Assembly (NCBI GenBank): GCA_021769885.1
Contig: JAETSA010000017.1
Location: forward strand, 1 to 50,817
Source: Bacillota bacterium
GTDB taxonomy: Bacteria > Bacillota > Clostridia > Oscillospirales > Acutalibacteraceae
Direction: 5' to 3'
DNA: 50,817 bases
A program made the translations under genes and the position numbers. Each line of letters begins with the position of its first letter. Positions within the stretch are counted from its first letter, which is position 1. This document shows positions 1 through 50,817 of this stretch, one piece after another. The notes beneath the pieces are model-generated. The model saw nothing but the letters and a program-made list of their open reading frames with translations. It was not told the DNA's origin and searched no databases.

Positions 1-416
1 TTCCGCAGGGCTTTTCACGGGCGGATGAGGGTGCGGGTGTCCAGTGGACACCTCTAAGCGAAGCTTAGAAGCACCGACCGAGCCGGCAGGCGAGAACGCC
101 GCCCCTACGGGGTTGCATTTCGCCGTCGATTTGTTCTGATTTCGCGGGCGATTCGTGAATCGCCCCTACGGTGTAGGGAACAACCTCTGTGTTGTTCCGC
201 AGGGCTTTTCACGGGCGGATGATAGCATCCGCCCCTACGGGGTTGCATTTCGCCGTCGATTTGTTCTGATTTCGCGGGCGATTCGTGAATCGCCCCTACG
301 CAGGTTTGCATACCGCCGTTGGGTTGTGCGAAATTCCCGGAACGCGTCTTCGGTCGTTTCCTACAGTGTGTAAAACAGCGCTCTCTACACGGGTTGCAAT
401 GCGCACCCCTACAGGG
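1..416. repeat. Intergenic block of CCCCTACGG palindromic repeats
   Basis: A gene-free stretch built from interchangeable short palindromes, each closing on CCCCTACGG. Bases 101-170 and 231-300 are an identical 70-bp direct repeat, and bases 1-28 recur at 195-222. One unit (about 23-110) holds nested stems around GTGTCCAGTGGACAC and AAGCGAAGCTT. Others are simple hairpins such as GGGCGATTCGTGAATCGCCC. Short open frames across this block are by-products of the repeats. The same cassettes recur in most other intergenic spaces of the window. Confidence 0.9.
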
Positions 417-433
417 TCGTGCGTGACGCTGTA

Positions 434-463
434 TTGACAAACGCAAAAACACAATGCTATACT
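434..463 (+). promoter_or_regulatory. Promoter of the retron
   Basis: TTGACA (434-439) and an extended -10 element TGCTATACT (455-463) are separated by 18 bases. An alternative TATAAT at 463-468 would give a 23-base spacer. Transcription is predicted to begin near 470, directly before the first arm of the msr-msd inverted repeat, as expected for a retron transcript. Confidence 0.8.
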
Positions 464-470
464 ATAATTA

Positions 471-676
471 GTTCCGCTCTTTGCAGTAGTGTACAGCTTG
501 AAGCATTGCTTTCAAGGAGGGCAGCGAGTCGCTGCTCTGTTCCCTTCCCACGGCGTTGATTTTTTCCTGCGGAAAAAATCGTGCCTGATAACGCTCCGAC
601 GAACTACCAATCACTACGTGATTTCAGGGTTCGCCTACGCTTTTACCAGGTCGTTTTGTACTGCAAAGAGCGGGGT
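471..676 (+). ncRNA. Retron msr-msd non-coding RNA
   Basis: The region has the layout of a retron RNA. A 15-base arm CCGCTCTTTGCAGTA (474-488, a1) is perfectly complementary to TACTGCAAAGAGCGG (659-673, a2). After a1 lies a possible branch guanosine in ACAGC (G496). Two msr-type hairpins follow, at 497-516 (CTTGAA/TTCAAG) and 518-538 (GGGCAGC/GCTGCTC). A 10-bp perfect hairpin GATTTTTTCC/GGAAAAAATC occupies 558-580, and a longer msd-like hairpin lies around 600-633 (CGAAC/GTTCG outer, AATCAC/GTGATT inner). The retron reverse transcriptase starts 24 bases after a2. By family knowledge, a1/a2 pairing primes msd cDNA linked 2'-5' to the branch G. The exact msr/msd border and the branch base are inferred. 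Confidence 0.87.
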
Positions 677-699
677 TTTATTTTTTGGAGTGGCTTTGT

Positions 700-1776
700 A
701 TGCAAATTCAAGGGGATACCGTTCGATTTTCGGAATGCGATATGGCGTTTGTACAAAAATTCGGCATCACGGCGGCGACGGAAATGGTTTTGGATTACAC
801 ATCGGTACAGCCCCTGCCGTTTTTATACGATACCTACCAAGCGGCGGATTTTCTGCGTATCGGCAGACGTAAGCTGTTCTATTATTGGAAAAATGCCGAC
901 ACAGAGTACCGCGCCGTTACCGTTCGTAAAAAGAACGGCGGTGTGCGCCGTCTCTTTGCACCAAGTGACGGACTGCGTGCACTGCAAACACGCATTCTGC
1001 GGCACATCCTGCAAAAACTGCCGCTTTCGAAGTACGCCACGGCATATGTGCCCGGCAGTACACTGTACGCGAATGCCGCACCTCACGTCGGCAAGCGGTA
1101 TCTTCTGAAATTGGATATTAAAGACTTTTTCGGCAGTATCCGCTTTGGGCAGGTATACAATGCGGCATTTAACACGCGGTATTTCCCGAAGCAAATCGGC
1201 GTACTGTTTACCGCGCTTTGCTGTCGGGAAGAGGTGCTCCCCCAAGGCGCGCCGACCTCGCCCGCGCTTTCGAATTTGGTGATGCGCAATTTTGATGACA
1301 ATCTCGGCAAGTGGTGCGCCGCGCACGGCATTGCATACACGCGCTACTGTGACGATATGACCTTTTCAGCGGATATACCGCTGTATGCAGTTTACCAAAA
1401 GGCAGAAGCGATGCTTCGTGAAATGGGGTTCGCTTTAAACGAGTGTAAAACCCGCTTCGTCACCAATGCCGTCCGTCAAAGCGTAACAGGGCTGACGGTC
1501 AACGAAAAAGTGTCGGTATCTGCCGATTACAAGCGAGAATTGCGGCAGGAAGTGTACTACGCCTTGAAATTCGGACTTTCGGACAGTATTGTGCACGCCG
1601 ACAGAACAGATTTTATGGAGGGCAAAACCCCGAACGCCGAGCAATATGCATTGCACTTACTCGGCAAGCTTCGTTTCGTACTGCAAATCGAACCGCAAAA
1701 CAAGTGGTTCCAAACGGCATACCAAAAATTAGCCGGGCGGCTAAAAACAGCTGCGGCGGATGCGAACGCCGTCTGA
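700..1776 (+). CDS. Retron-type reverse transcriptase
   Basis: A 358-aa reverse transcriptase that would copy the upstream msd RNA into multicopy single-stranded DNA. Visible motifs are NAxxH (N125-H129, the retron region X signature), LDIKDFF (138-144, with the first catalytic Asp), QGAPTSPALSN (182-192), YCDD (216-219, catalytic) and VTG (262-264, retron region Y). These point to a retron RT rather than a diversity-generating or group II intron RT, and there is no maturase or endonuclease extension. The ATG at 700 is preferred to an upstream in-frame TTG (685) because GGAG lies 9 bases before it. No toxin or effector gene follows: a terminator and a convergent ATPase gene come next. The first ~70 residues match no domain I recognise. 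Confidence 0.93.
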   Translation: MQIQGDTVRFSECDMAFVQKFGITAATEMVLDYTSVQPLPFLYDTYQAADFLRIGRRKLFYYWKNADTEYRAVTVRKKNGGVRRLFAPSDGLRALQTRILRHILQKLPLSKYATAYVPGSTLYANAAPHVGKRYLLKLDIKDFFGSIRFGQVYNAAFNTRYFPKQIGVLFTALCCREEVLPQGAPTSPALSNLVMRNFDDNLGKWCAAHGIAYTRYCDDMTFSADIPLYAVYQKAEAMLREMGFALNECKTRFVTNAVRQSVTGLTVNEKVSVSADYKRELRQEVYYALKFGLSDSIVHADRTDFMEGKTPNAEQYALHLLGKLRFVLQIEPQNKWFQTAYQKLAGRLKTAAADANAV

Positions 1777-1786
1777 CAAAAAGATA

Positions 1787-1823
1787 ACACCCCTGAACGG
1801 CTGATAACCGTTCAGGGGTGTTT
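1787..1823 (+). terminator. Terminator of the retron operon
   Basis: A perfect 14-bp stem ACACCCCTGAACGG / CCGTTCAGGGGTGT with a 7-base loop lies 10 bases after the RT stop codon and is followed by TTTGTG. It closes the retron as a two-component transcript (RNA plus RT). Confidence 0.85.
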
Positions 1824-1835
1824 GTGTGTCAAAAA

Positions 1836-1974
1836 AGCAAATCCATCTCCCCTTGTCAGGGGAGTGAGGCAAGACTGAGGGGGGGAGTCAGAAGCCTTAT
1901 TTATCAGGCTTTTCTCTCCCTCCGTCACGCGCCAAGCGCGTGCCACCTCCCTCGTCAGAGGGAGGAAAACGATT
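1836..1974. repeat. Family B palindromic repeat (CTCCCTCCGTCACG...GGAGG)
   Basis: The element has two parts: a hairpin around CTCCCCTTGTCAGGGGAG, then a second segment with GACTGAGGGGG, AAGCCTTATTTATCAGGCTT, CCCTCCGTCACGCGC and GCGCGTGCCACCTCCCTC, ending in GTCAGAGGGAGG. The second segment recurs in opposite orientation at the right edge of the window (50722-50817), and shorter forms lie at 39221-39270 and 40858-40925. It sits between two convergent genes and may act as a transcription stop. No coding content. Confidence 0.8.
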
Positions 1975-1981
1975 TATTTGC

Positions 1982-4651
1982 TCAGGATTTTTTCTGCTTG
2001 CGTTTTGCCGCCAGTCTTTGGAAAGCTTTTACGATTTCCACCAGCGGGATAATCGAAACGGCAAGTGCCATAGCCACTGCATATTCTTTCACATCAATGT
2101 GTTCAAAGCCGAACGCATCGTTTAAGCCGGGGATATAAATAACCGCGGTTGTCGTAACGAACGATGCAATCGTAGACAGTGCCAGGAACTTATTGTGACT
2201 GCCGTGCAGGGTCATAGAAATGACCGAGCCTTTTTGCGAACGCATATTCAGAGAGTGGAAGATTTCGCACATAGACATTGTAAGGAACGCCATCGTCATA
2301 CCGTCGGGGCTGTTGGTAATTGCCCATTCGCCCGCTTCCATAAAGTGACCGATGAAATATGCCGCAAGGGTCAAAAGCGTCACGAGCAAGCCCTGATAGG
2401 CAATGTCGAATCCAACGCCGCCTGCGAAAATGCCGTCTTTCGAATTTCTGGGCGGACGGCGCATAATGTCCTTTTCGCCCTTTTCCATACTCAGTGCCAA
2501 CGCGGGGAAGCTGTCTGTCACGAGGTTAATCCATAAAAGGTGTACAGGCTCCAAAATGGTGAAGCCGAGCAGGCTTGCCGCGAAGATGGAAAGCACTTCG
2601 CTTAAGTTGGAAGCCAACAGGAACTGAATAGATTTGCGGATGTTGTCGTAAATGCGGCGGCCTTCTTCGACTGCCGTAACAATGGTCGCAAAGTTATCAT
2701 CTGCAAGCACCATATCCGCGACATTCTTTGTCACGTCCGTACCCGTGATGCCCATACCGACGCCGATGTCCGCGCTCTTAATGGACGGTGCATCGTTTAC
2801 GCCGTCGCCCGTCATTGCGGTAATCATCCCGCGCGAACGCCACGCATTGACGATGCGCACCTTGTGCTCGGGCTGTACGCGTGCATACACGGAATACTGT
2901 GTGACCTTTTCTTTAAAGTCCTCATCGGAAATTTCATTCAGCTCTGCGCCTGTAATCGCTTCGGAGGCATCGTGAATAATGCCCAACTCCATCGCGATGG
3001 CAACAGCGGTATCCTTATGGTCGCCCGTAATCATAATCGGACGGATGCCCGAGGTGCGGCACTCTTCAATCGCCGCCTTGACTTCGGGGCGGACAGGATC
3101 AATCATACCGACCAGCCCCAGGAACACAAGGTCGTGCTCCAGCGCTTCGGGACTTTGGTCTTCAGGCACAGCTGTCAGCGTTTTATAACTGCACGCAAGC
3201 ACGCGCAGTGCGCGGTCGGCATACGCCTTGTTTTGTGCGAGAATCGCGGCACGGTCAGTATCCGTCAAGTCCACGGACTTGCCGTTTTTCAGAATCTTGG
3301 TGCAGTTTTTGAGAATCTCATCGGGTGCGCCCTTTGTAAACTGCACAATACCCGCTTCGGTTTCGTGCAGGGTGGACATCATTTTGCGCATCGAATCGAA
3401 CGGTGCTTCACCCACGCGCGGCGCGGTTTTCAGCATTTCGTTTTTGTTGAGGTTCAGCGTCAACGCATAGGCAACCAACGCCGCCTCGGTAGGCTCGCCG
3501 ACCAAATTGCCTGTACTGTCAATATTGACGTCCGTGCAAAGCGCCAATCCGCGTGCCAGCAGATTTTCGTCGTCGCCGTAGTGCTCCACGACCGTCATTT
3601 TATTTTGGGTAAGCGTACCGGTTTTGTCCGAGCAGATAATCTGCGCACAGCCCAAGGTTTCCACCGCGGTCAGCTTGCGGATAATCGCATTTTTCTTCGA
3701 CATATTCGTCACGCCGATGGAAAGCACGACCGTCACCACTGCCGCAAGCCCCTCGGGAATTGCCGCAACCGCCAAAGAAACCGCGAGCATAAAGGTGCTC
3801 AGCAAAAATTCAAAGTTGATGGGCAAATCGTTGAGATACTGTCTGCCGATGCCGAACAGGAACATAAATGCGCAAATGCCCAGCACCAAAAAGCTCAGGA
3901 TTTTGGACAGCTGTGCAAGCTTCTTTTGAAGCGGGGTCTGCCCGTCCTCAGCGGCGGCAAGCGCACCTGCAATCTTGCCCATTTCGGTATCCATACCGAT
4001 AGCGGTTACCACGGCGCGGCCGCGGCCGTAAACGACCGAGGAGCCCATATACATCATATTTTTGCGGTCGCCTAAGGGCACATCCTTTTGATTGCCGAGG
4101 CCTATTGCGTCAATCATTTTGTTGACGGGAACGGATTCGCCTGTCAGCGCCGCTTCTTCAATCTTTAAGCTTGCGGATTCAATAATGCGCGCATCTGCGG
4201 GAACCGCGTCGCCCGCCTCCAACAGAATCACATCGCCTATAGTGAGCTGTGCGCTGGGAATCTCCACGACGTCGCCGTCGCGCAGAACCTTGGACGTTGC
4301 CGCCGCCATCTCCTGCAAGGCTTCGATTGCTTTTTCCGCCTTGCTCTCCTGATACACACCGAGTATCGCATTGATGATGACCACAGCCAAAATGATGAAA
4401 ACATCTGTCGGTGGATCCTGGTTCACCACGGAGGTGACTGCGGAAATGACCGCCGCGACAATCAAAATAATGATCATCGGGTCGGTGAACTGCTCTAGGA
4501 AACGGCGTATAAGCGATTTCTTTTTGCCCTCCTGCAGCTTGTTTTCACCGTGCTCTGCGAGCCGTTTTTCTGCTTCGGCGGTAGTTAAACCCGCCGCAGA
4601 GCTTTTCACGGACGAAAAGACTTCTTCTGTGTTTTGCAAATACTCTTGCAT
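1982..4651 (-). CDS. Type IIA P-type cation ATPase, probably Mn2+/Ca2+ exporter
   Basis: An 889-aa membrane pump of the SERCA/PMR1-like class, which couples ATP hydrolysis to cation export. The order is complete: cation ATPase N-terminal domain (1-70), actuator LTGES (169-173), IPEGL in TM4 (298-302), phosphorylation motif DKTGTLT (Asp342), ATP-binding domain, MTGDGVNDAP hinge, then C-terminal membrane helices with NLVTD in TM6. PEGL and NLVTD are the cation-site residues typical of Ca2+/Mn2+ pumps. The upstream yybP-ykoY aptamer argues that Mn2+ is the physiological substrate or at least the signal. The start follows AAAGGAGG. The gene is convergent with the retron and not in an operon with its neighbours. 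Confidence 0.95.
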   Translation of the reverse strand: MQEYLQNTEEVFSSVKSSAAGLTTAEAEKRLAEHGENKLQEGKKKSLIRRFLEQFTDPMIIILIVAAVISAVTSVVNQDPPTDVFIILAVVIINAILGVYQESKAEKAIEALQEMAAATSKVLRDGDVVEIPSAQLTIGDVILLEAGDAVPADARIIESASLKIEEAALTGESVPVNKMIDAIGLGNQKDVPLGDRKNMMYMGSSVVYGRGRAVVTAIGMDTEMGKIAGALAAAEDGQTPLQKKLAQLSKILSFLVLGICAFMFLFGIGRQYLNDLPINFEFLLSTFMLAVSLAVAAIPEGLAAVVTVVLSIGVTNMSKKNAIIRKLTAVETLGCAQIICSDKTGTLTQNKMTVVEHYGDDENLLARGLALCTDVNIDSTGNLVGEPTEAALVAYALTLNLNKNEMLKTAPRVGEAPFDSMRKMMSTLHETEAGIVQFTKGAPDEILKNCTKILKNGKSVDLTDTDRAAILAQNKAYADRALRVLACSYKTLTAVPEDQSPEALEHDLVFLGLVGMIDPVRPEVKAAIEECRTSGIRPIMITGDHKDTAVAIAMELGIIHDASEAITGAELNEISDEDFKEKVTQYSVYARVQPEHKVRIVNAWRSRGMITAMTGDGVNDAPSIKSADIGVGMGITGTDVTKNVADMVLADDNFATIVTAVEEGRRIYDNIRKSIQFLLASNLSEVLSIFAASLLGFTILEPVHLLWINLVTDSFPALALSMEKGEKDIMRRPPRNSKDGIFAGGVGFDIAYQGLLVTLLTLAAYFIGHFMEAGEWAITNSPDGMTMAFLTMSMCEIFHSLNMRSQKGSVISMTLHGSHNKFLALSTIASFVTTTAVIYIPGLNDAFGFEHIDVKEYAVAMALAVSIIPLVEIVKAFQRLAAKRKQKKS

Positions 4652-4703
4652 CGTTTTGCCTCCTTTATAAGTTCGAGTGAAAGCAAGGTCTGTTATTCAC
4701 TCT

Positions 4704-4769
4704 ATACCTTGCAATACCTAAAAATTTATAATTAGATACAAATATTTTTAGAGGTATTACAAGGTATAC
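4704..4769 (-). promoter_or_regulatory. AT-rich long inverted repeat in the ATPase leader
   Basis: TATACCTTGCAATACCT (4704-4720) pairs with AGGTATTACAAGGTATA (4753-4769) over 17 bp with one G-U. The stem continues inward with AAAAAT/ATTTTT around an AT-rich loop. It lies between the riboswitch terminator and the ATPase start codon. It could be a second RNA hairpin in the 5' leader, an operator for a dimeric repressor, or a small inserted element. The sequence does not decide between these. Confidence 0.6.
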
Positions 4770-4771
4770 TA

Positions 4772-4812
4772 AAAAAGACCTCGCGGCAGAACGGATTCTG
4801 CCGAAGGTCTTG
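4772..4812 (-). terminator. Riboswitch expression-platform terminator
   Basis: On the minus strand AAGACCTTCGGCAGAA pairs with TTCTGCCGCGAGGTCTT and is followed by a run of Ts. The left arm includes the 3' half of aptamer helix P1 (GACCTTC), so forming P1 (metal bound) and forming the terminator are mutually exclusive. That predicts an ON switch: metal raises expression of the pump. Confidence 0.85.
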
Positions 4813-4888
4813 CTACCGAAATTCGGCCCGATGACCAGCCGCGTTGCGACATGATGTTGACCAACGGGTAAAAGCTACTCCCCTTCGC
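4804..4888 (-). ncRNA. yybP-ykoY manganese riboswitch aptamer
   Basis: Read on the minus strand, the RNA begins GAAGGGGAGTAGC and ends GTAGCAAGACCTTC. These are the two conserved internal-loop strands and the P1 helix of the yybP-ykoY family; the Lactococcus yoaB aptamer begins AAAGGGGAGUAGC and ends AGCAAGACCUUU. Between them lie a long arm and a short hairpin CCGAAATTCGG. Members of this family bind Mn2+ and control Mn2+ exporters. Its position, 24-30 bases after a predicted transcription start and directly before a P-type ATPase, fits that role. Confidence 0.92.
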
Positions 4889-4926
4889 GGTGACACCACC
4901 GAGGAAAATTTTTCTTGTTGCTATTA

Positions 4927-4955
4927 GCATAGCACAATAATCAACACTTGTCAAG
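4927..4955 (-). promoter_or_regulatory. Promoter of the riboswitch-ATPase transcript
   Basis: On the minus strand, TTGACA (4955-4950) and TATGCT (4932-4927) are 17 bases apart. Transcription should start near 4920, giving a leader of about 270 nt that carries the riboswitch. The -35 box overlaps the last codons of the upstream gene. Confidence 0.8.
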
Positions 4956-6132
4956 CATCTTTTTCGGGAATCCATATATAATTTTGTATGCCCGCATTTT
5001 CCAAAAATACTATATCCTCTTTCGAATAAATCAACGGAATCACTGATTTTGTACGGTAATTTTCCGAAAGCTTTTCGGAAATCTGCGCCGCTGTCCCCGA
5101 GATAAGCTGTTCCGACGGCAGGTCAGCGGTATAGGTAATCGTGCCGAGTGTCGCACCCTGTGAAAGGGCGGTTCGGTCGTAATCCACAGCGGCAAAGGCC
5201 GCGGCACTGTCAAAAATACCGCCGCCGAAGCGTGCCGAGTCGCCGTATAAAGCGGCAGGCAGGGGCATAGAAACCGTCAGCGGTACGTCACCCGCAACCA
5301 ATTCCGCCTGCTCAATAAAATCTTGTAATACGGCGTTGCGGCTATAAAGGCTTTCCGCTTCGCCGGGGAAAAATGCGCGGTCCGTGTAGCGTCCTGTCGG
5401 GAAGGAAACACTGCATAGCAAAATGTTATCCGCGCCGAAGTCGACAGCCTCCCGAATCACCTGCAAAAGATAGCCCTGCGCAATTTGGGCATACGGATTG
5501 AGCCACGGCTCGCCGCCGTTGCGTGCGCTTTCATCGAGCCAAACCGTCACGCCGTCTGCTTCTGTAACCGCCGCATTCGGCAGCATCGCCGCCGCAACCG
5601 GGTCTTGAAAGCAATAGATTCTTGCAATAATCTTGTATCCGCTCGCCTTCAGACGCTGTACAGTTTCTGCCGCGCCCGAAACCGTGTGCGCCGTCGCACC
5701 GATTTCTGCGGAAGTACCGCCCTCTGCCGCGGTGCAGAGCATACCGTCAGCATTTTTGAAATCCAGCATCACCGCGCTCGCGTCACTTTCGGCAAGTGTA
5801 TTTTGAAACAGGTCAAATGCGATACCGCCCGCAAGCTCATCGGCTGTGATGTATACCGCTTTCCACTGCCCGTCCTCTGCCGAAACATTCGTAGTGCCGT
5901 GGGAAAGCGGCCGCCCGGACAGCATAAAAATGACCGACGCGCTCAAAAATACCACCACAAACGCCACGGCCAAAAAGATGGCATAAGCGACCGTGTTGCC
6001 GCGTTCCTTTTTGCGGCGGGTGCGGCTTTCGCCGATGGCATAAGCTGTGCCTGTGCGCCGCCCCGGGTAATTTTTTGAAAACGGATAATAGCTCTTTTTA
6101 CGGGGCTTTAGATTTTTATTGTTCTCGAACAT
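4951..6132 (-). CDS. Membrane-anchored glycosidase-like protein (DUF4015 type)
   Basis: A 393-aa protein with a basic N-terminus (about 45 residues), one membrane helix (about 48-72) and an extracytoplasmic domain. That domain resembles the putative glycoside hydrolase family DUF4015: it opens with KAVYITADELAGG, continues AVMLDFKNADG and IIARIYCFQDP, then WLNPYAQIAQGY and ILLCSVSFPTGR. This is a TIM-barrel-like pattern of beta strands ending in acidic residues. It is the last gene of the Rnf-like operon, 5 bases after the A-like subunit. The substrate is unknown; a role in cell-wall or surface glycan processing is only an inference. GGAG lies 10 bases before the ATG. Confidence 0.7.
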   Translation of the reverse strand: MFENNKNLKPRKKSYYPFSKNYPGRRTGTAYAIGESRTRRKKERGNTVAYAIFLAVAFVVVFLSASVIFMLSGRPLSHGTTNVSAEDGQWKAVYITADELAGGIAFDLFQNTLAESDASAVMLDFKNADGMLCTAAEGGTSAEIGATAHTVSGAAETVQRLKASGYKIIARIYCFQDPVAAAMLPNAAVTEADGVTVWLDESARNGGEPWLNPYAQIAQGYLLQVIREAVDFGADNILLCSVSFPTGRYTDRAFFPGEAESLYSRNAVLQDFIEQAELVAGDVPLTVSMPLPAALYGDSARFGGGIFDSAAAFAAVDYDRTALSQGATLGTITYTADLPSEQLISGTAAQISEKLSENYRTKSVIPLIYSKEDIVFLENAGIQNYIWIPEKDA

Positions 6133-6137
6133 TTTTG

Positions 6138-6731
6138 CTACACTCCAAGCCCTCTGCCCGTAAGACCCGCAAACGCAAGTGACAGAATCGCCGCATAAAT
6201 GAATACGGCGGGCGTGCCTTTGAATGCGGCGGGAATATTTTCATTTTTGTCAATTGCGCGCAAGCCGAAGTTCAAGAGCAGAACTGCGATGATAAAGGCA
6301 AGTGCCGCACCGACCGAGGCGCCGATTGCCTCATATATGCTGAATGCCGCGCGGTAGTTGATGAACGGCACGGCAAGCACCAGCGTATTAAACGCCGCAA
6401 TACCGAGCCGCCGCACCGTGCGGGGCTTTGCTTTGAAAACAACCGTGACGAAAAACAGCGTCACGAAATACATTCCTACCAGCACACCGACAAAAATCAG
6501 GGCGTGCCAAAATACATTCAGCGCGCGGACGGCGGCGATGCGCTCCAAAAAGACGCAAATTAAGGAAACAGAAACCGACAGCCATACAATGAAACAGCTC
6601 AAAGGATACAGCTGTTTGGGCTTTGCCGCCATACGCACCGCCTCGGATGCGCCGTAGCCGCCTGAAAAAATCAGATTTTGAAACAGACAGGCAAATATTG
6701 CCGCCGAGAACACACTGCCGAGAATACTCAT
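6138..6731 (-). CDS. RnfA/NqrE-like membrane protein lacking Fe-S cysteines
   Basis: A 197-aa protein with six predicted membrane helices. It aligns with RnfA/RsxA at both ends: QNLIFSGGYGAS corresponds to the NNFVL...GLCPF segment, and the C-terminal PAAFKGTPA and LSLAFAGLTG match PAPFRGNAI and MSLAFMGFSG. The two half-membrane cysteines that ligate the [2Fe-2S] centre in Rnf/Nqr are replaced, by Ser29 and by Ala120 in GIAAFNTLVLA. The start overlaps the E-like gene as ATGA. The family role is electron transfer through the membrane; with these ligands gone the known redox role is unlikely. Homology is clear for the C-terminal half and weaker elsewhere. Confidence 0.75.
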   Translation of the reverse strand: MSILGSVFSAAIFACLFQNLIFSGGYGASEAVRMAAKPKQLYPLSCFIVWLSVSVSLICVFLERIAAVRALNVFWHALIFVGVLVGMYFVTLFFVTVVFKAKPRTVRRLGIAAFNTLVLAVPFINYRAAFSIYEAIGASVGAALAFIIAVLLLNFGLRAIDKNENIPAAFKGTPAVFIYAAILSLAFAGLTGRGLGV

Positions 6732-7789
6732 ATGTCTGCCTCCTCTTCGCCGCTTGCGTTCTCTGCCGCAGGTGCTTCTGCGGCGGATTCGGATTCAGCT
6801 GTCTGCGCGGCAGGTGCTTGTGTCTGCGGCGTGTCTTCCACAGCTTCCGCTTGTTTTTTCTTATACATTTCCAATTCCGACAGCATTTCATCAAAATCCA
6901 ACAAATAATCACTGCGCATTTCACGTGCGGAACGCGTAGGAGCGGCTTTTTCCGCCACACTCTCTGCTTCTGCCGATGCGTCATCCGCCTTCGGCACTGC
7001 ACGTTTTTGGGCAGAAGATTTTTTCGGTTTTTCCTTTTTGCACAAGGGGAACTGCACCGACGGTGCAGTGTCCGTCTGCGCTTCCTCGGCATACGGGTCG
7101 AAATCCTCACGGAACAGCGACTGAATACTGCCGATATGCGACTGCGAAATTTCCCGCATATCAAATGATGCTTCGGGATGCTCGTCGGGATATTTTTTGT
7201 GAATATGCGCGTTCACAGCCGCGGCAAAAAATCCGAGCAGTAAAAATCCGCCGAACGGCAAAAGCAATCCCTGCAAGCGCACGGGAATATGCAGAGAAAC
7301 GGAATAAATCGTGCCGCTGCCGAGAATCTCCCGCAAAGCACCTACCACAAGGGAAACAAAGGCGTAGCCTGCACCCGCAGAAACGGCGTCCACAAGCGTT
7401 TCACGCAGGGTATGCTTCACGGCAAAGCGCTCACAGTGGAGCGCAATCAGCGAATTGACCGCCAAAAGCGGCAAAAAGATGCCTGCATTGTTGGCTTCGT
7501 TGGGGGTGAAATGCTCAAAGAACATAAAGCACGGAATGTTGACAAGTACCCCCAGCACCGCGTAAATCGGCATACGGAAACGGCTCTTTAAACGCCGAAG
7601 CAAAAGGCAGGCAAACACTTCCGTCACCAACAGCTCCAAAGCGGAGACCGTCGCCAGAATAATAGCGGACTTGACTGACGTCGCCATAGCGACCACGGAA
7701 GCCACGCCGACCGCTTCAAACAAAACGGGATTTTTCACAACCGCACTGTTGCGGATACTCTCCCAAAGGGGTGTTTTGGGTTCAGCCAT
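6728..7789 (-). CDS. RnfE/NqrD-like membrane protein with acidic C-terminal tail
   Basis: A 353-aa protein. Residues 1-200 match RnfE/RsxE: KNPVLFEAVGVAS aligns with the conserved GLCP segment, GIFLPLLAVNSLIA with GIFIPLIVTNCIVV, and REILGSGT with REIIGNGT. Both cluster cysteines are changed (Ala30 and Ser113). Residues about 205-353 form a long low-complexity tail rich in Ala, Glu, Lys and Ser, with no membrane helix, absent from canonical RnfE (about 230 aa). The ATG at 7789 is preferred because GGAGG sits 8 bases upstream and the codon overlaps the previous stop (ATGGCTGA). The tail may be a cytoplasmic docking region; this is inference. Confidence 0.82.
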   Translation of the reverse strand: MAEPKTPLWESIRNSAVVKNPVLFEAVGVASVVAMATSVKSAIILATVSALELLVTEVFACLLLRRLKSRFRMPIYAVLGVLVNIPCFMFFEHFTPNEANNAGIFLPLLAVNSLIALHCERFAVKHTLRETLVDAVSAGAGYAFVSLVVGALREILGSGTIYSVSLHIPVRLQGLLLPFGGFLLLGFFAAAVNAHIHKKYPDEHPEASFDMREISQSHIGSIQSLFREDFDPYAEEAQTDTAPSVQFPLCKKEKPKKSSAQKRAVPKADDASAEAESVAEKAAPTRSAREMRSDYLLDFDEMLSELEMYKKKQAEAVEDTPQTQAPAAQTAESESAAEAPAAENASGEEEADI

Positions 7790-8900
7790 TGGGAACACCT
7801 CCCTCTGCGTCGTCCCCCGTTAGCAGTGCTTCGGTCTGTGCCTCGCGCGCGGCGCGTCTTGCTTCGGAAAGCTGATGCTTTTCGCGCTTGGTGTACGGCA
7901 GTTTTTCAAATGCGGCACGCAATGCATTCACAAGCAGAACCGCGAACACTGCGCCTTCCTCAAATTCGCCGAACCTGCGGAACAGCATACAGAAAAGCCC
8001 CGCGCACACGCCGTACAACACCCGACCCCAAAATCGACTCGGTAAAAGGACTTCGTCAGGCAGTAAAAACAGCGCGGTGAACAGCAGCATTCCGCCCGAA
8101 AGCTCCATAAAGACAGATTGCAGGCGGCCTGTGGTGATGCGCGGGAATAAAAATGCGAAAACCGCCGCCGAGAGCAAGCAGGAAATTGCCGCCGTAAAGC
8201 CCTTCGGACGACGCACCGCCAAAAAGAGCAACGCACCCAAAAGCGCAAGCACACAGCCCGTACCCATTGCGCTCGGCAGACTTCCGGTCAAAATATCCAT
8301 ATAATTGACAAGCGAGCCGCCCATAGATGTGCCGCTTGCAAGCATTCCGCTCAAGGACATCCCCGCTGAAAATTCCGCCGAACCGAATACGGCGGGGGAT
8401 TTGCCTGCCTCCGGCAATACAGAATACCCGAATGTGTATTCGGGCAGGCAAACCGTCACAAATGCAAGTCCTGCCGCCGCAGGGGAAAACAACAGGCTGC
8501 GCGCATTGCCGAACGGGATTTCCACGACAAGTACGGCAAACGAGGTTGCCAGCATCACAAGCCAAAACGGCGAAGCAGCGGGCAGGCAAAGCGCAATCAT
8601 CACGCCCGTTGCCACCGCAGACAAATCGCGCGGCGTGGGAACGGTTTTGACGATTCTTTGCCCGACATATTCGCAGACAACCGCCGTCAAGACGGAAATG
8701 ACCATCAGACGCACCGCGCGTTCCCCGTAGGCATACCACGCCATTACGGCGGGCGCGGTGAGCATCAGCAGGCGGTCGAGCATATATTTTTGTGTGATTT
8801 TAATGCCGGCTTTCATTTCGGGCGTATAGATTTGCCCATCCTTTTGCGGAAGCGTATCCTGATGCAAAAAAATCCACCTCGTTTTCCAAGAATTTTGCAT
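7782..8900 (-). CDS. RnfD/NqrB-like membrane protein
   Basis: A 372-aa polytopic protein of the NQR2/RnfD/RnfE family. LDRLLMLTAPAVMAWYAYGERA near the N-terminus, PFGNARSLLFSPAAAGLAF in the middle, and FEEGAVFAVLLVNAL near the end align with RnfD. Canonical RnfD carries FMN on a Thr within S/T-G-A-T. Here I see no such motif, the nearest sequence being SGTSMGG. It heads the D-E-A-glycosidase operon. The first codon is uncertain: the ATG at 8900 has no clear ribosome site, while an in-frame TTG at 8867 has AGGTGG 6 bases upstream. About 35 residues of the C-terminus are hydrophilic. Confidence 0.8.
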   Translation of the reverse strand: MQNSWKTRWIFLHQDTLPQKDGQIYTPEMKAGIKITQKYMLDRLLMLTAPAVMAWYAYGERAVRLMVISVLTAVVCEYVGQRIVKTVPTPRDLSAVATGVMIALCLPAASPFWLVMLATSFAVLVVEIPFGNARSLLFSPAAAGLAFVTVCLPEYTFGYSVLPEAGKSPAVFGSAEFSAGMSLSGMLASGTSMGGSLVNYMDILTGSLPSAMGTGCVLALLGALLFLAVRRPKGFTAAISCLLSAAVFAFLFPRITTGRLQSVFMELSGGMLLFTALFLLPDEVLLPSRFWGRVLYGVCAGLFCMLFRRFGEFEEGAVFAVLLVNALRAAFEKLPYTKREKHQLSEARRAAREAQTEALLTGDDAEGGVPNG

Positions 8901-8928
8901 TGCAAACGGCTCGTCCGTGCAATAAGAT
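8900..8928 (+). promoter_or_regulatory. Promoter of the MecA-like gene
   Basis: TTGCAA (8900-8905) and TAAGAT (8923-8928) are 17 bases apart. A 7-bp hairpin GTAACCG/CGGTTAC (8949-8972) follows in the leader just before the ribosome-binding site and could modulate translation. The promoter lies in the short divergent space shared with the Rnf-like operon. Confidence 0.55.
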
Positions 8929-8988
8929 AAGAATAGAGTTTTTTATTCGTAACCGCAAGTGCTGTCGGTTACGGCTTTGGAGGGCGTT

Positions 8989-9537
8989 ATGGAAATACAT
9001 AAAAAATCAAACACCCGTTTATTTGCACAGCTGACCGAGCAGGAGCTGTCGAGCTACCGTTTAAGCTTTGAAACGCTTTGCCCCGACGGCGAGCGCACAC
9101 GCGCCGTGCTTGCAGACATTTTGGCGCACGCCGAAAACACACTCGGCTGGCGTGTACCGCCGCAAAGCCGTGTCGCGGTGGACGTACTGCCCGCCGAAAA
9201 CGGCAGCTGTATTTTTTTATTTACGGCTGTTTTAAAGGTGAAAAAGCGATACCGCATACGGCGCGATGCCTGCACGCGCCTGTGCACGCTCCGAAACAGT
9301 GACGATTTTTTGGCACTGTACGGCATCCTTCGGCATAAGCTTTTGAAGAATGCCGAAATTTCCCTTTTTAAAACGGAACAGGCGCATTACGTCGGCATTT
9401 TTCAGTTCCGCACGCCGTTTGAAGCCACTGCGGCAGGGGCACTTTTATCGGAGTTCGGGGAGACCCGCGCCGCCGACGTGCGTATATGCCGCTATTATGC
9501 GGAGCACGCTATTTCGCTGCCGCCGCCAAAGCCTTGA
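8989..9537 (+). CDS. MecA-like adaptor protein
   Basis: A 182-aa protein resembling the MecA/YpbH adaptors that feed substrates to the ClpC-ClpP protease. The N-terminal pattern LTEQELSSYRLSFETL, the TRAVLADILAHAENTLGW helix, then VDVLPAENGSCIFLFT match the MecA N-terminal domain. The C-terminal half (LYGILRHKLLKNAEISLF, YVGIFQF) fits the ClpC-binding domain. It is shorter than B. subtilis MecA (about 218 aa), with little acidic linker. The start is the ATG at 8989, with GGAGGG upstream; an earlier start at 8959 lacks a site. Its last 29 bases overlap the 3' end of rpe on the other strand. Confidence 0.78.
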   Translation: MEIHKKSNTRLFAQLTEQELSSYRLSFETLCPDGERTRAVLADILAHAENTLGWRVPPQSRVAVDVLPAENGSCIFLFTAVLKVKKRYRIRRDACTRLCTLRNSDDFLALYGILRHKLLKNAEISLFKTEQAHYVGIFQFRTPFEATAAGALLSEFGETRAADVRICRYYAEHAISLPPPKP

Positions 9538-10174
9538 ACTGTTGGATTGTCGCGGCGATGTCCGCGCTCGAGAACAGCGCATTGCCCGACACGAACACAT
9601 TCGCGCCCGCCTTTGCCGCAACAGCAATCGTCTTTTCGCCGATGCCGCCGTCCACTTGAACGTCGATATCCAAATTGCGGCGTGCGCATTCTGCGCGAAG
9701 CGCTTCAATCTTCGGCATCATATCCGCCATAAAGCTTTGCCCGCCGAAGCCCGGCTCTACGGTCATAACAAGCACCATAGAAAGCTTGTCCAAATACGGG
9801 AAAACCGCTTCAATCGGCGTTGCAGGCTTTACGGACAGTGCCGCCTTTTTGCCCGCCCCCAAAATCAAATCTATCGTTTCCGAAATATCGGAATCGCTTT
9901 CCACGTGAAAGGTGATGCTGTCCGCACCCGCCGCCAAAAAATCGGGAATATATTTTTTGGGGTCGGAAATCATCAAATGCACGTCAAACGGCAAATCGGT
10001 TGCGTGGCGAATGCACTTAACAATCGGCGCGCCGAGCGTGATGTTCGGCACAAAATGCCCGTCCATCACGTCAATGTGCACCATATCCGCTCCCGCCTTT
10101 GTAATGCGGCGCAGTTCAGCCTCCAAATTGCCGTAATCGGCAGAAAGAATAGACGGAGAAATCAAAAATTTCAT
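9509..10174 (-). CDS. rpe: Ribulose-phosphate 3-epimerase
   Basis: A 221-aa cytoplasmic TIM-barrel enzyme interconverting ribulose 5-phosphate and xylulose 5-phosphate in the pentose phosphate pathway. Motifs are SPSILSADY at the start, HIDVMDGHFVPNITLG with the catalytic Asp and metal His, FDVHLMI, MTVEPGFGGQSF, and VDGGI near the end. The ATG at 10174 begins MKFLISPS, and an upstream in-frame extension is not part of the family. It lies 11 bases after the lipoprotein gene, at the end of the leftward proB operon. Confidence 0.97.
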   Translation of the reverse strand: MKFLISPSILSADYGNLEAELRRITKAGADMVHIDVMDGHFVPNITLGAPIVKCIRHATDLPFDVHLMISDPKKYIPDFLAAGADSITFHVESDSDISETIDLILGAGKKAALSVKPATPIEAVFPYLDKLSMVLVMTVEPGFGGQSFMADMMPKIEALRAECARRNLDIDVQVDGGIGEKTIAVAAKAGANVFVSGNALFSSADIAATIQQFKALAAAAK

Positions 10175-10185
10175 AAAGTACCTCT

Positions 10186-10884
10186 TTAAAAGTTTGTATT
10201 TGAGATTGCATTGTTTTCCTGCAACAAAGTAATTGTGCCTCCGTCGCACGTGACGGTTGCAATCTTTTCGCCGATTTGGAAATTAAAATCCAACACACTT
10301 TGATTCGCGTCGGCAGCTTCCGCGCGAAACACGCACAGTGCCCCATCGGTATCCGTATTTAAAACGATATACGGCACCTCTTCAAATTCAGCAAAGACTT
10401 GAAAATCCTCAAAAATTTTCATTTCCTGCGTGGCAGAGTCAAAATATCCTGCACGAAAAATTGTGCGCCCGGAACCCCAAACGTAGGTGAAAAACAGTTC
10501 CCACTGCCCGTCCGCATTCATATCCGCAACGGCAAGGGATATAACCGAACCGCCCCATTCCCCTATGCTGTATATTTTATCTGCATACTGCAAATAGCTG
10601 AGCGCATCATACGGTAAATTGAACATATCAAATCCGTACCGCTCGGAAACCTCGCGGGGCACAATATTGTAGCAGTCCTTCACTGTCGCAGAGCGCTCCG
10701 GATAGGTCGGAAAATCATCTCCCATTTGCTTTTTGAAATTCCGCACGCCGCGCGACGACGCTTTTAGCTGAATCACCGACACCGCGTCCGCCGTTTGCGG
10801 CACTGTGCGCTGACAGCCTGTCCCAAAAAGCAATAATACAGAGAGTGCCAATGCGGTGAATCTACAAAACACTCGCCTTTTCAT
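10186..10884 (-). CDS. Putative lipoprotein
   Basis: A 232-aa protein with a type II signal peptide: basic start MKRR, a hydrophobic core, and lipobox FGTGC with the modified Cys at residue 24. The mature part has no domain I recognise. It contains SLAVADMNADGQWELFFTYV, an FG-GAP-like metal-loop segment (DMNADG) seen in beta-propeller surface proteins, but only one copy is evident. It lies between a membrane protein gene and rpe, in the same direction with short gaps, so it is probably co-transcribed. AGGGGAAAG precedes the ATG. Confidence 0.75.
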   Translation of the reverse strand: MKRRVFCRFTALALSVLLLFGTGCQRTVPQTADAVSVIQLKASSRGVRNFKKQMGDDFPTYPERSATVKDCYNIVPREVSERYGFDMFNLPYDALSYLQYADKIYSIGEWGGSVISLAVADMNADGQWELFFTYVWGSGRTIFRAGYFDSATQEMKIFEDFQVFAEFEEVPYIVLNTDTDGALCVFRAEAADANQSVLDFNFQIGEKIATVTCDGGTITLLQENNAISNTNF

Positions 10885-10896
10885 AAAGCTTTCCCC

Positions 10897-11664
10897 TTAT
10901 GCCGCCGCGTCGGTCTGTGCGGCGGATGTATTTTCAGTCGGCTCTGTGCTCGCGGTATCCTGCGCCGCCGTGGTTGCGATTTCGGGTGCGGCGGTGTTTT
11001 GCAGTGCACTGATATAGTATGCGCCGTCTTTTTCGCGCAGGGTAACCTTCATATATTTGTCGGGCTCGGGCGCAACCAGGTTGCCCTCTTTATCCTGCGC
11101 CCACTGGTCACCGCCGACATAGCCGACCGTTAAAACAATAGCGTTACTGCTTTTTTGTCTGTCCACCACGCGCGGGGTATAGGTCGGCACAACGCCCGTC
11201 AGCGGAATCGTATAGGTCTGCTTGGTGGCATCATAGGTAAACTCATAGCCGTACCCTTCAATCGAGGTATGCGTCGGGCGAATTTCCGTACCGAATAAGC
11301 GTTCAAATTCTGCGGTCACATCCGCTTCGGGAATAATCATACCGCCGTCGCCGTATTCGTACTTGTCAGGCGCGAGATCGCTTTTTAGAATCGACCAAAT
11401 CGAAATATCAATCAGCTGTGACGGATTTGCCTTGGTGATATCGTCAAAGGCGTCGGGATCGTTCATCACCACAGGGGTGAGAAGCGTGTTGTACTCGTCA
11501 AAATTACGGCTCTTTTCAACCGCCTGCTTCGCCGCGCTGACGCCCGCCACGATTACCGTGACTGCACCCACCAATGCGAGCACCGCAATCAAAAGACCCA
11601 AAGGGAACGCCCAGCGGCGCGACCCTTTTTTATGTTTTGCATTTGTTTTGCGCATATTTTTCAC
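10897..11664 (-). CDS. Hypothetical single-pass membrane protein
   Basis: A 255-aa protein with a very basic N-terminal segment (KHKKGSRR), one membrane helix at about 20-43, and an extracytoplasmic domain. The domain includes a beta-rich part (YEFTYDATKQTYTIPLTG, KYMKVTLREKDGAYYISAL) and an Ala/Thr-rich low-complexity tail of about 30 residues. I do not recognise a family. The first codon is either GTG at 11664 or ATG at 11655, the latter with GGTGA 5 bases upstream. It lies between proA and the lipoprotein gene with gaps of 22 and 12 bases. Confidence 0.75.
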   Translation of the reverse strand: MKNMRKTNAKHKKGSRRWAFPLGLLIAVLALVGAVTVIVAGVSAAKQAVEKSRNFDEYNTLLTPVVMNDPDAFDDITKANPSQLIDISIWSILKSDLAPDKYEYGDGGMIIPEADVTAEFERLFGTEIRPTHTSIEGYGYEFTYDATKQTYTIPLTGVVPTYTPRVVDRQKSSNAIVLTVGYVGGDQWAQDKEGNLVAPEPDKYMKVTLREKDGAYYISALQNTAAPEIATTAAQDTASTEPTENTSAAQTDAAA

Positions 11665-11686
11665 CGTGCTTTCGTTTATCGGGTAT

Positions 11687-12931
11687 TCAGCGAACCTGCC
11701 CGTTTCCGAAGATCTTATATTTAACGCTGGTCAGCTGCGGCAGACCCAAAGGTCCGCGCGCGTGCAGTTTTTGCGTGGAAATCCCGATTTCTGCACCGAA
11801 GCCGAACTCGCCGCCGTCGGTAAACCGCGTGCTTGCGTTATGATACACCGCCGCAGAATCCACCTCATTCAGGAATTTTTCGGCGGTTTTCGGGTTGTCG
11901 GTCACGATGCACTCGCTGTGCCCCGTGGAATACCGCGTGATGTGGGCAATCGCTTCCTCAACAGAATCCACCACGCGCACGGACATTTTATAGTCAAGAT
12001 ATTCCGTGCCCCAATCGCCCTCGTCGGCGGGCAGAATATCGGGCAGAATCGCTTTGGCGCGCGCGTCGCCGTACAGTATAACGTCCTTTTCGGAAAGACG
12101 CGCCGCAATCTTCGGGAGTGCTTTTTCTGCAATATCGGCGTGCACAACCAGGCTTTCCGCCGCATTGCACACAGATACGCGCGAGGTTTTGGCGTTAAAC
12201 ACGATTTCCGCCGCCATATCTATATTCGCATCGCGATCCACATATACGTGGCAGTTGCCCGCGCCTGTTTCGATGACGGGCACGGTCGCATTTTCGACCA
12301 CAGAGCGAATCAACCGCGCACTGCCGCGCGGAATCAGCACATCCACATAGCCCGAAAGGCGCATTAGTGCAGTCGCGCTTTCACGGGAGGTATCCTCCAC
12401 AAGCTGAATGCAGTCTGCGGGGAAATCCGTTCCGCGCAGTGCGTTTCGCATCACTTCAGCAATCGCGGTATTGGAATGAATGGCTTCCTTGCCGCCGCGC
12501 AAAAGGCACGCACTGCCTGCCTTCAGGCAAAGTGCCGCCGCGTCGCTCGTCACATTCGGGCGCGCCTCAAAAATGACGGCAATCACGCCCAACGGCACGG
12601 ATACACGTTGAATGGTAAGCCCGTTCGGGCGGGTGATTTCCGACTGCACCGCACCGATGGGGTCGGGCAAATCTGCAACCTCGCGCACGCCCTGCGCCAT
12701 CCCTCTAATGCGGTCGGCGGACAGTGCCAAACGGTCTAAGAGCGATTCCGCCATACCGTTTGCGCGCCCCGCCGCCAAATCCTTTTCGTTTTCGGCTAAA
12801 ATATAGTCCGTATTTTGTAACAGTGCATCTGCAATTTTTAAAAGCGCACTGTTTTTCGCCGCCGTTGAGGCGGTCATTAACACGCGTGAAGCGGTTTTCG
12901 CCTGCGCGCCGAGTGTTTCCAGCATCATCAT
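11687..12931 (-). CDS. proA: Gamma-glutamyl phosphate reductase
   Basis: A 414-aa enzyme of the aldehyde dehydrogenase superfamily, the second step of proline synthesis (gamma-glutamyl phosphate to glutamate semialdehyde, NADPH-dependent). Recognisable segments are GVIAVIFEARPNVTSDAAALCLKAGSA (in two parts), LLRGGKEAIHSN, IPRGSARLIR, and SVCNAAESLVVH with the catalytic Cys. Length is normal. It begins 3 bases after the proB stop, so the two form the usual proBA pair and are likely translationally coupled. Confidence 0.98.
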   Translation of the reverse strand: MMMLETLGAQAKTASRVLMTASTAAKNSALLKIADALLQNTDYILAENEKDLAAGRANGMAESLLDRLALSADRIRGMAQGVREVADLPDPIGAVQSEITRPNGLTIQRVSVPLGVIAVIFEARPNVTSDAAALCLKAGSACLLRGGKEAIHSNTAIAEVMRNALRGTDFPADCIQLVEDTSRESATALMRLSGYVDVLIPRGSARLIRSVVENATVPVIETGAGNCHVYVDRDANIDMAAEIVFNAKTSRVSVCNAAESLVVHADIAEKALPKIAARLSEKDVILYGDARAKAILPDILPADEGDWGTEYLDYKMSVRVVDSVEEAIAHITRYSTGHSECIVTDNPKTAEKFLNEVDSAAVYHNASTRFTDGGEFGFGAEIGISTQKLHARGPLGLPQLTSVKYKIFGNGQVR

Positions 12932-12934
12932 AGG

Positions 12935-13729
12935 TTATCCCTCTTTTTTACCGACAAAAAATGTGCCGACCTGTTTGCCGTCTAAGGCTTTGTATATTTC
13001 TTCGGGCGAAGTGCCGTTCATCACAATCATATCTATGCCCGCCGCAGTTGCAATTTGCGCCGCATGGAGCTTCGTCACCATACCGCCCGTGCCGAAACGC
13101 GAACCGTGTCCGCCTGCCGCCGCGAGGAGCTCCTCTGTAATTTCACGCACCTCGGGAATCAGCCGTGCGTTTTCATCCTCGTGCGGGTTTGCATCATAAA
13201 GACCGTCGATATCCGTTAAAATAATCAATGCATCTGCGCCGATAAGCTTCGCCACGATGGCGGAAAGGCTGTCATTATCGCCGTATACGATTTCTTCAAC
13301 GGCGACAGAATCGTTTTCATTGACTATCGGTACCGCGCCAAATTCAAATATTTTTTCAAAGGCGTTGGTGAGGTTTTCCCGCCGCTCGGGATTTTCCACG
13401 TCGCTTTTGGTCATCAAAAGCTGTCCTACGGTGTGTCCATATTCCGAGAACAGCTTGTCGTACATAAACATCAGCTCGCACTGCCCGACGGTTGCCGCCG
13501 CCTGTCTGCCGGGTGTGTCGGAGGGCTTCTCCTGAAGCCCCAGCTTGCCGACGCCCACACCGATTGCACCGGAGGTCACAAGCGCAACCTCTATCCCTGA
13601 ATTTACAATATCCGAAAGGACGGACACCAATTTATGCATCCGCCGTATATTGGTTTTGCCCGTGCCATAGGTCAGCGTGGAAGTCCCCACCTTGACAACC
13701 AAGCGTTTTATATCCTTTAAAACTGCCAA
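12935..13729 (-). CDS. proB: Glutamate 5-kinase, short form without PUA domain
   Basis: A 264-aa amino-acid kinase that phosphorylates glutamate for proline synthesis. It shows VVKVGTSTLT at the start, VTSGAIGVG, VNENDSVA, and GSRFGTGGMVTKLHAA. Many bacterial ProB proteins are about 360 aa with a C-terminal PUA domain; this one ends after the kinase fold, as in several Firmicutes. The start codon is TTG at 13729, with GGAG 9 bases upstream. It leads the operon proB-proA-membrane protein-lipoprotein-rpe. Confidence 0.97.
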   Translation of the reverse strand: MAVLKDIKRLVVKVGTSTLTYGTGKTNIRRMHKLVSVLSDIVNSGIEVALVTSGAIGVGVGKLGLQEKPSDTPGRQAAATVGQCELMFMYDKLFSEYGHTVGQLLMTKSDVENPERRENLTNAFEKIFEFGAVPIVNENDSVAVEEIVYGDNDSLSAIVAKLIGADALIILTDIDGLYDANPHEDENARLIPEVREITEELLAAAGGHGSRFGTGGMVTKLHAAQIATAAGIDMIVMNGTSPEEIYKALDGKQVGTFFVGKKEG

Positions 13730-13797
13730 ATCCTTCGCTCCGATCGTATATGTCCATTCGTTTTTTTCTGTTTTTGGGACGATGTATAAGTATATTC

Positions 13798-13826
13798 AGT
13801 ATACCACATCCCAAGCGAAACCACAA
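13798..13826 (-). promoter_or_regulatory. Promoter of the proBA operon
   Basis: On the minus strand, TTGTGG (13826-13821) and TATACT (13803-13798) are 17 bases apart. The leader to the proB start is about 60 bases. No T-box or other leader motif is seen. Confidence 0.65.
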
Positions 13827-13839
13827 CCATAAATTCGTG

Positions 13840-14505
13840 ATTTTGCGGGGGGCAATACAGAGCCCTACGTTCAGGGCAGATGCAGGGCGCGGGGCGCGGG
13901 TCTCCGGTGGAGACCTCTGCATACGAACAGTATGCAGAAGCGCCGACCGAGCCGGCAGGCGAGACTTTGCTCGCGCCGCAAAATCTCACATAACGCCCAG
14001 TAAGTTTGATGCGCGCGTAGGGAACGACCTCTGTGTCGTTCCGCAAAATTTTGCACGACGTGAATTTGATTTGCAAATTGTAGGGGTCGCTGACCTCAGC
14101 GACCCGCAGGCGAACACAGTTCGCCCCTACGGGGTGTGCGTCATCGTTTCGTTTGTGCAAATTTGCAGGCTTGCGCGGGCGGATGAGGTTACGGCTTTGC
14201 CATTACCCTTTTGTCGCTACGCGACATTTCCCCTATTAGGGGAATCTTCATCCGCCCCTACGGGGTGTGCGAAAACCCGACCTTGCTCGGGTCGTCGGGG
14301 GTACGGCTTCGCCATTACCCTTTTGTCGCTACGCGACATTTCCCCTAATAGGGGAATCTTCGCCGACCCCTACAAGATTGTGCGCCGTCATTGAGGTTGT
14401 GCGGAATCCAGCCGTGCTCGGGCGCTTCGTGAAGCGCCCCTACGATATAACGAATTTGCCTTGTTCTGTGTGAGATTCTTCGCTTCGCTCAAAACGACAT
14501 CTTCT
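13840..14505. repeat. Intergenic repeat block, left of the symporter-glycosidase pair
   Basis: A gene-free mosaic of palindromic cassettes. It includes GTCTCCGGTGGAGAC and CCGACCGAGCCGGCAGG (13890-13970), the GTAGGGAACGAC...GTCGTTCC hairpin (14018-14043), CGCTGACCTCAGCG, and two copies of a roughly 60-base module ending TCCCCTATTAGGGGA (14190-14250 and 14301-14360). Bases 14253-14498 are repeated at 18895-19081, apart from the inserted 14301-14360 module and a few substitutions. No coding gene is supported. Confidence 0.88.
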
Positions 14506-14560
14506 CCGCCACAGCAAAATTTTTCACTTGTTTTATATAATTTGAATATAAATATTGTAT

Positions 14561-14589
14561 TTCCCGACAAAATGGTGTATTCTTATAAT
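14561..14589 (+). promoter_or_regulatory. Possible promoter of the symporter-glycosidase operon
   Basis: A perfect TATAAT lies at 14584-14589, about 40 bases before the start codon. The -35 is weak: TTCCCG at 14561 with 17-base spacing, or TTGTAT at 14555 with 23. A weak -35 suggests an activator-dependent promoter, as is common for sugar-use genes. Confidence 0.45.
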
Positions 14590-14630
14590 AAATACACTGG
14601 TAAAACGCTTTGGAAAAGGAGTGCGATGGT

Positions 14631-16022
14631 ATGGCAAAAGCAGCGGCAAATATCCGTCCTTTCGGCATTCGTGATGAAATCGGGTATGCCTTTGGGGATT
14701 TGGGATGCAATCTTTCTTTTCAGCTCATTTCCACGTATATGTATCTGTTTTATACCCAATGCATCGGCGTCAGCGCGGAGCACTGGGCGTGGATCATCAT
14801 TGTATCCAAGGTTTGGGATGCAATTAACGATGTGTTAATCGGCAGGCTGGTTGACAGCAAGCACATCGGTAAAAAAAGCAAGTTCATTCCGTGGATTCTT
14901 CTCGGTGGTGCGGGCTTGGTTGCGCTGACGGTAATGGTCTTTACGCCGATTCAGCGTTTCCCGCAAGCCGCAAAAATTATTTGGTGTCTTGCCTCCTATT
15001 GCCTGTGGTCCGTTGCCTATACGATGGTCAATGTGCCGTACGGCTCGCTCCATTCTGTTCTGACGGAAGACCCGAAGCAACGCACAACGCTTTCCACCTT
15101 TCGCAGTATCGGCGCGGGCATCGGCGTGGTATTCACGATGCTGCTGCCGCACATTGTTTACGATGCGGACAATCAGCTTTCCGCCAACCGAATGTTCTTG
15201 GTTTCCATTGTATTTTCTGTTGCGGCATTCGGCTTTTTCTTTGCGCTGAGCCGAATGGTTACAGAGCGCGTTGTGCGTGAAGAAACGCACGAAAAGGTGA
15301 ACTATATTTCAACCGTGAAATCCTTTTTCACCAACCGTGCGATGGTCGGTATTACAATCGCTACTGTTGCGATCGTGATTTTCTATAATTCGTCGATGTC
15401 TGTCAATAATTTGGTGTTCCAATTCTATTTTAACGATGCGAAAAAATCCTCTCTTGCGATGCTTGCATCGTATGTGCCGTTGGTCGCAATGATGCCGTTT
15501 GCTTCGGCAATCGTTTCTAAAATCGGCAAAAAGAAATTCATTTGCATTTCGGGACTTGTCAGTGCCGCCGCAGGCGTACTGATGCTGTTTTTGCCCATTA
15601 CGCCGGACAAAAAGGGTATGTTTTTGTATGTCGGCGGTCTGATGCTTGTGAATATCGGCTGTTGTGTTTTCCAAATCATCGTTTGGGCAATCGTTGCGGA
15701 CTGTATTGAAAAAAGCTACCGCGAAAAGGGCGTGCGCGAAGAAGGCTCGCTGTATGCCATCTACTCTTTCTTCCGCAAGCTGGCGCAGGGCATCGGCTCG
15801 GCGGTGGTCGCGCTGTCCTTGGGTACGGTCGGCTATGTGGAAAATGCCGCTGTGCAAACCGCAGAGGCGGGCGCAGGCATTAAAAATCTGTATATCGTGT
15901 TGCTGGTTGTTGGGCTTGCCGTGATGACGCTGTCGATGAAATTTATTTATAACATCGGATTCAAGGAAGAGCAGGACTTTGGCAAGGCGATTGCTGAAGC
16001 AGAAGAACAAGAGGTTGGGTGA
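14631..16022 (+). CDS. GPH-family sugar:cation symporter
   Basis: A 463-aa transporter with about 12 membrane helices, of the glycoside-pentoside-hexuronide (MelB-like) branch of the major facilitator superfamily. GYAFGDLGCNLSFQLIS at the N-terminus, then WDAINDVLIGRLVD and VNVPYGSLHSVLTEDPKQRT, are the family's signature segments in helices and loops 1-4, including the cation-site Asp in WDAINDVLIG. It probably imports a glycoside with Na+ or H+. The ATG at 14631 has AAAAGGAG 9 bases upstream. It is 6 bases from a GH2 beta-glycosidase, so imported glycoside is likely hydrolysed inside the cell. Confidence 0.93.
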   Translation: MAKAAANIRPFGIRDEIGYAFGDLGCNLSFQLISTYMYLFYTQCIGVSAEHWAWIIIVSKVWDAINDVLIGRLVDSKHIGKKSKFIPWILLGGAGLVALTVMVFTPIQRFPQAAKIIWCLASYCLWSVAYTMVNVPYGSLHSVLTEDPKQRTTLSTFRSIGAGIGVVFTMLLPHIVYDADNQLSANRMFLVSIVFSVAAFGFFFALSRMVTERVVREETHEKVNYISTVKSFFTNRAMVGITIATVAIVIFYNSSMSVNNLVFQFYFNDAKKSSLAMLASYVPLVAMMPFASAIVSKIGKKKFICISGLVSAAAGVLMLFLPITPDKKGMFLYVGGLMLVNIGCCVFQIIVWAIVADCIEKSYREKGVREEGSLYAIYSFFRKLAQGIGSAVVALSLGTVGYVENAAVQTAEAGAGIKNLYIVLLVVGLAVMTLSMKFIYNIGFKEEQDFGKAIAEAEEQEVG

Positions 16023-16028
16023 ATACAT

Positions 16029-18332
16029 ATGCGTACAAATAAATTGTTGCTCGACAACTGGAGATTTAAAAAGGATACGGCTTTGCCGCCTACCGCACTG
16101 CCGACGGACTGGGAAACGGTCACACTGCCCTACACCTGGAACGGCAAAGACGGGCAGGATGGCGGCAACGATTATTTTCGCGGCACGGGATGCTTTGTGC
16201 GCGCGGTTTCGCGGTCGGAGCTACCCGACGGCGCGGTGCATTACATTCAGTTTGACGGTGTAAATTCCTCTGCGGATGTGTTTTGGAACGGCAAAAAAAT
16301 CGCGCACCACGACGGCGGCTATTCTACCTTCCGCGCACAGATTCCTGAAATTCGGGACGAGAACCTCTTAACCGTGCTTGCCGACAACGCACCGAACGAT
16401 ACAGTCTATCCACAGCTTGCGGACTTCACCTTTTACGGTGGAATCTACCGCGAGGTGACACTCATCGGCGTTGCGGAACAGCACTTTGATTTGGCGTATT
16501 ACGGCGCGCCGGGCATTGCTGTCACGCCGCAGGTGCACGGTGCGGACGCGGAAATTCAGATAGAAACCTACGTGCAGACCGATAAGCCTTGCGAAATCCG
16601 TTATGAAATCCTTGCGGACGGCGAAACGGTGTGGCATGGCAGTACGGATACCGAAACCCGCAGTTTGACCGCTACACTTCCGAATGTGCATTTATGGGAC
16701 GGTGTAAACGACCCGTATCTTTATACCGCACGGGCGACGCTTTTGTGTGACGGCGAAGCGGTGGACACCGTTTCTGCGCGATTCGGGTGCAGGAGCTTTA
16801 AAATCGACTCGCAAAAGGGCTTCATTTTGAACGGCAGACCCTACCCACTGCGCGGCGTGTCCCGTCATCAGGACAGACCTGAAATCGGCAATGCGCTGAC
16901 TCTAGAACACCACAAAGCGGATATCGACCTCATTTGTGAAATGGGTGCGAATACCGTGCGGTTGGCGCATTATCAGCACGCGCAGGCGTTTTATGATCTT
17001 TGTGATGAAAAAGGGCTTGTGGTCTGGGCGGAGATTCCCTATATCTCTAAAGCTTTGCCGAACGCTGTGGAGAATACGAAATCCCAAATGACAGAGCTGA
17101 TTTGTCAGAATTATAACCATCCCTGCATCGTGGTTTGGGGACTTTCCAATGAAATTACGATGAATACCCCGCCCACCGACGCGTCGATGCTTGCAAATCA
17201 CACAATGCTCAACGACCTAGCGCACCGCTTGGATAAAACCCGACTGACCACGCTTGCCGTCGTGTCGATGTGCGGTACGGGGGAGGACTATGTGCATCTG
17301 ACGGATGTTGTGTCGTACAATCATTATTTCGGCTGGTACGGCGGCCATGTGCATATGAACGGTCCGTGGTTTGACGATTTCCATAAAAAATACCCGAACC
17401 GCCCTATCGGCATCAGCGAATACGGGTGCGAGGCGCTGAACTGGCACACCTCTGAACCTGAACAAGGCGATTACACCGAGGAATATCAGGCGTATTACCA
17501 CGAGGAAATGATCAAGCAGATTATCGACCGCCCGTATCTTTGGGCAACGCATGTGTGGAATATGTTTGATTTCGCGGCGGATGCGCGCGCCGAGGGCGGC
17601 GAAAACGGAATGAACCACAAGGGGTTGGTCACCTTTGACCGCACCTATAAAAAGGACAGCTTCTATGCGTATAAGGCGTGGCTTTCCAAGGACCCGTTTG
17701 TGCATATTTGCGGCAAACGGTATGTGAACCGTGCGGAGGATATCGCCAAAATCACAGTATATTCCAACTGCGCAGAGGTCGAGCTGTTCGCAAACGGCGA
17801 GAGCTGCGGCAAGCAGAAAAAAGGCAAATATCCGTTCTTTTATTTTGAAGTGCGCAATGTGGGCACAACCGCGCTTACGGCAAAGGCGGGGGATTGCACC
17901 GATACCGCTGAAATTCGCAAGGTGGCGGAATTTGACAACAGCTACCGAATGAAGGACGAGGGCGGCGTAATCAATTGGTTCGAGATTACCACCCCTGCCG
18001 GGTATTTTTCCATCAACGATACCATCGGCAGTGTGCTTGCGACCGTACGCGGTAAGCTGTTTGTGCTGAAATTTGCAAAAGTTTTGCTTTCAGGGCTGAA
18101 AAGCACCGATGCGAAGTCTGCAAAGCCAAAGGAAAAACAGCCAAAAGTGAAAAAAGGCAAAACAAAGTCCAAAGGCATTACCGTAATGGGCTTTACCCTG
18201 AACAAGACGATGTTTGAAATGGCGAAGGGCTTTTCCATTAAGCGCGTCTTTATGATGCTCGGCGGCAAGTTCCAAAAAGAGGATATTTTGAAGCTGAACG
18301 CGTCCTTAAACAAAATCAAAAAGCCGAAGTAA
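16029..18332 (+). CDS. Glycoside hydrolase family 2 beta-galactosidase-like enzyme
   Basis: A 767-aa cytoplasmic enzyme without a signal peptide. It has the GH2 sugar-binding domain (about 1-150), an Ig-like domain (150-260), and a TIM barrel (260-560) with acid/base Glu375 in SNE and nucleophile Glu464 in ISEYG. A DUF4982-like domain follows (565-630). The end is unusual: after residue 665 there is a Lys-rich linker (about 692-716) and a small basic helical segment to residue 767. The partner symporter upstream suggests action on an imported beta-galactoside or beta-glucuronide. NCTxx and WxxNxxK features that separate these activities were not decisive, so the exact sugar is open. Confidence 0.92.
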   Translation: MRTNKLLLDNWRFKKDTALPPTALPTDWETVTLPYTWNGKDGQDGGNDYFRGTGCFVRAVSRSELPDGAVHYIQFDGVNSSADVFWNGKKIAHHDGGYSTFRAQIPEIRDENLLTVLADNAPNDTVYPQLADFTFYGGIYREVTLIGVAEQHFDLAYYGAPGIAVTPQVHGADAEIQIETYVQTDKPCEIRYEILADGETVWHGSTDTETRSLTATLPNVHLWDGVNDPYLYTARATLLCDGEAVDTVSARFGCRSFKIDSQKGFILNGRPYPLRGVSRHQDRPEIGNALTLEHHKADIDLICEMGANTVRLAHYQHAQAFYDLCDEKGLVVWAEIPYISKALPNAVENTKSQMTELICQNYNHPCIVVWGLSNEITMNTPPTDASMLANHTMLNDLAHRLDKTRLTTLAVVSMCGTGEDYVHLTDVVSYNHYFGWYGGHVHMNGPWFDDFHKKYPNRPIGISEYGCEALNWHTSEPEQGDYTEEYQAYYHEEMIKQIIDRPYLWATHVWNMFDFAADARAEGGENGMNHKGLVTFDRTYKKDSFYAYKAWLSKDPFVHICGKRYVNRAEDIAKITVYSNCAEVELFANGESCGKQKKGKYPFFYFEVRNVGTTALTAKAGDCTDTAEIRKVAEFDNSYRMKDEGGVINWFEITTPAGYFSINDTIGSVLATVRGKLFVLKFAKVLLSGLKSTDAKSAKPKEKQPKVKKGKTKSKGITVMGFTLNKTMFEMAKGFSIKRVFMMLGGKFQKEDILKLNASLNKIKKPK

Positions 18333-18356
18333 TTTATATCTTATATAATCCATACG

Positions 18357-18396
18357 CCCCGCCCCGCAATGTAAAATTGCAAGGCGGGGTATTTTT
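18357..18396 (+). terminator. Terminator after the GH2 gene
   Basis: CCCCGCC (18357-18363) pairs with GGCGGGG (18383-18389), with inner GCAAT/ATTGC, followed by TATTTTT. It ends the symporter-glycosidase operon. Confidence 0.85.
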
Positions 18397-18419
18397 ACCG
18401 GTTCGTCATTTTGCGTCGT

Positions 18420-19135
18420 AGTAGGGCAGGAGCTTGCTTCCGCCTCGAAATCGCACTTATTACAAGGCGACTTTGATAATTCGTAGGGAACAACCTCTGT
18501 GTTGTTCCGTGAAATCCGAACGAACCAATGGTGGGCGTGGAAGGTCTCGCCTGCCGGCTCGGTCGGTGCTTTTGAATACTTTGTATTCAAAGGTCTCCAC
18601 CGGAGACCCGCACCCCGTCCCTACGAGGGGTGCGTAGGGCGGGGGCTTGCCCCCGCCGTTGGGTTTATTCGAAATCCAATCTTGCTCGGGCGGATGAGGT
18701 TACGGCTGCGCCATTACCCTTTTGTCGCTTCGCGACATTTCCCCTATTAGGGGAATCTTCATCCGCCCCTACGGGGTGTGCGGTGCCGTTCAGTGGTGAA
18801 TTTCGCGGAACGACACAGAGGTCGTTCCCTACGGGGTGCGGTTCACCGTTGGGGTCGTGCAGAATCCAACTGTGCGCGGGCGGGCGTGGAAACCCGCCCC
18901 TACGGGGTGTGCGAAAACCCGACCTTGCTCGGGTCGTCGGGGACGCCGACCCCTACAAGATTGTGCGCCGTCATTGAGGTTGTGCGGAATCCAGCCGTGC
19001 TCGGGCGCTTCGTGAAGCGCCCCTACGATATAACGAATTTGCCTTGCTCTGTGTGAGATTCTTCGCTTCGCCCAGAATGACAAGGTTTTTATACGGGGAT
19101 CGTTCCCTACGGATTGTTTACCGCCGTTGGATTTG
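18420..19135. repeat. Intergenic repeat block, right of the symporter-glycosidase pair
   Basis: Roughly 700 bases of palindromic cassettes without a credible gene. Bases 18530-18625 carry the compound unit with GGTCTCGCCTGCCGGCTCGG, GAATACTTTGTATTC and GTCTCCACCGGAGAC, which recurs at 34072-34165 and, inverted and divergent, at 13890-13975. Bases 18694-18770 carry the TCCCCTATTAGGGGA module nested in a GGCGGATGA/TCATCCGCC stem. Bases 18895-19081 repeat 14253-14498. Confidence 0.88.
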
Positions 19136-19152
19136 AGGGAATGCGGGAAGCA

Positions 19153-19187
19153 AAAAAAACAGGGCAAGGGTTTTACCCTTGCCCTGC
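19153..19187 (-). terminator. Terminator of the cohesin/small-peptide operon
   Basis: On the minus strand, CAGGGCAAGGG pairs with CCCTTGCCCTG around a short loop and is followed by eight Ts. It lies about 60 bases after the last small peptide gene, which supports that peptide being the true end of the operon. Confidence 0.9.
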
Positions 19188-19249
19188 CTTTATAGTTGTT
19201 CAGATTGCACCGTGTTTCACGATGTCAGCTCACGACTCATTTGGTGGAA

Positions 19250-19372
19250 TTAGATATCCAACCAACCATCGTCGCCGCCCTCAACGGGGCCGGTACCAAT
19301 GGAGAGTGTGATAACGTCTTCAACATCATAAAGCGAAACATCAAATTCAGGTGCTGTGTAAGCCTGTTTCAT
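19250..19372 (-). CDS. Small 40-aa peptide, paralogue 2 (VITxS motif)
   Basis: A 40-codon gene, MKQAYTAPEFDVSLYDV followed by EDVITLSIGTGPVEGG and ending DDGWLDI. AAAGGAG lies 10 bases before the ATG and a strong terminator follows. It is clearly paralogous to the peptide just upstream: both share YTAPxFDxSxxD, VITxSxG and a Gly/Asp/Glu-rich tail. There is no signal peptide and no Cys. Short ORFs of this look (YxxPxxE...DVITxS) are known to me from Clostridia but without assigned function. It is the last gene of the operon that carries the two cohesin-like proteins. It may be a precursor or leader peptide; this is speculation. Confidence 0.75.
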   Translation of the reverse strand: MKQAYTAPEFDVSLYDVEDVITLSIGTGPVEGGDDGWLDI

Positions 19373-19412
19373 TGAAGCTTTCTCCTTTCAAATATCAAAA
19401 TCATACAAAATC

Positions 19413-19550
19413 TTACCAAACAATCACAGCGTCGCGATCTCCCTCATCCGGCAAAGTCGGACCGACAGACATTGTAATAACCTCCTGCGGGTCAAACGCG
19501 GAAAAATCGAAATCGGGCGCAGTATATTGTCGGTTATTGAGTGTTGTCAC
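19413..19550 (-). CDS. Small 45-aa peptide, paralogue 1 (VITxS motif)
   Basis: A 45-codon gene starting at GTG: MTTLNNRQYTAPDFDFSAFD, then PQEVITMSVGPTLPDEGDRD and a hydrophobic end AVIVW. It starts 18 bases after the stop of the cohesin-like gene. No strong Shine-Dalgarno site is present, and an in-frame TGA lies six codons upstream, so translation probably depends on coupling. It matches the next peptide in YTAPxFDxS, VITxSxG and the acidic tail, which argues that both are real genes. Function unknown. Confidence 0.68.
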   Translation of the reverse strand: MTTLNNRQYTAPDFDFSAFDPQEVITMSVGPTLPDEGDRDAVIVW

Positions 19551-19568
19551 TGTATACTCAAGCTTTCA

Positions 19569-20810
19569 TTAGCCCGCAAAGGGGAATGCAGCAAGGTAAG
19601 AAGCAACAATGCCTGTATAATTTGTAGCGAGGAGAGCTTCGTAAGAAGCATCATAGAACACAACCTGAGCTGCGCCGCTTGCGTCAAGATACTGTGCAAA
19701 TGCAACGTAGGTGACGTCGGAACGGGTTTCAGCACTTGTGATGTCGATGCGGCAACCGAATTTTGCATCAGCGCCGTCAGCGTGCTGAATGTAATCTGTG
19801 GTTGCTACCTGGTAACCGTCAGCAGCAGTGCCTGCAACAGCTGCTTTCGCAGTGTCAAGGTTAAAGCCTGCGGTGCCTTTGTAAGCAACGAAGCCTACGG
19901 ATGTGATTGCGTTTGCAGTCGCACCCGCTTTACCTGTGTTTGCAAAGTAAGCGTCCCAATCCGCAGCAGAGATGCTGGAGATTACACGGAACTGGAATGC
20001 GTCTGCAACGGTAGTTGCGCTTGTCGCAGTCATCTTAACCTGGCTGTTTGCCTTGGTCAGAACGGGGCCTGCAGGAGCAACTTCACCAACAGTTGCCGAA
20101 GCAACAGCTGCGCTTACATCATAAGTGTCTACAGCAGGAGATACGTACTTTGTAGAACCATCAAGGAATGCTTTGAACGCAGTCTGCGCGGGGTTACACT
20201 TGATTGCACCTGAGGTGATTGCAACATTGACAGGAGTACCGTCAGCGATATCGTCTCTCAGCTTCAACTGGAACTGAATAAACGGCTCAGCATCAGCGTT
20301 GACCTCGTCAGCGGGCAAACCATTTGTATTCAAACCAGCGTTCGGATGAGAACCGGAAAGGTTACGAGAAAGAACCACTTTGAGATATTCATTATACAAT
20401 TCATTCTCTTCAGCAGTATTTGCGGTAGCAATACGAGTTTTGATTGCTGCTGCTTGCCAAGCCCAGTTAAGACCGGTAATCTCATTATAGAAAGAGCTAA
20501 AGGTATCGTTTGCCGATGCAGTTGCTTTAACTGTATTAGCAGCGTTCACGGTAGTGTCAAATACCGCAGAGTTCACGCCGAAAAGCATCGAACCTGTGTG
20601 GAACTCAACACCACTATCGCCCTTAAGGAACACCTTTACTGTTACGGTCTCACCAGCATTGTAACTGGCTTTGTCAAGTTCGACTTTATAAGCAATTCTC
20701 TTGCCATCAGCAAGAGTATAACCATCATCGAAACCTGCGGACACAGGCAGAACAGCTACACTAAGGCAAAGAACCAGCGCAAGCAAAACTGCACCAATTT
20801 TTTTCATCAT
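19569..20810 (-). CDS. Secreted protein with cohesin-like domain
   Basis: A 413-aa secreted protein. The signal peptide is MMKK plus a hydrophobic core ending VSAG (about residue 26). Residues about 40-240 look like a cohesin/carbohydrate-binding beta-sandwich: YKVELDKASYNAGETVTVKVFL at the start, a SMLFGVNSAVFD strand pair, then IQFQLKLRDDIADGTPVNV. The remaining ~170 residues form a second beta-rich domain (QVKMTATSATTVADAFQFRVIS, TYVAFAQYLDASG) of no known family. There is no dockerin, sortase motif or SLH domain. It follows the cohesin-dockerin gene by 24 bases with AAAGGAG before the ATG. The cohesin assignment rests on pattern only. Confidence 0.72.
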   Translation of the reverse strand: MMKKIGAVLLALVLCLSVAVLPVSAGFDDGYTLADGKRIAYKVELDKASYNAGETVTVKVFLKGDSGVEFHTGSMLFGVNSAVFDTTVNAANTVKATASANDTFSSFYNEITGLNWAWQAAAIKTRIATANTAEENELYNEYLKVVLSRNLSGSHPNAGLNTNGLPADEVNADAEPFIQFQLKLRDDIADGTPVNVAITSGAIKCNPAQTAFKAFLDGSTKYVSPAVDTYDVSAAVASATVGEVAPAGPVLTKANSQVKMTATSATTVADAFQFRVISSISAADWDAYFANTGKAGATANAITSVGFVAYKGTAGFNLDTAKAAVAGTAADGYQVATTDYIQHADGADAKFGCRIDITSAETRSDVTYVAFAQYLDASGAAQVVFYDASYEALLATNYTGIVASYLAAFPFAG

Positions 20811-20834
20811 AGTAGATATTCTCCTTTGAGTAAA

Positions 20835-21950
20835 TTAAACGAGCTCATATACGTTGTCAACTGCCAACGCAGCAACATCTGCCTGAGTGGGCATACCCAT
20901 ATAGTTGCTTTCATAATAGCCCATTGTGAAACCATCCGCAGATGTCGGCCAACCATCTCCATCGATGTCGCCAGCCATAAACTGCGCAAGGGTGTCGATG
21001 CCCATATAGTTCGCTTCATAATAGGAAACAACAAAGTCATCGGAAGAACCAATCTGACCATCTGCATCGACATCACCGAAGTAAACAAATACATAGGTTT
21101 CGAGAACGGTCTCGCCATCTGCATCCAAAACTTCGATAATTGTACCTGTGGTTTCTACGCCGGAATCCGGCAAAGTAACACGAAGATATTCATCACCAAG
21201 GGTAGTTGTCAGATAGTCTGCAATTGCGCCTTCGGGAGTTAAATCATCGTTCCAACCAAGAGTATCCATACCGTAAACGGAGCCGGTATGCTCTTCGCTT
21301 TTATTCTGCAAATCGATTACAGGCTGAGAGGGAGCAGTATCCTTGATTACAAGGGTGTTCGGCTCAGCAGCGCCGCCGATTGTGACAGACGAATTGTTTA
21401 AGGTGAATGTCTGCCCAATCATAATGTCTTCAGAAGTAATTGTAGCATTGGCTTTCTGACCGCAATAGAGTTTGCCGGTCATATTGCCTAAAGCTTTCTG
21501 ATCTTCTGCTTTCAACTGAACGGGAGAGACACCGTTTGCCTTCGCAGTTAACTGGAAGGTGAAGAGCGTTACATTGTTTAATACCTGTGCTTTCACACCG
21601 GCAACTTCGCTCTTCGGAGCAAATGCGACTGTAAGGCAGCCATTGTTGTTGAAAGCGTTGGCATCCGCCGCGCCCGCACCGTAAATATCGGCATTGGGTG
21701 TGAACGAATTTTCAACATAGTCAAACAAAGCTGCATCGTAGTGTACCGGAACACCGATAGGGCCAGCGTAATAGTCAGTTGTGACTGCTACGGTGACGGT
21801 AACGGTATCGCCGACCTCAACCTGCGTTGCGCTCGGAGTGACTGTGAATGTTGCATTGCCCGGCGTTACAGCAAACGAGCCGAATGCAAACATTGTTGCC
21901 AACATAACAACAGCTAAAATGACGCCAATCGCTTTTTTAGCTTTTGTCAT
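20835..21950 (-). CDS. Secreted cohesin-dockerin protein (mini-scaffoldin-like)
   Basis: A 371-aa secreted protein with a signal peptide (1-27). A cohesin-like domain (about 30-205) opens FTVTPSATQVEVGDTVTVTV, has GVPVHYDAALFDYV, and ends SVTIGG. A linker and small beta module (TGTIIEVLDADGE...YVFVYFG) follow. The C-terminal dockerin (292-371) has two calcium loops, GDVDADGQIGSSDD and GDIDGDGWPTSAD, each followed by a helix with Y-x-ANYMGI or Y-x-SNYMGM. A cohesin and a dockerin on one chain is the plan of an adaptor scaffoldin: it could bind one dockerin partner while docking on another cohesin. The ATG at 21950 has AAGGAGG; upstream in-frame residues are not part of the gene. Confidence 0.82.
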   Translation of the reverse strand: MTKAKKAIGVILAVVMLATMFAFGSFAVTPGNATFTVTPSATQVEVGDTVTVTVAVTTDYYAGPIGVPVHYDAALFDYVENSFTPNADIYGAGAADANAFNNNGCLTVAFAPKSEVAGVKAQVLNNVTLFTFQLTAKANGVSPVQLKAEDQKALGNMTGKLYCGQKANATITSEDIMIGQTFTLNNSSVTIGGAAEPNTLVIKDTAPSQPVIDLQNKSEEHTGSVYGMDTLGWNDDLTPEGAIADYLTTTLGDEYLRVTLPDSGVETTGTIIEVLDADGETVLETYVFVYFGDVDADGQIGSSDDFVVSYYEANYMGIDTLAQFMAGDIDGDGWPTSADGFTMGYYESNYMGMPTQADVAALAVDNVYELV

Positions 21951-21980
21951 AAAATCCTCCTTATATAATTCTTCCCATAT

Positions 21981-22009
21981 AATATACAGGATGCACAGAA
22001 GAATGTCAA
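21981..22009 (-). promoter_or_regulatory. Promoter of the cohesin-dockerin operon
   Basis: On the minus strand, TTGACA (22009-22004) and TATATT (21986-21981) are 17 bases apart, giving a leader of about 25 bases. The operon (two cohesin-like proteins and two peptides) is therefore separate from the upstream 1736-aa gene. The rest of the gap to 22360 holds one GGAACGACACTGAGGTCGTTCC repeat hairpin (22238-22260) and little else. Confidence 0.82.
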
Positions 22010-22294
22010 CAGAAAAAAACTGCCAACGAAAAATCCCAAACGTCATCTGCTCAATACAGCAGCTATCACTCTACCGTTTCGGCAGACACAAATGTGGTGA
22101 ACCGTTGGAATTCCCCTCAGTGCAAGACTTTTTAACTGCACATTACAATACCAATAACGACTTTCCTTCTTTGGAGTCGCTATGGGGGGAAAATGTCTGA
22201 TTTAGGAAATTGCGGGGATGTGTGTATAGCATCTTGCGGAACGACACTGAGGTCGTTCCCTACACGTGCATACACAAAAGTTGCAATTTCACTG

Positions 22295-22330
22295 ACGTTT
22301 CCGCCCGACCGGAGAAGCCGGACGGAAACG
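22295..22330. terminator. Hairpin after the 1736-aa gene, possible terminator
   Basis: CGTTTCCG (22295-22302) pairs with CGGAAACG (22323-22330) with inner CCGG/CCGG. No T run follows on the minus strand, so termination would not be classical. Confidence 0.4.
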
Positions 22331-22360
22331 CTTTCGTTAGGAAGGAACTTTCAGAAGTGC

Positions 22361-25300
22361 TTACGCACGATTCTGTTCAATTTCCTGTGCACCGACAGCT
22401 GCGTTGAAGATTGCAGAGTAGTCAGCAAGTTCAACATCGTCGCCGCTGGTTACCATCGCAGCGTCTTTATAGACACCGTTCAAGGTTGCACCGGTATTGA
22501 TGTTCTGGTTCACGACTGCAGCGTCGAATGCGTCGATTGCGCCGTCACCGTTGACATCACCGTAAATCACAACGTAGTAGGTTGTAAGAACGCCGATGCC
22601 TTCGATGGAAAGGTCAACCTTCGCGCCCGTGCCGAAGAAGCCGGAAGCAGAAGCGGTCGGAGTTGCAACAGCATTCTCAACACTTGCTTTGACGTGATTC
22701 ATAAGAGCGTCAATGCTTGCGATGGAGCCGGGGGTGATACCATTGATGATCTTCACGCCCTGTGCAACTTCTGTTGTTGTGTCACCGTCATTTTCAACAA
22801 GCTTCACGGTGCACTCGAAGTTATCGATTGCAGCTTTGAGGGCAGCTTCAGCAGCTGCGACTCTTGCAAGGCCTGTTGCGGTGTTTTCACGGTCATACTT
22901 CAGGAACTCAGCAGCAGAGCGATTATAGAGAATCTGCTCATTGCCGTCTTCGTCTGTATAGGTATAACCAAGAGCTTTAATCAATGCACCGTAAGCATCA
23001 GCTTCGGTGATGTTTGCCTTCGGAGCATAATACTGAGAATAGTTGAAGATGATTTCTGCCTGTGCAACAAGTGCCTCGAGGTCGGCAAGGAGGCCAAGCT
23101 CTTTGACAGATCTGTCTTTGCGGAGAAGTTCATTCTGCGCCTTCATCAATTCGTATTTTGCATCAAAGACTGTGGACTGCAATGCATTCGGATCGTTGTT
23201 GACTGTAACTGCATTGCTCAGTGCGGACTGGTAAGCCGCCCAGGAATCTGCAGCGTAGGTCGCCTCGTTGTAATTCTGTGCATTTGCATAAGCAATTTCT
23301 TTTGCAAGGAACTGCTTTTCGGTTGTCTTCTTAATCAAGAAACGCTTATAGTACTTCAAAAGGTTTGCAGTGTTTGCGTTATCCAGCATCGAGTAAGAAG
23401 GTGCATGCCACTCTGCAAGTGTATTTGCATAATTTGCAAGATCTTCCGATGTCGGCTCAATCACTGTGTTACGGATACCAAGTGCTTTCTTGCCTTCTGC
23501 GCTTGCGATTACAGCTTCGATTTCCTCAGCGGAGAGACCGCTGCCTTCGATTCTGTTTTCGGGTGCTGCAGGAGGATTGTAAGCATTGATTCTGTTTCTA
23601 ACATCAGTTCTTACATCCTGATAGTTGAAGTAATCATAGAGTCTGTAATCCTGATAGTTGATTTCCGTTGTGCCTTCGGGCTCGGTTTCATTGATTGCAT
23701 CCAGCAAGGTCTGCGGAACGTTGGTTGTAGCAGCAGAGGAAGCATCTGCTTCCGCCATTGCGTTATAAGCATCGTTCAAAGCTTTAACCAAAGCTTCCTG
23801 CGTAGCAACACCGAACTCGTTTGCAAATACGGTCTTATCCATCATATAAGGCAAGGAGAGGGTTCTCTTTGCATTCAACATTGCGGTCTGGAACGCATTC
23901 CACTGCGCATCTGTTGCTGCCGGGAAGGTATCGCGGCTGATGGACTGTTTGTCATATTTTTCAAACGCTTCCTGTACGGAGGTCAAATCTACAATGTAGA
24001 TATCGCCGAGGTCGGGCGTTTTGATGGTGACTTTTACGTCGCCGCCATCTTGAACACCAACTTGCCAACCAGTAGCGCTTTTTTTATGGTTGTGCCAAAT
24101 GACATCCAAGCTGCCGAGAGGACCGGTCGTTGTACCGGAGACATATGCGGAAACATCCGCCTCCGCGTTATAGGTCAGCGGAGCTAACACATTGGTCTTG
24201 TTGGCATCGTCAGAGCCGTCCATCCAGCCGAGTTTGTCTGCCTTCAGCTGGGCATTCTCATTGCAGCCATGGACATAGTCCTGGTTTGCCTTCACAAATT
24301 CCGGAAGGTTGCTGCCGGTTGCACTGTATACCCACTCTGCATAGTCCGAAGCTGAATTGTTCGTATAGGTCAAGGACAGACCGGCGATCGCTGACTGCAC
24401 ATTGGGTGCATAAATTACCTTGTTGAAGGCTTCACGCTGTACACGTACTGCATCACGTTTAACCGCCGCTGAACTATTGACCTGGAAGCCTGATGTATGT
24501 GCGGCAATTTGGGTGTTCTCTTCTGTGGAGTCATCCATATACGCATAAATGTACTTCGTGTACTGTGTACCGACTGCTTTGCCGCCTTTACCTGTAAGGG
24601 TATAGGTCATAGCAAGGTAGAAGGGTTTGTCAGACGCATAAGCACCCTTTATGCGGAAGGAGGCCTTTGCCCACGGAGATACAACGGTTTCTGTAAACGC
24701 TGTAGAACCATCCTCCATATAAATCGAGAGGTTCGGGTCGGAAGCCGTGATGCTCTTAATTGTGATGATATAGTCGCTGTCGTAAACGCCAGCCGCGCGA
24801 CGAAGCAACATACCCATAGCATCGTTACGGATTGTAAACGTGCCGTCTACCGCACCGCCGTTGGCAAGCAAATATGCTCCGCCGTTCGCTGTGTCAGTCA
24901 AGGAAAGCGCAGGTGTTGCGAAGGTCTGCGGATCGGTCTTCCAACCGATGAAGAAGCCTGCGAAAGGCATAATCGGCTGAAGCATACCGTTATTGTAAGC
25001 CGTAAAGAGCTTGTTGAGAAGCGTTTCCACAAAGGAAGCCAAGTTGCCCTGGTTCAACAATGCGTCAATGCTTGTGAAGGTGGAAGAGCTAATCAGCTCA
25101 CCGCCTGCAACCTTAGAAAGGATGTTGTTGAGCAGATTTCTAACAACTGTAACAACCGCTTTCAGGGTCGGTTCGGTTCTGAGCGCGCTGTTCATCGGCA
25201 CATTGAAGAGGCCGTTTGCCTCTGTAGCACCGGTGATTTTGGTCAAGTTAAGATCCAAAATGCCCATAACGAGATTCTCTCTCAACGCGGTCATGACCCA

Positions 25301-27571
25301 ATCTTGTTTGGATGTATCCACATTCAAAAGCATATTGATGGGCAGAAGGCTGTTGAGGATATCGCCGATTTTTATCCAAGGATTCTGTGCGGTAGCAAGA
25401 TCGATATCTTCGAAGGTATCTACGAATTTGATCATGCTCCAGCCCCACTCGAACTCGTCGGTGAGCGCCCAGTCAATGATCCAGTCAACTGTATCTTCCC
25501 AGCCGGTCTGGTCGAAGGAATCAAGCTTATAGGTCTTGGAATCAGCAAAGTGATAGCCGTTTGTTGCATCATCTTCGCCGAGGTCAGCAAGATTTCTAAG
25601 GTAGGACATACCGATGTCCACACCCATAGTCAAGCAGACATCCAGCCAGTAGCCGTTGTCTTTGCCCGCAACGAAAGTCTTGTTGTTGTAATTTGCATAG
25701 ATGAGTTCGTCGTAGTTGTAAGTGGGGACAAACTGTGTTGCCAGCTCACGGATAACTGCTGCAAGAACTGCGCCGAGCTTCACGCCGCTGCCTTTGATGG
25801 TGTCAGCCGTCGGCAGAATCAACTGCGGCATCAGGAAGTCAAGTAAGGTGCACGCAACGCCAACCAAGATTTCCTGATTGTCGTTTGCAGTCATAATGAG
25901 ATCATAATACTTGTCGGGATCTGCGTAGTTGGAGCCGAAGATGATTTCGGGCTCAATCGGAAGGAGTGCGCGAGCAGCTTTCTTGATGTTCTCCACAAGG
26001 TTGCTGTTATCGCCTTTCGTCCAATTCAGCATCGATTTCAGTTCGGGTGTTGCCGCGATGTCGATGACCTTCGCAACAAAATCATTCAACGCCTGGAAGA
26101 GCGTGGAATAGCCTGCCGCAGATTTTGTGCCGTCTGCACCCGGGATAAACTCATTGATTGCGTTATCCTCTACCTTCCAGTCCCAGTTGATGAGGCTGAA
26201 GTATTTGTTGACATCATTGATGTCGCCGGCATAAATCTGATCCTCAAAACGATAATAGTGGTTGCCGTTGATTACTTTGTAATCCGACCACTCCCACAGA
26301 TATTCGCCCTGCTCCTGGGTGAAGAACACATCGGAAGAATCTGCAAGTGCTTTTACTTCAGCACTGCCGACTTCACCGATGTAGGTGAACTTTGTACCGA
26401 GCAATTCTGCGAAGAGCTTCTTCACGGAGCCGTTGAGAACAACAGGCGCCATTTCTGCAAATACATACGGGATGAATCTGTAGAACAACTGCGCCGGAGT
26501 ATCCGTCGTCAAATCGATGGATGCCGTGCCTGCTGCCATTGCTGCCGCAAAAGAGGGCAGGAACTGGCTGTCATTCTTATAATACTTCAGATTTTCTTTG
26601 CTACCGTCCGTATTGGTTCTGGTGTAGACATAACGGTCAGGACCGGTATAATCCTCTGCCTGCTCTTCAAGCGTTCTGACGTAAGTGTCTTGGTCTGTCG
26701 TCTTGTAAGTCTTGGTCTGCGTATCATAGCTGTAAGCCACAATCGTGTTCCCGTTCTTTACATAATAGACACGTACATCGGCACCTTCGCCGGGCAGTGT
26801 GTGGTTGCTTACGCAATTGCCGTTCGCATCTTCCACATAGGTGGTAATGCTCATATCATTCGTGAAGAGTCTCTGCACGAACTCGTTGAGCGTTGCCTCC
26901 ATACCGCCGTTGCCGGCAGTGTTTGCAAGCTGGTCAGCACGGGCTTTCGTGTCATCCCATCTCTCGAACAGAGGATAAATCAAGCCTTTGATGAGACCGG
27001 GAATATCACCGATGATGCTCAAATCCACACCTGCGAGCGCAGAGCTTGCTACGCCGAGGTCAACGTTACCGGAGCGGACAACACCGGCAAGAAGCGATCT
27101 GTTCTGATTCAGGAATTCCAACAATTCATAGATGATTGTCAACTGATCAACAGATTCACGGGTCATCCCGGCCCGCCAGGTAGAAACATCCAAGTCCTTC
27201 AAAATACCCAAAAGACCTGCAACAAGTTTTACCAAGCCGTTTTCTCTCAAAGACTTGACGTTGTCAATCGTGCCAAGCAATGCATTGACGGAGCGCAAGT
27301 CAACCGTCAGGGAAAGACCCGCAACATCAAACAGCTTGCCCATATTGATGTTAGCATCGCCCAAAACGTTGTCCAAATAGTCAAACAAAATAGACATACG
27401 CTCTTCTGTTGACAGTCTGGTAACAGCCCCGTAAGGGCTGTATGCAGCGTTTGCTTCCAAATCAGCAGTGGTCTTATAATTCGCCTTTGCCGCAGAAGCC
27501 AACACAGACATACTTGAGAAAATCATTACAATTGCCAAGATAACACTCAGCAATTTTGTTGACTTTTTCAT
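22361..27571 (-). CDS. Very large secreted dockerin-bearing protein
   Basis: A 1736-aa secreted protein starting MKKSTKLLSVILAIVMIFSS with signal cleavage near ASAA (residue 28). I recognise no catalytic domain. Residues about 40-700 are helical with alternating loops. About 920-1180 look like beta-sandwich modules (TIRNDAMGMLLRRAAGVYDSD and following). About 1200-1600 contain long Ala/Glu/Asn-rich helices with repeated YNAMAEAD/ATYAADSWAAYQSAL patterns, similar to FIVAR-type helical repeats of surface proteins. The end (about 1640-1736) has a TGAKVDL...YYVVIYG module and a dockerin: one good calcium loop, GDVNGDGAIDAFD, and a weaker second repeat (GDDVELAD). It could be held by a cohesin such as those encoded next door. 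It has its own promoter and a long structured leader. Confidence 0.85.
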   Translation of the reverse strand: MKKSTKLLSVILAIVMIFSSMSVLASAAKANYKTTADLEANAAYSPYGAVTRLSTEERMSILFDYLDNVLGDANINMGKLFDVAGLSLTVDLRSVNALLGTIDNVKSLRENGLVKLVAGLLGILKDLDVSTWRAGMTRESVDQLTIIYELLEFLNQNRSLLAGVVRSGNVDLGVASSALAGVDLSIIGDIPGLIKGLIYPLFERWDDTKARADQLANTAGNGGMEATLNEFVQRLFTNDMSITTYVEDANGNCVSNHTLPGEGADVRVYYVKNGNTIVAYSYDTQTKTYKTTDQDTYVRTLEEQAEDYTGPDRYVYTRTNTDGSKENLKYYKNDSQFLPSFAAAMAAGTASIDLTTDTPAQLFYRFIPYVFAEMAPVVLNGSVKKLFAELLGTKFTYIGEVGSAEVKALADSSDVFFTQEQGEYLWEWSDYKVINGNHYYRFEDQIYAGDINDVNKYFSLINWDWKVEDNAINEFIPGADGTKSAAGYSTLFQALNDFVAKVIDIAATPELKSMLNWTKGDNSNLVENIKKAARALLPIEPEIIFGSNYADPDKYYDLIMTANDNQEILVGVACTLLDFLMPQLILPTADTIKGSGVKLGAVLAAVIRELATQFVPTYNYDELIYANYNNKTFVAGKDNGYWLDVCLTMGVDIGMSYLRNLADLGEDDATNGYHFADSKTYKLDSFDQTGWEDTVDWIIDWALTDEFEWGWSMIKFVDTFEDIDLATAQNPWIKIGDILNSLLPINMLLNVDTSKQDWVMTALRENLVMGILDLNLTKITGATEANGLFNVPMNSALRTEPTLKAVVTVVRNLLNNILSKVAGGELISSSTFTSIDALLNQGNLASFVETLLNKLFTAYNNGMLQPIMPFAGFFIGWKTDPQTFATPALSLTDTANGGAYLLANGGAVDGTFTIRNDAMGMLLRRAAGVYDSDYIITIKSITASDPNLSIYMEDGSTAFTETVVSPWAKASFRIKGAYASDKPFYLAMTYTLTGKGGKAVGTQYTKYIYAYMDDSTEENTQIAAHTSGFQVNSSAAVKRDAVRVQREAFNKVIYAPNVQSAIAGLSLTYTNNSASDYAEWVYSATGSNLPEFVKANQDYVHGCNENAQLKADKLGWMDGSDDANKTNVLAPLTYNAEADVSAYVSGTTTGPLGSLDVIWHNHKKSATGWQVGVQDGGDVKVTIKTPDLGDIYIVDLTSVQEAFEKYDKQSISRDTFPAATDAQWNAFQTAMLNAKRTLSLPYMMDKTVFANEFGVATQEALVKALNDAYNAMAEADASSAATTNVPQTLLDAINETEPEGTTEINYQDYRLYDYFNYQDVRTDVRNRINAYNPPAAPENRIEGSGLSAEEIEAVIASAEGKKALGIRNTVIEPTSEDLANYANTLAEWHAPSYSMLDNANTANLLKYYKRFLIKKTTEKQFLAKEIAYANAQNYNEATYAADSWAAYQSALSNAVTVNNDPNALQSTVFDAKYELMKAQNELLRKDRSVKELGLLADLEALVAQAEIIFNYSQYYAPKANITEADAYGALIKALGYTYTDEDGNEQILYNRSAAEFLKYDRENTATGLARVAAAEAALKAAIDNFECTVKLVENDGDTTTEVAQGVKIINGITPGSIASIDALMNHVKASVENAVATPTASASGFFGTGAKVDLSIEGIGVLTTYYVVIYGDVNGDGAIDAFDAAVVNQNINTGATLNGVYKDAAMVTSGDDVELADYSAIFNAAVGAQEIEQNRA

Positions 27572-27601
27572 AAGTGTTTTTCCTCCTATTACAATTTTTG
27601 C

Positions 27602-27946
27602 GTTACATATTATATAGGCGTAATATGTAACCGTTTTTCCTCCGAGCCCTTGCGAGCCGGAATGCCGGACAGCTCACGCCGCCGACAGGGTTTGTCGCGC
27701 AATTGCTTCCTCCTCTGACCAACCGTGCGCCTGAAAACGCATCGGCAGGGCTCGGCAAGAGCACGTCGGGTTACTCGGTTCATCCCGCCGCTGCCGCTTT
27801 TGCTTGCAGCGGCAAGGAGCTGATGATACACACCCGAAACGATTACCGTAGGATGTGTATCTAAATGTGCCGATGAAGCCGCATTCCGAAAAGACGAGAA
27901 AGCCCCTACGGAAATGCAGGCACTTCGCCCCATTACACCATTCCTA
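27602..27946 (-). ncRNA. Highly structured leader RNA of unknown class
   Basis: The ~380-nt leader of the 1736-aa gene is GC-rich and packed with complementary segments, unlike the AT-rich promoter before it. On plus coordinates: 27867-27871/27919-27923 (GTGCC/GGCAC) with 27881-27888/27909-27917; 27825-27832/27854-27861 (GATACACA/TGTGTATC); 27787-27794/27806-27813 (GCCGCTGC/GCAGCGGC); a long-range 9-bp pair 27642-27650/27747-27755 (CCGAGCCCT/AGGGCTCGG); and an 11-bp hairpin 27602-27612/27621-27631. CCTACGG at 27905-27911 and CCGTAGG at 27846-27852 could make a pseudoknot. It does not match TPP, cobalamin, c-di-GMP-I, lysine, T-box, RNase P or tmRNA cores as I know them. It could be a riboswitch or a stable RNA sharing the promoter. 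Confidence 0.7.
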
Positions 27947-27957
27947 TGGTTACTGAA

Positions 27958-27986
27958 ATTATAGAATTTTTCTTTTGAAAAGTCAA
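27958..27986 (-). promoter_or_regulatory. Promoter of the structured leader and 1736-aa gene
   Basis: On the minus strand, TTGACT (27986-27981) and TATAAT (27963-27958) are exactly 17 bases apart in AT-rich DNA. Transcription should begin near 27951, just before the structured leader. Confidence 0.88.
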
Positions 27987-27989
27987 TAA

Positions 27990-28720
27990 ATTATTCACGA
28001 ATTCTTATCGTTTTTATGAAATGTACAAATAAATTTGTGATTTTTGGGCAATTTGCGATAAGGAAATTGTCAATCTTGTTGAAAAATTATGAACAAATTG
28101 TGAACTTTTGGTTTTCGTCAGGTTTTCGACATTTTTTTGAACATTTTCCGCCGTTCTTTTGGTGTTTTTGTATGATTTGCCTATTATTTCCGTATCCTAT
28201 ATTTTTTCTACAAGATGTTGCGGACGTCGGCATCGGGCACACTATGTGTGGGCGGGGGGGCGGTAGATTGGGGGCGCGGCTGGCGGGCGGTTGGGCGGCG
28301 GGCGAGTGGGGGTGAGCGAGTGGGGGTGAGCGTAGGGCGGGAGCTTGCCCCCGCCGTGACCTTGCGCAAAATCCAACCGTGCTCGGGCGGGCGTGGAAAC
28401 CCGCCCCTACAGGGTCGGTGGGGGCGTGGGCTTGCTCGCGCCGCTTTTTGTCTGTATAAATTCCGCGGGCGCTTCGTGAAGCGCCCCTACGGGGTTGTGC
28501 GCCGCCATTGGGTTTACACGGAATCCAACCTTACTCGGGCGGATGAGGGTGCGGGTGTCCAGTGGACACCTCTAAGCGAAGCTTAGAAGCACCGACCTAC
28601 GGCTTCGCCATCACCCTTTTGTCGCTTCGCGACATTTCCCCTATCAGGGGAATCTTCGCCGACCCCTACAGGGTTTACGCACCACCATTGGGTTTGTGCG
28701 CTGCGGTTAGGAAATGCAAA
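27990..28720. repeat. AT-rich spacer followed by a repeat block
   Basis: Bases 27990-28220 are AT-rich with no gene I can support. Bases 28240-28330 are a G-rich low-complexity run. From 28330 to 28680 come palindromic cassettes: GGGCGGGCGTGGAAACCCGCCCC, GGGCGCTTCGTGAAGCGCCCC, the GTGTCCAGTGGACAC/AAGCGAAGCTT unit (28549-28597), and directly fused to it the TTTGTCGCTTCGCGACA/TCCCCTATCAGGGGA module (28597-28660). The fusion of two cassettes at ACCGACCTACGG joins half of one repeat to another. Confidence 0.8.
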
Positions 28721-28775
28721 AACACACCGTCTACGCGTTGTTGAGGCTTCGGCGGTGTGTTGTTTGTATTTTTTG
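28720..28775. terminator. Probable bidirectional terminator
   Basis: ACACACCG (28722-28729) pairs with CGGTGTGT (28753-28760). T-rich runs follow on the plus side (TGTTTGTATTTTTT), and TTTTTG follows on the minus side. It could terminate the leftward lipoprotein gene that ends at 28892. Confidence 0.6.
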
Positions 28776-28891
28776 TGGTTTACTGTATGCAATCCGAGGC
28801 TTTTGTGCTGTTTGGAATTTCAAAACAGTTAAATGATTTCAGATAAAATTTTCAAAAAACGCATTCTTTCAAAAGCAAAAACTGCAAAACA

Positions 28892-29602
28892 TCACTTTAA
28901 ACTTTTGACCTCCAAATTTTCATTCAGATAGGTATAGGAATCAAATCCGCCTATACTGCTCGCATCCATGCACAGATAAGAGGCTTGCACCATATTTTCA
29001 CCCCACTGAATGTAATACAGCGTTTGCTCCATCGTCAAATTGCCGCTGTCATCCGCATTCTTCATTTCAATGATTGTGCAAGGCAGCTGCGATGCGGTCA
29101 ATTCAGCATTTTTAATTTCGTAAGTCAGATTTTTAAATTCCTCAGAATTGTTCTTCAAATATTCCATCCCGTCTATCTGCGTTTGCAGATAGGCACTCAT
29201 CGTACGGGTTTCATTCAGCACAACCATTCCGCCGATTTCAAAGGTAATATTTTCGTTATTGTTCCGCAAAAACTTGCCGTCATTGCTCATTTTCCAATCG
29301 TCGGGCATCGTCAGGCGGTACTGCGGCGTGGCGATTGCGTGTTCGCCGCGAACCTGATCCGGGAACGTAACCGCATTCGTTTGGCGTTCGCCGTTGGCAT
29401 CCTTGACATATTTTCCGTTTTCATCCGTTACATAAACGATAATATCCCCTGCATTGTTCAGCACGGTATTGCCCTCATCATCGGTCACGGCAATGTATTC
29501 CTGGCCGTTTTTGCCCTCAATAATCACCTTTTTGCCGCACGCGGCGAACAGTGTCACAAGCAGCAGCAAAACGCAAATGACGGCTATAATTTTATTCTGC
29601 AT
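28892..29602 (-). CDS. Putative lipoprotein
   Basis: A 236-aa lipoprotein: MQNK, a hydrophobic core, and lipobox LFAAC (Cys22). Residues 30-80 form short beta repeats (EYIAVTDDEGNTVLN, IIVYVTDENGKYVKD). Residues 95-236 form a domain with YRLTMPDDWKMSNDG, then ITFEIGGMVVL and LPCTIIEMKN, resembling PsbP/DUF-type stress-domain lipoproteins of Firmicutes. I cannot name the family with certainty. It is transcribed alone from a consensus promoter. GGAGG is 8 bases before the ATG. Confidence 0.8.
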   Translation of the reverse strand: MQNKIIAVICVLLLLVTLFAACGKKVIIEGKNGQEYIAVTDDEGNTVLNNAGDIIVYVTDENGKYVKDANGERQTNAVTFPDQVRGEHAIATPQYRLTMPDDWKMSNDGKFLRNNNENITFEIGGMVVLNETRTMSAYLQTQIDGMEYLKNNSEEFKNLTYEIKNAELTASQLPCTIIEMKNADDSGNLTMEQTLYYIQWGENMVQASYLCMDASSIGGFDSYTYLNENLEVKSLK

Positions 29603-29638
29603 TTTATTTTCCTCCGTTTCAAACTGTCGGATGTAAAA

Positions 29639-29667
29639 ATTATAGATTTTTTAAGGAGAAATGTCAA
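29639..29667 (-). promoter_or_regulatory. Consensus promoter of the lipoprotein gene
   Basis: On the minus strand a perfect TTGACA (29667-29662) and a perfect TATAAT (29644-29639) are 17 bases apart. This implies strong constitutive transcription. Confidence 0.92.
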
Positions 29668-29714
29668 CAAAATATTCGTAAACTCTTTTTGAACGGTGCA
29701 GGGTGCATTTAATT

Positions 29715-29870
29715 TTCGCGTAGTGGCGGGTTATTCCCCTGACAGGGGAAATGTCTGCGAAGCAGACAAAAGGGTGCCCGTTTTCGGAGAAAATCCACGC
29801 CCGCCGTTGGGCTTGTGCAAGTCCAGCCTTGCGCGGGCGAACGCAGTTCGCCCCTACGGGTTGCGCTGAT
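29715..29870. repeat. Intergenic palindromic repeats
   Basis: Contains an inverted copy of the TCCCCTGACAGGGGA / TCTGCGAAGCAGA module (29728-29775) and a CGGGCGAACGCAGTTCGCCCC hairpin (29836-29856) ending CCCCTACGG. No gene. Confidence 0.8.
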
Positions 29871-29904
29871 TTTGCAGAGAGCGGCGCGGGCAAGGGGGCT
29901 TTGC

Positions 29905-31686
29905 TTACTCCGCTTCGGTAATGCCTATGCCGAGGTCAGAAAGCTGGACGCTGTCTACAGCGGCGGGGCATTCGGTCATCGGTTCGGAAGCGTTTTGCAC
30001 CTTCGGGTAAGCAACCACGTCTCGCAAAGACGATGCGCGGAGCATCTGCATACACAGGCGGTCGAGACCGATACCCATACCGCCGTGGGGCGGTGCGCCG
30101 TAACGGAACGCATCCAAAAGATAGCCGAATTTTTCCTGTGCTTCTTCTTTTGTCAGGCCCAAGAGGTCAAAAATGCGTCCCTGCAATTCGGGATTTGTGA
30201 TTCGAATCGAGCCGCTGGACATCTCAATGCCGTTGAGCACCAGGTCATACGCTTTGGCGCGCACCTTTGCCTTGTCGGTTTCGAGGTACTCGAGGCACTC
30301 GTCCATCGGCGCGGTGAAGGGATGGTGCATCGCGACAAATTCGCCTAACTCTTCGTCGTAATCAAAGAACGGAAACTCGGTAATCCACAAAAGATTGAAC
30401 TTATCCTGCGGAATGATATCTAATTTCTGTGCAACGGTCTGACGCAGTGCGCCGAGTACGGACAGCACGTGGCTGTTGTTGGCGTCCGCGACCACGAAAA
30501 TCACGTCGCCCGTTTCGGCTTCGGTCTTTTCGAGAATCGCCTGCATTTGCGCGTCCGTCATAAACTTCGCAAACGAGCAAGCCATACCGTCCGTGTTCAT
30601 CCGAATCCAGGCAAGGCCTTTCGCGCCGATGCCCTTGACGAACTCGGTCAGCTTGTCAATCTCTTTTCTGGTGAGCGTCTTTGCGGCATTTTTCGCATTG
30701 ATGGCGCGGACAGAGCCGCCGCCCTCGACAGCACTCTTGAACACGACAAATTCGGCATCGCGCACCGCATCGGTGATGTCGCAAAGCTCCATACCGTAGC
30801 GGGTATCGGGCTTATCCGAGCCGTACCGCTCCATTGCTTCTTTATAGGTAAGGCGCGGCAGAGGCGTTTCGATATCCACACCGATTGCCTCTTTGAACAC
30901 GCGTTTCATAAAGCCCTCGCCGATTGCGAGCACATCCTCCATATCGACAAATGACATTTCAAAGTCAATTTGTGTAAATTCGGGCTGACGGTCGGCACGC
31001 AAATCCTCATCGCGGAAGCAGCGAGCCAGCTGCATATAACGGTCAAAGCCCGCGACCATAGACAGCTGCTTATACAGCTGCGGCGACTGCGGCAATGCGT
31101 AAAAGCTACCTTTATGGATGCGCGACGGCACAAGAAAATCGCGTGCGCCCTCGGGAGTGGAACGAATCAGCATCGGGGTTTCAATCTCGATAAAGCCGTT
31201 TTCATCGAAATAATCGCGGGTGATTTTTGCGATTTTGTGGCGCATCAAAATATTCTGCTGTAAGTCGGGACGGCGCAAATCGAGATAGCGGTATTTAAGC
31301 CTGGTCAGTTCTTCGGTTTTGCAGTCCGCCGAAATTTCAAAGGGCGGCGTTTCGCTTTTTGCAAGCAGGCGAAGCTCCTGCACCTCTAACTCCACATCGC
31401 CCGTGGGAATATCCGCATTCTTTGCCGCGCGCTCGCGCACCACGCCTTTGGCGGCAACCACATATTCCGAGCGCAGGGTAAAGGCCTTTTCAAACACTTC
31501 GCGGTCGGTGTTTTCCATGAATGCCAGCTGTAAAATGCCTGTTCTGTCACGCAAATCCACAAAAATCAGTGCGCCGAGGTCGCGTTGCTTCTGTACCCAA
31601 CCGCAAACGATGACCTCTTCACCGATGTTTTCTGCGGTAAATTCGCCGCAATAGTGCGTGCGTTTCCATCCGTGCATTGTTTCCAT
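29905..31686 (-). CDS. aspS: Aspartyl-tRNA synthetase
   Basis: A 593-aa class II synthetase of the bacterial type. It has the anticodon-binding OB fold (about 10-110: VIVCGWVQKQRDLGALIFVDLRD in two parts), the class II core, the bacteria-specific GAD insertion, and motif 3 GGMGIGLDRLCM near residue 555. Typical motif 2 residues lie in FRDEDLRADRQPEFTQID. It charges tRNA with aspartate. The start codon overlaps the hisS stop (TAATG), the usual hisS-aspS arrangement in Firmicutes. Confidence 0.98.
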   Translation of the reverse strand: METMHGWKRTHYCGEFTAENIGEEVIVCGWVQKQRDLGALIFVDLRDRTGILQLAFMENTDREVFEKAFTLRSEYVVAAKGVVRERAAKNADIPTGDVELEVQELRLLAKSETPPFEISADCKTEELTRLKYRYLDLRRPDLQQNILMRHKIAKITRDYFDENGFIEIETPMLIRSTPEGARDFLVPSRIHKGSFYALPQSPQLYKQLSMVAGFDRYMQLARCFRDEDLRADRQPEFTQIDFEMSFVDMEDVLAIGEGFMKRVFKEAIGVDIETPLPRLTYKEAMERYGSDKPDTRYGMELCDITDAVRDAEFVVFKSAVEGGGSVRAINAKNAAKTLTRKEIDKLTEFVKGIGAKGLAWIRMNTDGMACSFAKFMTDAQMQAILEKTEAETGDVIFVVADANNSHVLSVLGALRQTVAQKLDIIPQDKFNLLWITEFPFFDYDEELGEFVAMHHPFTAPMDECLEYLETDKAKVRAKAYDLVLNGIEMSSGSIRITNPELQGRIFDLLGLTKEEAQEKFGYLLDAFRYGAPPHGGMGIGLDRLCMQMLRASSLRDVVAYPKVQNASEPMTECPAAVDSVQLSDLGIGITEAE

Positions 31687-33029
31687 TATTTTGCACCTCC
31701 GATAATCTGTGCAAGGTCTTCCTCTGAAAGTCCTAAATCGTCAAATCCCGCCATAGCATCCTTTATAACGAGTGACTGAAACGCATCGGTGAAATCATCC
31801 AAAGAAATTTCCGTCTGCGTACCGTTTTGCATATTTTTAAGCATTGCTTTGCGGGTTTCCAATTCCGTATCGCCCAAAACGACGGTATACAGTGCACCCA
31901 ATTTGTCGGCATATTTCATTTGCGCTTTCAAGCCGCGTGAAACAGTATCAAACTGTGCGGACATCCCCTCTTCGCGCAAGTCGAGTGCCAGGCGAGCCGC
32001 TTCGATGTTTGCCGCTTCGCCCATACTCGCAAGATAAATGTCGCATTTCGGGGGCGCAGGCAACTCGGTTTTCTGTGCGTCCATCAACAGCAGTAAGCGT
32101 TCAATGCCTAAGCCGAAGCCGCACGCCGCCATCGGCTTGCCGCCGAGCTCTTCCAAAAGTCCGTCGTATCTGCCGCCGCCGCAGACCGTCCCCTGTGCGC
32201 CGATTTCCTTAGATACAAATTCAAACACCGTGCGGGTGTAGTAGTCGAGTCCGCGCACAATTTCGGGGTTGACGGTAAAGTCGATGTGCATGGCGGTCAG
32301 ATACTGCTGTACCGCTTCAAAATGCGCACGGCAGTCGTCGCAAAGATAGTCGAGAATCTTCGGTGCGCCCGCCGCGATTTCGGAGCAGACGGGACTTTTG
32401 CAGTCGAGAATGCGCATCGGGTTGCGGTCAAGTCTGCCGCGGCAGGTGTCGCAAAGCGCATCCTTATGTGCTTCAAAATAGGTTTTTAAAGCATTTTGAA
32501 ATTCTTTACGGCAATTCGGGCAGCCGATGGAGTTGATCTCCAAGGACAGATTCCGAATACCGAGGAAATTGAATACAGTGTGCGCCAGCGCGATAATCTC
32601 CGCGTCCGCCGCAGGTGTTGCCGCGCCGAAGGATTCCACACCGAACTGATGAAATTCGCGCAATCTGCCCGCCTGCGGTTTTTCGTAGCGGTAGCAGGAC
32701 GTCAAATAATAAATCTTCTGCGGCAGAGGGTCGTTGAACAACCCGTTTTCGAGGAATGCGCGCGCCGCGCCTGCCGTACCCTCGGGACGCAGGGTCACGG
32801 AGCGTCCGCCCTTATCTTCAAACGTATACATTTCTTTTTGCACGACGTCCGTCGTTTCGCCGACCGAGCGGTGGAACAGCTCGGTGTGCTCAAACACGGG
32901 CGTGCGCATTTCGTAAAAGCCGAAATTTTCAGCCACCTCACGCACTGCACTTTCTACATACTGTGTTTTGTAGCTTTCCTTCGGCAATAAGTCAAGCGTG
33001 CCTTTCGGCGCGTTGGTAATGAGTGCCAT
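31686..33029 (-). CDS. hisS: Histidyl-tRNA synthetase
   Basis: A 447-aa class II synthetase. KGTLDLLP at the N-terminus, motif 1 region MRTPVFEHTELFHRSVG, motif 2 TSCYRYEKPQAGRLREFHQFGVE (in parts), the histidine-binding segment VRGLDYYTRTVFEF, and motif 3 GFGLGIERL are all present. The anticodon domain closes the protein. The ATG at 33029 follows AAAGGTG; the in-frame upstream extension lacks family similarity. Confidence 0.98.
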   Translation of the reverse strand: MALITNAPKGTLDLLPKESYKTQYVESAVREVAENFGFYEMRTPVFEHTELFHRSVGETTDVVQKEMYTFEDKGGRSVTLRPEGTAGAARAFLENGLFNDPLPQKIYYLTSCYRYEKPQAGRLREFHQFGVESFGAATPAADAEIIALAHTVFNFLGIRNLSLEINSIGCPNCRKEFQNALKTYFEAHKDALCDTCRGRLDRNPMRILDCKSPVCSEIAAGAPKILDYLCDDCRAHFEAVQQYLTAMHIDFTVNPEIVRGLDYYTRTVFEFVSKEIGAQGTVCGGGRYDGLLEELGGKPMAACGFGLGIERLLLLMDAQKTELPAPPKCDIYLASMGEAANIEAARLALDLREEGMSAQFDTVSRGLKAQMKYADKLGALYTVVLGDTELETRKAMLKNMQNGTQTEISLDDFTDAFQSLVIKDAMAGFDDLGLSEEDLAQIIGGAK

Positions 33030-33050
33030 AAATATCACCTTTAATAGAGA

Positions 33051-33078
33051 TTTTCCCCCTCTCAAAAAGAGGGGGAAA
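33051..33078. other. Strong hairpin between mgsA and hisS
   Basis: TTTCCCCCTCT and AGAGGGGGAAA form an 11-bp stem around a short A/T loop. No T tract follows on either strand, so it may be an mRNA-stability or processing element rather than a terminator. Confidence 0.55.
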
Positions 33079-33098
33079 CCAAGTTTACCTGTTTTGGA

Positions 33099-33500
33099 TT
33101 ATTTCGGATTTACAATGTCGCGCCAATCCAAATCACCGCGCTCGAGCGAATGGATAATCGCCTCGGCGGTCGCAATGTTGGTTGCCACCGGAATGTTGTG
33201 CACATCACAAAGCCGCAAAAGGCTGTTTTCTTTCGGTTCGTGGGGTTTTGGATTTAAGGGATCGCGGAAAATCAGCAAAAGGTCGATTTCGTTGCAGGCA
33301 ATGCGCGCGCCGATTTGTTGGTCGCCGCCCTGCGAACCGCTTAAAAAGCGTGTGATTTTTAAGCCTGTCGCTTCCGAAACCATTTTGCCTGTCGTTCCCG
33401 TCGCACAAAGGTTATGCCGCGACAAAATACCGCAATACGCGATACAAAACTGTGTCAGTAATTCTTTCTTAGAGTCGTGTGCCATCAAAGCAATATTCAT
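33099..33500 (-). CDS. mgsA: Methylglyoxal synthase
   Basis: A 133-aa cytoplasmic enzyme converting dihydroxyacetone phosphate to methylglyoxal and phosphate, an overflow bypass of lower glycolysis. Family marks are [19 protein letters not shown], the [10 protein letters not shown] phosphate-binding loop, [17 protein letters not shown], and [12 protein letters not shown] near the end. Length is normal. It leads a likely transcript with hisS and aspS (69-base gap). Confidence 0.97.
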
Positions 33501-33553
33501 CCGTCTTTCCTCGCTTTCTTCATAATTCGAAACATTCTTGTAAACCGCCTATT

Positions 33554-33582
33554 ATAATAGCAAAAAGAAAGCAAGATTTCAA
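33554..33582 (-). promoter_or_regulatory. Promoter of mgsA (and probably hisS-aspS)
   Basis: On the minus strand, TTGAAA (33582-33577) and TATTAT (33559-33554) are 17 bases apart. An overlapping TATAAT lies three bases further on. Confidence 0.75.
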
Positions 33583-33669
33583 CAATTTTTTTCAAAAGAA
33601 GTGTAAATTTATGCGGAAATTTATGCGGAACAGTGCCGTGTTACCCGTGTTCAGGCAGTCAGCGCGCCA

Positions 33670-34225
33670 TTGCGGGGGGGCGTAGAGCGGTGTTTTACGC
33701 ATACCGTAGGGACAGCCCTTGCGGCTGTCCGTTTTTTCCACAGCACAAGGTATAATGGATTCGCAAATCGTAGGGGTCGGCGACCTCGACGACCCGCGGG
33801 CGCGCAATGCGCGCCCCTACGATGTAGGGAACGACCTCTGTGTCGTTCCGTGGGGGTTCGCACGGGCGGATGAGGGTGCGGGTGTCCAGTGGACACCTCT
33901 AAGCGAAGCTTAGAAGCACCGACCGAGCCGGCAGGCGAGAACGCCGCCCCTACGTGGTTGCGGGTCATCGTTAGATTTTCGCGAAATCCAACCGTGCTCG
34001 GGCGCTTCGTGAAGCGCCCCTACGGGGTGTGCATCACCGTTTCGTTTACGCGAATTGCAAGGTTGCTCGGGCGGGCGTGGAAGGTCTCGCCTGCCGGCTC
34101 GGTCGGTGCTTTTGAATACTTTGTATTCAAAGGTCTCCACTGGAGACCCGCACCCCGCCCCTACGGGTGGTGCTTCACCGTGGTTTTGCTCGGGCGCTTC
34201 GTGAAGCGCCCCTACGGGGTGTGTG
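33670..34225. repeat. Large intergenic repeat block
   Basis: About 550 bases of cassettes: GGGACAGCCCTTGCGGCTGTCC (33711), GGTCGGCGACCTCGACGACC, GCGCGCAATGCGCGCCCC, GAACGACCTCTGTGTCGTTC, the GTGTCCAGTGGACAC unit (33878-33955), GGGCGCTTCGTGAAGCGCCC twice, and the GGTCTCGCCTGCCGG...GTCTCCACTGGAGAC unit (34072-34165), which is nearly the same as 18530-18625. Open frames here are by-products of the repeats. Confidence 0.9.
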
Positions 34226-34230
34226 CATCC

Positions 34231-34277
34231 AAAAAACGCGGGGGAATTTTTCTGCTTTGAAAATTCCCCCGCATTTT
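34231..34277 (-). terminator. Terminator after minD
   Basis: A 13-bp perfect stem GCGGGGGAATTTT/AAAATTCCCCCGC has T runs on both outer sides (GTTTTTTGG on the minus strand). It ends the mre-min cluster and would also work for plus-strand transcripts. Confidence 0.9.
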
Positions 34278-34290
34278 TATATTTGTTTTT

Positions 34291-35019
34291 TTACAATTTC
34301 CGCACCGAGAACGGCACGTTTTCGCCCAACAGGCGGGCAGCAATGCGGTTGAAGGCCGCCGCGGTCCGTGAAGATATATCTCTGCCGCACGGCAATACGC
34401 GCAAGCCTGCATCCTCGGGCACGGCACCCAAAAAGCGGATACCCGTTTCGTCAATCATATCATCTGCACAAAGATTTACGCCGTCCCGCACAGCCGAAAC
34501 GCTGTAGCGGTTCAAAAGCAGGCGAAGCCGTTCGGGCGGGAGCGTTTGCCAAAGCATTTCCGCCGTTTTTGCCGCCGCGCGGGCAGACACGCTGTCGGGC
34601 GTGGCGACCACCAGTGCCGCATCGCTCGCTTTCGCGAGTGTCGGCACAATGCCGTCCGTACCCGCACCCGCATCCAAAAAGCAAAAGTCAAAATCAATTG
34701 CCGCTTTTGCAAGCATTTTTGAAAAATCCTCTGCCGTAGGCGGCGTTTCTAATGCGGCAGGCGGAATCAGCAAAGAAAACTCGCCTGTTGCATCTGTCAA
34801 CAGTGCATCCAACAGCGTGCAGTTTTCCGAAAGGACATCCTGCCACGTGTAAACCGCCGACTGCCCGAGACCCGTCAGCAAATCCAGCGAGCGAAGCCCC
34901 ACATCGCAATCCATCAGCAAAACGGATTTTCCGCGTGCACAAAGTGCCCGCGCGATACAGACGGACAAGGTGGATTTTCCCACGCCGCCTTTGCCCGAAC
35001 AAATCAAATACCGTTTCAT
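34291..35019 (-). CDS. minD: MinD/ParA-family ATPase
   Basis: A 242-aa deviant Walker A ATPase: CSGKGGVGKST at residues 8-18, then LLMDCDVGLRSLDLL and FCFLDAGAGTDG (Walker B-like). It ends ENVPFSVRKL, a short basic-hydrophobic tail that could serve as a weak membrane-targeting helix. Its place behind mreBCD and PBP2 is the classical mre-min arrangement, so a septum-placement MinD is the best call. No minC or minE is adjacent, and sequence identity to typical MinD (about 265 aa) appears low, so a FlhG- or ParA-like role remains possible. Confidence 0.8.
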   Translation of the reverse strand: MKRYLICSGKGGVGKSTLSVCIARALCARGKSVLLMDCDVGLRSLDLLTGLGQSAVYTWQDVLSENCTLLDALLTDATGEFSLLIPPAALETPPTAEDFSKMLAKAAIDFDFCFLDAGAGTDGIVPTLAKASDAALVVATPDSVSARAAAKTAEMLWQTLPPERLRLLLNRYSVSAVRDGVNLCADDMIDETGIRFLGAVPEDAGLRVLPCGRDISSRTAAAFNRIAARLLGENVPFSVRKL

Positions 35020-35034
35020 TCTGTCCCCCGTGTG

Positions 35035-37146
35035 TTAATTTAAAATTGTATTATAACCGTCGTCTGCGGCGAAATCCCCCGTCGCCGTAAAGTACGCTTT
35101 ATAAATATCCGCCATCAAAACGGCAGTCGCAGAACCGCTGTTCAAATTCTCAATCGCAATCGCGACGGCGATTTCCGGGTCATCATAGGGCGCAAAGGAA
35201 ATCATAAAACCGTTCAGGCCCTCGACAATATCGCCGCCGACCTTAGCTTTGGATTCTGCCGTACCTGTTTTTGCCGCGACCCGCACGGGCAAATCCTTGA
35301 ATGCAGACAGGCGCGAGCCGAGGCGGAGCATACCCTCTTTGACAATACGGATGCTGTCTGCGGAAACGCCAAGCTCATTGACGACCGTACCTGTGTTTTC
35401 GAGCACCGTTTCCGAATAATCGCCGCTCTTGATGCTCTTGACGAAATGCGCCTGATAATGCGTGCCGCCGTTGGCGATGGTTGCCGCATAATTCGCCAGC
35501 TGAATCGGCGTGAACAGGTTATCGGACTGCCCGATTGCCGCCTGTACCGTATCGCCGGGATACCAAATGCCGCCGTGTGCCTCGCGGTAGGAGATGCTCG
35601 CGAGCACGCCTGTGGATTCGGGAATCTCGACCCCTGTTTTCTGCCCGAGCCCAAAGCGCGTGCAGTAATCGTTCATTTTGTTGATACCGAGCAGTCTGCC
35701 CGTCTCATAAAAATAGATATTGCAGGACTGGTTCAGTGCCTCTTTTACATCGATACTGCCGTGATAGCCCAAGCATTTGAACGGCGTATCGGGAAATTGC
35801 GTGTACACGTGGGTACAGCGGATATGCGTACTTTCGGTGATGATGCCCTCTTCCAAGCCTGCCACGGCTATGGCGGGCTTCAGCGTGGAACCGGGTTCAT
35901 AGGTGGACATCAGCGCACGGTTCCAAAGCGGCGAGGATTTATCCGCCGCCAGCGTACTGTAATCCTCATAATACGTTGTCAGATTGTAGCTCGGATAGGT
36001 CGCGCAGGCGAGCACCGCGCCCGATTTGACATCTATAACCACCGCCGAACCGACCGCGGGAATCGACTCCTTATCGCGGTAATTCTGAATGAACCGCCCG
36101 AGCGCGTCCTGCACCTGTTTTTGAAATACGGAATCAATCGTCAGAATGACTGCGTCGCCGTCCTTCGGGGCGGTCGTCAGCTCCGAGGTCTTGTTGCCGT
36201 CGGAATCTGTTGTCGTGGTCATAATGCCGTTCGTGCCGCGCAGATAAGATTCCATCGCACTTTCAATGCCGAATTTGCCGATGGTGTCATCCATCGAATA
36301 CGCACGCAGAGAAAGGGTTTGCTTTTCCTGCGCGGTCAGATTCGGATTTGCGCTTTCTGTGTCAAACGCCTCTTTTTTGGCGTTATATTCCTCGGCGTTC
36401 AGCTTGCCGACCACGCCTAAAATATGCGGTGCAATCGTACCATCGGTATATTTGCGCTTCGAAGTGACGCGCACGTCTACCCCTGCGTACAGCGCACTGT
36501 TTTCCTTGATTTTCGCCGCCAACGAACCGGGTACATCATCGGCAAAGGTATAGGGATTCGCGGCGGAGAACGCGACACGCTTTAAGGCATAGCAAACCGA
36601 CGCGATTTTGCGCGCATCCTCTTTGGAATAATTTTGCAGGCTGAATTTTTCAATCAAACCGTCAAAGCAGTTTTGCGCCGTTGCGTAGGCGTTCAGATGC
36701 AAAACATCACGCGATTTCAAAAACGCAATATCGGATTCGGCGTTTTCTTTATACTGAATGTTGCCATTCACATCAAATACAAGCGGCAAATCGTCGTTCC
36801 ACGCGACGCCCTCCTCTTCGGTCAGGTGAATGAGCGCGCACAGGATTTCGTTGCGTTTGCCCTGTTCCGAGGTAGACGGAAAATAAGAGGCATCCAAAAC
36901 AATAGAGCTTATTTGCTCGTTCACGACCAACGGTACACCGTTGCAGTCAAGAATTTCGCCGCGTGCCGCCTCAACGGTGGTATCCACCGAACGCAAGGCG
37001 ACCTTTTGGGTGGAATACTCCGCCGCGTTGACCACCTGAATGCGGAACAAATCAATAAAAAATGCAGAGAAAAACACAGCGGCGGCTACAAAAAATGCCG
37101 TGGAACGGAATTTTAAGCTTTTGCTGTTTCTTTGTTTTTCGTTCAT
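35035..37146 (-). CDS. mrdA: Penicillin-binding protein 2 (elongation transpeptidase)
   Basis: A 703-aa class B penicillin-binding protein with an N-terminal membrane helix (about 18-38), a PBP dimer domain with ARGEILDCNGVPLVVN, and a transpeptidase domain. The active-site Ser is in STLK (EPGSTLKPA), the second motif is SCN (NQSCNIYFYETG), and the third is KTG (AAKTGTAES). The context after mreBCD indicates peptidoglycan cross-linking for lateral wall growth. The ATG at 37146 is chosen because the membrane helix follows at the normal distance; upstream in-frame residues come from repeat DNA. It is 15 bases before minD. Confidence 0.93.
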   Translation of the reverse strand: MNEKQRNSKSLKFRSTAFFVAAAVFFSAFFIDLFRIQVVNAAEYSTQKVALRSVDTTVEAARGEILDCNGVPLVVNEQISSIVLDASYFPSTSEQGKRNEILCALIHLTEEEGVAWNDDLPLVFDVNGNIQYKENAESDIAFLKSRDVLHLNAYATAQNCFDGLIEKFSLQNYSKEDARKIASVCYALKRVAFSAANPYTFADDVPGSLAAKIKENSALYAGVDVRVTSKRKYTDGTIAPHILGVVGKLNAEEYNAKKEAFDTESANPNLTAQEKQTLSLRAYSMDDTIGKFGIESAMESYLRGTNGIMTTTTDSDGNKTSELTTAPKDGDAVILTIDSVFQKQVQDALGRFIQNYRDKESIPAVGSAVVIDVKSGAVLACATYPSYNLTTYYEDYSTLAADKSSPLWNRALMSTYEPGSTLKPAIAVAGLEEGIITESTHIRCTHVYTQFPDTPFKCLGYHGSIDVKEALNQSCNIYFYETGRLLGINKMNDYCTRFGLGQKTGVEIPESTGVLASISYREAHGGIWYPGDTVQAAIGQSDNLFTPIQLANYAATIANGGTHYQAHFVKSIKSGDYSETVLENTGTVVNELGVSADSIRIVKEGMLRLGSRLSAFKDLPVRVAAKTGTAESKAKVGGDIVEGLNGFMISFAPYDDPEIAVAIAIENLNSGSATAVLMADIYKAYFTATGDFAADDGYNTILN

Positions 37147-37189
37147 ATGGTCACCGCCTTTTTCGTTCGTATAAAAAGAAGATGGGATT

Positions 37190-37586
37190 TGGGATTTTGT
37201 GTGCAGAATCGCACCTTGTTCGGACGCGCAATGCACGCCCTACAAGGCAGTGCGTTATTGCACACACCGTAGGGACAGCCCTCGCGGCTGTCCGTTTTTA
37301 CAGCACAATGTAAATTGGATTTGTGCGTAGGGGACGACCTCAGTGTCGTTCCGTAAGATTTGCGCGAATTTTACAGGCGCGCGATGCACGCCCCTACGGT
37401 CTGTCTTGTCATTCTGAGCGCAGCGAAGAATCTCACATCGCACAGCGCAATGTGAATTTGATTCGCGCGTAGGGACGGACATCCTTGTCCGTCCGCGGGG
37501 CGCCGAGTCGTCGCCCCCTACGGATTGTGCATCACCGTTGGATTTGGCAGATTCAACGGGTCACCGAGTCGGCGACCCCCACAATA
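37190..37586. repeat. Repeat block splitting mreD from mrdA
   Basis: About 400 bases of palindromic cassettes (GGGACAGCCCTCGCGGCTGTCC, GACGACCTCAGTGTCGTTC, GGGACGGACATCCTTGTCCGTCC, GGGTCACCGAGTCGGCGACCC) lie between two genes normally a few bases apart. No promoter with good spacing was found inside, so read-through is presumably needed for mrdA-minD expression. Confidence 0.85.
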
Positions 37587-38105
37587 TTATCTTCGCAGCT
37601 TCGTGCGGTTCATCACGGCGCGCACCAGCAGGTAAATCACGGGGGTGAACAAAACGGAAAATACCGCCGACGGCAGATAGTACCGCACAAACAGCCAGCC
37701 TGCGCTGTCCACGCCCTCGGCAAGCACAAAAAATACGATATACAAAGAAATATATAACAAATGCGCTATGCCGTTCAGCAATAATGCCGTTACAAGATTG
37801 TTGCGCATAATTGTGTTAATCAAAATGCCGCACGCCGCACCGATTGCCATAAACAAAAGCGCGTGGAAACCATCGCCCGTCGGCGACATAAAATCCCACA
37901 GCGCCCCCGCAAACAGACCGAATGCCGCGCCTGCGGTTTCGCGCTCGAACAGCCCCAAGCATACGGTAAAGGTCAATAAAAACCACGCGCGCACGCCGAA
38001 AATCTCCAGCGTACCGCCCACGGCGCTCTGCACAAGATACGCCGCCAATATAAGAAGTGCAAAAATGCCGCGCCGCACAAGCAGAATCTTTGTTTGTCTA
38101 CGCAT
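37587..38105 (-). CDS. mreD: Rod shape-determining protein MreD
   Basis: A 172-aa integral membrane protein with five or six helices. The FERETAGAAFGLFAGALWDF segment, including the Gly-rich AGALWD motif, is characteristic of MreD. It links MreC and MreB in the elongasome. The ATG at 38105 overlaps the mreC stop (ATGCGTAG), with GAGGG 9 bases upstream. Confidence 0.92.
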   Translation of the reverse strand: MRRQTKILLVRRGIFALLILAAYLVQSAVGGTLEIFGVRAWFLLTFTVCLGLFERETAGAAFGLFAGALWDFMSPTGDGFHALLFMAIGAACGILINTIMRNNLVTALLLNGIAHLLYISLYIVFFVLAEGVDSAGWLFVRYYLPSAVFSVLFTPVIYLLVRAVMNRTKLRR

Positions 38106-38943
38106 CGCCTTTGCCCTCAAAATCTGTAATTACAAATGCGTCCTGCACTTCGGCGATTTCGATTTCAGGCTGAATTTCGGCATAATACGAAATATCGCCC
38201 TCTTCTTTCTCGACGGTGGTAACCGTACCGATAATCAGTCCGCGCGGATACACGCCGCCCACGCCCGAGGTGCACACAATGCCGCCGGGTGCAACCGCCG
38301 TCGCGCGCGAAAGCCCCGACAGCTTAATTTTGCCCGCTACGCCGAGCTTTGCCGTCGTGCCTGTATAGCCTGTTTCGCCTGTGCGGATTTCATATGCCGC
38401 CGCGCTGACCTTCGGGTCGCAAACGGAAAGCACCGTGCACGCGGTCGGCGTGACCTCAGACACAAGTCCAATCAGATATTCGCCGCTGATGACGGGGTCA
38501 CCGACGGAAACGCCGTCCGTCGCGCCGCAGTTCAGCACAAATGAGCCAAACACATCCGCAGAATCCCGCCCGATGACCGTACCTGTGACAAACTGAAAAT
38601 CGGGATTCTTCTCTTTTACGCCCAAGAATTTCTCATAGCTTGCAACCTGCTTTTGCAGTTTTTCGTAATCGACCAGCTTGCTTTGATATTCCGCGACCTG
38701 CTGTTCCAGCTCCTCGACGCGGTCTTTGTAGGCATCGGCAGAGATAAATCCGCCCTTAAAGTCATCGAATTTTGACGCTATGTATGCGCCGCCGCGCTGT
38801 AACGGGGAAAACACCGTCCCGAGCGCAGAGGTCAGCGGAGATGTGCCGTCGGCAGTCGCCGCAGCAGCAATCACGCACGCGAGCAGCACAACCGCCACCG
38901 CGAGCAGTATTTTAAAGCTTGTACTTTTAAAATAGTTTTTCAT
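38098..38943 (-). CDS. mreC: Rod shape-determining protein MreC
   Basis: A 281-aa bitopic protein: short cytoplasmic tail, one membrane helix (10-30), a coiled coil (about 68-108: YKDRVEELEQQVAEYQSKL) and the double beta-barrel periplasmic domain (FVTGTVIGRD, GSFVLNCGATDGVSVGDPV, GGIVCTSGVGGVYPRGLIIG in parts). It is the scaffold connecting MreB filaments to wall enzymes. Length is typical. Confidence 0.95.
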   Translation of the reverse strand: MKNYFKSTSFKILLAVAVVLLACVIAAAATADGTSPLTSALGTVFSPLQRGGAYIASKFDDFKGGFISADAYKDRVEELEQQVAEYQSKLVDYEKLQKQVASYEKFLGVKEKNPDFQFVTGTVIGRDSADVFGSFVLNCGATDGVSVGDPVISGEYLIGLVSEVTPTACTVLSVCDPKVSAAAYEIRTGETGYTGTTAKLGVAGKIKLSGLSRATAVAPGGIVCTSGVGGVYPRGLIIGTVTTVEKEEGDISYYAEIQPEIEIAEVQDAFVITDFEGKGDA

Positions 38944-38984
38944 AATCGTTTAAACTCGCTGACTTCTGATTTTCATTCATAGGA

Positions 38985-39300
38985 AATGCACGGTGCGCGC
39001 ACGCTACGGGTTGGTGTAGGGCGGGGAAGATTTCCCTATTAGGGAAAATGTCGCGAAGCGACAAAAGGGTAATGGCGTAGCCGTAACTTGCTCCCGCCAC
39101 AGGCTTGTGTAAAATCCAACCTTGCTCGGGCGCTTCGTGAAGCGCCCCTACGGAGTTGACGCGTCGTTTTACATATCGTAGGGACAGCCCGGGCTCGCTG
39201 TCCGTTTTCGGGGCAGAATCCCTCCGTCACGGCTACGCCGTGCCACCTCCCTTTAACAAGGGAGGCATCCGACCCCTATAGTTTGTGCACCGCCGCTAAT
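38985..39300. repeat. Repeat block splitting mreB from mreC
   Basis: It carries an inverted copy of the TTTGTCGCTTCGCGACA module (39020-39090), a GGGCGCTTCGTGAAGCGCCCC hairpin, GGGACAGCCCGGGCTCGCTGTCC, and a short family B element (39221-39270, CCCTCCGTCACGGCTACGCCGTG...GGAGG). As with the other interruption of this cluster, no coding content is seen. Confidence 0.85.
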
Positions 39301-39311
39301 TTTGTGTGCAA

Positions 39312-40331
39312 TCAATCGTAACGCTTTTTGCCTGTAATATCCAAAATCTCGCCGCTCTCGAGGCATTTGCCCGTGCCGTCTACGACGCAGTCCAGCGGGT
39401 TTTCCGCCACGTGCACGGGGATTTTGGTTTCAATGGAAATCAGTCGGTCGAGTCCGCGCAGAAGTGCGCCGCCGCCTGTGAGCATAATGCCGCGGTCAAT
39501 GATATCCGCCGAAAGCTCGGGCGGGGTTTTCTCCAAGGTGGAGCGAATGGTATCCAGAATCTGGTTAACAGGGTCGGAAAGTGCTTCGCGCACCTCCTCC
39601 GAAGTGATTTCAATATTCTTCGGCAGACCGTCCAAAAGGTTTCTGCCCTTGACGTCCATCGCGCCCTCGCCGTCATACGGATATGCCGAGCCGATTTTAA
39701 TTTTGATATCCTCCGCCGTGCGCTCGCCGATGAGCAGGTTATGCTTTTTGCGGATGTAGGCAATAATCGCTTCGTCGAAATTGTCGCCCGCCACACGCGC
39801 GGACTGTGCGGTGACGATGTCGCCGAACGAAATGACCGCGACCTCGCTCGTACCGCCGCCGATATCCACGACCATCGAGCCGATTGCCTCGGAAACGGGC
39901 AGACCTGCACCGATTGCCGCCGCCATCGGTTCTTCAATCAAGCCGACATATTTTGCACCCGCGCTGCGTGCGGCATCGTGCACCGCTCTGCGCTCGACCT
40001 CGGTAACGCCCGAGGGAATGCAGATGAGCACCCGCGCTTTCGAGAACGGGGATTTGTTGATTGCCATACGGATAAACTCCTTCAGCATATCCGATGTGAT
40101 TTCGAAGTCCGCAATAACGCCGTCCTTCAAGGGACGAACCGCCGTGATGGAACCGGGCGTTCTGCCGATCATCTGTTTGGCCTTGTCGCCGACGGCGACC
40201 ACCTTTTGCGGGTATGCGCTCACGTCCACCGCCACAACGGACGGTTCGCGGATTACGATGCCCTTGCCTTTTACGAATACCAATGTATTCGCGGTACCCA
40301 AGTCGATACCGATGTCCTGTGAAAATATCAT
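39312..40331 (-). CDS. mreB: Rod shape-determining protein MreB
   Basis: A 339-aa actin-like ATPase. The phosphate 1 motif [36 protein letters not shown], the phosphate 2 motif [15 protein letters not shown], and the adenosine motif [14 protein letters not shown]-type segment ([13 protein letters not shown]) are present. It organises lateral wall synthesis. The ATG at 40331 has AAAAAGGAG 7 bases upstream; about 23 in-frame upstream residues are not conserved. Confidence 0.98.
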
Positions 40332-40461
40332 TTTTTTGCTCCTTTTTCCGCCTCGTCCGAACACGCGGCGGCGCAAATTTAAACCGTTTTTGCACGGCAT
40401 TCTTTGTAATTTTTCGAAGCCGTGCCGCTATACAGCAGACATAATGCTCCAATATGCAATT

Positions 40462-40490
40462 ATTATACAGCATAGTTTTCCATTTCTCAA
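40462..40490 (-). promoter_or_regulatory. Promoter of the mreB cluster
   Basis: On the minus strand, TTGAGA (40490-40485) and a perfect TATAAT (40467-40462) are 17 bases apart. The leader to mreB is about 120 bases with no obvious structured element. Confidence 0.85.
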
Positions 40491-40539
40491 CCGAAAAATA
40501 GTTAAAACTTTATAAATTCTGTGTTTTATTTGTGTACAG

Positions 40540-41035
40540 AATGTAAATTTAATCCGCAAATCGTAGGGAACAACCTCTGTGTTGTTCCGCGAAATTTTGC
40601 ACAATATAAATTGGATTCGCAAATTGTAGGGGTCGCTGCCATCAGCGACCCGCGGGCGAACGCAGTTCGCCCCTACGGTTTGTGCGTAACCGTTTGCTTT
40701 GTGCGAAATTGAAATTTACTCGGGCGGATGAGGGTGCGGGTGTCCAGTGGACACCTCTAAGCGAAGTTTAGAAGCGCAACCGAGCCGGCAGGCGAGAAAC
40801 CCGCCCCTACGGGTTGTGCAACCTTTTCACAAAAAATAAGGGCGAAAGCTAATGCCCCCGCCTTTTCTCTCCCTCCGGCACGCGCAAAGCGCGTGCCACC
40901 TCCCTCATCAGAGGGAGGAAAATAAGGTTTTTCTATAATCCGCGGCGGGGGCAAGCTCCCGCCCTACCGATTGTTCCATTTACGCTGTTCTGTGAGACCC
41001 GCATCCCGCCCTGCCGATATTTGCATTTTCGTTTG
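40540..41035. repeat. Intergenic repeat block
   Basis: Cassettes include GAACAACCTCTGTGTTGTTCC, GGGTCGCTGCCATCAGCGACCC, GGGCGAACGCAGTTCGCCC, the GTGTCCAGTGGACAC unit (40735-40810, with AAGCGAAGTTT in place of AAGCGAAGCTT), and a family B element at 40858-40925 (CCCTCCGGCACGCGCAAAGCGCGTG). CGGCGGGGGCAAGCTCCCGCC follows. No gene. Confidence 0.88.
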
Positions 41036-41039
41036 CGCT

Positions 41040-42008
41040 TTATGCGTCCATACCGAGTTTTTTTGCGGCGCGGCGGGTAAAGAGCTCCCGCGCAAGCAGG
41101 CAGAAGGTGAAACCGAGCAATGCGCCCATGGTAACATCGGTCAAAAAGTGCTTACCCATAATCATCCGTGTAAAGCCGAGAAGCCACGTATAGCCCCACG
41201 AAAGCACGAAAAACAGGCGTTCTTTGTTTTTACAGCAGTCCAATGCGTCGCAAAGCGTCAAACTCAAAAAAGCTGCCGCGCCGCTTGCCGTATGCCCCGA
41301 GGGGAAGGACGAACCGCCGTTGCCGTGCATATACCACGGCGTGTAGAGATAAAAATTCGGATCATTGCAAATGGTGGGATCTATCATTTCGTGGAATCGT
41401 GTGCGCGCAACCAAATCTTTAACGGGGTCAATGGAAACGCGGTACAGAATCCCGAACACGATACCGCCGTAAGCGAGCGGCTTCAACTTTTTGAGCGTAT
41501 CGGGATTGCCCTTGCGCTTCACGAGATACGCCGCAAGCACATCGACAACCAAAATCGTCGTAACCAACAAAATCGTATACAGCGTGCTCTCCTTGACTTC
41601 GTCGGAAAACCACTGCTTCACGACATTGCGAATCAGCTTTTGCCACGAAAAATAACCGAGCACCAAAAATCCCACGCCGTAACCGAAGTCGGCAACGCGC
41701 AGAAGTGTCGCCCGTGCCTTTTCTGACAAACCGCCCTTTTTGCCGAGCTTTCGCTTGAAAAAGTCTATAACCGACACCGTTGTTTCGCACTCCCACGCAC
41801 GTGTAGCATACAAAACCGCCGCCGCAGGTCCCCAAAGCGCAAAGCGCGGCACTTCGCCGTATTTCTGCAAAAACAGCGCAAAGCCGTTTTCGGGGTTATA
41901 AAGCGCGCGGTCTATGCGCAAATCGTAAAACGTGCCGACCGCGAACAGCGCGAGCGTCAGCACATAAAAGCCGACAATCCAAAAAATACGTTCTTTCTTT
42001 TGCATCAT
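41040..42008 (-). CDS. PAP2-family membrane phosphatase
   Basis: A 322-aa polytopic protein with about seven helices. The PAP2 motifs are KDLVARTR (motif 1 region, RP replaced by RT-R), FPSGHTAS (motif 2, catalytic His), and TRMIMGKHFLTDV (motif 3: SRxxxxxHxxxD with Thr for Ser). Such enzymes dephosphorylate lipid phosphates such as undecaprenyl pyrophosphate or phosphatidic acid at the outer face. It follows the small membrane-protein gene by 17 bases and AGGGGG precedes the ATG. Substrate not determined. Confidence 0.9.
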   Translation of the reverse strand: MMQKKERIFWIVGFYVLTLALFAVGTFYDLRIDRALYNPENGFALFLQKYGEVPRFALWGPAAAVLYATRAWECETTVSVIDFFKRKLGKKGGLSEKARATLLRVADFGYGVGFLVLGYFSWQKLIRNVVKQWFSDEVKESTLYTILLVTTILVVDVLAAYLVKRKGNPDTLKKLKPLAYGGIVFGILYRVSIDPVKDLVARTRFHEMIDPTICNDPNFYLYTPWYMHGNGGSSFPSGHTASGAAAFLSLTLCDALDCCKNKERLFFVLSWGYTWLLGFTRMIMGKHFLTDVTMGALLGFTFCLLARELFTRRAAKKLGMDA

Positions 42009-42025
42009 ATGCGTGTGCCCCCTGT

Positions 42026-42685
42026 TTATTTTGTAACCGCTTCCGCTTCATCCTCAGACGATGCGGTATACTCCATTTCGCCCTTAAAGAAACTGCGGAT
42101 GCGTTCTTTTGAGAAATAGGCACGATTCTCGTGCAGTTTGTGCATTTGAAACAAAATACAGCCGAGATACCCCGCGACAATATCGCCCATCGTATCGGAA
42201 TTGCCGTGCTGTACGCCCATATGCATCACGCAGTCTGTGAGAAACTCTATAATCTCCCACGCGCCCGCGCAGGTGCAGGAAAACAGCCCTGCAAACAGGA
42301 TAATGATAAACGGTTCGCGCGGCACGCTCAGACGTTTGAACAGCCATTCGCCGATATACACGCCGATGTAGCCGAGAATCAAGCCGCTGATGAAATGCAC
42401 CACGCGGTCATAGCCGGGGAATTTGTCATACAACTTCAAAATCGACCCCGCCGCCGCAGACAGCGTAAACAGGTTCACCATTAAATAGGTGCCGACAGGA
42501 AAGCGGCACAGCAGAATCCCGAGCGCCACAATCGCAAGCTCCATACCGATCATATCGAACAGCTCGGCATTCGGCGGCGCGCAAAGGGAGAATATCAAAA
42601 TCACCAAGGACGCCCCGAGCGAAATACCCAAACGCCGCAGTGTTTCAATCTTAGTGCCTTTCCAGTCGGATAATGTAACTTTCAT
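42026..42685 (-). CDS. Integral membrane protein, DUF2238/YjdF-like
   Basis: A 219-aa protein with six or so membrane helices. YDRVVHFISGLILGYIG, GAWEIIEFLTD and DTMGDIVAGYLG are the conserved charged motifs of the YjdF/DUF2238 family, placing His, Glu and Asp residues in or near the membrane. The hydrophilic ends are short. Function unknown in the family. The ATG at 42685 begins MKVTLSDW after AAAGGCAG. It lies between Nudix and PAP2 genes, probably one transcript. Confidence 0.8.
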   Translation of the reverse strand: MKVTLSDWKGTKIETLRRLGISLGASLVILIFSLCAPPNAELFDMIGMELAIVALGILLCRFPVGTYLMVNLFTLSAAAGSILKLYDKFPGYDRVVHFISGLILGYIGVYIGEWLFKRLSVPREPFIIILFAGLFSCTCAGAWEIIEFLTDCVMHMGVQHGNSDTMGDIVAGYLGCILFQMHKLHENRAYFSKERIRSFFKGEMEYTASSEDEAEAVTK

Positions 42686-42707
42686 AAAAATCTGCCTTTC
42701 TGCAAAA

Positions 42708-43193
42708 TTAAATGCTATGTAAATATGCACGCATCGCGGTGTATTCCCGCAAATACGCGCCGTATTTGTCTTTATCGGTCGCCGTATACGCCGCATAATC
42801 GCGGACAATGTTCAGGAAGTCCTGTACACCGACCCACTGCGGTGCAAGCCCGCGCTCGATTTCAACGGACGTGCGGTTTAAATTTCCTTTTCCTATGATT
42901 TCACACACAAAATAGTGGCTTACATATTTATATTCTTGATAGTATTCGTTTAAGGTCAAAAATTGCTTTGTCGGCTTGACGATGTATCCCGTTTCTTCGA
43001 GGACTTCCCGTGCACAGCAAGCTTGCAGGGTTTCGCCTGCCTCGAGCCCGCCGCCGGGCAGCTGCCAAAAGTCCGTTTTTTCTTCGCGGCAAGCCAACAG
43101 CTGTTCGCCCTGCATTACAACGCCCCGACAGCCGATGCGGGTTTTTGTATGCGTTTCCAGGCGGTTTTCACCGAGAATTTCCAGTTGGTGCAT
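42708..43193 (-). CDS. Nudix hydrolase
   Basis: A 161-aa Nudix pyrophosphohydrolase with a perfect Nudix box GX5EX7REUXEEXGU at residues 48-70 (G48, E54, R62-E63, E66-E67, G69). The fold extends through YVSHYFVCEI. Substrate cannot be read from the sequence. The start MHQLEILGEN follows AGGAGGC. It heads the Nudix-DUF2238-PAP2 group. Confidence 0.93.
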   Translation of the reverse strand: MHQLEILGENRLETHTKTRIGCRGVVMQGEQLLACREEKTDFWQLPGGGLEAGETLQACCAREVLEETGYIVKPTKQFLTLNEYYQEYKYVSHYFVCEIIGKGNLNRTSVEIERGLAPQWVGVQDFLNIVRDYAAYTATDKDKYGAYLREYTAMRAYLHSI

Positions 43194-43202
43194 AGGATGC
43201 CT

Positions 43203-43472
43203 CCTTTACGTAGGGAACGACCTTATGTGTCTTTCCGCGAGGTTTTACACAATTAAATTGGATTCGCAAATTGTAGGGGACGCTGCCTTCAGCGTCCCGC
43301 GGGCGAACACAGTTCGCCCCTACGCTTGGTACATTACAATCAGGTTTGCGCAAATTTGCAAGGTCGCTCGGGGCGATTCGTGAATCGCCCCTACGGGCGT
43401 AGGGAACGACCTCTGTGTCGTTCCGAAAATTTCATCACGCTTCGACGGGCGCGCAATGCACGCCCCTACTCC
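43203..43472. repeat. Intergenic repeat block
   Basis: Cassettes: GAACGACCTTATGTGTCTTTCC, GGGACGCTGCCTTCAGCGTCCC, GGGCGAACACAGTTCGCCC, GGGGCGATTCGTGAATCGCCCC, GAACGACCTCTGTGTCGTTCC, GGGCGCGCAATGCACGCCCC. No gene. Confidence 0.88.
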
Positions 43473-43478
43473 GCCTTA

Positions 43479-44840
43479 TCAAAATTCATCTTTCACCATC
43501 AACGCGACGCTTTCCACGTGGTGGGTTCTCGGGAACAGGTCGGCGGCACACAGGCGTTCGGTGCGGTAGCCGAGCTTTGAGAGCCTTGCCGCATCGCGGG
43601 CAAGCGTGGCGGGGTCGCAGGAGACATACACGATTTTTTGCGGTCGCATTTCCGAGACAGTGCGAAGCACCGCTTCGTCACAGCCCTTGCGCGGCGGGTC
43701 TAAAAGCACCACATCAGGGCAAATCCCGTCCTTGTGGAAACGCGCGGCGGCATCCTTTGCGTCGCCGCAGAAAAATTCTGCATTCCCGATACCGTTTCGG
43801 CGGGCATTTTCCCGTGCATCTGCGACAGCGGCGGGGACGATTTCCGCACCGATAATGCGTTTCGCCAGTGACGCCATAGACAATCCGATTGTGCCCGTGC
43901 CGCAGTACAAATCCAATACGGTTTCCTCGCCCGTCAGTGCGGCAAATTCCGCCGCCTTGCGGTACAGGCGTTCTGCCATATCGTGATTGACCTGATAAAA
44001 CGACAAGGGGGACAGCTGTACCGAAACGCCGCAAAGGGTATCACGAATCTGCGCCGCACCCCAAAGCACGGTGCATTCCGTGCCTAAAATCACGGCGGTT
44101 TTCTGCGTATTGTGATTCAAAACAATACTTGCAATATGGGGATTCAACGCGCAAAGCCGTTCGACGAGCACGTCGCTGTGCGGCAGTGTTTTGCCGTTCA
44201 GGACAATGCATACCATAATTTCGCCGCTCGCGTAGCCCTTGCGCAGATATAAATGACGCACCAAGCCCTTGCCTTTCTCAGCATCATAAACGGATATGTG
44301 AAACTCCTGCAAAAACGCACGGAAACTTTCCGCAATTTCCCGAAATTCTGCGGGTTGCAGACGGCAGTCTGTGCAGTCGATGACGCGGCGTGTGCGTGGG
44401 GCATAAAAGCCGATTTGGATTTCGCCTTTTTCGGAAACCGCCACAGGATACTGCGCCTTGTTACGGTAGTGTTCCGATGCGCCCGTCAGAATTTCTTCAC
44501 AGGCGATATCCATATGCGCAAGACGATGAAACGCCTCTTCCACGCGCCGTTTTTTCTCCGCCGTTTCCGTTTCGTAGGTCATCGTGCGGAATGCACAGCC
44601 GCCGCACCGCGGGAATGCGGGGCAATCCGATACCGTGCGCGCCTCGGACGGGCGGATACAGCGCACGATTTTGCCGATGGCATAGGTCTTTTTCACCTTA
44701 ATGATATGGACAAGCAGTTTATCGCCCGGCACGCCGCCTGCGACGAACACCGCAAGACCGTCGTAATGCCCGACGCCGCTGCCCTCGGCGGAAAGGGATT
44801 CTATTTCCAATTCAAATTCACTGTTTTTCTCTATCGTCAT
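43479..44840 (-). CDS. rlmD: 23S rRNA (uracil-5-)-methyltransferase, RlmD/RlmCD type
   Basis: A 453-aa SAM-dependent enzyme that methylates uridine C5 in 23S rRNA. It has a TRAM RNA-binding domain (about 6-62), a [4Fe-4S] cluster motif with C73, C79, C82 and a later Cys in IDCTDC, then the Rossmann methyltransferase domain (VLDLYCGTGTIGLSMA). The catalytic signature is DPPRKGCDEAVL with YVSCDPATLARD, which holds the nucleophilic Cys. Which uridine is modified cannot be told. Its ATG overlaps the small upstream gene by 23 bases. Confidence 0.95.
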   Translation of the reverse strand: MTIEKNSEFELEIESLSAEGSGVGHYDGLAVFVAGGVPGDKLLVHIIKVKKTYAIGKIVRCIRPSEARTVSDCPAFPRCGGCAFRTMTYETETAEKKRRVEEAFHRLAHMDIACEEILTGASEHYRNKAQYPVAVSEKGEIQIGFYAPRTRRVIDCTDCRLQPAEFREIAESFRAFLQEFHISVYDAEKGKGLVRHLYLRKGYASGEIMVCIVLNGKTLPHSDVLVERLCALNPHIASIVLNHNTQKTAVILGTECTVLWGAAQIRDTLCGVSVQLSPLSFYQVNHDMAERLYRKAAEFAALTGEETVLDLYCGTGTIGLSMASLAKRIIGAEIVPAAVADARENARRNGIGNAEFFCGDAKDAAARFHKDGICPDVVLLDPPRKGCDEAVLRTVSEMRPQKIVYVSCDPATLARDAARLSKLGYRTERLCAADLFPRTHHVESVALMVKDEF

Positions 44841-45033
44841 ACCCTGACTCCGTTTCTGCCGTTTGTGCCGCGCGTTTTGCTTTTAAGTCTTTTATTTTTC
44901 TATATAAAACATACGCCGTCACTGCGAGAAGCAAAGCCGCCAAAACCGAGACACATATCAGTTCCAAAAGCCGTTGCTGCGGCGTTAATTCCACATTTTC
45001 CGAAAAAAAGGAAAAGACCGCGAAGAAGTTCAT
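44818..45033 (-). CDS. Small single-pass membrane protein
   Basis: A 71-aa protein: short N-terminal segment MNFFAVFSFFSENVE, one membrane helix (about 24-44, LICVSVLAALLLAVTAYVLY), then a charged Lys/Arg/Glu tail. AAAGG lies 12 bases before the ATG. It overlaps the start of the rRNA methyltransferase gene, so the two are likely coupled. No family recognised. Confidence 0.7.
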   Translation of the reverse strand: MNFFAVFSFFSENVELTPQQRLLELICVSVLAALLLAVTAYVLYRKIKDLKAKRAAQTAETESGYDDREKQ

Positions 45034-45049
45034 TTCTGTTTCGTACCTT

Positions 45050-45290
45050 TCTTGTGGGATGGAGCGTTGTTTTGTGCACCGCAGGGACAGTTCTTGCGGC
45101 TGTCCGCCTTTTCTATAGCATAATGTTGAAGCACGCGTAGGGACGGACATCCTTGTCTGTCCGCGGGCGCTTCGTGAAGCGCCCCTACGGGTGTTGCGTT
45201 TCACCGTTAGATCGGGGGAAATCGAACGCTGTTGCGGGCGATTCGTGAATCGCCCCTACAAGGGTTGCACTCCGCCGTTTGGTGGTTCTG
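45050..45290. repeat. Intergenic repeat block
   Basis: Cassettes: GGGACAGTTCTTGCGGCTGTCC, GGGACGGACATCCTTGTCTGTCC, GGGCGCTTCGTGAAGCGCCCC, GGGCGATTCGTGAATCGCCCC. Separates the leftward methyltransferase transcript from the rightward genes. No gene. Confidence 0.87.
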
Positions 45291-45432
45291 ATTTTTACGG
45301 CTATTGTATCACATTTTTTGCACATTGAAAAGGGATTTTATCAACATTTGTCTAATATCTTTTTGCTTTCGCATTTTTTCGCAAAAAAGTTCGTTTGCAG
45401 TCCGGATATCGGGACTTTCCTAAGGGTTTTGA

Positions 45433-45462
45433 TTTGCATCTTCTTTTAAAGTGTGGTAATAT
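45433..45462 (+). promoter_or_regulatory. Promoter of the 88-aa gene
   Basis: TTGCAT (45433-45438) and TAATAT (45457-45462) are 18 bases apart. Transcription would start near 45470, leaving a leader of about 130 bases if translation begins at 45601. Confidence 0.55.
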
Positions 45463-45600
45463 ATATCTTGTACCGAACATTTGTTCTGCTCGCCCCGTAA
45501 GGAACGCAATGTGCGGAAAAATCAAAATAAAATCATAAAGAAAGGAACGATACCGCGTGCAAAGGACGTCCCGACAAACGCCTGCACGCAAGGTGAAGCT

Positions 45601-45867
45601 ATGACGTTAACTGAATTATCCCGTGAGTACCGCGCCGAGGAACAAAAACTGACCAACCAAATTGATACCTTTTTGCCGTACGCCAAAAGCCTTTCCGGCG
45701 ACAGCCGCCGCGAAGCGTACCGACGGCTCGCGTGCCTTTACGAAATGCGCCGCGATGTGCGTATGACCGCCGAAAGCTTAGAGCATTATTACGACAAGTC
45801 GCCGAAAAAGCGGGTATACCATAAAAACAACGGATATTTTCCCACTTCCCCGCGTCGGCTGTCTTAG
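45601..45867 (+). CDS. Hypothetical small basic protein
   Basis: An 88-aa protein starting MTLTELSREYRAEEQKLTNQ, all helical at first, with a basic C-terminus (KSPKKRVYHKNN, SPRRLS). AGGTGA lies 5 bases before the ATG. A longer form from GTG at 45511, with AAGGA upstream, would add about 30 basic residues, so the start is uncertain. The pattern of two amphipathic helices suggests a small coiled-coil or nucleic-acid-associated protein, but I recognise no family. Confidence 0.65.
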   Translation: MTLTELSREYRAEEQKLTNQIDTFLPYAKSLSGDSRREAYRRLACLYEMRRDVRMTAESLEHYYDKSPKKRVYHKNNGYFPTSPRRLS

Positions 45868-45936
45868 CAGGACAGATGTGTTCCGAAATATACATAAAAA
45901 GATGCAAAAAGATTGGCAGATTCTGCAAATTTCCTA

Positions 45937-45965
45937 TTGATAAATCCCTGTCAAAACTGTATAAT
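45937..45965 (+). promoter_or_regulatory. Promoter of the NifU-like/GGGtGRT operon
   Basis: TTGATA (45937-45942) and a perfect TATAAT (45960-45965) are 17 bases apart, 86 bases before the first start codon. Confidence 0.85.
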
Positions 45966-46050
45966 ACTTTCGTATGGTTAAGATGAAGGACAAGTCATGC
46001 GGCAAGCGCGCGGCACGCCCTTTTGTCTTAAGAAAGGAGTTTACAACATT

Positions 46051-46743
46051 ATGAACTATTCCCAAGAAGTTGAAAAGATGTGCTGCGTCAAAAAAGGACC
46101 GCATCACGGACCCGCTCCGATTCCCGAGGAGGGCAAATGGGTCAAGGCTTACGAGATTAAAGACATCTCCGGTTTTTCGCACGGTGTGGGCTGGTGCGCA
46201 CCCCAGCAGGGTACCTGCAAGCTCTCCCTGAATGTCAAAAACGGCATTGTCGAGGAAGCATTGGTCGAAACCATCGGCTGCTCCGGTATGACCCACTCCG
46301 CAGCTATGGCGGCAGAGGTTCTGCCCGGCAAAACTCTGCTTGAGTGCCTGAATACAGACCTCGTCTGCGACGCAATCAACGTTGCAATGCGTGAAATCTT
46401 CTTACAGTTCGTTTACGGCAGAACACAGTCCGCTTTCTCTGAGGACGGTCTTGTCGTCGGTGCAGGTCTGGAGGATCTCGGCAAGGGTCTTCGTTCGCAG
46501 GTCGGCACTATGTTCTCCACAAAGCTCAAGGGCGTCCGCTATATGGAAATGGCGGAAGGCTATGTCACCAGAATGGCACTCGACGAGGACGACCAGGTCA
46601 TCGGCTATGAGTTCATTAAGGTCGGCAAGATGCTCGAGGACATCCGTCACGGCGTATCCGCTGACGAAGCACTGAAAAACAATACAGGTTCATACGGTCG
46701 TTTTGCAAATGCTGCAAAATATATCGACCCTCGTGAAGAATAA
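46051..46743 (+). CDS. NifU-like iron-sulfur scaffold-type protein
   Basis: A 230-aa protein related to the NifU/IscU N-terminal fold. GWCAPQQGTCKLSLNVKNGIVEEALVETIGCSGMTHSAAMA (read in parts) carries the scaffold-type cysteines in WC, TC and GCSGMTHS, and a further pair lies in MCCVKK near the start. It is longer than IscU (about 130 aa). The C-terminal half (RYMEMAEGYVTRMALDEDD) is not part of the classical family. It is paired with the GGGtGRT gene 14 bases downstream, an arrangement I know from Clostridia. Whether it builds Fe-S clusters or a cofactor for that partner is not known. GGAG lies 11 bases before the ATG. Confidence 0.85.
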   Translation: MNYSQEVEKMCCVKKGPHHGPAPIPEEGKWVKAYEIKDISGFSHGVGWCAPQQGTCKLSLNVKNGIVEEALVETIGCSGMTHSAAMAAEVLPGKTLLECLNTDLVCDAINVAMREIFLQFVYGRTQSAFSEDGLVVGAGLEDLGKGLRSQVGTMFSTKLKGVRYMEMAEGYVTRMALDEDDQVIGYEFIKVGKMLEDIRHGVSADEALKNNTGSYGRFANAAKYIDPREE

Positions 46744-46757
46744 GGAGGGGCAAAACA

Positions 46758-47765
46758 ATGGCTAACGATGTAATTTTTGAAGGTAAAGAAAGAAGAATGG
46801 CGAAAATCGAGAAATGCCTTGCCGAATACGGCATCGCAAGTCTTGAAGAAGCCAAAGCCCTTTGCGACGAAAAGGGTATCGATGTAGAATCCATCGTCAA
46901 AGGCGTACAGCCCATCGCATTTGAAAATGCTGTTTGGGCATACACCCTCGGTGTGGCGCTCGCCATCAAAACAGGTGTAAAGACTGCGTCCGACGCGGCG
47001 GCAACCATCGGTAAGGGCTTGCAGGCATTCTGCGTCCCCGGTTCTGTTGCTGAACAGAGAAGCGTAGGCTTGGGTCACGGCAACCTCGGCGCAATGCTCC
47101 TCAACGAAAACACCAAGTGCTTCGCATTCCTTGCAGGTCACGAATCTTTCGCGGCGGCAGAGGGTGCAATCGGCATTGCGAAGACCGCAAACAAGGTTCG
47201 TAAAGAGCCCCTTCGCGTAATCCTGAACGGTCTCGGCAAGGATGCGGCGATGATTATTTCCAGAATCAACGGCTTCACCTATGTTAAGACCGATTACGAT
47301 TTCTACACCGGCGAGCTGACCGTCGAAAGCGAAACCGCTTACTCCGACGGCGAGCGTGCGGCAGTCAAATGCTACGGCGCAAACGACGTTCTTGAAGGCG
47401 TTGCGATTATGAAGAAAGAGGGCGTGGACGTTTCCATCACCGGTAACTCCACCAACCCGACCCGTTTCCAGCACCTGGTTGCAGGCACTTACAAGAAATG
47501 GGCTATGGAAAATGATGTGAAATACTTCTCCGTGGCTTCGGGCGGCGGCACAGGCAGAACGCTCCATCCCGACAACGTAGCGGCTGGCCCTGCTTCCTAC
47601 GGTCTTACGGACTCCATGGGCAGAATGCACGGTGACGCACAGTTCGCAGGTTCTTCTTCCGTGCCCGCACACGTGGAAATGATGGGCCTTATCGGTATGG
47701 GCAACAACCCGATGGTCGGTGCAACCGTTGCCTGCGCAGTGGCTGTGGAAGAGGCTATGAAATAA
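46758..47765 (+). CDS. GGGtGRT family protein
   Basis: A 335-aa cytoplasmic protein named for its motif: SGGGTGRTLHPDNVAAGPAS at about residue 260. Other conserved stretches are VGLGHGNLGAMLL, AGHESFAAAEGAIGIAKTAN, and VDVSITGNSTNPTRFQHLVAG. There are few cysteines and no membrane segment. The family has no demonstrated activity. Constant linkage to a NifU-like scaffold suggests an Fe-S-dependent or cofactor-linked role. AAGGAGGGG precedes the ATG. The many preferred codons and strong ribosome sites suggest high expression. Confidence 0.95.
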   Translation: MANDVIFEGKERRMAKIEKCLAEYGIASLEEAKALCDEKGIDVESIVKGVQPIAFENAVWAYTLGVALAIKTGVKTASDAAATIGKGLQAFCVPGSVAEQRSVGLGHGNLGAMLLNENTKCFAFLAGHESFAAAEGAIGIAKTANKVRKEPLRVILNGLGKDAAMIISRINGFTYVKTDYDFYTGELTVESETAYSDGERAAVKCYGANDVLEGVAIMKKEGVDVSITGNSTNPTRFQHLVAGTYKKWAMENDVKYFSVASGGGTGRTLHPDNVAAGPASYGLTDSMGRMHGDAQFAGSSSVPAHVEMMGLIGMGNNPMVGATVACAVAVEEAMK

Positions 47766-47787
47766 AGCCTTATATATGAGGTTTACA

Positions 47788-47821
47788 GGGCTTCCGCTGT
47801 AAAAGGCGGAAGTCTTTTTTT
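47788..47821 (+). terminator. Terminator after the GGGtGRT gene
   Basis: GGCTTCCGC pairs with GCGGAAGTC, followed by seven or more Ts. The next 240 bases contain no gene; they are AT-rich and hold the promoter of the following transporter. Confidence 0.9.
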
Positions 47822-47961
47822 GTCTGCATTATGGAATATTCACAATCCCTTCCTTTAGAAAAATGATATCCGCTCTTCAAGCAGGCATTTTTCGTTAATG
47901 TGCACATAAAAATACAGCATTCTTGCAATATATTGTACAAAAATCGCTCGATTGAAAAAAA

Positions 47962-47989
47962 TTGATTCCCGTCGCGGCTGAATTATATT
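47962..47989 (+). promoter_or_regulatory. Probable promoter of the second transporter operon
   Basis: TTGATT (47962-47967) and TATATT (47984-47989) are 16 bases apart. A perfect TATAAT at 47989-47994 would need a 21-base spacer. Confidence 0.55.
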
Positions 47990-48070
47990 ATAATAGTCTT
48001 ACACACTTGCGTATTCTTGAAAACTCCGGCTGCGCTTTGTGCGCGTCAATATGGATAGGGGATTGAGATA

Positions 48071-49756
48071 ATGACAAAAGCAGAGCTTTTTCAAAAGGTC
48101 AAGGGCGTGCCCGCCTATGTCAGGGAGCACTGGAACAAGCCCAACGAGGGCGAATATCTTTCGCTCAAGGAAGTCACGGCATACACCGTCACCCAAGCGG
48201 GCTCATATGTTTTTTTGACCGTTTCGGGTATTATGACGTTTTCTGCGTCCTATTTCTGCGGTGCTATTATGGGACTTGCCGCGCTCGACTTTTCCATCAT
48301 CAACCTTGTGGGCACGATTATCGGTTATATTCTTGTGTTTATGAATCCGATAGGGGTGCTCATATACGAAAACCACGGTCAGCTATCCCCTAAGATGAAG
48401 ATTTTTGCGCACTGCTCCTATATCGGGCAAATGGTCGTCGGCGCAGTGTGCTATTTCATACCGTCGGCACCGTTTGAGTTTATTATGAAGGGCTTACCGC
48501 AAATTGTGGGAAATATTCTTCTCTTAGGCGGCGCAACAAGCTATATAAACTGGTTTATACGCAGAAAATTTTGCGCGAAATACGGCAGATTTAAGCCGTT
48601 TATTTTAATTTGCGGTATTCCTGCGACAATTCTTATTTCTATAATCCCGTATCTGCCGTTGGGCTCTTTAAACTACACAAGCAGACTGGTGGCGCTCCAT
48701 TTTGTATTTACGCTGATGAACTATTTTTATAACAACTTTATCGGTGTAAACGGACTTGTAACCTTTATGACGCCCAATTCGCAGGAAAGACAGCGGCTTC
48801 TTTCCATCGTACCGATTATTACCGGACTTTTCCCATCGATTACGGGTATGCTTTTCCCCATACTGATTATCTCGACGGGCGGATATCTGAATATCAAAAC
48901 CTACAAGGTTTTTGTCCCCATATTCGCAACCGTCGGACTTTTAATGATGTTTGCAACGGTGTTCTGCAAGGAAAGAATTATTGAGCCGCCGATGGAAAAG
49001 CGGAAAAAGGTAACCTTTTGGAAGGGCGCCAAAAATGTTCTTAAAAACAAGTATTTCTGGATCATCAACATATCCAATATTATAGGACAGTGGCAGGGCC
49101 TTATCGGAAGCCTGCTTTCATGGTGGTTCATCTATTCCTTAAGAATGGAGTGGTTTTCAGGTATTGCCGCCAACATTGTCGTTGTGGGTATGACTGCGGG
49201 TAATTTGCTTTGTCCGTTCCTTACAAAACGCTTTCAAAAGAGAAATATTCTCATATCCTTCAGAGCGGCTACGCTCATCACCGTATTGGGCGTTGCCCTT
49301 GCGGTTAAACTTGAAAACATATACATATTTATGATTTCCATGTTCTTGAGAAACACCCTTGCACCCGTTGTTGACGGCGTCAACGCAGGATTGGGTCCGG
49401 ATGTTCTCAACTATCATCAGTGGAAATACGGCGAGCGCGCGGATGCCATGCAGGGCGTGTTCGGCTGGTTCCTAAACCCCATCAATATGGCGATAGGCCT
49501 GATTATGCCATGGCTGCTTAAGTCCGTCGGCTTCACCTCTGACTGGGATGTGCTTTACGACAGCCAAATACTAAACAGCGTATTCAGTATTTATACATGG
49601 GGCTCCGTAATCGGACTTGTACTCGTCACCATTCCGTTTTTCTTCTATGACCTTACAAGAGAAAAACACGATATGTGTGTAAAAGAGCTTCAGGAACGGG
49701 TCAGGGCGCTTGCGGAAGAGGACAGCGCCGAGGCTGTCGCGGTAGGCGAGGTGTAA
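48071..49756 (+). CDS. GPH/MFS-type transporter
   Basis: A 561-aa integral membrane protein with about 12 helices, distantly similar to glycoside-pentoside-hexuronide symporters. The N-terminus has a soluble leader of about 35 residues (VREHWNKPNEGEYLSLKEV). The central loop holds KERIIEPPMEKRKKVTFWKGAKNVLKN (in parts), which separates the two six-helix halves as in GPH carriers. VDGVNAGLGPDVLNYHQWKYGERAD is a conserved late loop of this group. Codon use is more AT-tolerant than in the neighbouring operon. The substrate is unknown, presumably a sugar. The downstream lipoprotein starts 2 bases later. Confidence 0.88.
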   Translation: MTKAELFQKVKGVPAYVREHWNKPNEGEYLSLKEVTAYTVTQAGSYVFLTVSGIMTFSASYFCGAIMGLAALDFSIINLVGTIIGYILVFMNPIGVLIYENHGQLSPKMKIFAHCSYIGQMVVGAVCYFIPSAPFEFIMKGLPQIVGNILLLGGATSYINWFIRRKFCAKYGRFKPFILICGIPATILISIIPYLPLGSLNYTSRLVALHFVFTLMNYFYNNFIGVNGLVTFMTPNSQERQRLLSIVPIITGLFPSITGMLFPILIISTGGYLNIKTYKVFVPIFATVGLLMMFATVFCKERIIEPPMEKRKKVTFWKGAKNVLKNKYFWIINISNIIGQWQGLIGSLLSWWFIYSLRMEWFSGIAANIVVVGMTAGNLLCPFLTKRFQKRNILISFRAATLITVLGVALAVKLENIYIFMISMFLRNTLAPVVDGVNAGLGPDVLNYHQWKYGERADAMQGVFGWFLNPINMAIGLIMPWLLKSVGFTSDWDVLYDSQILNSVFSIYTWGSVIGLVLVTIPFFFYDLTREKHDMCVKELQERVRALAEEDSAEAVAVGEV

Positions 49757-49758
49757 TT

Positions 49759-50601
49759 ATGAAAAAAAGAGCAATCATTATTTTTTCTCTTATTCTTTGT
49801 ATGTCCGTACTCTTTTCGGGCTGTGCGGAGGAGCTGGAAATCGGGAAAAACGAAATAACCTTTAAAATAGAGAACGGCGAAGCGGTGGTCCGTGAGGTTT
49901 CCGATACGTCAGCAACAAAAGAGATTACCATCCCCGACGAATACGAGGGTGCGCCCGTCACCAAAATTGCGGACTTTGCCGCCGTGAATATTGAAAGCAT
50001 AGAGATTATCCATATCGGCAAAAATGTTAAGGAAATCGGAAATTGGGCGTTTGAAAACAATCAAAATCTTACCGCCTTTAAAGTTTCTGAGGACAATCCT
50101 TATTTTTGCGATGTTGACGGCGTTCTTTTTACAAAGGATTTAAAGACATTGCTTTTCTATCCTGCCGCAAGAGGAATACAGACCAAAGAGGAACCCGATG
50201 GGTCGGCGGTAAAATACATCGAATATGTCGTTCCCGAAGGTGTTGAGACAATCCGCACAAAGGCTTTTTACAAATGTGCGCTGCTTACAAAGCTCACGCT
50301 TCCCCAATCACTGAAAAGCATTGAAGAAAAGGCATTTTTCCGTTGCAGTGCAATGGAAAACACGGTGCTCCCCGCAAAGCTTGAATGCATCGGCAAGGAT
50401 GCGTTCTCATACTGCACATCCTTTACGGAGATTGTAATTCCCGCTTCGATAAAACAGATTGATACATACGCATTTTTCAACTGCACACAGCTTTTGAAGA
50501 TTGATATTCTGGCCGCGGAAAACGATGTGACACTGGGCGAAAAATGGTATCCCACCGATAACGGCAGATCTATAGACAGTCTGCACATCACTTGGACGTA
50601 A
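49759..50601 (+). CDS. Leucine-rich-repeat lipoprotein (BspA/LRR_5 type)
   Basis: A 280-aa lipoprotein: MKKR, a hydrophobic core and lipobox FSGC (Cys21). The mature part is a series of about 23-residue BspA-like repeats: ITIPDEYEGAPVTKIADFA, VKEIGNWAFENNQNLTAFKV, VETIRTKAFYKCALLTKLTL, LKSIEEKAFFRCSAMENTVL, LECIGKDAFSYCTSFTEIVI, IKQIDTYAFFNCTQLLKIDI. Such solenoids usually bind proteins or glycans at the cell surface. It begins 2 bases after the transporter stop, so it may serve the same substrate system. Confidence 0.92.
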   Translation: MKKRAIIIFSLILCMSVLFSGCAEELEIGKNEITFKIENGEAVVREVSDTSATKEITIPDEYEGAPVTKIADFAAVNIESIEIIHIGKNVKEIGNWAFENNQNLTAFKVSEDNPYFCDVDGVLFTKDLKTLLFYPAARGIQTKEEPDGSAVKYIEYVVPEGVETIRTKAFYKCALLTKLTLPQSLKSIEEKAFFRCSAMENTVLPAKLECIGKDAFSYCTSFTEIVIPASIKQIDTYAFFNCTQLLKIDILAAENDVTLGEKWYPTDNGRSIDSLHITWT

Positions 50602-50717
50602 GCCTTTCCCGTCAGACGGTTCTTCACGCTTTTCGGGAAACCGTCGGTTCACAGCATTTTTAAAACACAGAAGGAACAGGCTTCCGATGAAAATCGGGAG
50701 TCTCAGACTGTAGAAAA

Positions 50718-50817
50718 ACCTTTTTCCTCCCTCTGACGAGGGAGGTGGCACGCGCTTTGCGCGTGACGGAGGGAGAGAAAAGCTTGATAAACTAAGCTTT
50801 TTAACTACCCCTCAGTC
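50718..50817. repeat. Family B palindromic repeat at the window edge
   Basis: Reverse-oriented copy of the element at 1870-1974: CCTCCCTCTGACGAGGGAGG, GTGGCACGCGCTTTGCGCGTG, ACGGAGGGAG, AAGCTTGATAAACTAAGCTT, CCCCTCAGTC. It runs to the last base and probably continues beyond the window. The preceding ~110 bases hold a hairpin around GACGGTT/AACCGTC that may terminate the lipoprotein operon. Confidence 0.85.

Follow-up and report, generated by a model that had tools for sequence, protein, structure and literature searches.

The window, a stretch of 50,817 nucleotides, carries a gene set on its minus strand in which an adaptor-like protein, A, is followed by a putative receptor, B. Protein A (371 aa; 20835..21950) comprises a signal peptide, a cohesin, an X-like module and a dockerin, as assigned with Pfam, AlphaFold2 and hhalign. 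The cohesin (residues 26–195; 21366..21875) was delimited by Pfam, fold and an alignment border, and an alignment border likewise defines the X-like module (residues 196–287; 21090..21365), which is without a family match. The two-loop dockerin (residues 288–371; 20838..21089), assigned from the alignment, Pfam in orthologues and hhalign, is the variable plug of the protein. Protein B (413 aa; 19569..20810) was assigned from a sub-cut-off Pfam match, its predicted fold and hhalign. It consists of a cohesin-fold part, the variable socket (residues 27–244; 20079..20732; sub-cut-off Pfam, alignment, fold and hhalign), and a domain without known family, BC (residues 245–413; 19572..20078; alignment and family searches).

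Upstream of A lies Big (1736 aa; 22361..27571, same strand), a large secreted-looking protein with a weak, sub-cut-off FIVAR match and, at its end, a conserved asymmetric dockerin (Pfam match at 22469–22564). Downstream of B are two short peptides of 45 aa (19413..19550) and 40 aa (19250..19372), followed by a terminator-like hairpin of 17 pairs with a T run (19155..19191), all on the minus strand. A promoter-like site precedes A on that strand (TTGACA, 17, TATATT; 21981..22009; 11 of 12 consensus positions); a longer A reading frame from 22046 would begin ahead of it. The consensus scan of the region returned 8 promoter-like sites where shuffles gave 3.7, which as a consensus match alone says nothing on function, and 8 terminator-like sites where shuffles gave 3.3. 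Rfam gave nothing at the gathering threshold over 17000–30000, and no tRNA was found within the window.

The cohesin of A scores above the curated Pfam cut-off (PF00963, residues 37–144; E 1.4e-6; 29.0 versus 24.1 bits), and 6 of 22 A orthologues match the family at E 0.01. The AlphaFold2 model (mean pLDDT 89.3, pTM 0.56) has as its best PDB match the ScaC cohesin of Ruminococcus flavefaciens (5lxv, E 1.4e-10), and cohesin or scaffoldin entries make up 49 of the best 50 PDB matches listed. Two calcium loops are readable in the aligned dockerin sequence. Dockerin_1 is matched by 11 of the 22 aligned orthologues (best E 1.2e-10), and in hhalign the A dockerins match nine dockerins of the same genome with 98.0% probability (0.1% for a control with the X module); the window's A dockerin by itself gives 92.6%.

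The evidence for B is of a different kind. PF00963 falls beneath its curated cut-off (E 0.0041; 17.7 versus 24.1 bits), and just 1 of 25 B orthologues matches at E 0.01. Pooled B domains reach 95.9% against cohesins in hhalign, over 52 columns only, compared with 0.1% for a control with BC; individual B subtypes give 62.9, 88.3, 3.1, 88.6, 95.2 and 0.7%, the window's own subtype being the one at 3.1%. In the predicted structure of B (pLDDT 88.3, pTM 0.63) the best fold matches are 2w1n and 5lxv, with cohesins or scaffoldins accounting for 26 of the best 50 listed and integrins, antibodies, adhesins and similar folds for the other 24. Entries 2w1n and 2jh2, which we take to be structures of non-cellulosomal cohesin–dockerin contacts from Clostridium perfringens, are among the listed fold matches and place a cohesin fold near A and B. 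We therefore describe B as a protein of predicted cohesin fold, not a Pfam cohesin; its cohesin nature comes from hhalign and the modelled fold. Pfam, NCBIfam and PDB sequence searches gave no match for BC, and the sole NCBIfam match of B lies far beneath its cut-off. By eye, no sortase signal is seen in B, whose C terminus is BC.

A reading of the locus from sequence only had proposed that one chain carries a cohesin and a two-loop dockerin, as in adaptor scaffoldins, and that a second cohesin-like protein follows. Both proposals are borne out, the first by Pfam for the A cohesin and by calcium loops, orthologues and hhalign for its dockerin, the second by fold and hhalign for B; A has adaptor-scaffoldin architecture. 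The profile searches it suggested were only partly positive: PF00963 recovers the A cohesin and leaves B below cut-off, and PF00404 (Dockerin type I) does not match the window's A dockerin. Its statement that no plant-cell-wall enzyme is nearby needs qualification, as a GH2-family gene lies at 16029–18332 on the opposite strand; that gene has no dockerin match.

The genome-wide count of dockerins that had also been suggested gave 11 Pfam-detected proteins in the window's genome, one of 39 compared. By Pfam, 0 of these 11 carry a catalytic carbohydrate-enzyme domain, in keeping with the non-cellulosomal character proposed earlier. They are joined instead to LRR/BspA repeats, subtilase, transglutaminase-like, SH3 or Ig-like domains, to sub-threshold hydrolase matches or to nothing known; the dockerin-bearing subtilase has, in addition, a match to an accessory domain whose name derives from chitobiase/beta-hexosaminidase. 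Neither A nor B has an enzyme domain by Pfam. The same genome encodes two further cohesin proteins, C11 (520 aa) and C4 (204 aa), whose ends, as judged by eye, combine an I-P-x-T-x-G motif with a hydrophobic stretch and basic residues, and it has five sortase matches. From these sequence features C11 and C4 are likely surface cohesins for secreted dockerin-bearing proteins. B, by contrast, has BC at its C terminus and no sortase-type ending, and the variation of its cohesin parallels that of a single adaptor.

The comparison covered 39 genomes of the genus to which Candidatus Fimenecus excrementavium belongs. Big was found again in about 32 of the 39, and the gene set recurs across the genus, which makes it more than chance. 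Co-variation tests used the 22 genomes in which both A and B are complete, ordered Big-A-B in 15 and Big-B-A in 7. Outside this sample are five genomes without a Big match (G041, G009, G006, G007, G053), two with a match near the dockerin end only (G008, G050), seven in which complete A and B were absent from the stretches fetched (G002, G005, G013, G014, G022, G024, G044) and three that served as out-of-sample cases: G001 (partial A), G049 (A absent nearby) and G021 (A without X-dockerin). Relatedness of species was approximated by AspRS. The N terminus of Big was discarded for this purpose because Big diverges much faster (42% identity, against 96% for AspRS, in G000/G016).

The X-dockerin of A and the cohesin of B change together. 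Mantel correlations with the B cohesin were 0.60 for X and 0.52 for the dockerin, whereas those with A's own cohesin were 0.15 and 0.19; the two cohesins correlate at 0.10. Given AspRS, the partial correlation between X-dockerin and B cohesin is 0.59 (p 0.0002), that between plug and A cohesin is weak (0.21, p 0.011), and BC gives 0.29 with the plug and 0.40 with the socket. Plug and socket both fail to follow species relatedness (correlation with AspRS 0.007 for X-dockerin and 0.05 for B cohesin, against 0.45 for A cohesin); A cohesin and BC track species more closely. A's cohesin and dockerin, though on one chain, are nearly independent across species. With six clusters the adjusted Rand index of X-dockerin is 0.91 with B cohesin and 0.15 with A cohesin, and over 4 to 8 clusters it ranges from 0.52 to 0.94 and from 0.03 to 0.23, respectively.

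The replacement is exemplified by two sister species with AspRS 99% identical, in which the A cohesins are 86%, the X-dockerins 35% and the B cohesins 23% identical. Sister species retain more similarity in the A cohesin than in plug or socket, and along A the similarity drops sharply near residue 195–200. Among the 14 closest species pairs listed there is one exception, with B cohesins 62% alike and differing plugs (37%). Of the out-of-sample genomes, G001 and G021 pair as expected and G049 weakly. That A dockerin and B cohesin vary jointly from one species to the next goes beyond the sequence-only reading, as does the proposal that B itself is probably the partner of the A dockerin: from the matched co-variation we infer that the B cohesin receives it. 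The Big dockerin has a partial correlation of 0.54 with A cohesin and 0.55 with BC, values that are indistinguishable; since BC does equally well, we do not use co-variation as proof that the A cohesin binds the Big dockerin.

The dockerins of A have internal two-fold sequence symmetry: the two repeats of one protein score 98 on average, compared with 36 between species, and a repeat's own partner is its best match in 19 of 22. In the 7 Big-B-A genomes the plug of A is also present on Big, and each time the Big plug is closest to the A plug of the same genome. One pair of copies is identical and the six computable pairs all have dN/dS below 0.4 (0.02/0.18, 0.12/0.32, 0.30/1.87, 0.20/1.03, 0.04/0.13 and 0.01/0.07); in G004 the plug coding stretches of A and Big are 95% identical. 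In G021 the plug is absent and choline-binding repeats (E 4.3e-25) are joined to the A cohesin in its place, so plugging into B probably means anchoring.

We propose, with a probability of about 0.68, that A is an adaptor and B its receptor on the cell exterior, and that plug and socket are replaced jointly from one species to another. In this model the B cohesin would accept the symmetric A dockerin, perhaps in two alternative orientations, and B would be held at the cell surface through BC. This anchoring role is one we infer, because BC has no family match and B no sortase signal. A's own cohesin would then project from the surface and take up dockerin-bearing clients. In the 15 Big-A-B genomes the best candidate is Big, which would bind through the conserved asymmetric dockerin at its end; in the 7 Big-B-A genomes Big, bearing A's plug, would sit directly on B. 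Plug and socket may be exchanged between species as a matched set, which would leave each species with its own lock and key.

The main rival is physical linkage: a single recombination tract would replace the adjacent A X-dockerin and B cohesin, which would not bind each other, the A dockerin binding some other cohesin. Plug and socket domains adjoin in 15 of the 22 genomes, so recombination tracts or gene conversion could carry both without protein contact, and recent tandem repeats show active recombination at the locus. In most Big-B-A genomes, moreover, it is the Big plug that adjoins B, and the A plug could be converted from that copy. We nevertheless consider linkage alone unlikely. The match persists in the 7 genomes that lack an A gene immediately upstream of B (0.71, p 0.009), among them G004, whose A lies at a distance of about 32 kb; the plugs of A and Big have remained similar under purifying selection where synonymous sites approach saturation (0.30/1.87 in G015 and 0.20/1.03 in G017); and plug and socket each fail to track species.

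Doubt could also attach to the socket, whose domain might be some other beta-sandwich that binds no dockerin. Its sub-cut-off Pfam score, the 24 non-cohesin folds among the best 50 listed and the poor profile match of the window's own subtype (3.1%) speak for this, yet cohesins rank top among its fold matches, the pooled domains reach 95.9% and the domain co-varies with a dockerin, making such an assignment rather improbable. Sharing of cohesin and dockerin by one chain could instead suggest that A polymerises, its dockerin binding the cohesin of the next A in a fibre with Big or B as its cap. This we regard as very improbable because the A cohesin hardly changes with the A dockerin (0.19; adjusted Rand 0.15), a near-independence unexpected of a self-binding pair. 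Least credible is a conventional cellulosome component of a plant-fibre degrader. The modules, their ScaC-like architecture and the best fold match, a ScaC cohesin, fit such a role, but we dropped it given that the Pfam-detected dockerin proteins of the window's genome have no catalytic carbohydrate-enzyme domain.

A wider reading of the plug–socket pair is possible, and we advance it tentatively: A dockerin and B cohesin may form a polymorphic recognition locus, with pairs incompatible among species and perhaps among strains, exchanged jointly and with their diversity maintained by selection, serving either adherence to own kind or a changing surface target. If so, adaptors and clients would stick only to their own kind, as private goods or kin labelling, or else the surface target would keep changing under phage or host pressure. 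Cohesin–dockerin pairs rank with the tightest protein plugs known, and work on them has dealt mostly with cellulose degraders. In the present case a genus of uncultured gut Clostridia apparently employs them in a surface assembly that lacks carbohydrate enzymes. Replacement between sister species has left a natural collection of matched and mismatched pairs that could help to locate specificity-setting residues; the locus may also yield orthogonal plugs, and it offers a case in which species-specific assembly of a bacterial surface can be tested. Among the matches listed in a literature search, whose coverage mostly excludes subscription journals, no paper describes a cohesin–dockerin pair exchanged between species.

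The closest known system is ScaC of R. flavefaciens, like A a small protein that begins with a cohesin and ends in a dockerin. One report describes, across natural ScaC types, a conserved cohesin and a variable dockerin, the first dockerin repeat being strongly conserved and the second variable (PMC3197198). In A, unlike ScaC as described there, the two repeats resemble each other and vary jointly, and the probable receptor is encoded by the gene that follows and changes along with the plug. ScaC further differs in being part of a cellulosome. The C. perfringens system resembles the one proposed here in that cohesin and dockerin make contact outside a cellulosome. A second paper reports a single binding mode both for the R. 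flavefaciens dockerins studied and for the C. perfringens dockerin (PMC5429695). The locus described here differs from the C. perfringens system in having a dedicated adaptor, a putative receptor and a symmetric dockerin.

The genome that carries the locus spans 2.32 Mb in 38 contigs (97.6% complete), of which the window is contig C7. Three genes follow one another in transcription order on the minus strand: Big, a large dockerin-ending protein (27571-22361; 1736 aa), A, the likely adaptor (21950-20835; 371 aa), and B, its putative receptor (20810-19569; 413 aa). Two paralogous short peptides come next on the same strand (19550-19413, 45 aa; 19372-19250, 40 aa). Immediately 5' of A lies a promoter-like site matching 11 of 12 consensus positions (22009-21981, minus), and immediately 3' of the second peptide a consensus scan placed a terminator-like hairpin of 17 pairs with a T run (19191-19155, minus). 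A, B and both peptides therefore look like a single transcription unit, of the same span as the operon drawn by an earlier sequence-only reading; both sites are consensus matches, and 8 promoter-like and 8 terminator-like sites occur in the region, compared with 3.7 and 3.3, respectively, in shuffled sequence. Upstream of Big is a putative lipoprotein of 236 aa (28892-29602, minus), and by eye similar genes precede Big in several relatives.

The cohesin of A lies above the Pfam cut-off (E 1.4e-6). Its fold was modelled with AlphaFold2 as part of A (mean pLDDT 89.3), and cohesin or scaffoldin entries make up 49 of the 50 PDB matches listed, with the cohesin of ScaC, an adaptor of R. flavefaciens, at the top (5lxv, E 1.4e-10). 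Two calcium loops stand at the C terminus. Dockerin_1 is found by Pfam in 11/22 A orthologues, and profile comparison of the A dockerins against nine from elsewhere in the window genome yields 98.0% (92.6% for the window's dockerin alone; 0.1% for the X module as control). This bears out the earlier claim of a cohesin and a two-loop dockerin on one chain. The PF00963/PF00404 search itself recovered A's cohesin, left the window's A dockerin unmatched and scored B's cohesin below cut-off, with a match at E 0.01 in just 1 of 25 B orthologues.

The N-terminal half of B is predicted to be a cohesin by fold and profile comparison, not by Pfam, in agreement with the second cohesin-like protein proposed to follow A. 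All B domains together match cohesins at 95.9% over 52 columns (control, the C-terminal BC domain, 0.1%); split by subtype, the values run from 0.7 to 95.2%, the window's own subtype giving just 3.1%. In PDB comparisons of the AlphaFold2 model (pLDDT 88.3), cohesins rank first among the matches listed (2w1n, 5lxv), and 24 of the 50 belong to other kinds of protein, integrins and antibodies among them. BC, which has no sequence match in Pfam, NCBIfam or PDB, also ends other long proteins in the genus.

We compared between-species distances domain by domain in the 22 genomes from which complete A and B were taken. Distances of B's cohesin (the socket) correlate with those of A's X module (0.60) and dockerin (0.52), which together form the plug, whereas A's own cohesin correlates at 0.15 and 0.19, respectively. 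Against aspartyl-tRNA synthetase (AspRS), a proxy for species relatedness, a species signal is present in A's cohesin (0.45) and BC (0.44) and there is none in plug (0.007) or socket (0.05). Given AspRS, the plug follows the socket at 0.59 (p 0.0002), compared with 0.21 for A's cohesin (p 0.011) and 0.29 for BC (p 0.005). Sorting into six clusters gives an adjusted Rand index of 0.91 for plug and socket and 0.15 for plug and A's cohesin (0.52-0.94 and 0.03-0.23 across 4 to 8 clusters). Outside the 22, pairing is as predicted in G001 and G021, and weakly so in G049. The two dockerin repeats within one A score 98 on average, repeats across species 36, and a repeat's own partner is its best match in 19/22 A proteins; such internal symmetry accompanies a dual binding mode (PMC5429695).

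In local alignments of sister species, identities for AspRS, A cohesin, X-dockerin, B cohesin and BC are 99, 86, 35, 23 and 74% for G019/G020, 96, 88, 47, 30 and 55% for G003/G040, and 96, 65, 41, 22 and 46% for the window genome and G016. Identity drops sharply at the cohesin/X border, near residue 195-200 of A, falling, for example, from 60-100% to 10% in G003/G040. Among the 14 closest pairs listed, a single one, G046/G015, has B cohesins with 62% identity. By these comparisons, the middle stretch, comprising A's X module, A's dockerin and B's cohesin, has undergone more replacement than the DNA on either side.

A single recombination tract could move both plug and socket in the 15 of 22 genomes ordered Big-A-B, yet the plug-socket match persists in the seven others, ordered Big-B-A (0.71, p 0.009), one of which, G004, has A about 32 kb away. 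All seven carry a variable plug on Big as well, nearest in each (7/7) to the plug of the same genome's A. Conversion of A's plug from Big's, which adjoins B in these genomes, may be part of the cause. G012, G019 and G020 have stretches of 0.6-2.2 kb in direct repeat at 98.6-100% identity. The repeated units (L087 7529-9716/10906-13093; L090 6996-9188/10755-12940; L082 8671-9292/12241-12862) contain the plug-bearing end of either Big or A plus B or its start, and indicate that recombination at the locus, and some of the Big/A plug copies, are recent. Copies in G004, G046, G015 and G017 are older and constrained (dN/dS 0.02/0.18, 0.12/0.32, 0.30/1.87 and 0.20/1.03), which suggests that Big and A retain the same plug because they share a common receptor. 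A long LRR/Ig-like protein of G013 (L097 6125-11194, minus; genome with 9% contamination) combines, on one chain, a dockerin with a region resembling B's cohesin (E 1.9e-32); this apparent natural fusion is possible test material for plug-socket pairing.

The A relative of G021 has the same kind of cohesin, with choline-binding repeats, which are cell-wall-binding modules, replacing the X-dockerin (E 4.3e-25). A wall-binding part in the plug's position, seen in this one genome, suggests that elsewhere plug-to-B contact brings A's cohesin to the cell surface, in which case B would be the likely anchor, through BC. Big's dockerin is unlike A plugs in the 15 Big-A-B genomes (best scores 122-169 versus 338-918 in the other seven). 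Once AspRS and Big's N terminus are accounted for, its co-variation with A's cohesin is 0.54, no stronger than that with BC (0.55), so we only hypothesize that A's cohesin holds Big's dockerin there.

Pfam finds 11 dockerin proteins in the window genome, the genome-wide count earlier proposed as a check, and four cohesin places, B's below cut-off. Known modules on the dockerin proteins are LRR/BspA repeats, Ig-like domains, an SH3 domain, a transglutaminase-like domain and a subtilase; sub-threshold hydrolase matches or nothing known make up the remainder. The subtilase has a further match, to an accessory domain that takes its name from chitobiase/beta-hexosaminidase. A catalytic carbohydrate-enzyme domain was found by Pfam in 0/11, which favours the non-cellulosomal assembly system envisaged earlier. 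Two other cohesin proteins end, by eye, in a sortase-signal-like sequence, and the genome has five sortase matches. Cohesin and dockerin matches occur in 39/39 genus genomes searched (1-16 and 3-57 per genome); Big is matched in 34/39, two only near the dockerin end, leaving about 32. Named records of the genus are uncultured Clostridia, including Candidatus Fimenecus excrementavium. A and B seem to be a non-cellulosomal adaptor/receptor pair whose specificity appears to change between species as a set, which extends the sequence-only reading of A as an adaptor.

The peptides after B, often in two copies, belong to a ~40-aa family (Y-x-A-P-x-F-D ... V-I-T-x-S-I-G; relatives in L199-L238) matched in 35/39 genus genomes at E 0.01. 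The family also follows other genes ending in BC: of 20 further loci, 9 have such a gene on the same strand, upstream of the peptide. Leaving aside four loci picked for an already known BC match, the figure is 5/16. We take their shape as a candidate likeness to lasso-type RiPP leaders. In G042 and G043, B and the peptides are followed by a P-loop protein that looks kinase-like by eye and has no Pfam match, a PqqD-like protein (identified by Pfam in L142, by inspection in L136) and an ABC transporter (identified by Pfam in L142); G042 also has an S24-like peptidase (by inspection). A similar set lies on contig C28 of the window genome, away from the peptides. The loci concerned are L136 4479-8076 (minus), L142 9407-12815 (plus) and L240 5229-8530 (plus), and such genes would be consistent with modification and export of a peptide.

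No exchange of a matched cohesin and dockerin from one species to another was found among the literature matches listed, most subscription journals lying outside the search. The nearest known system is R. flavefaciens ScaC, which likewise has a conserved cohesin and a variable dockerin (PMC3197198). In ScaC one dockerin repeat, the first, is conserved and the other variable, whereas both repeats of A change together; and whereas the passages of PMC3197198 consulted describe no receptor changing in step with ScaC, the likely receptor of A is encoded by the adjacent gene, B.
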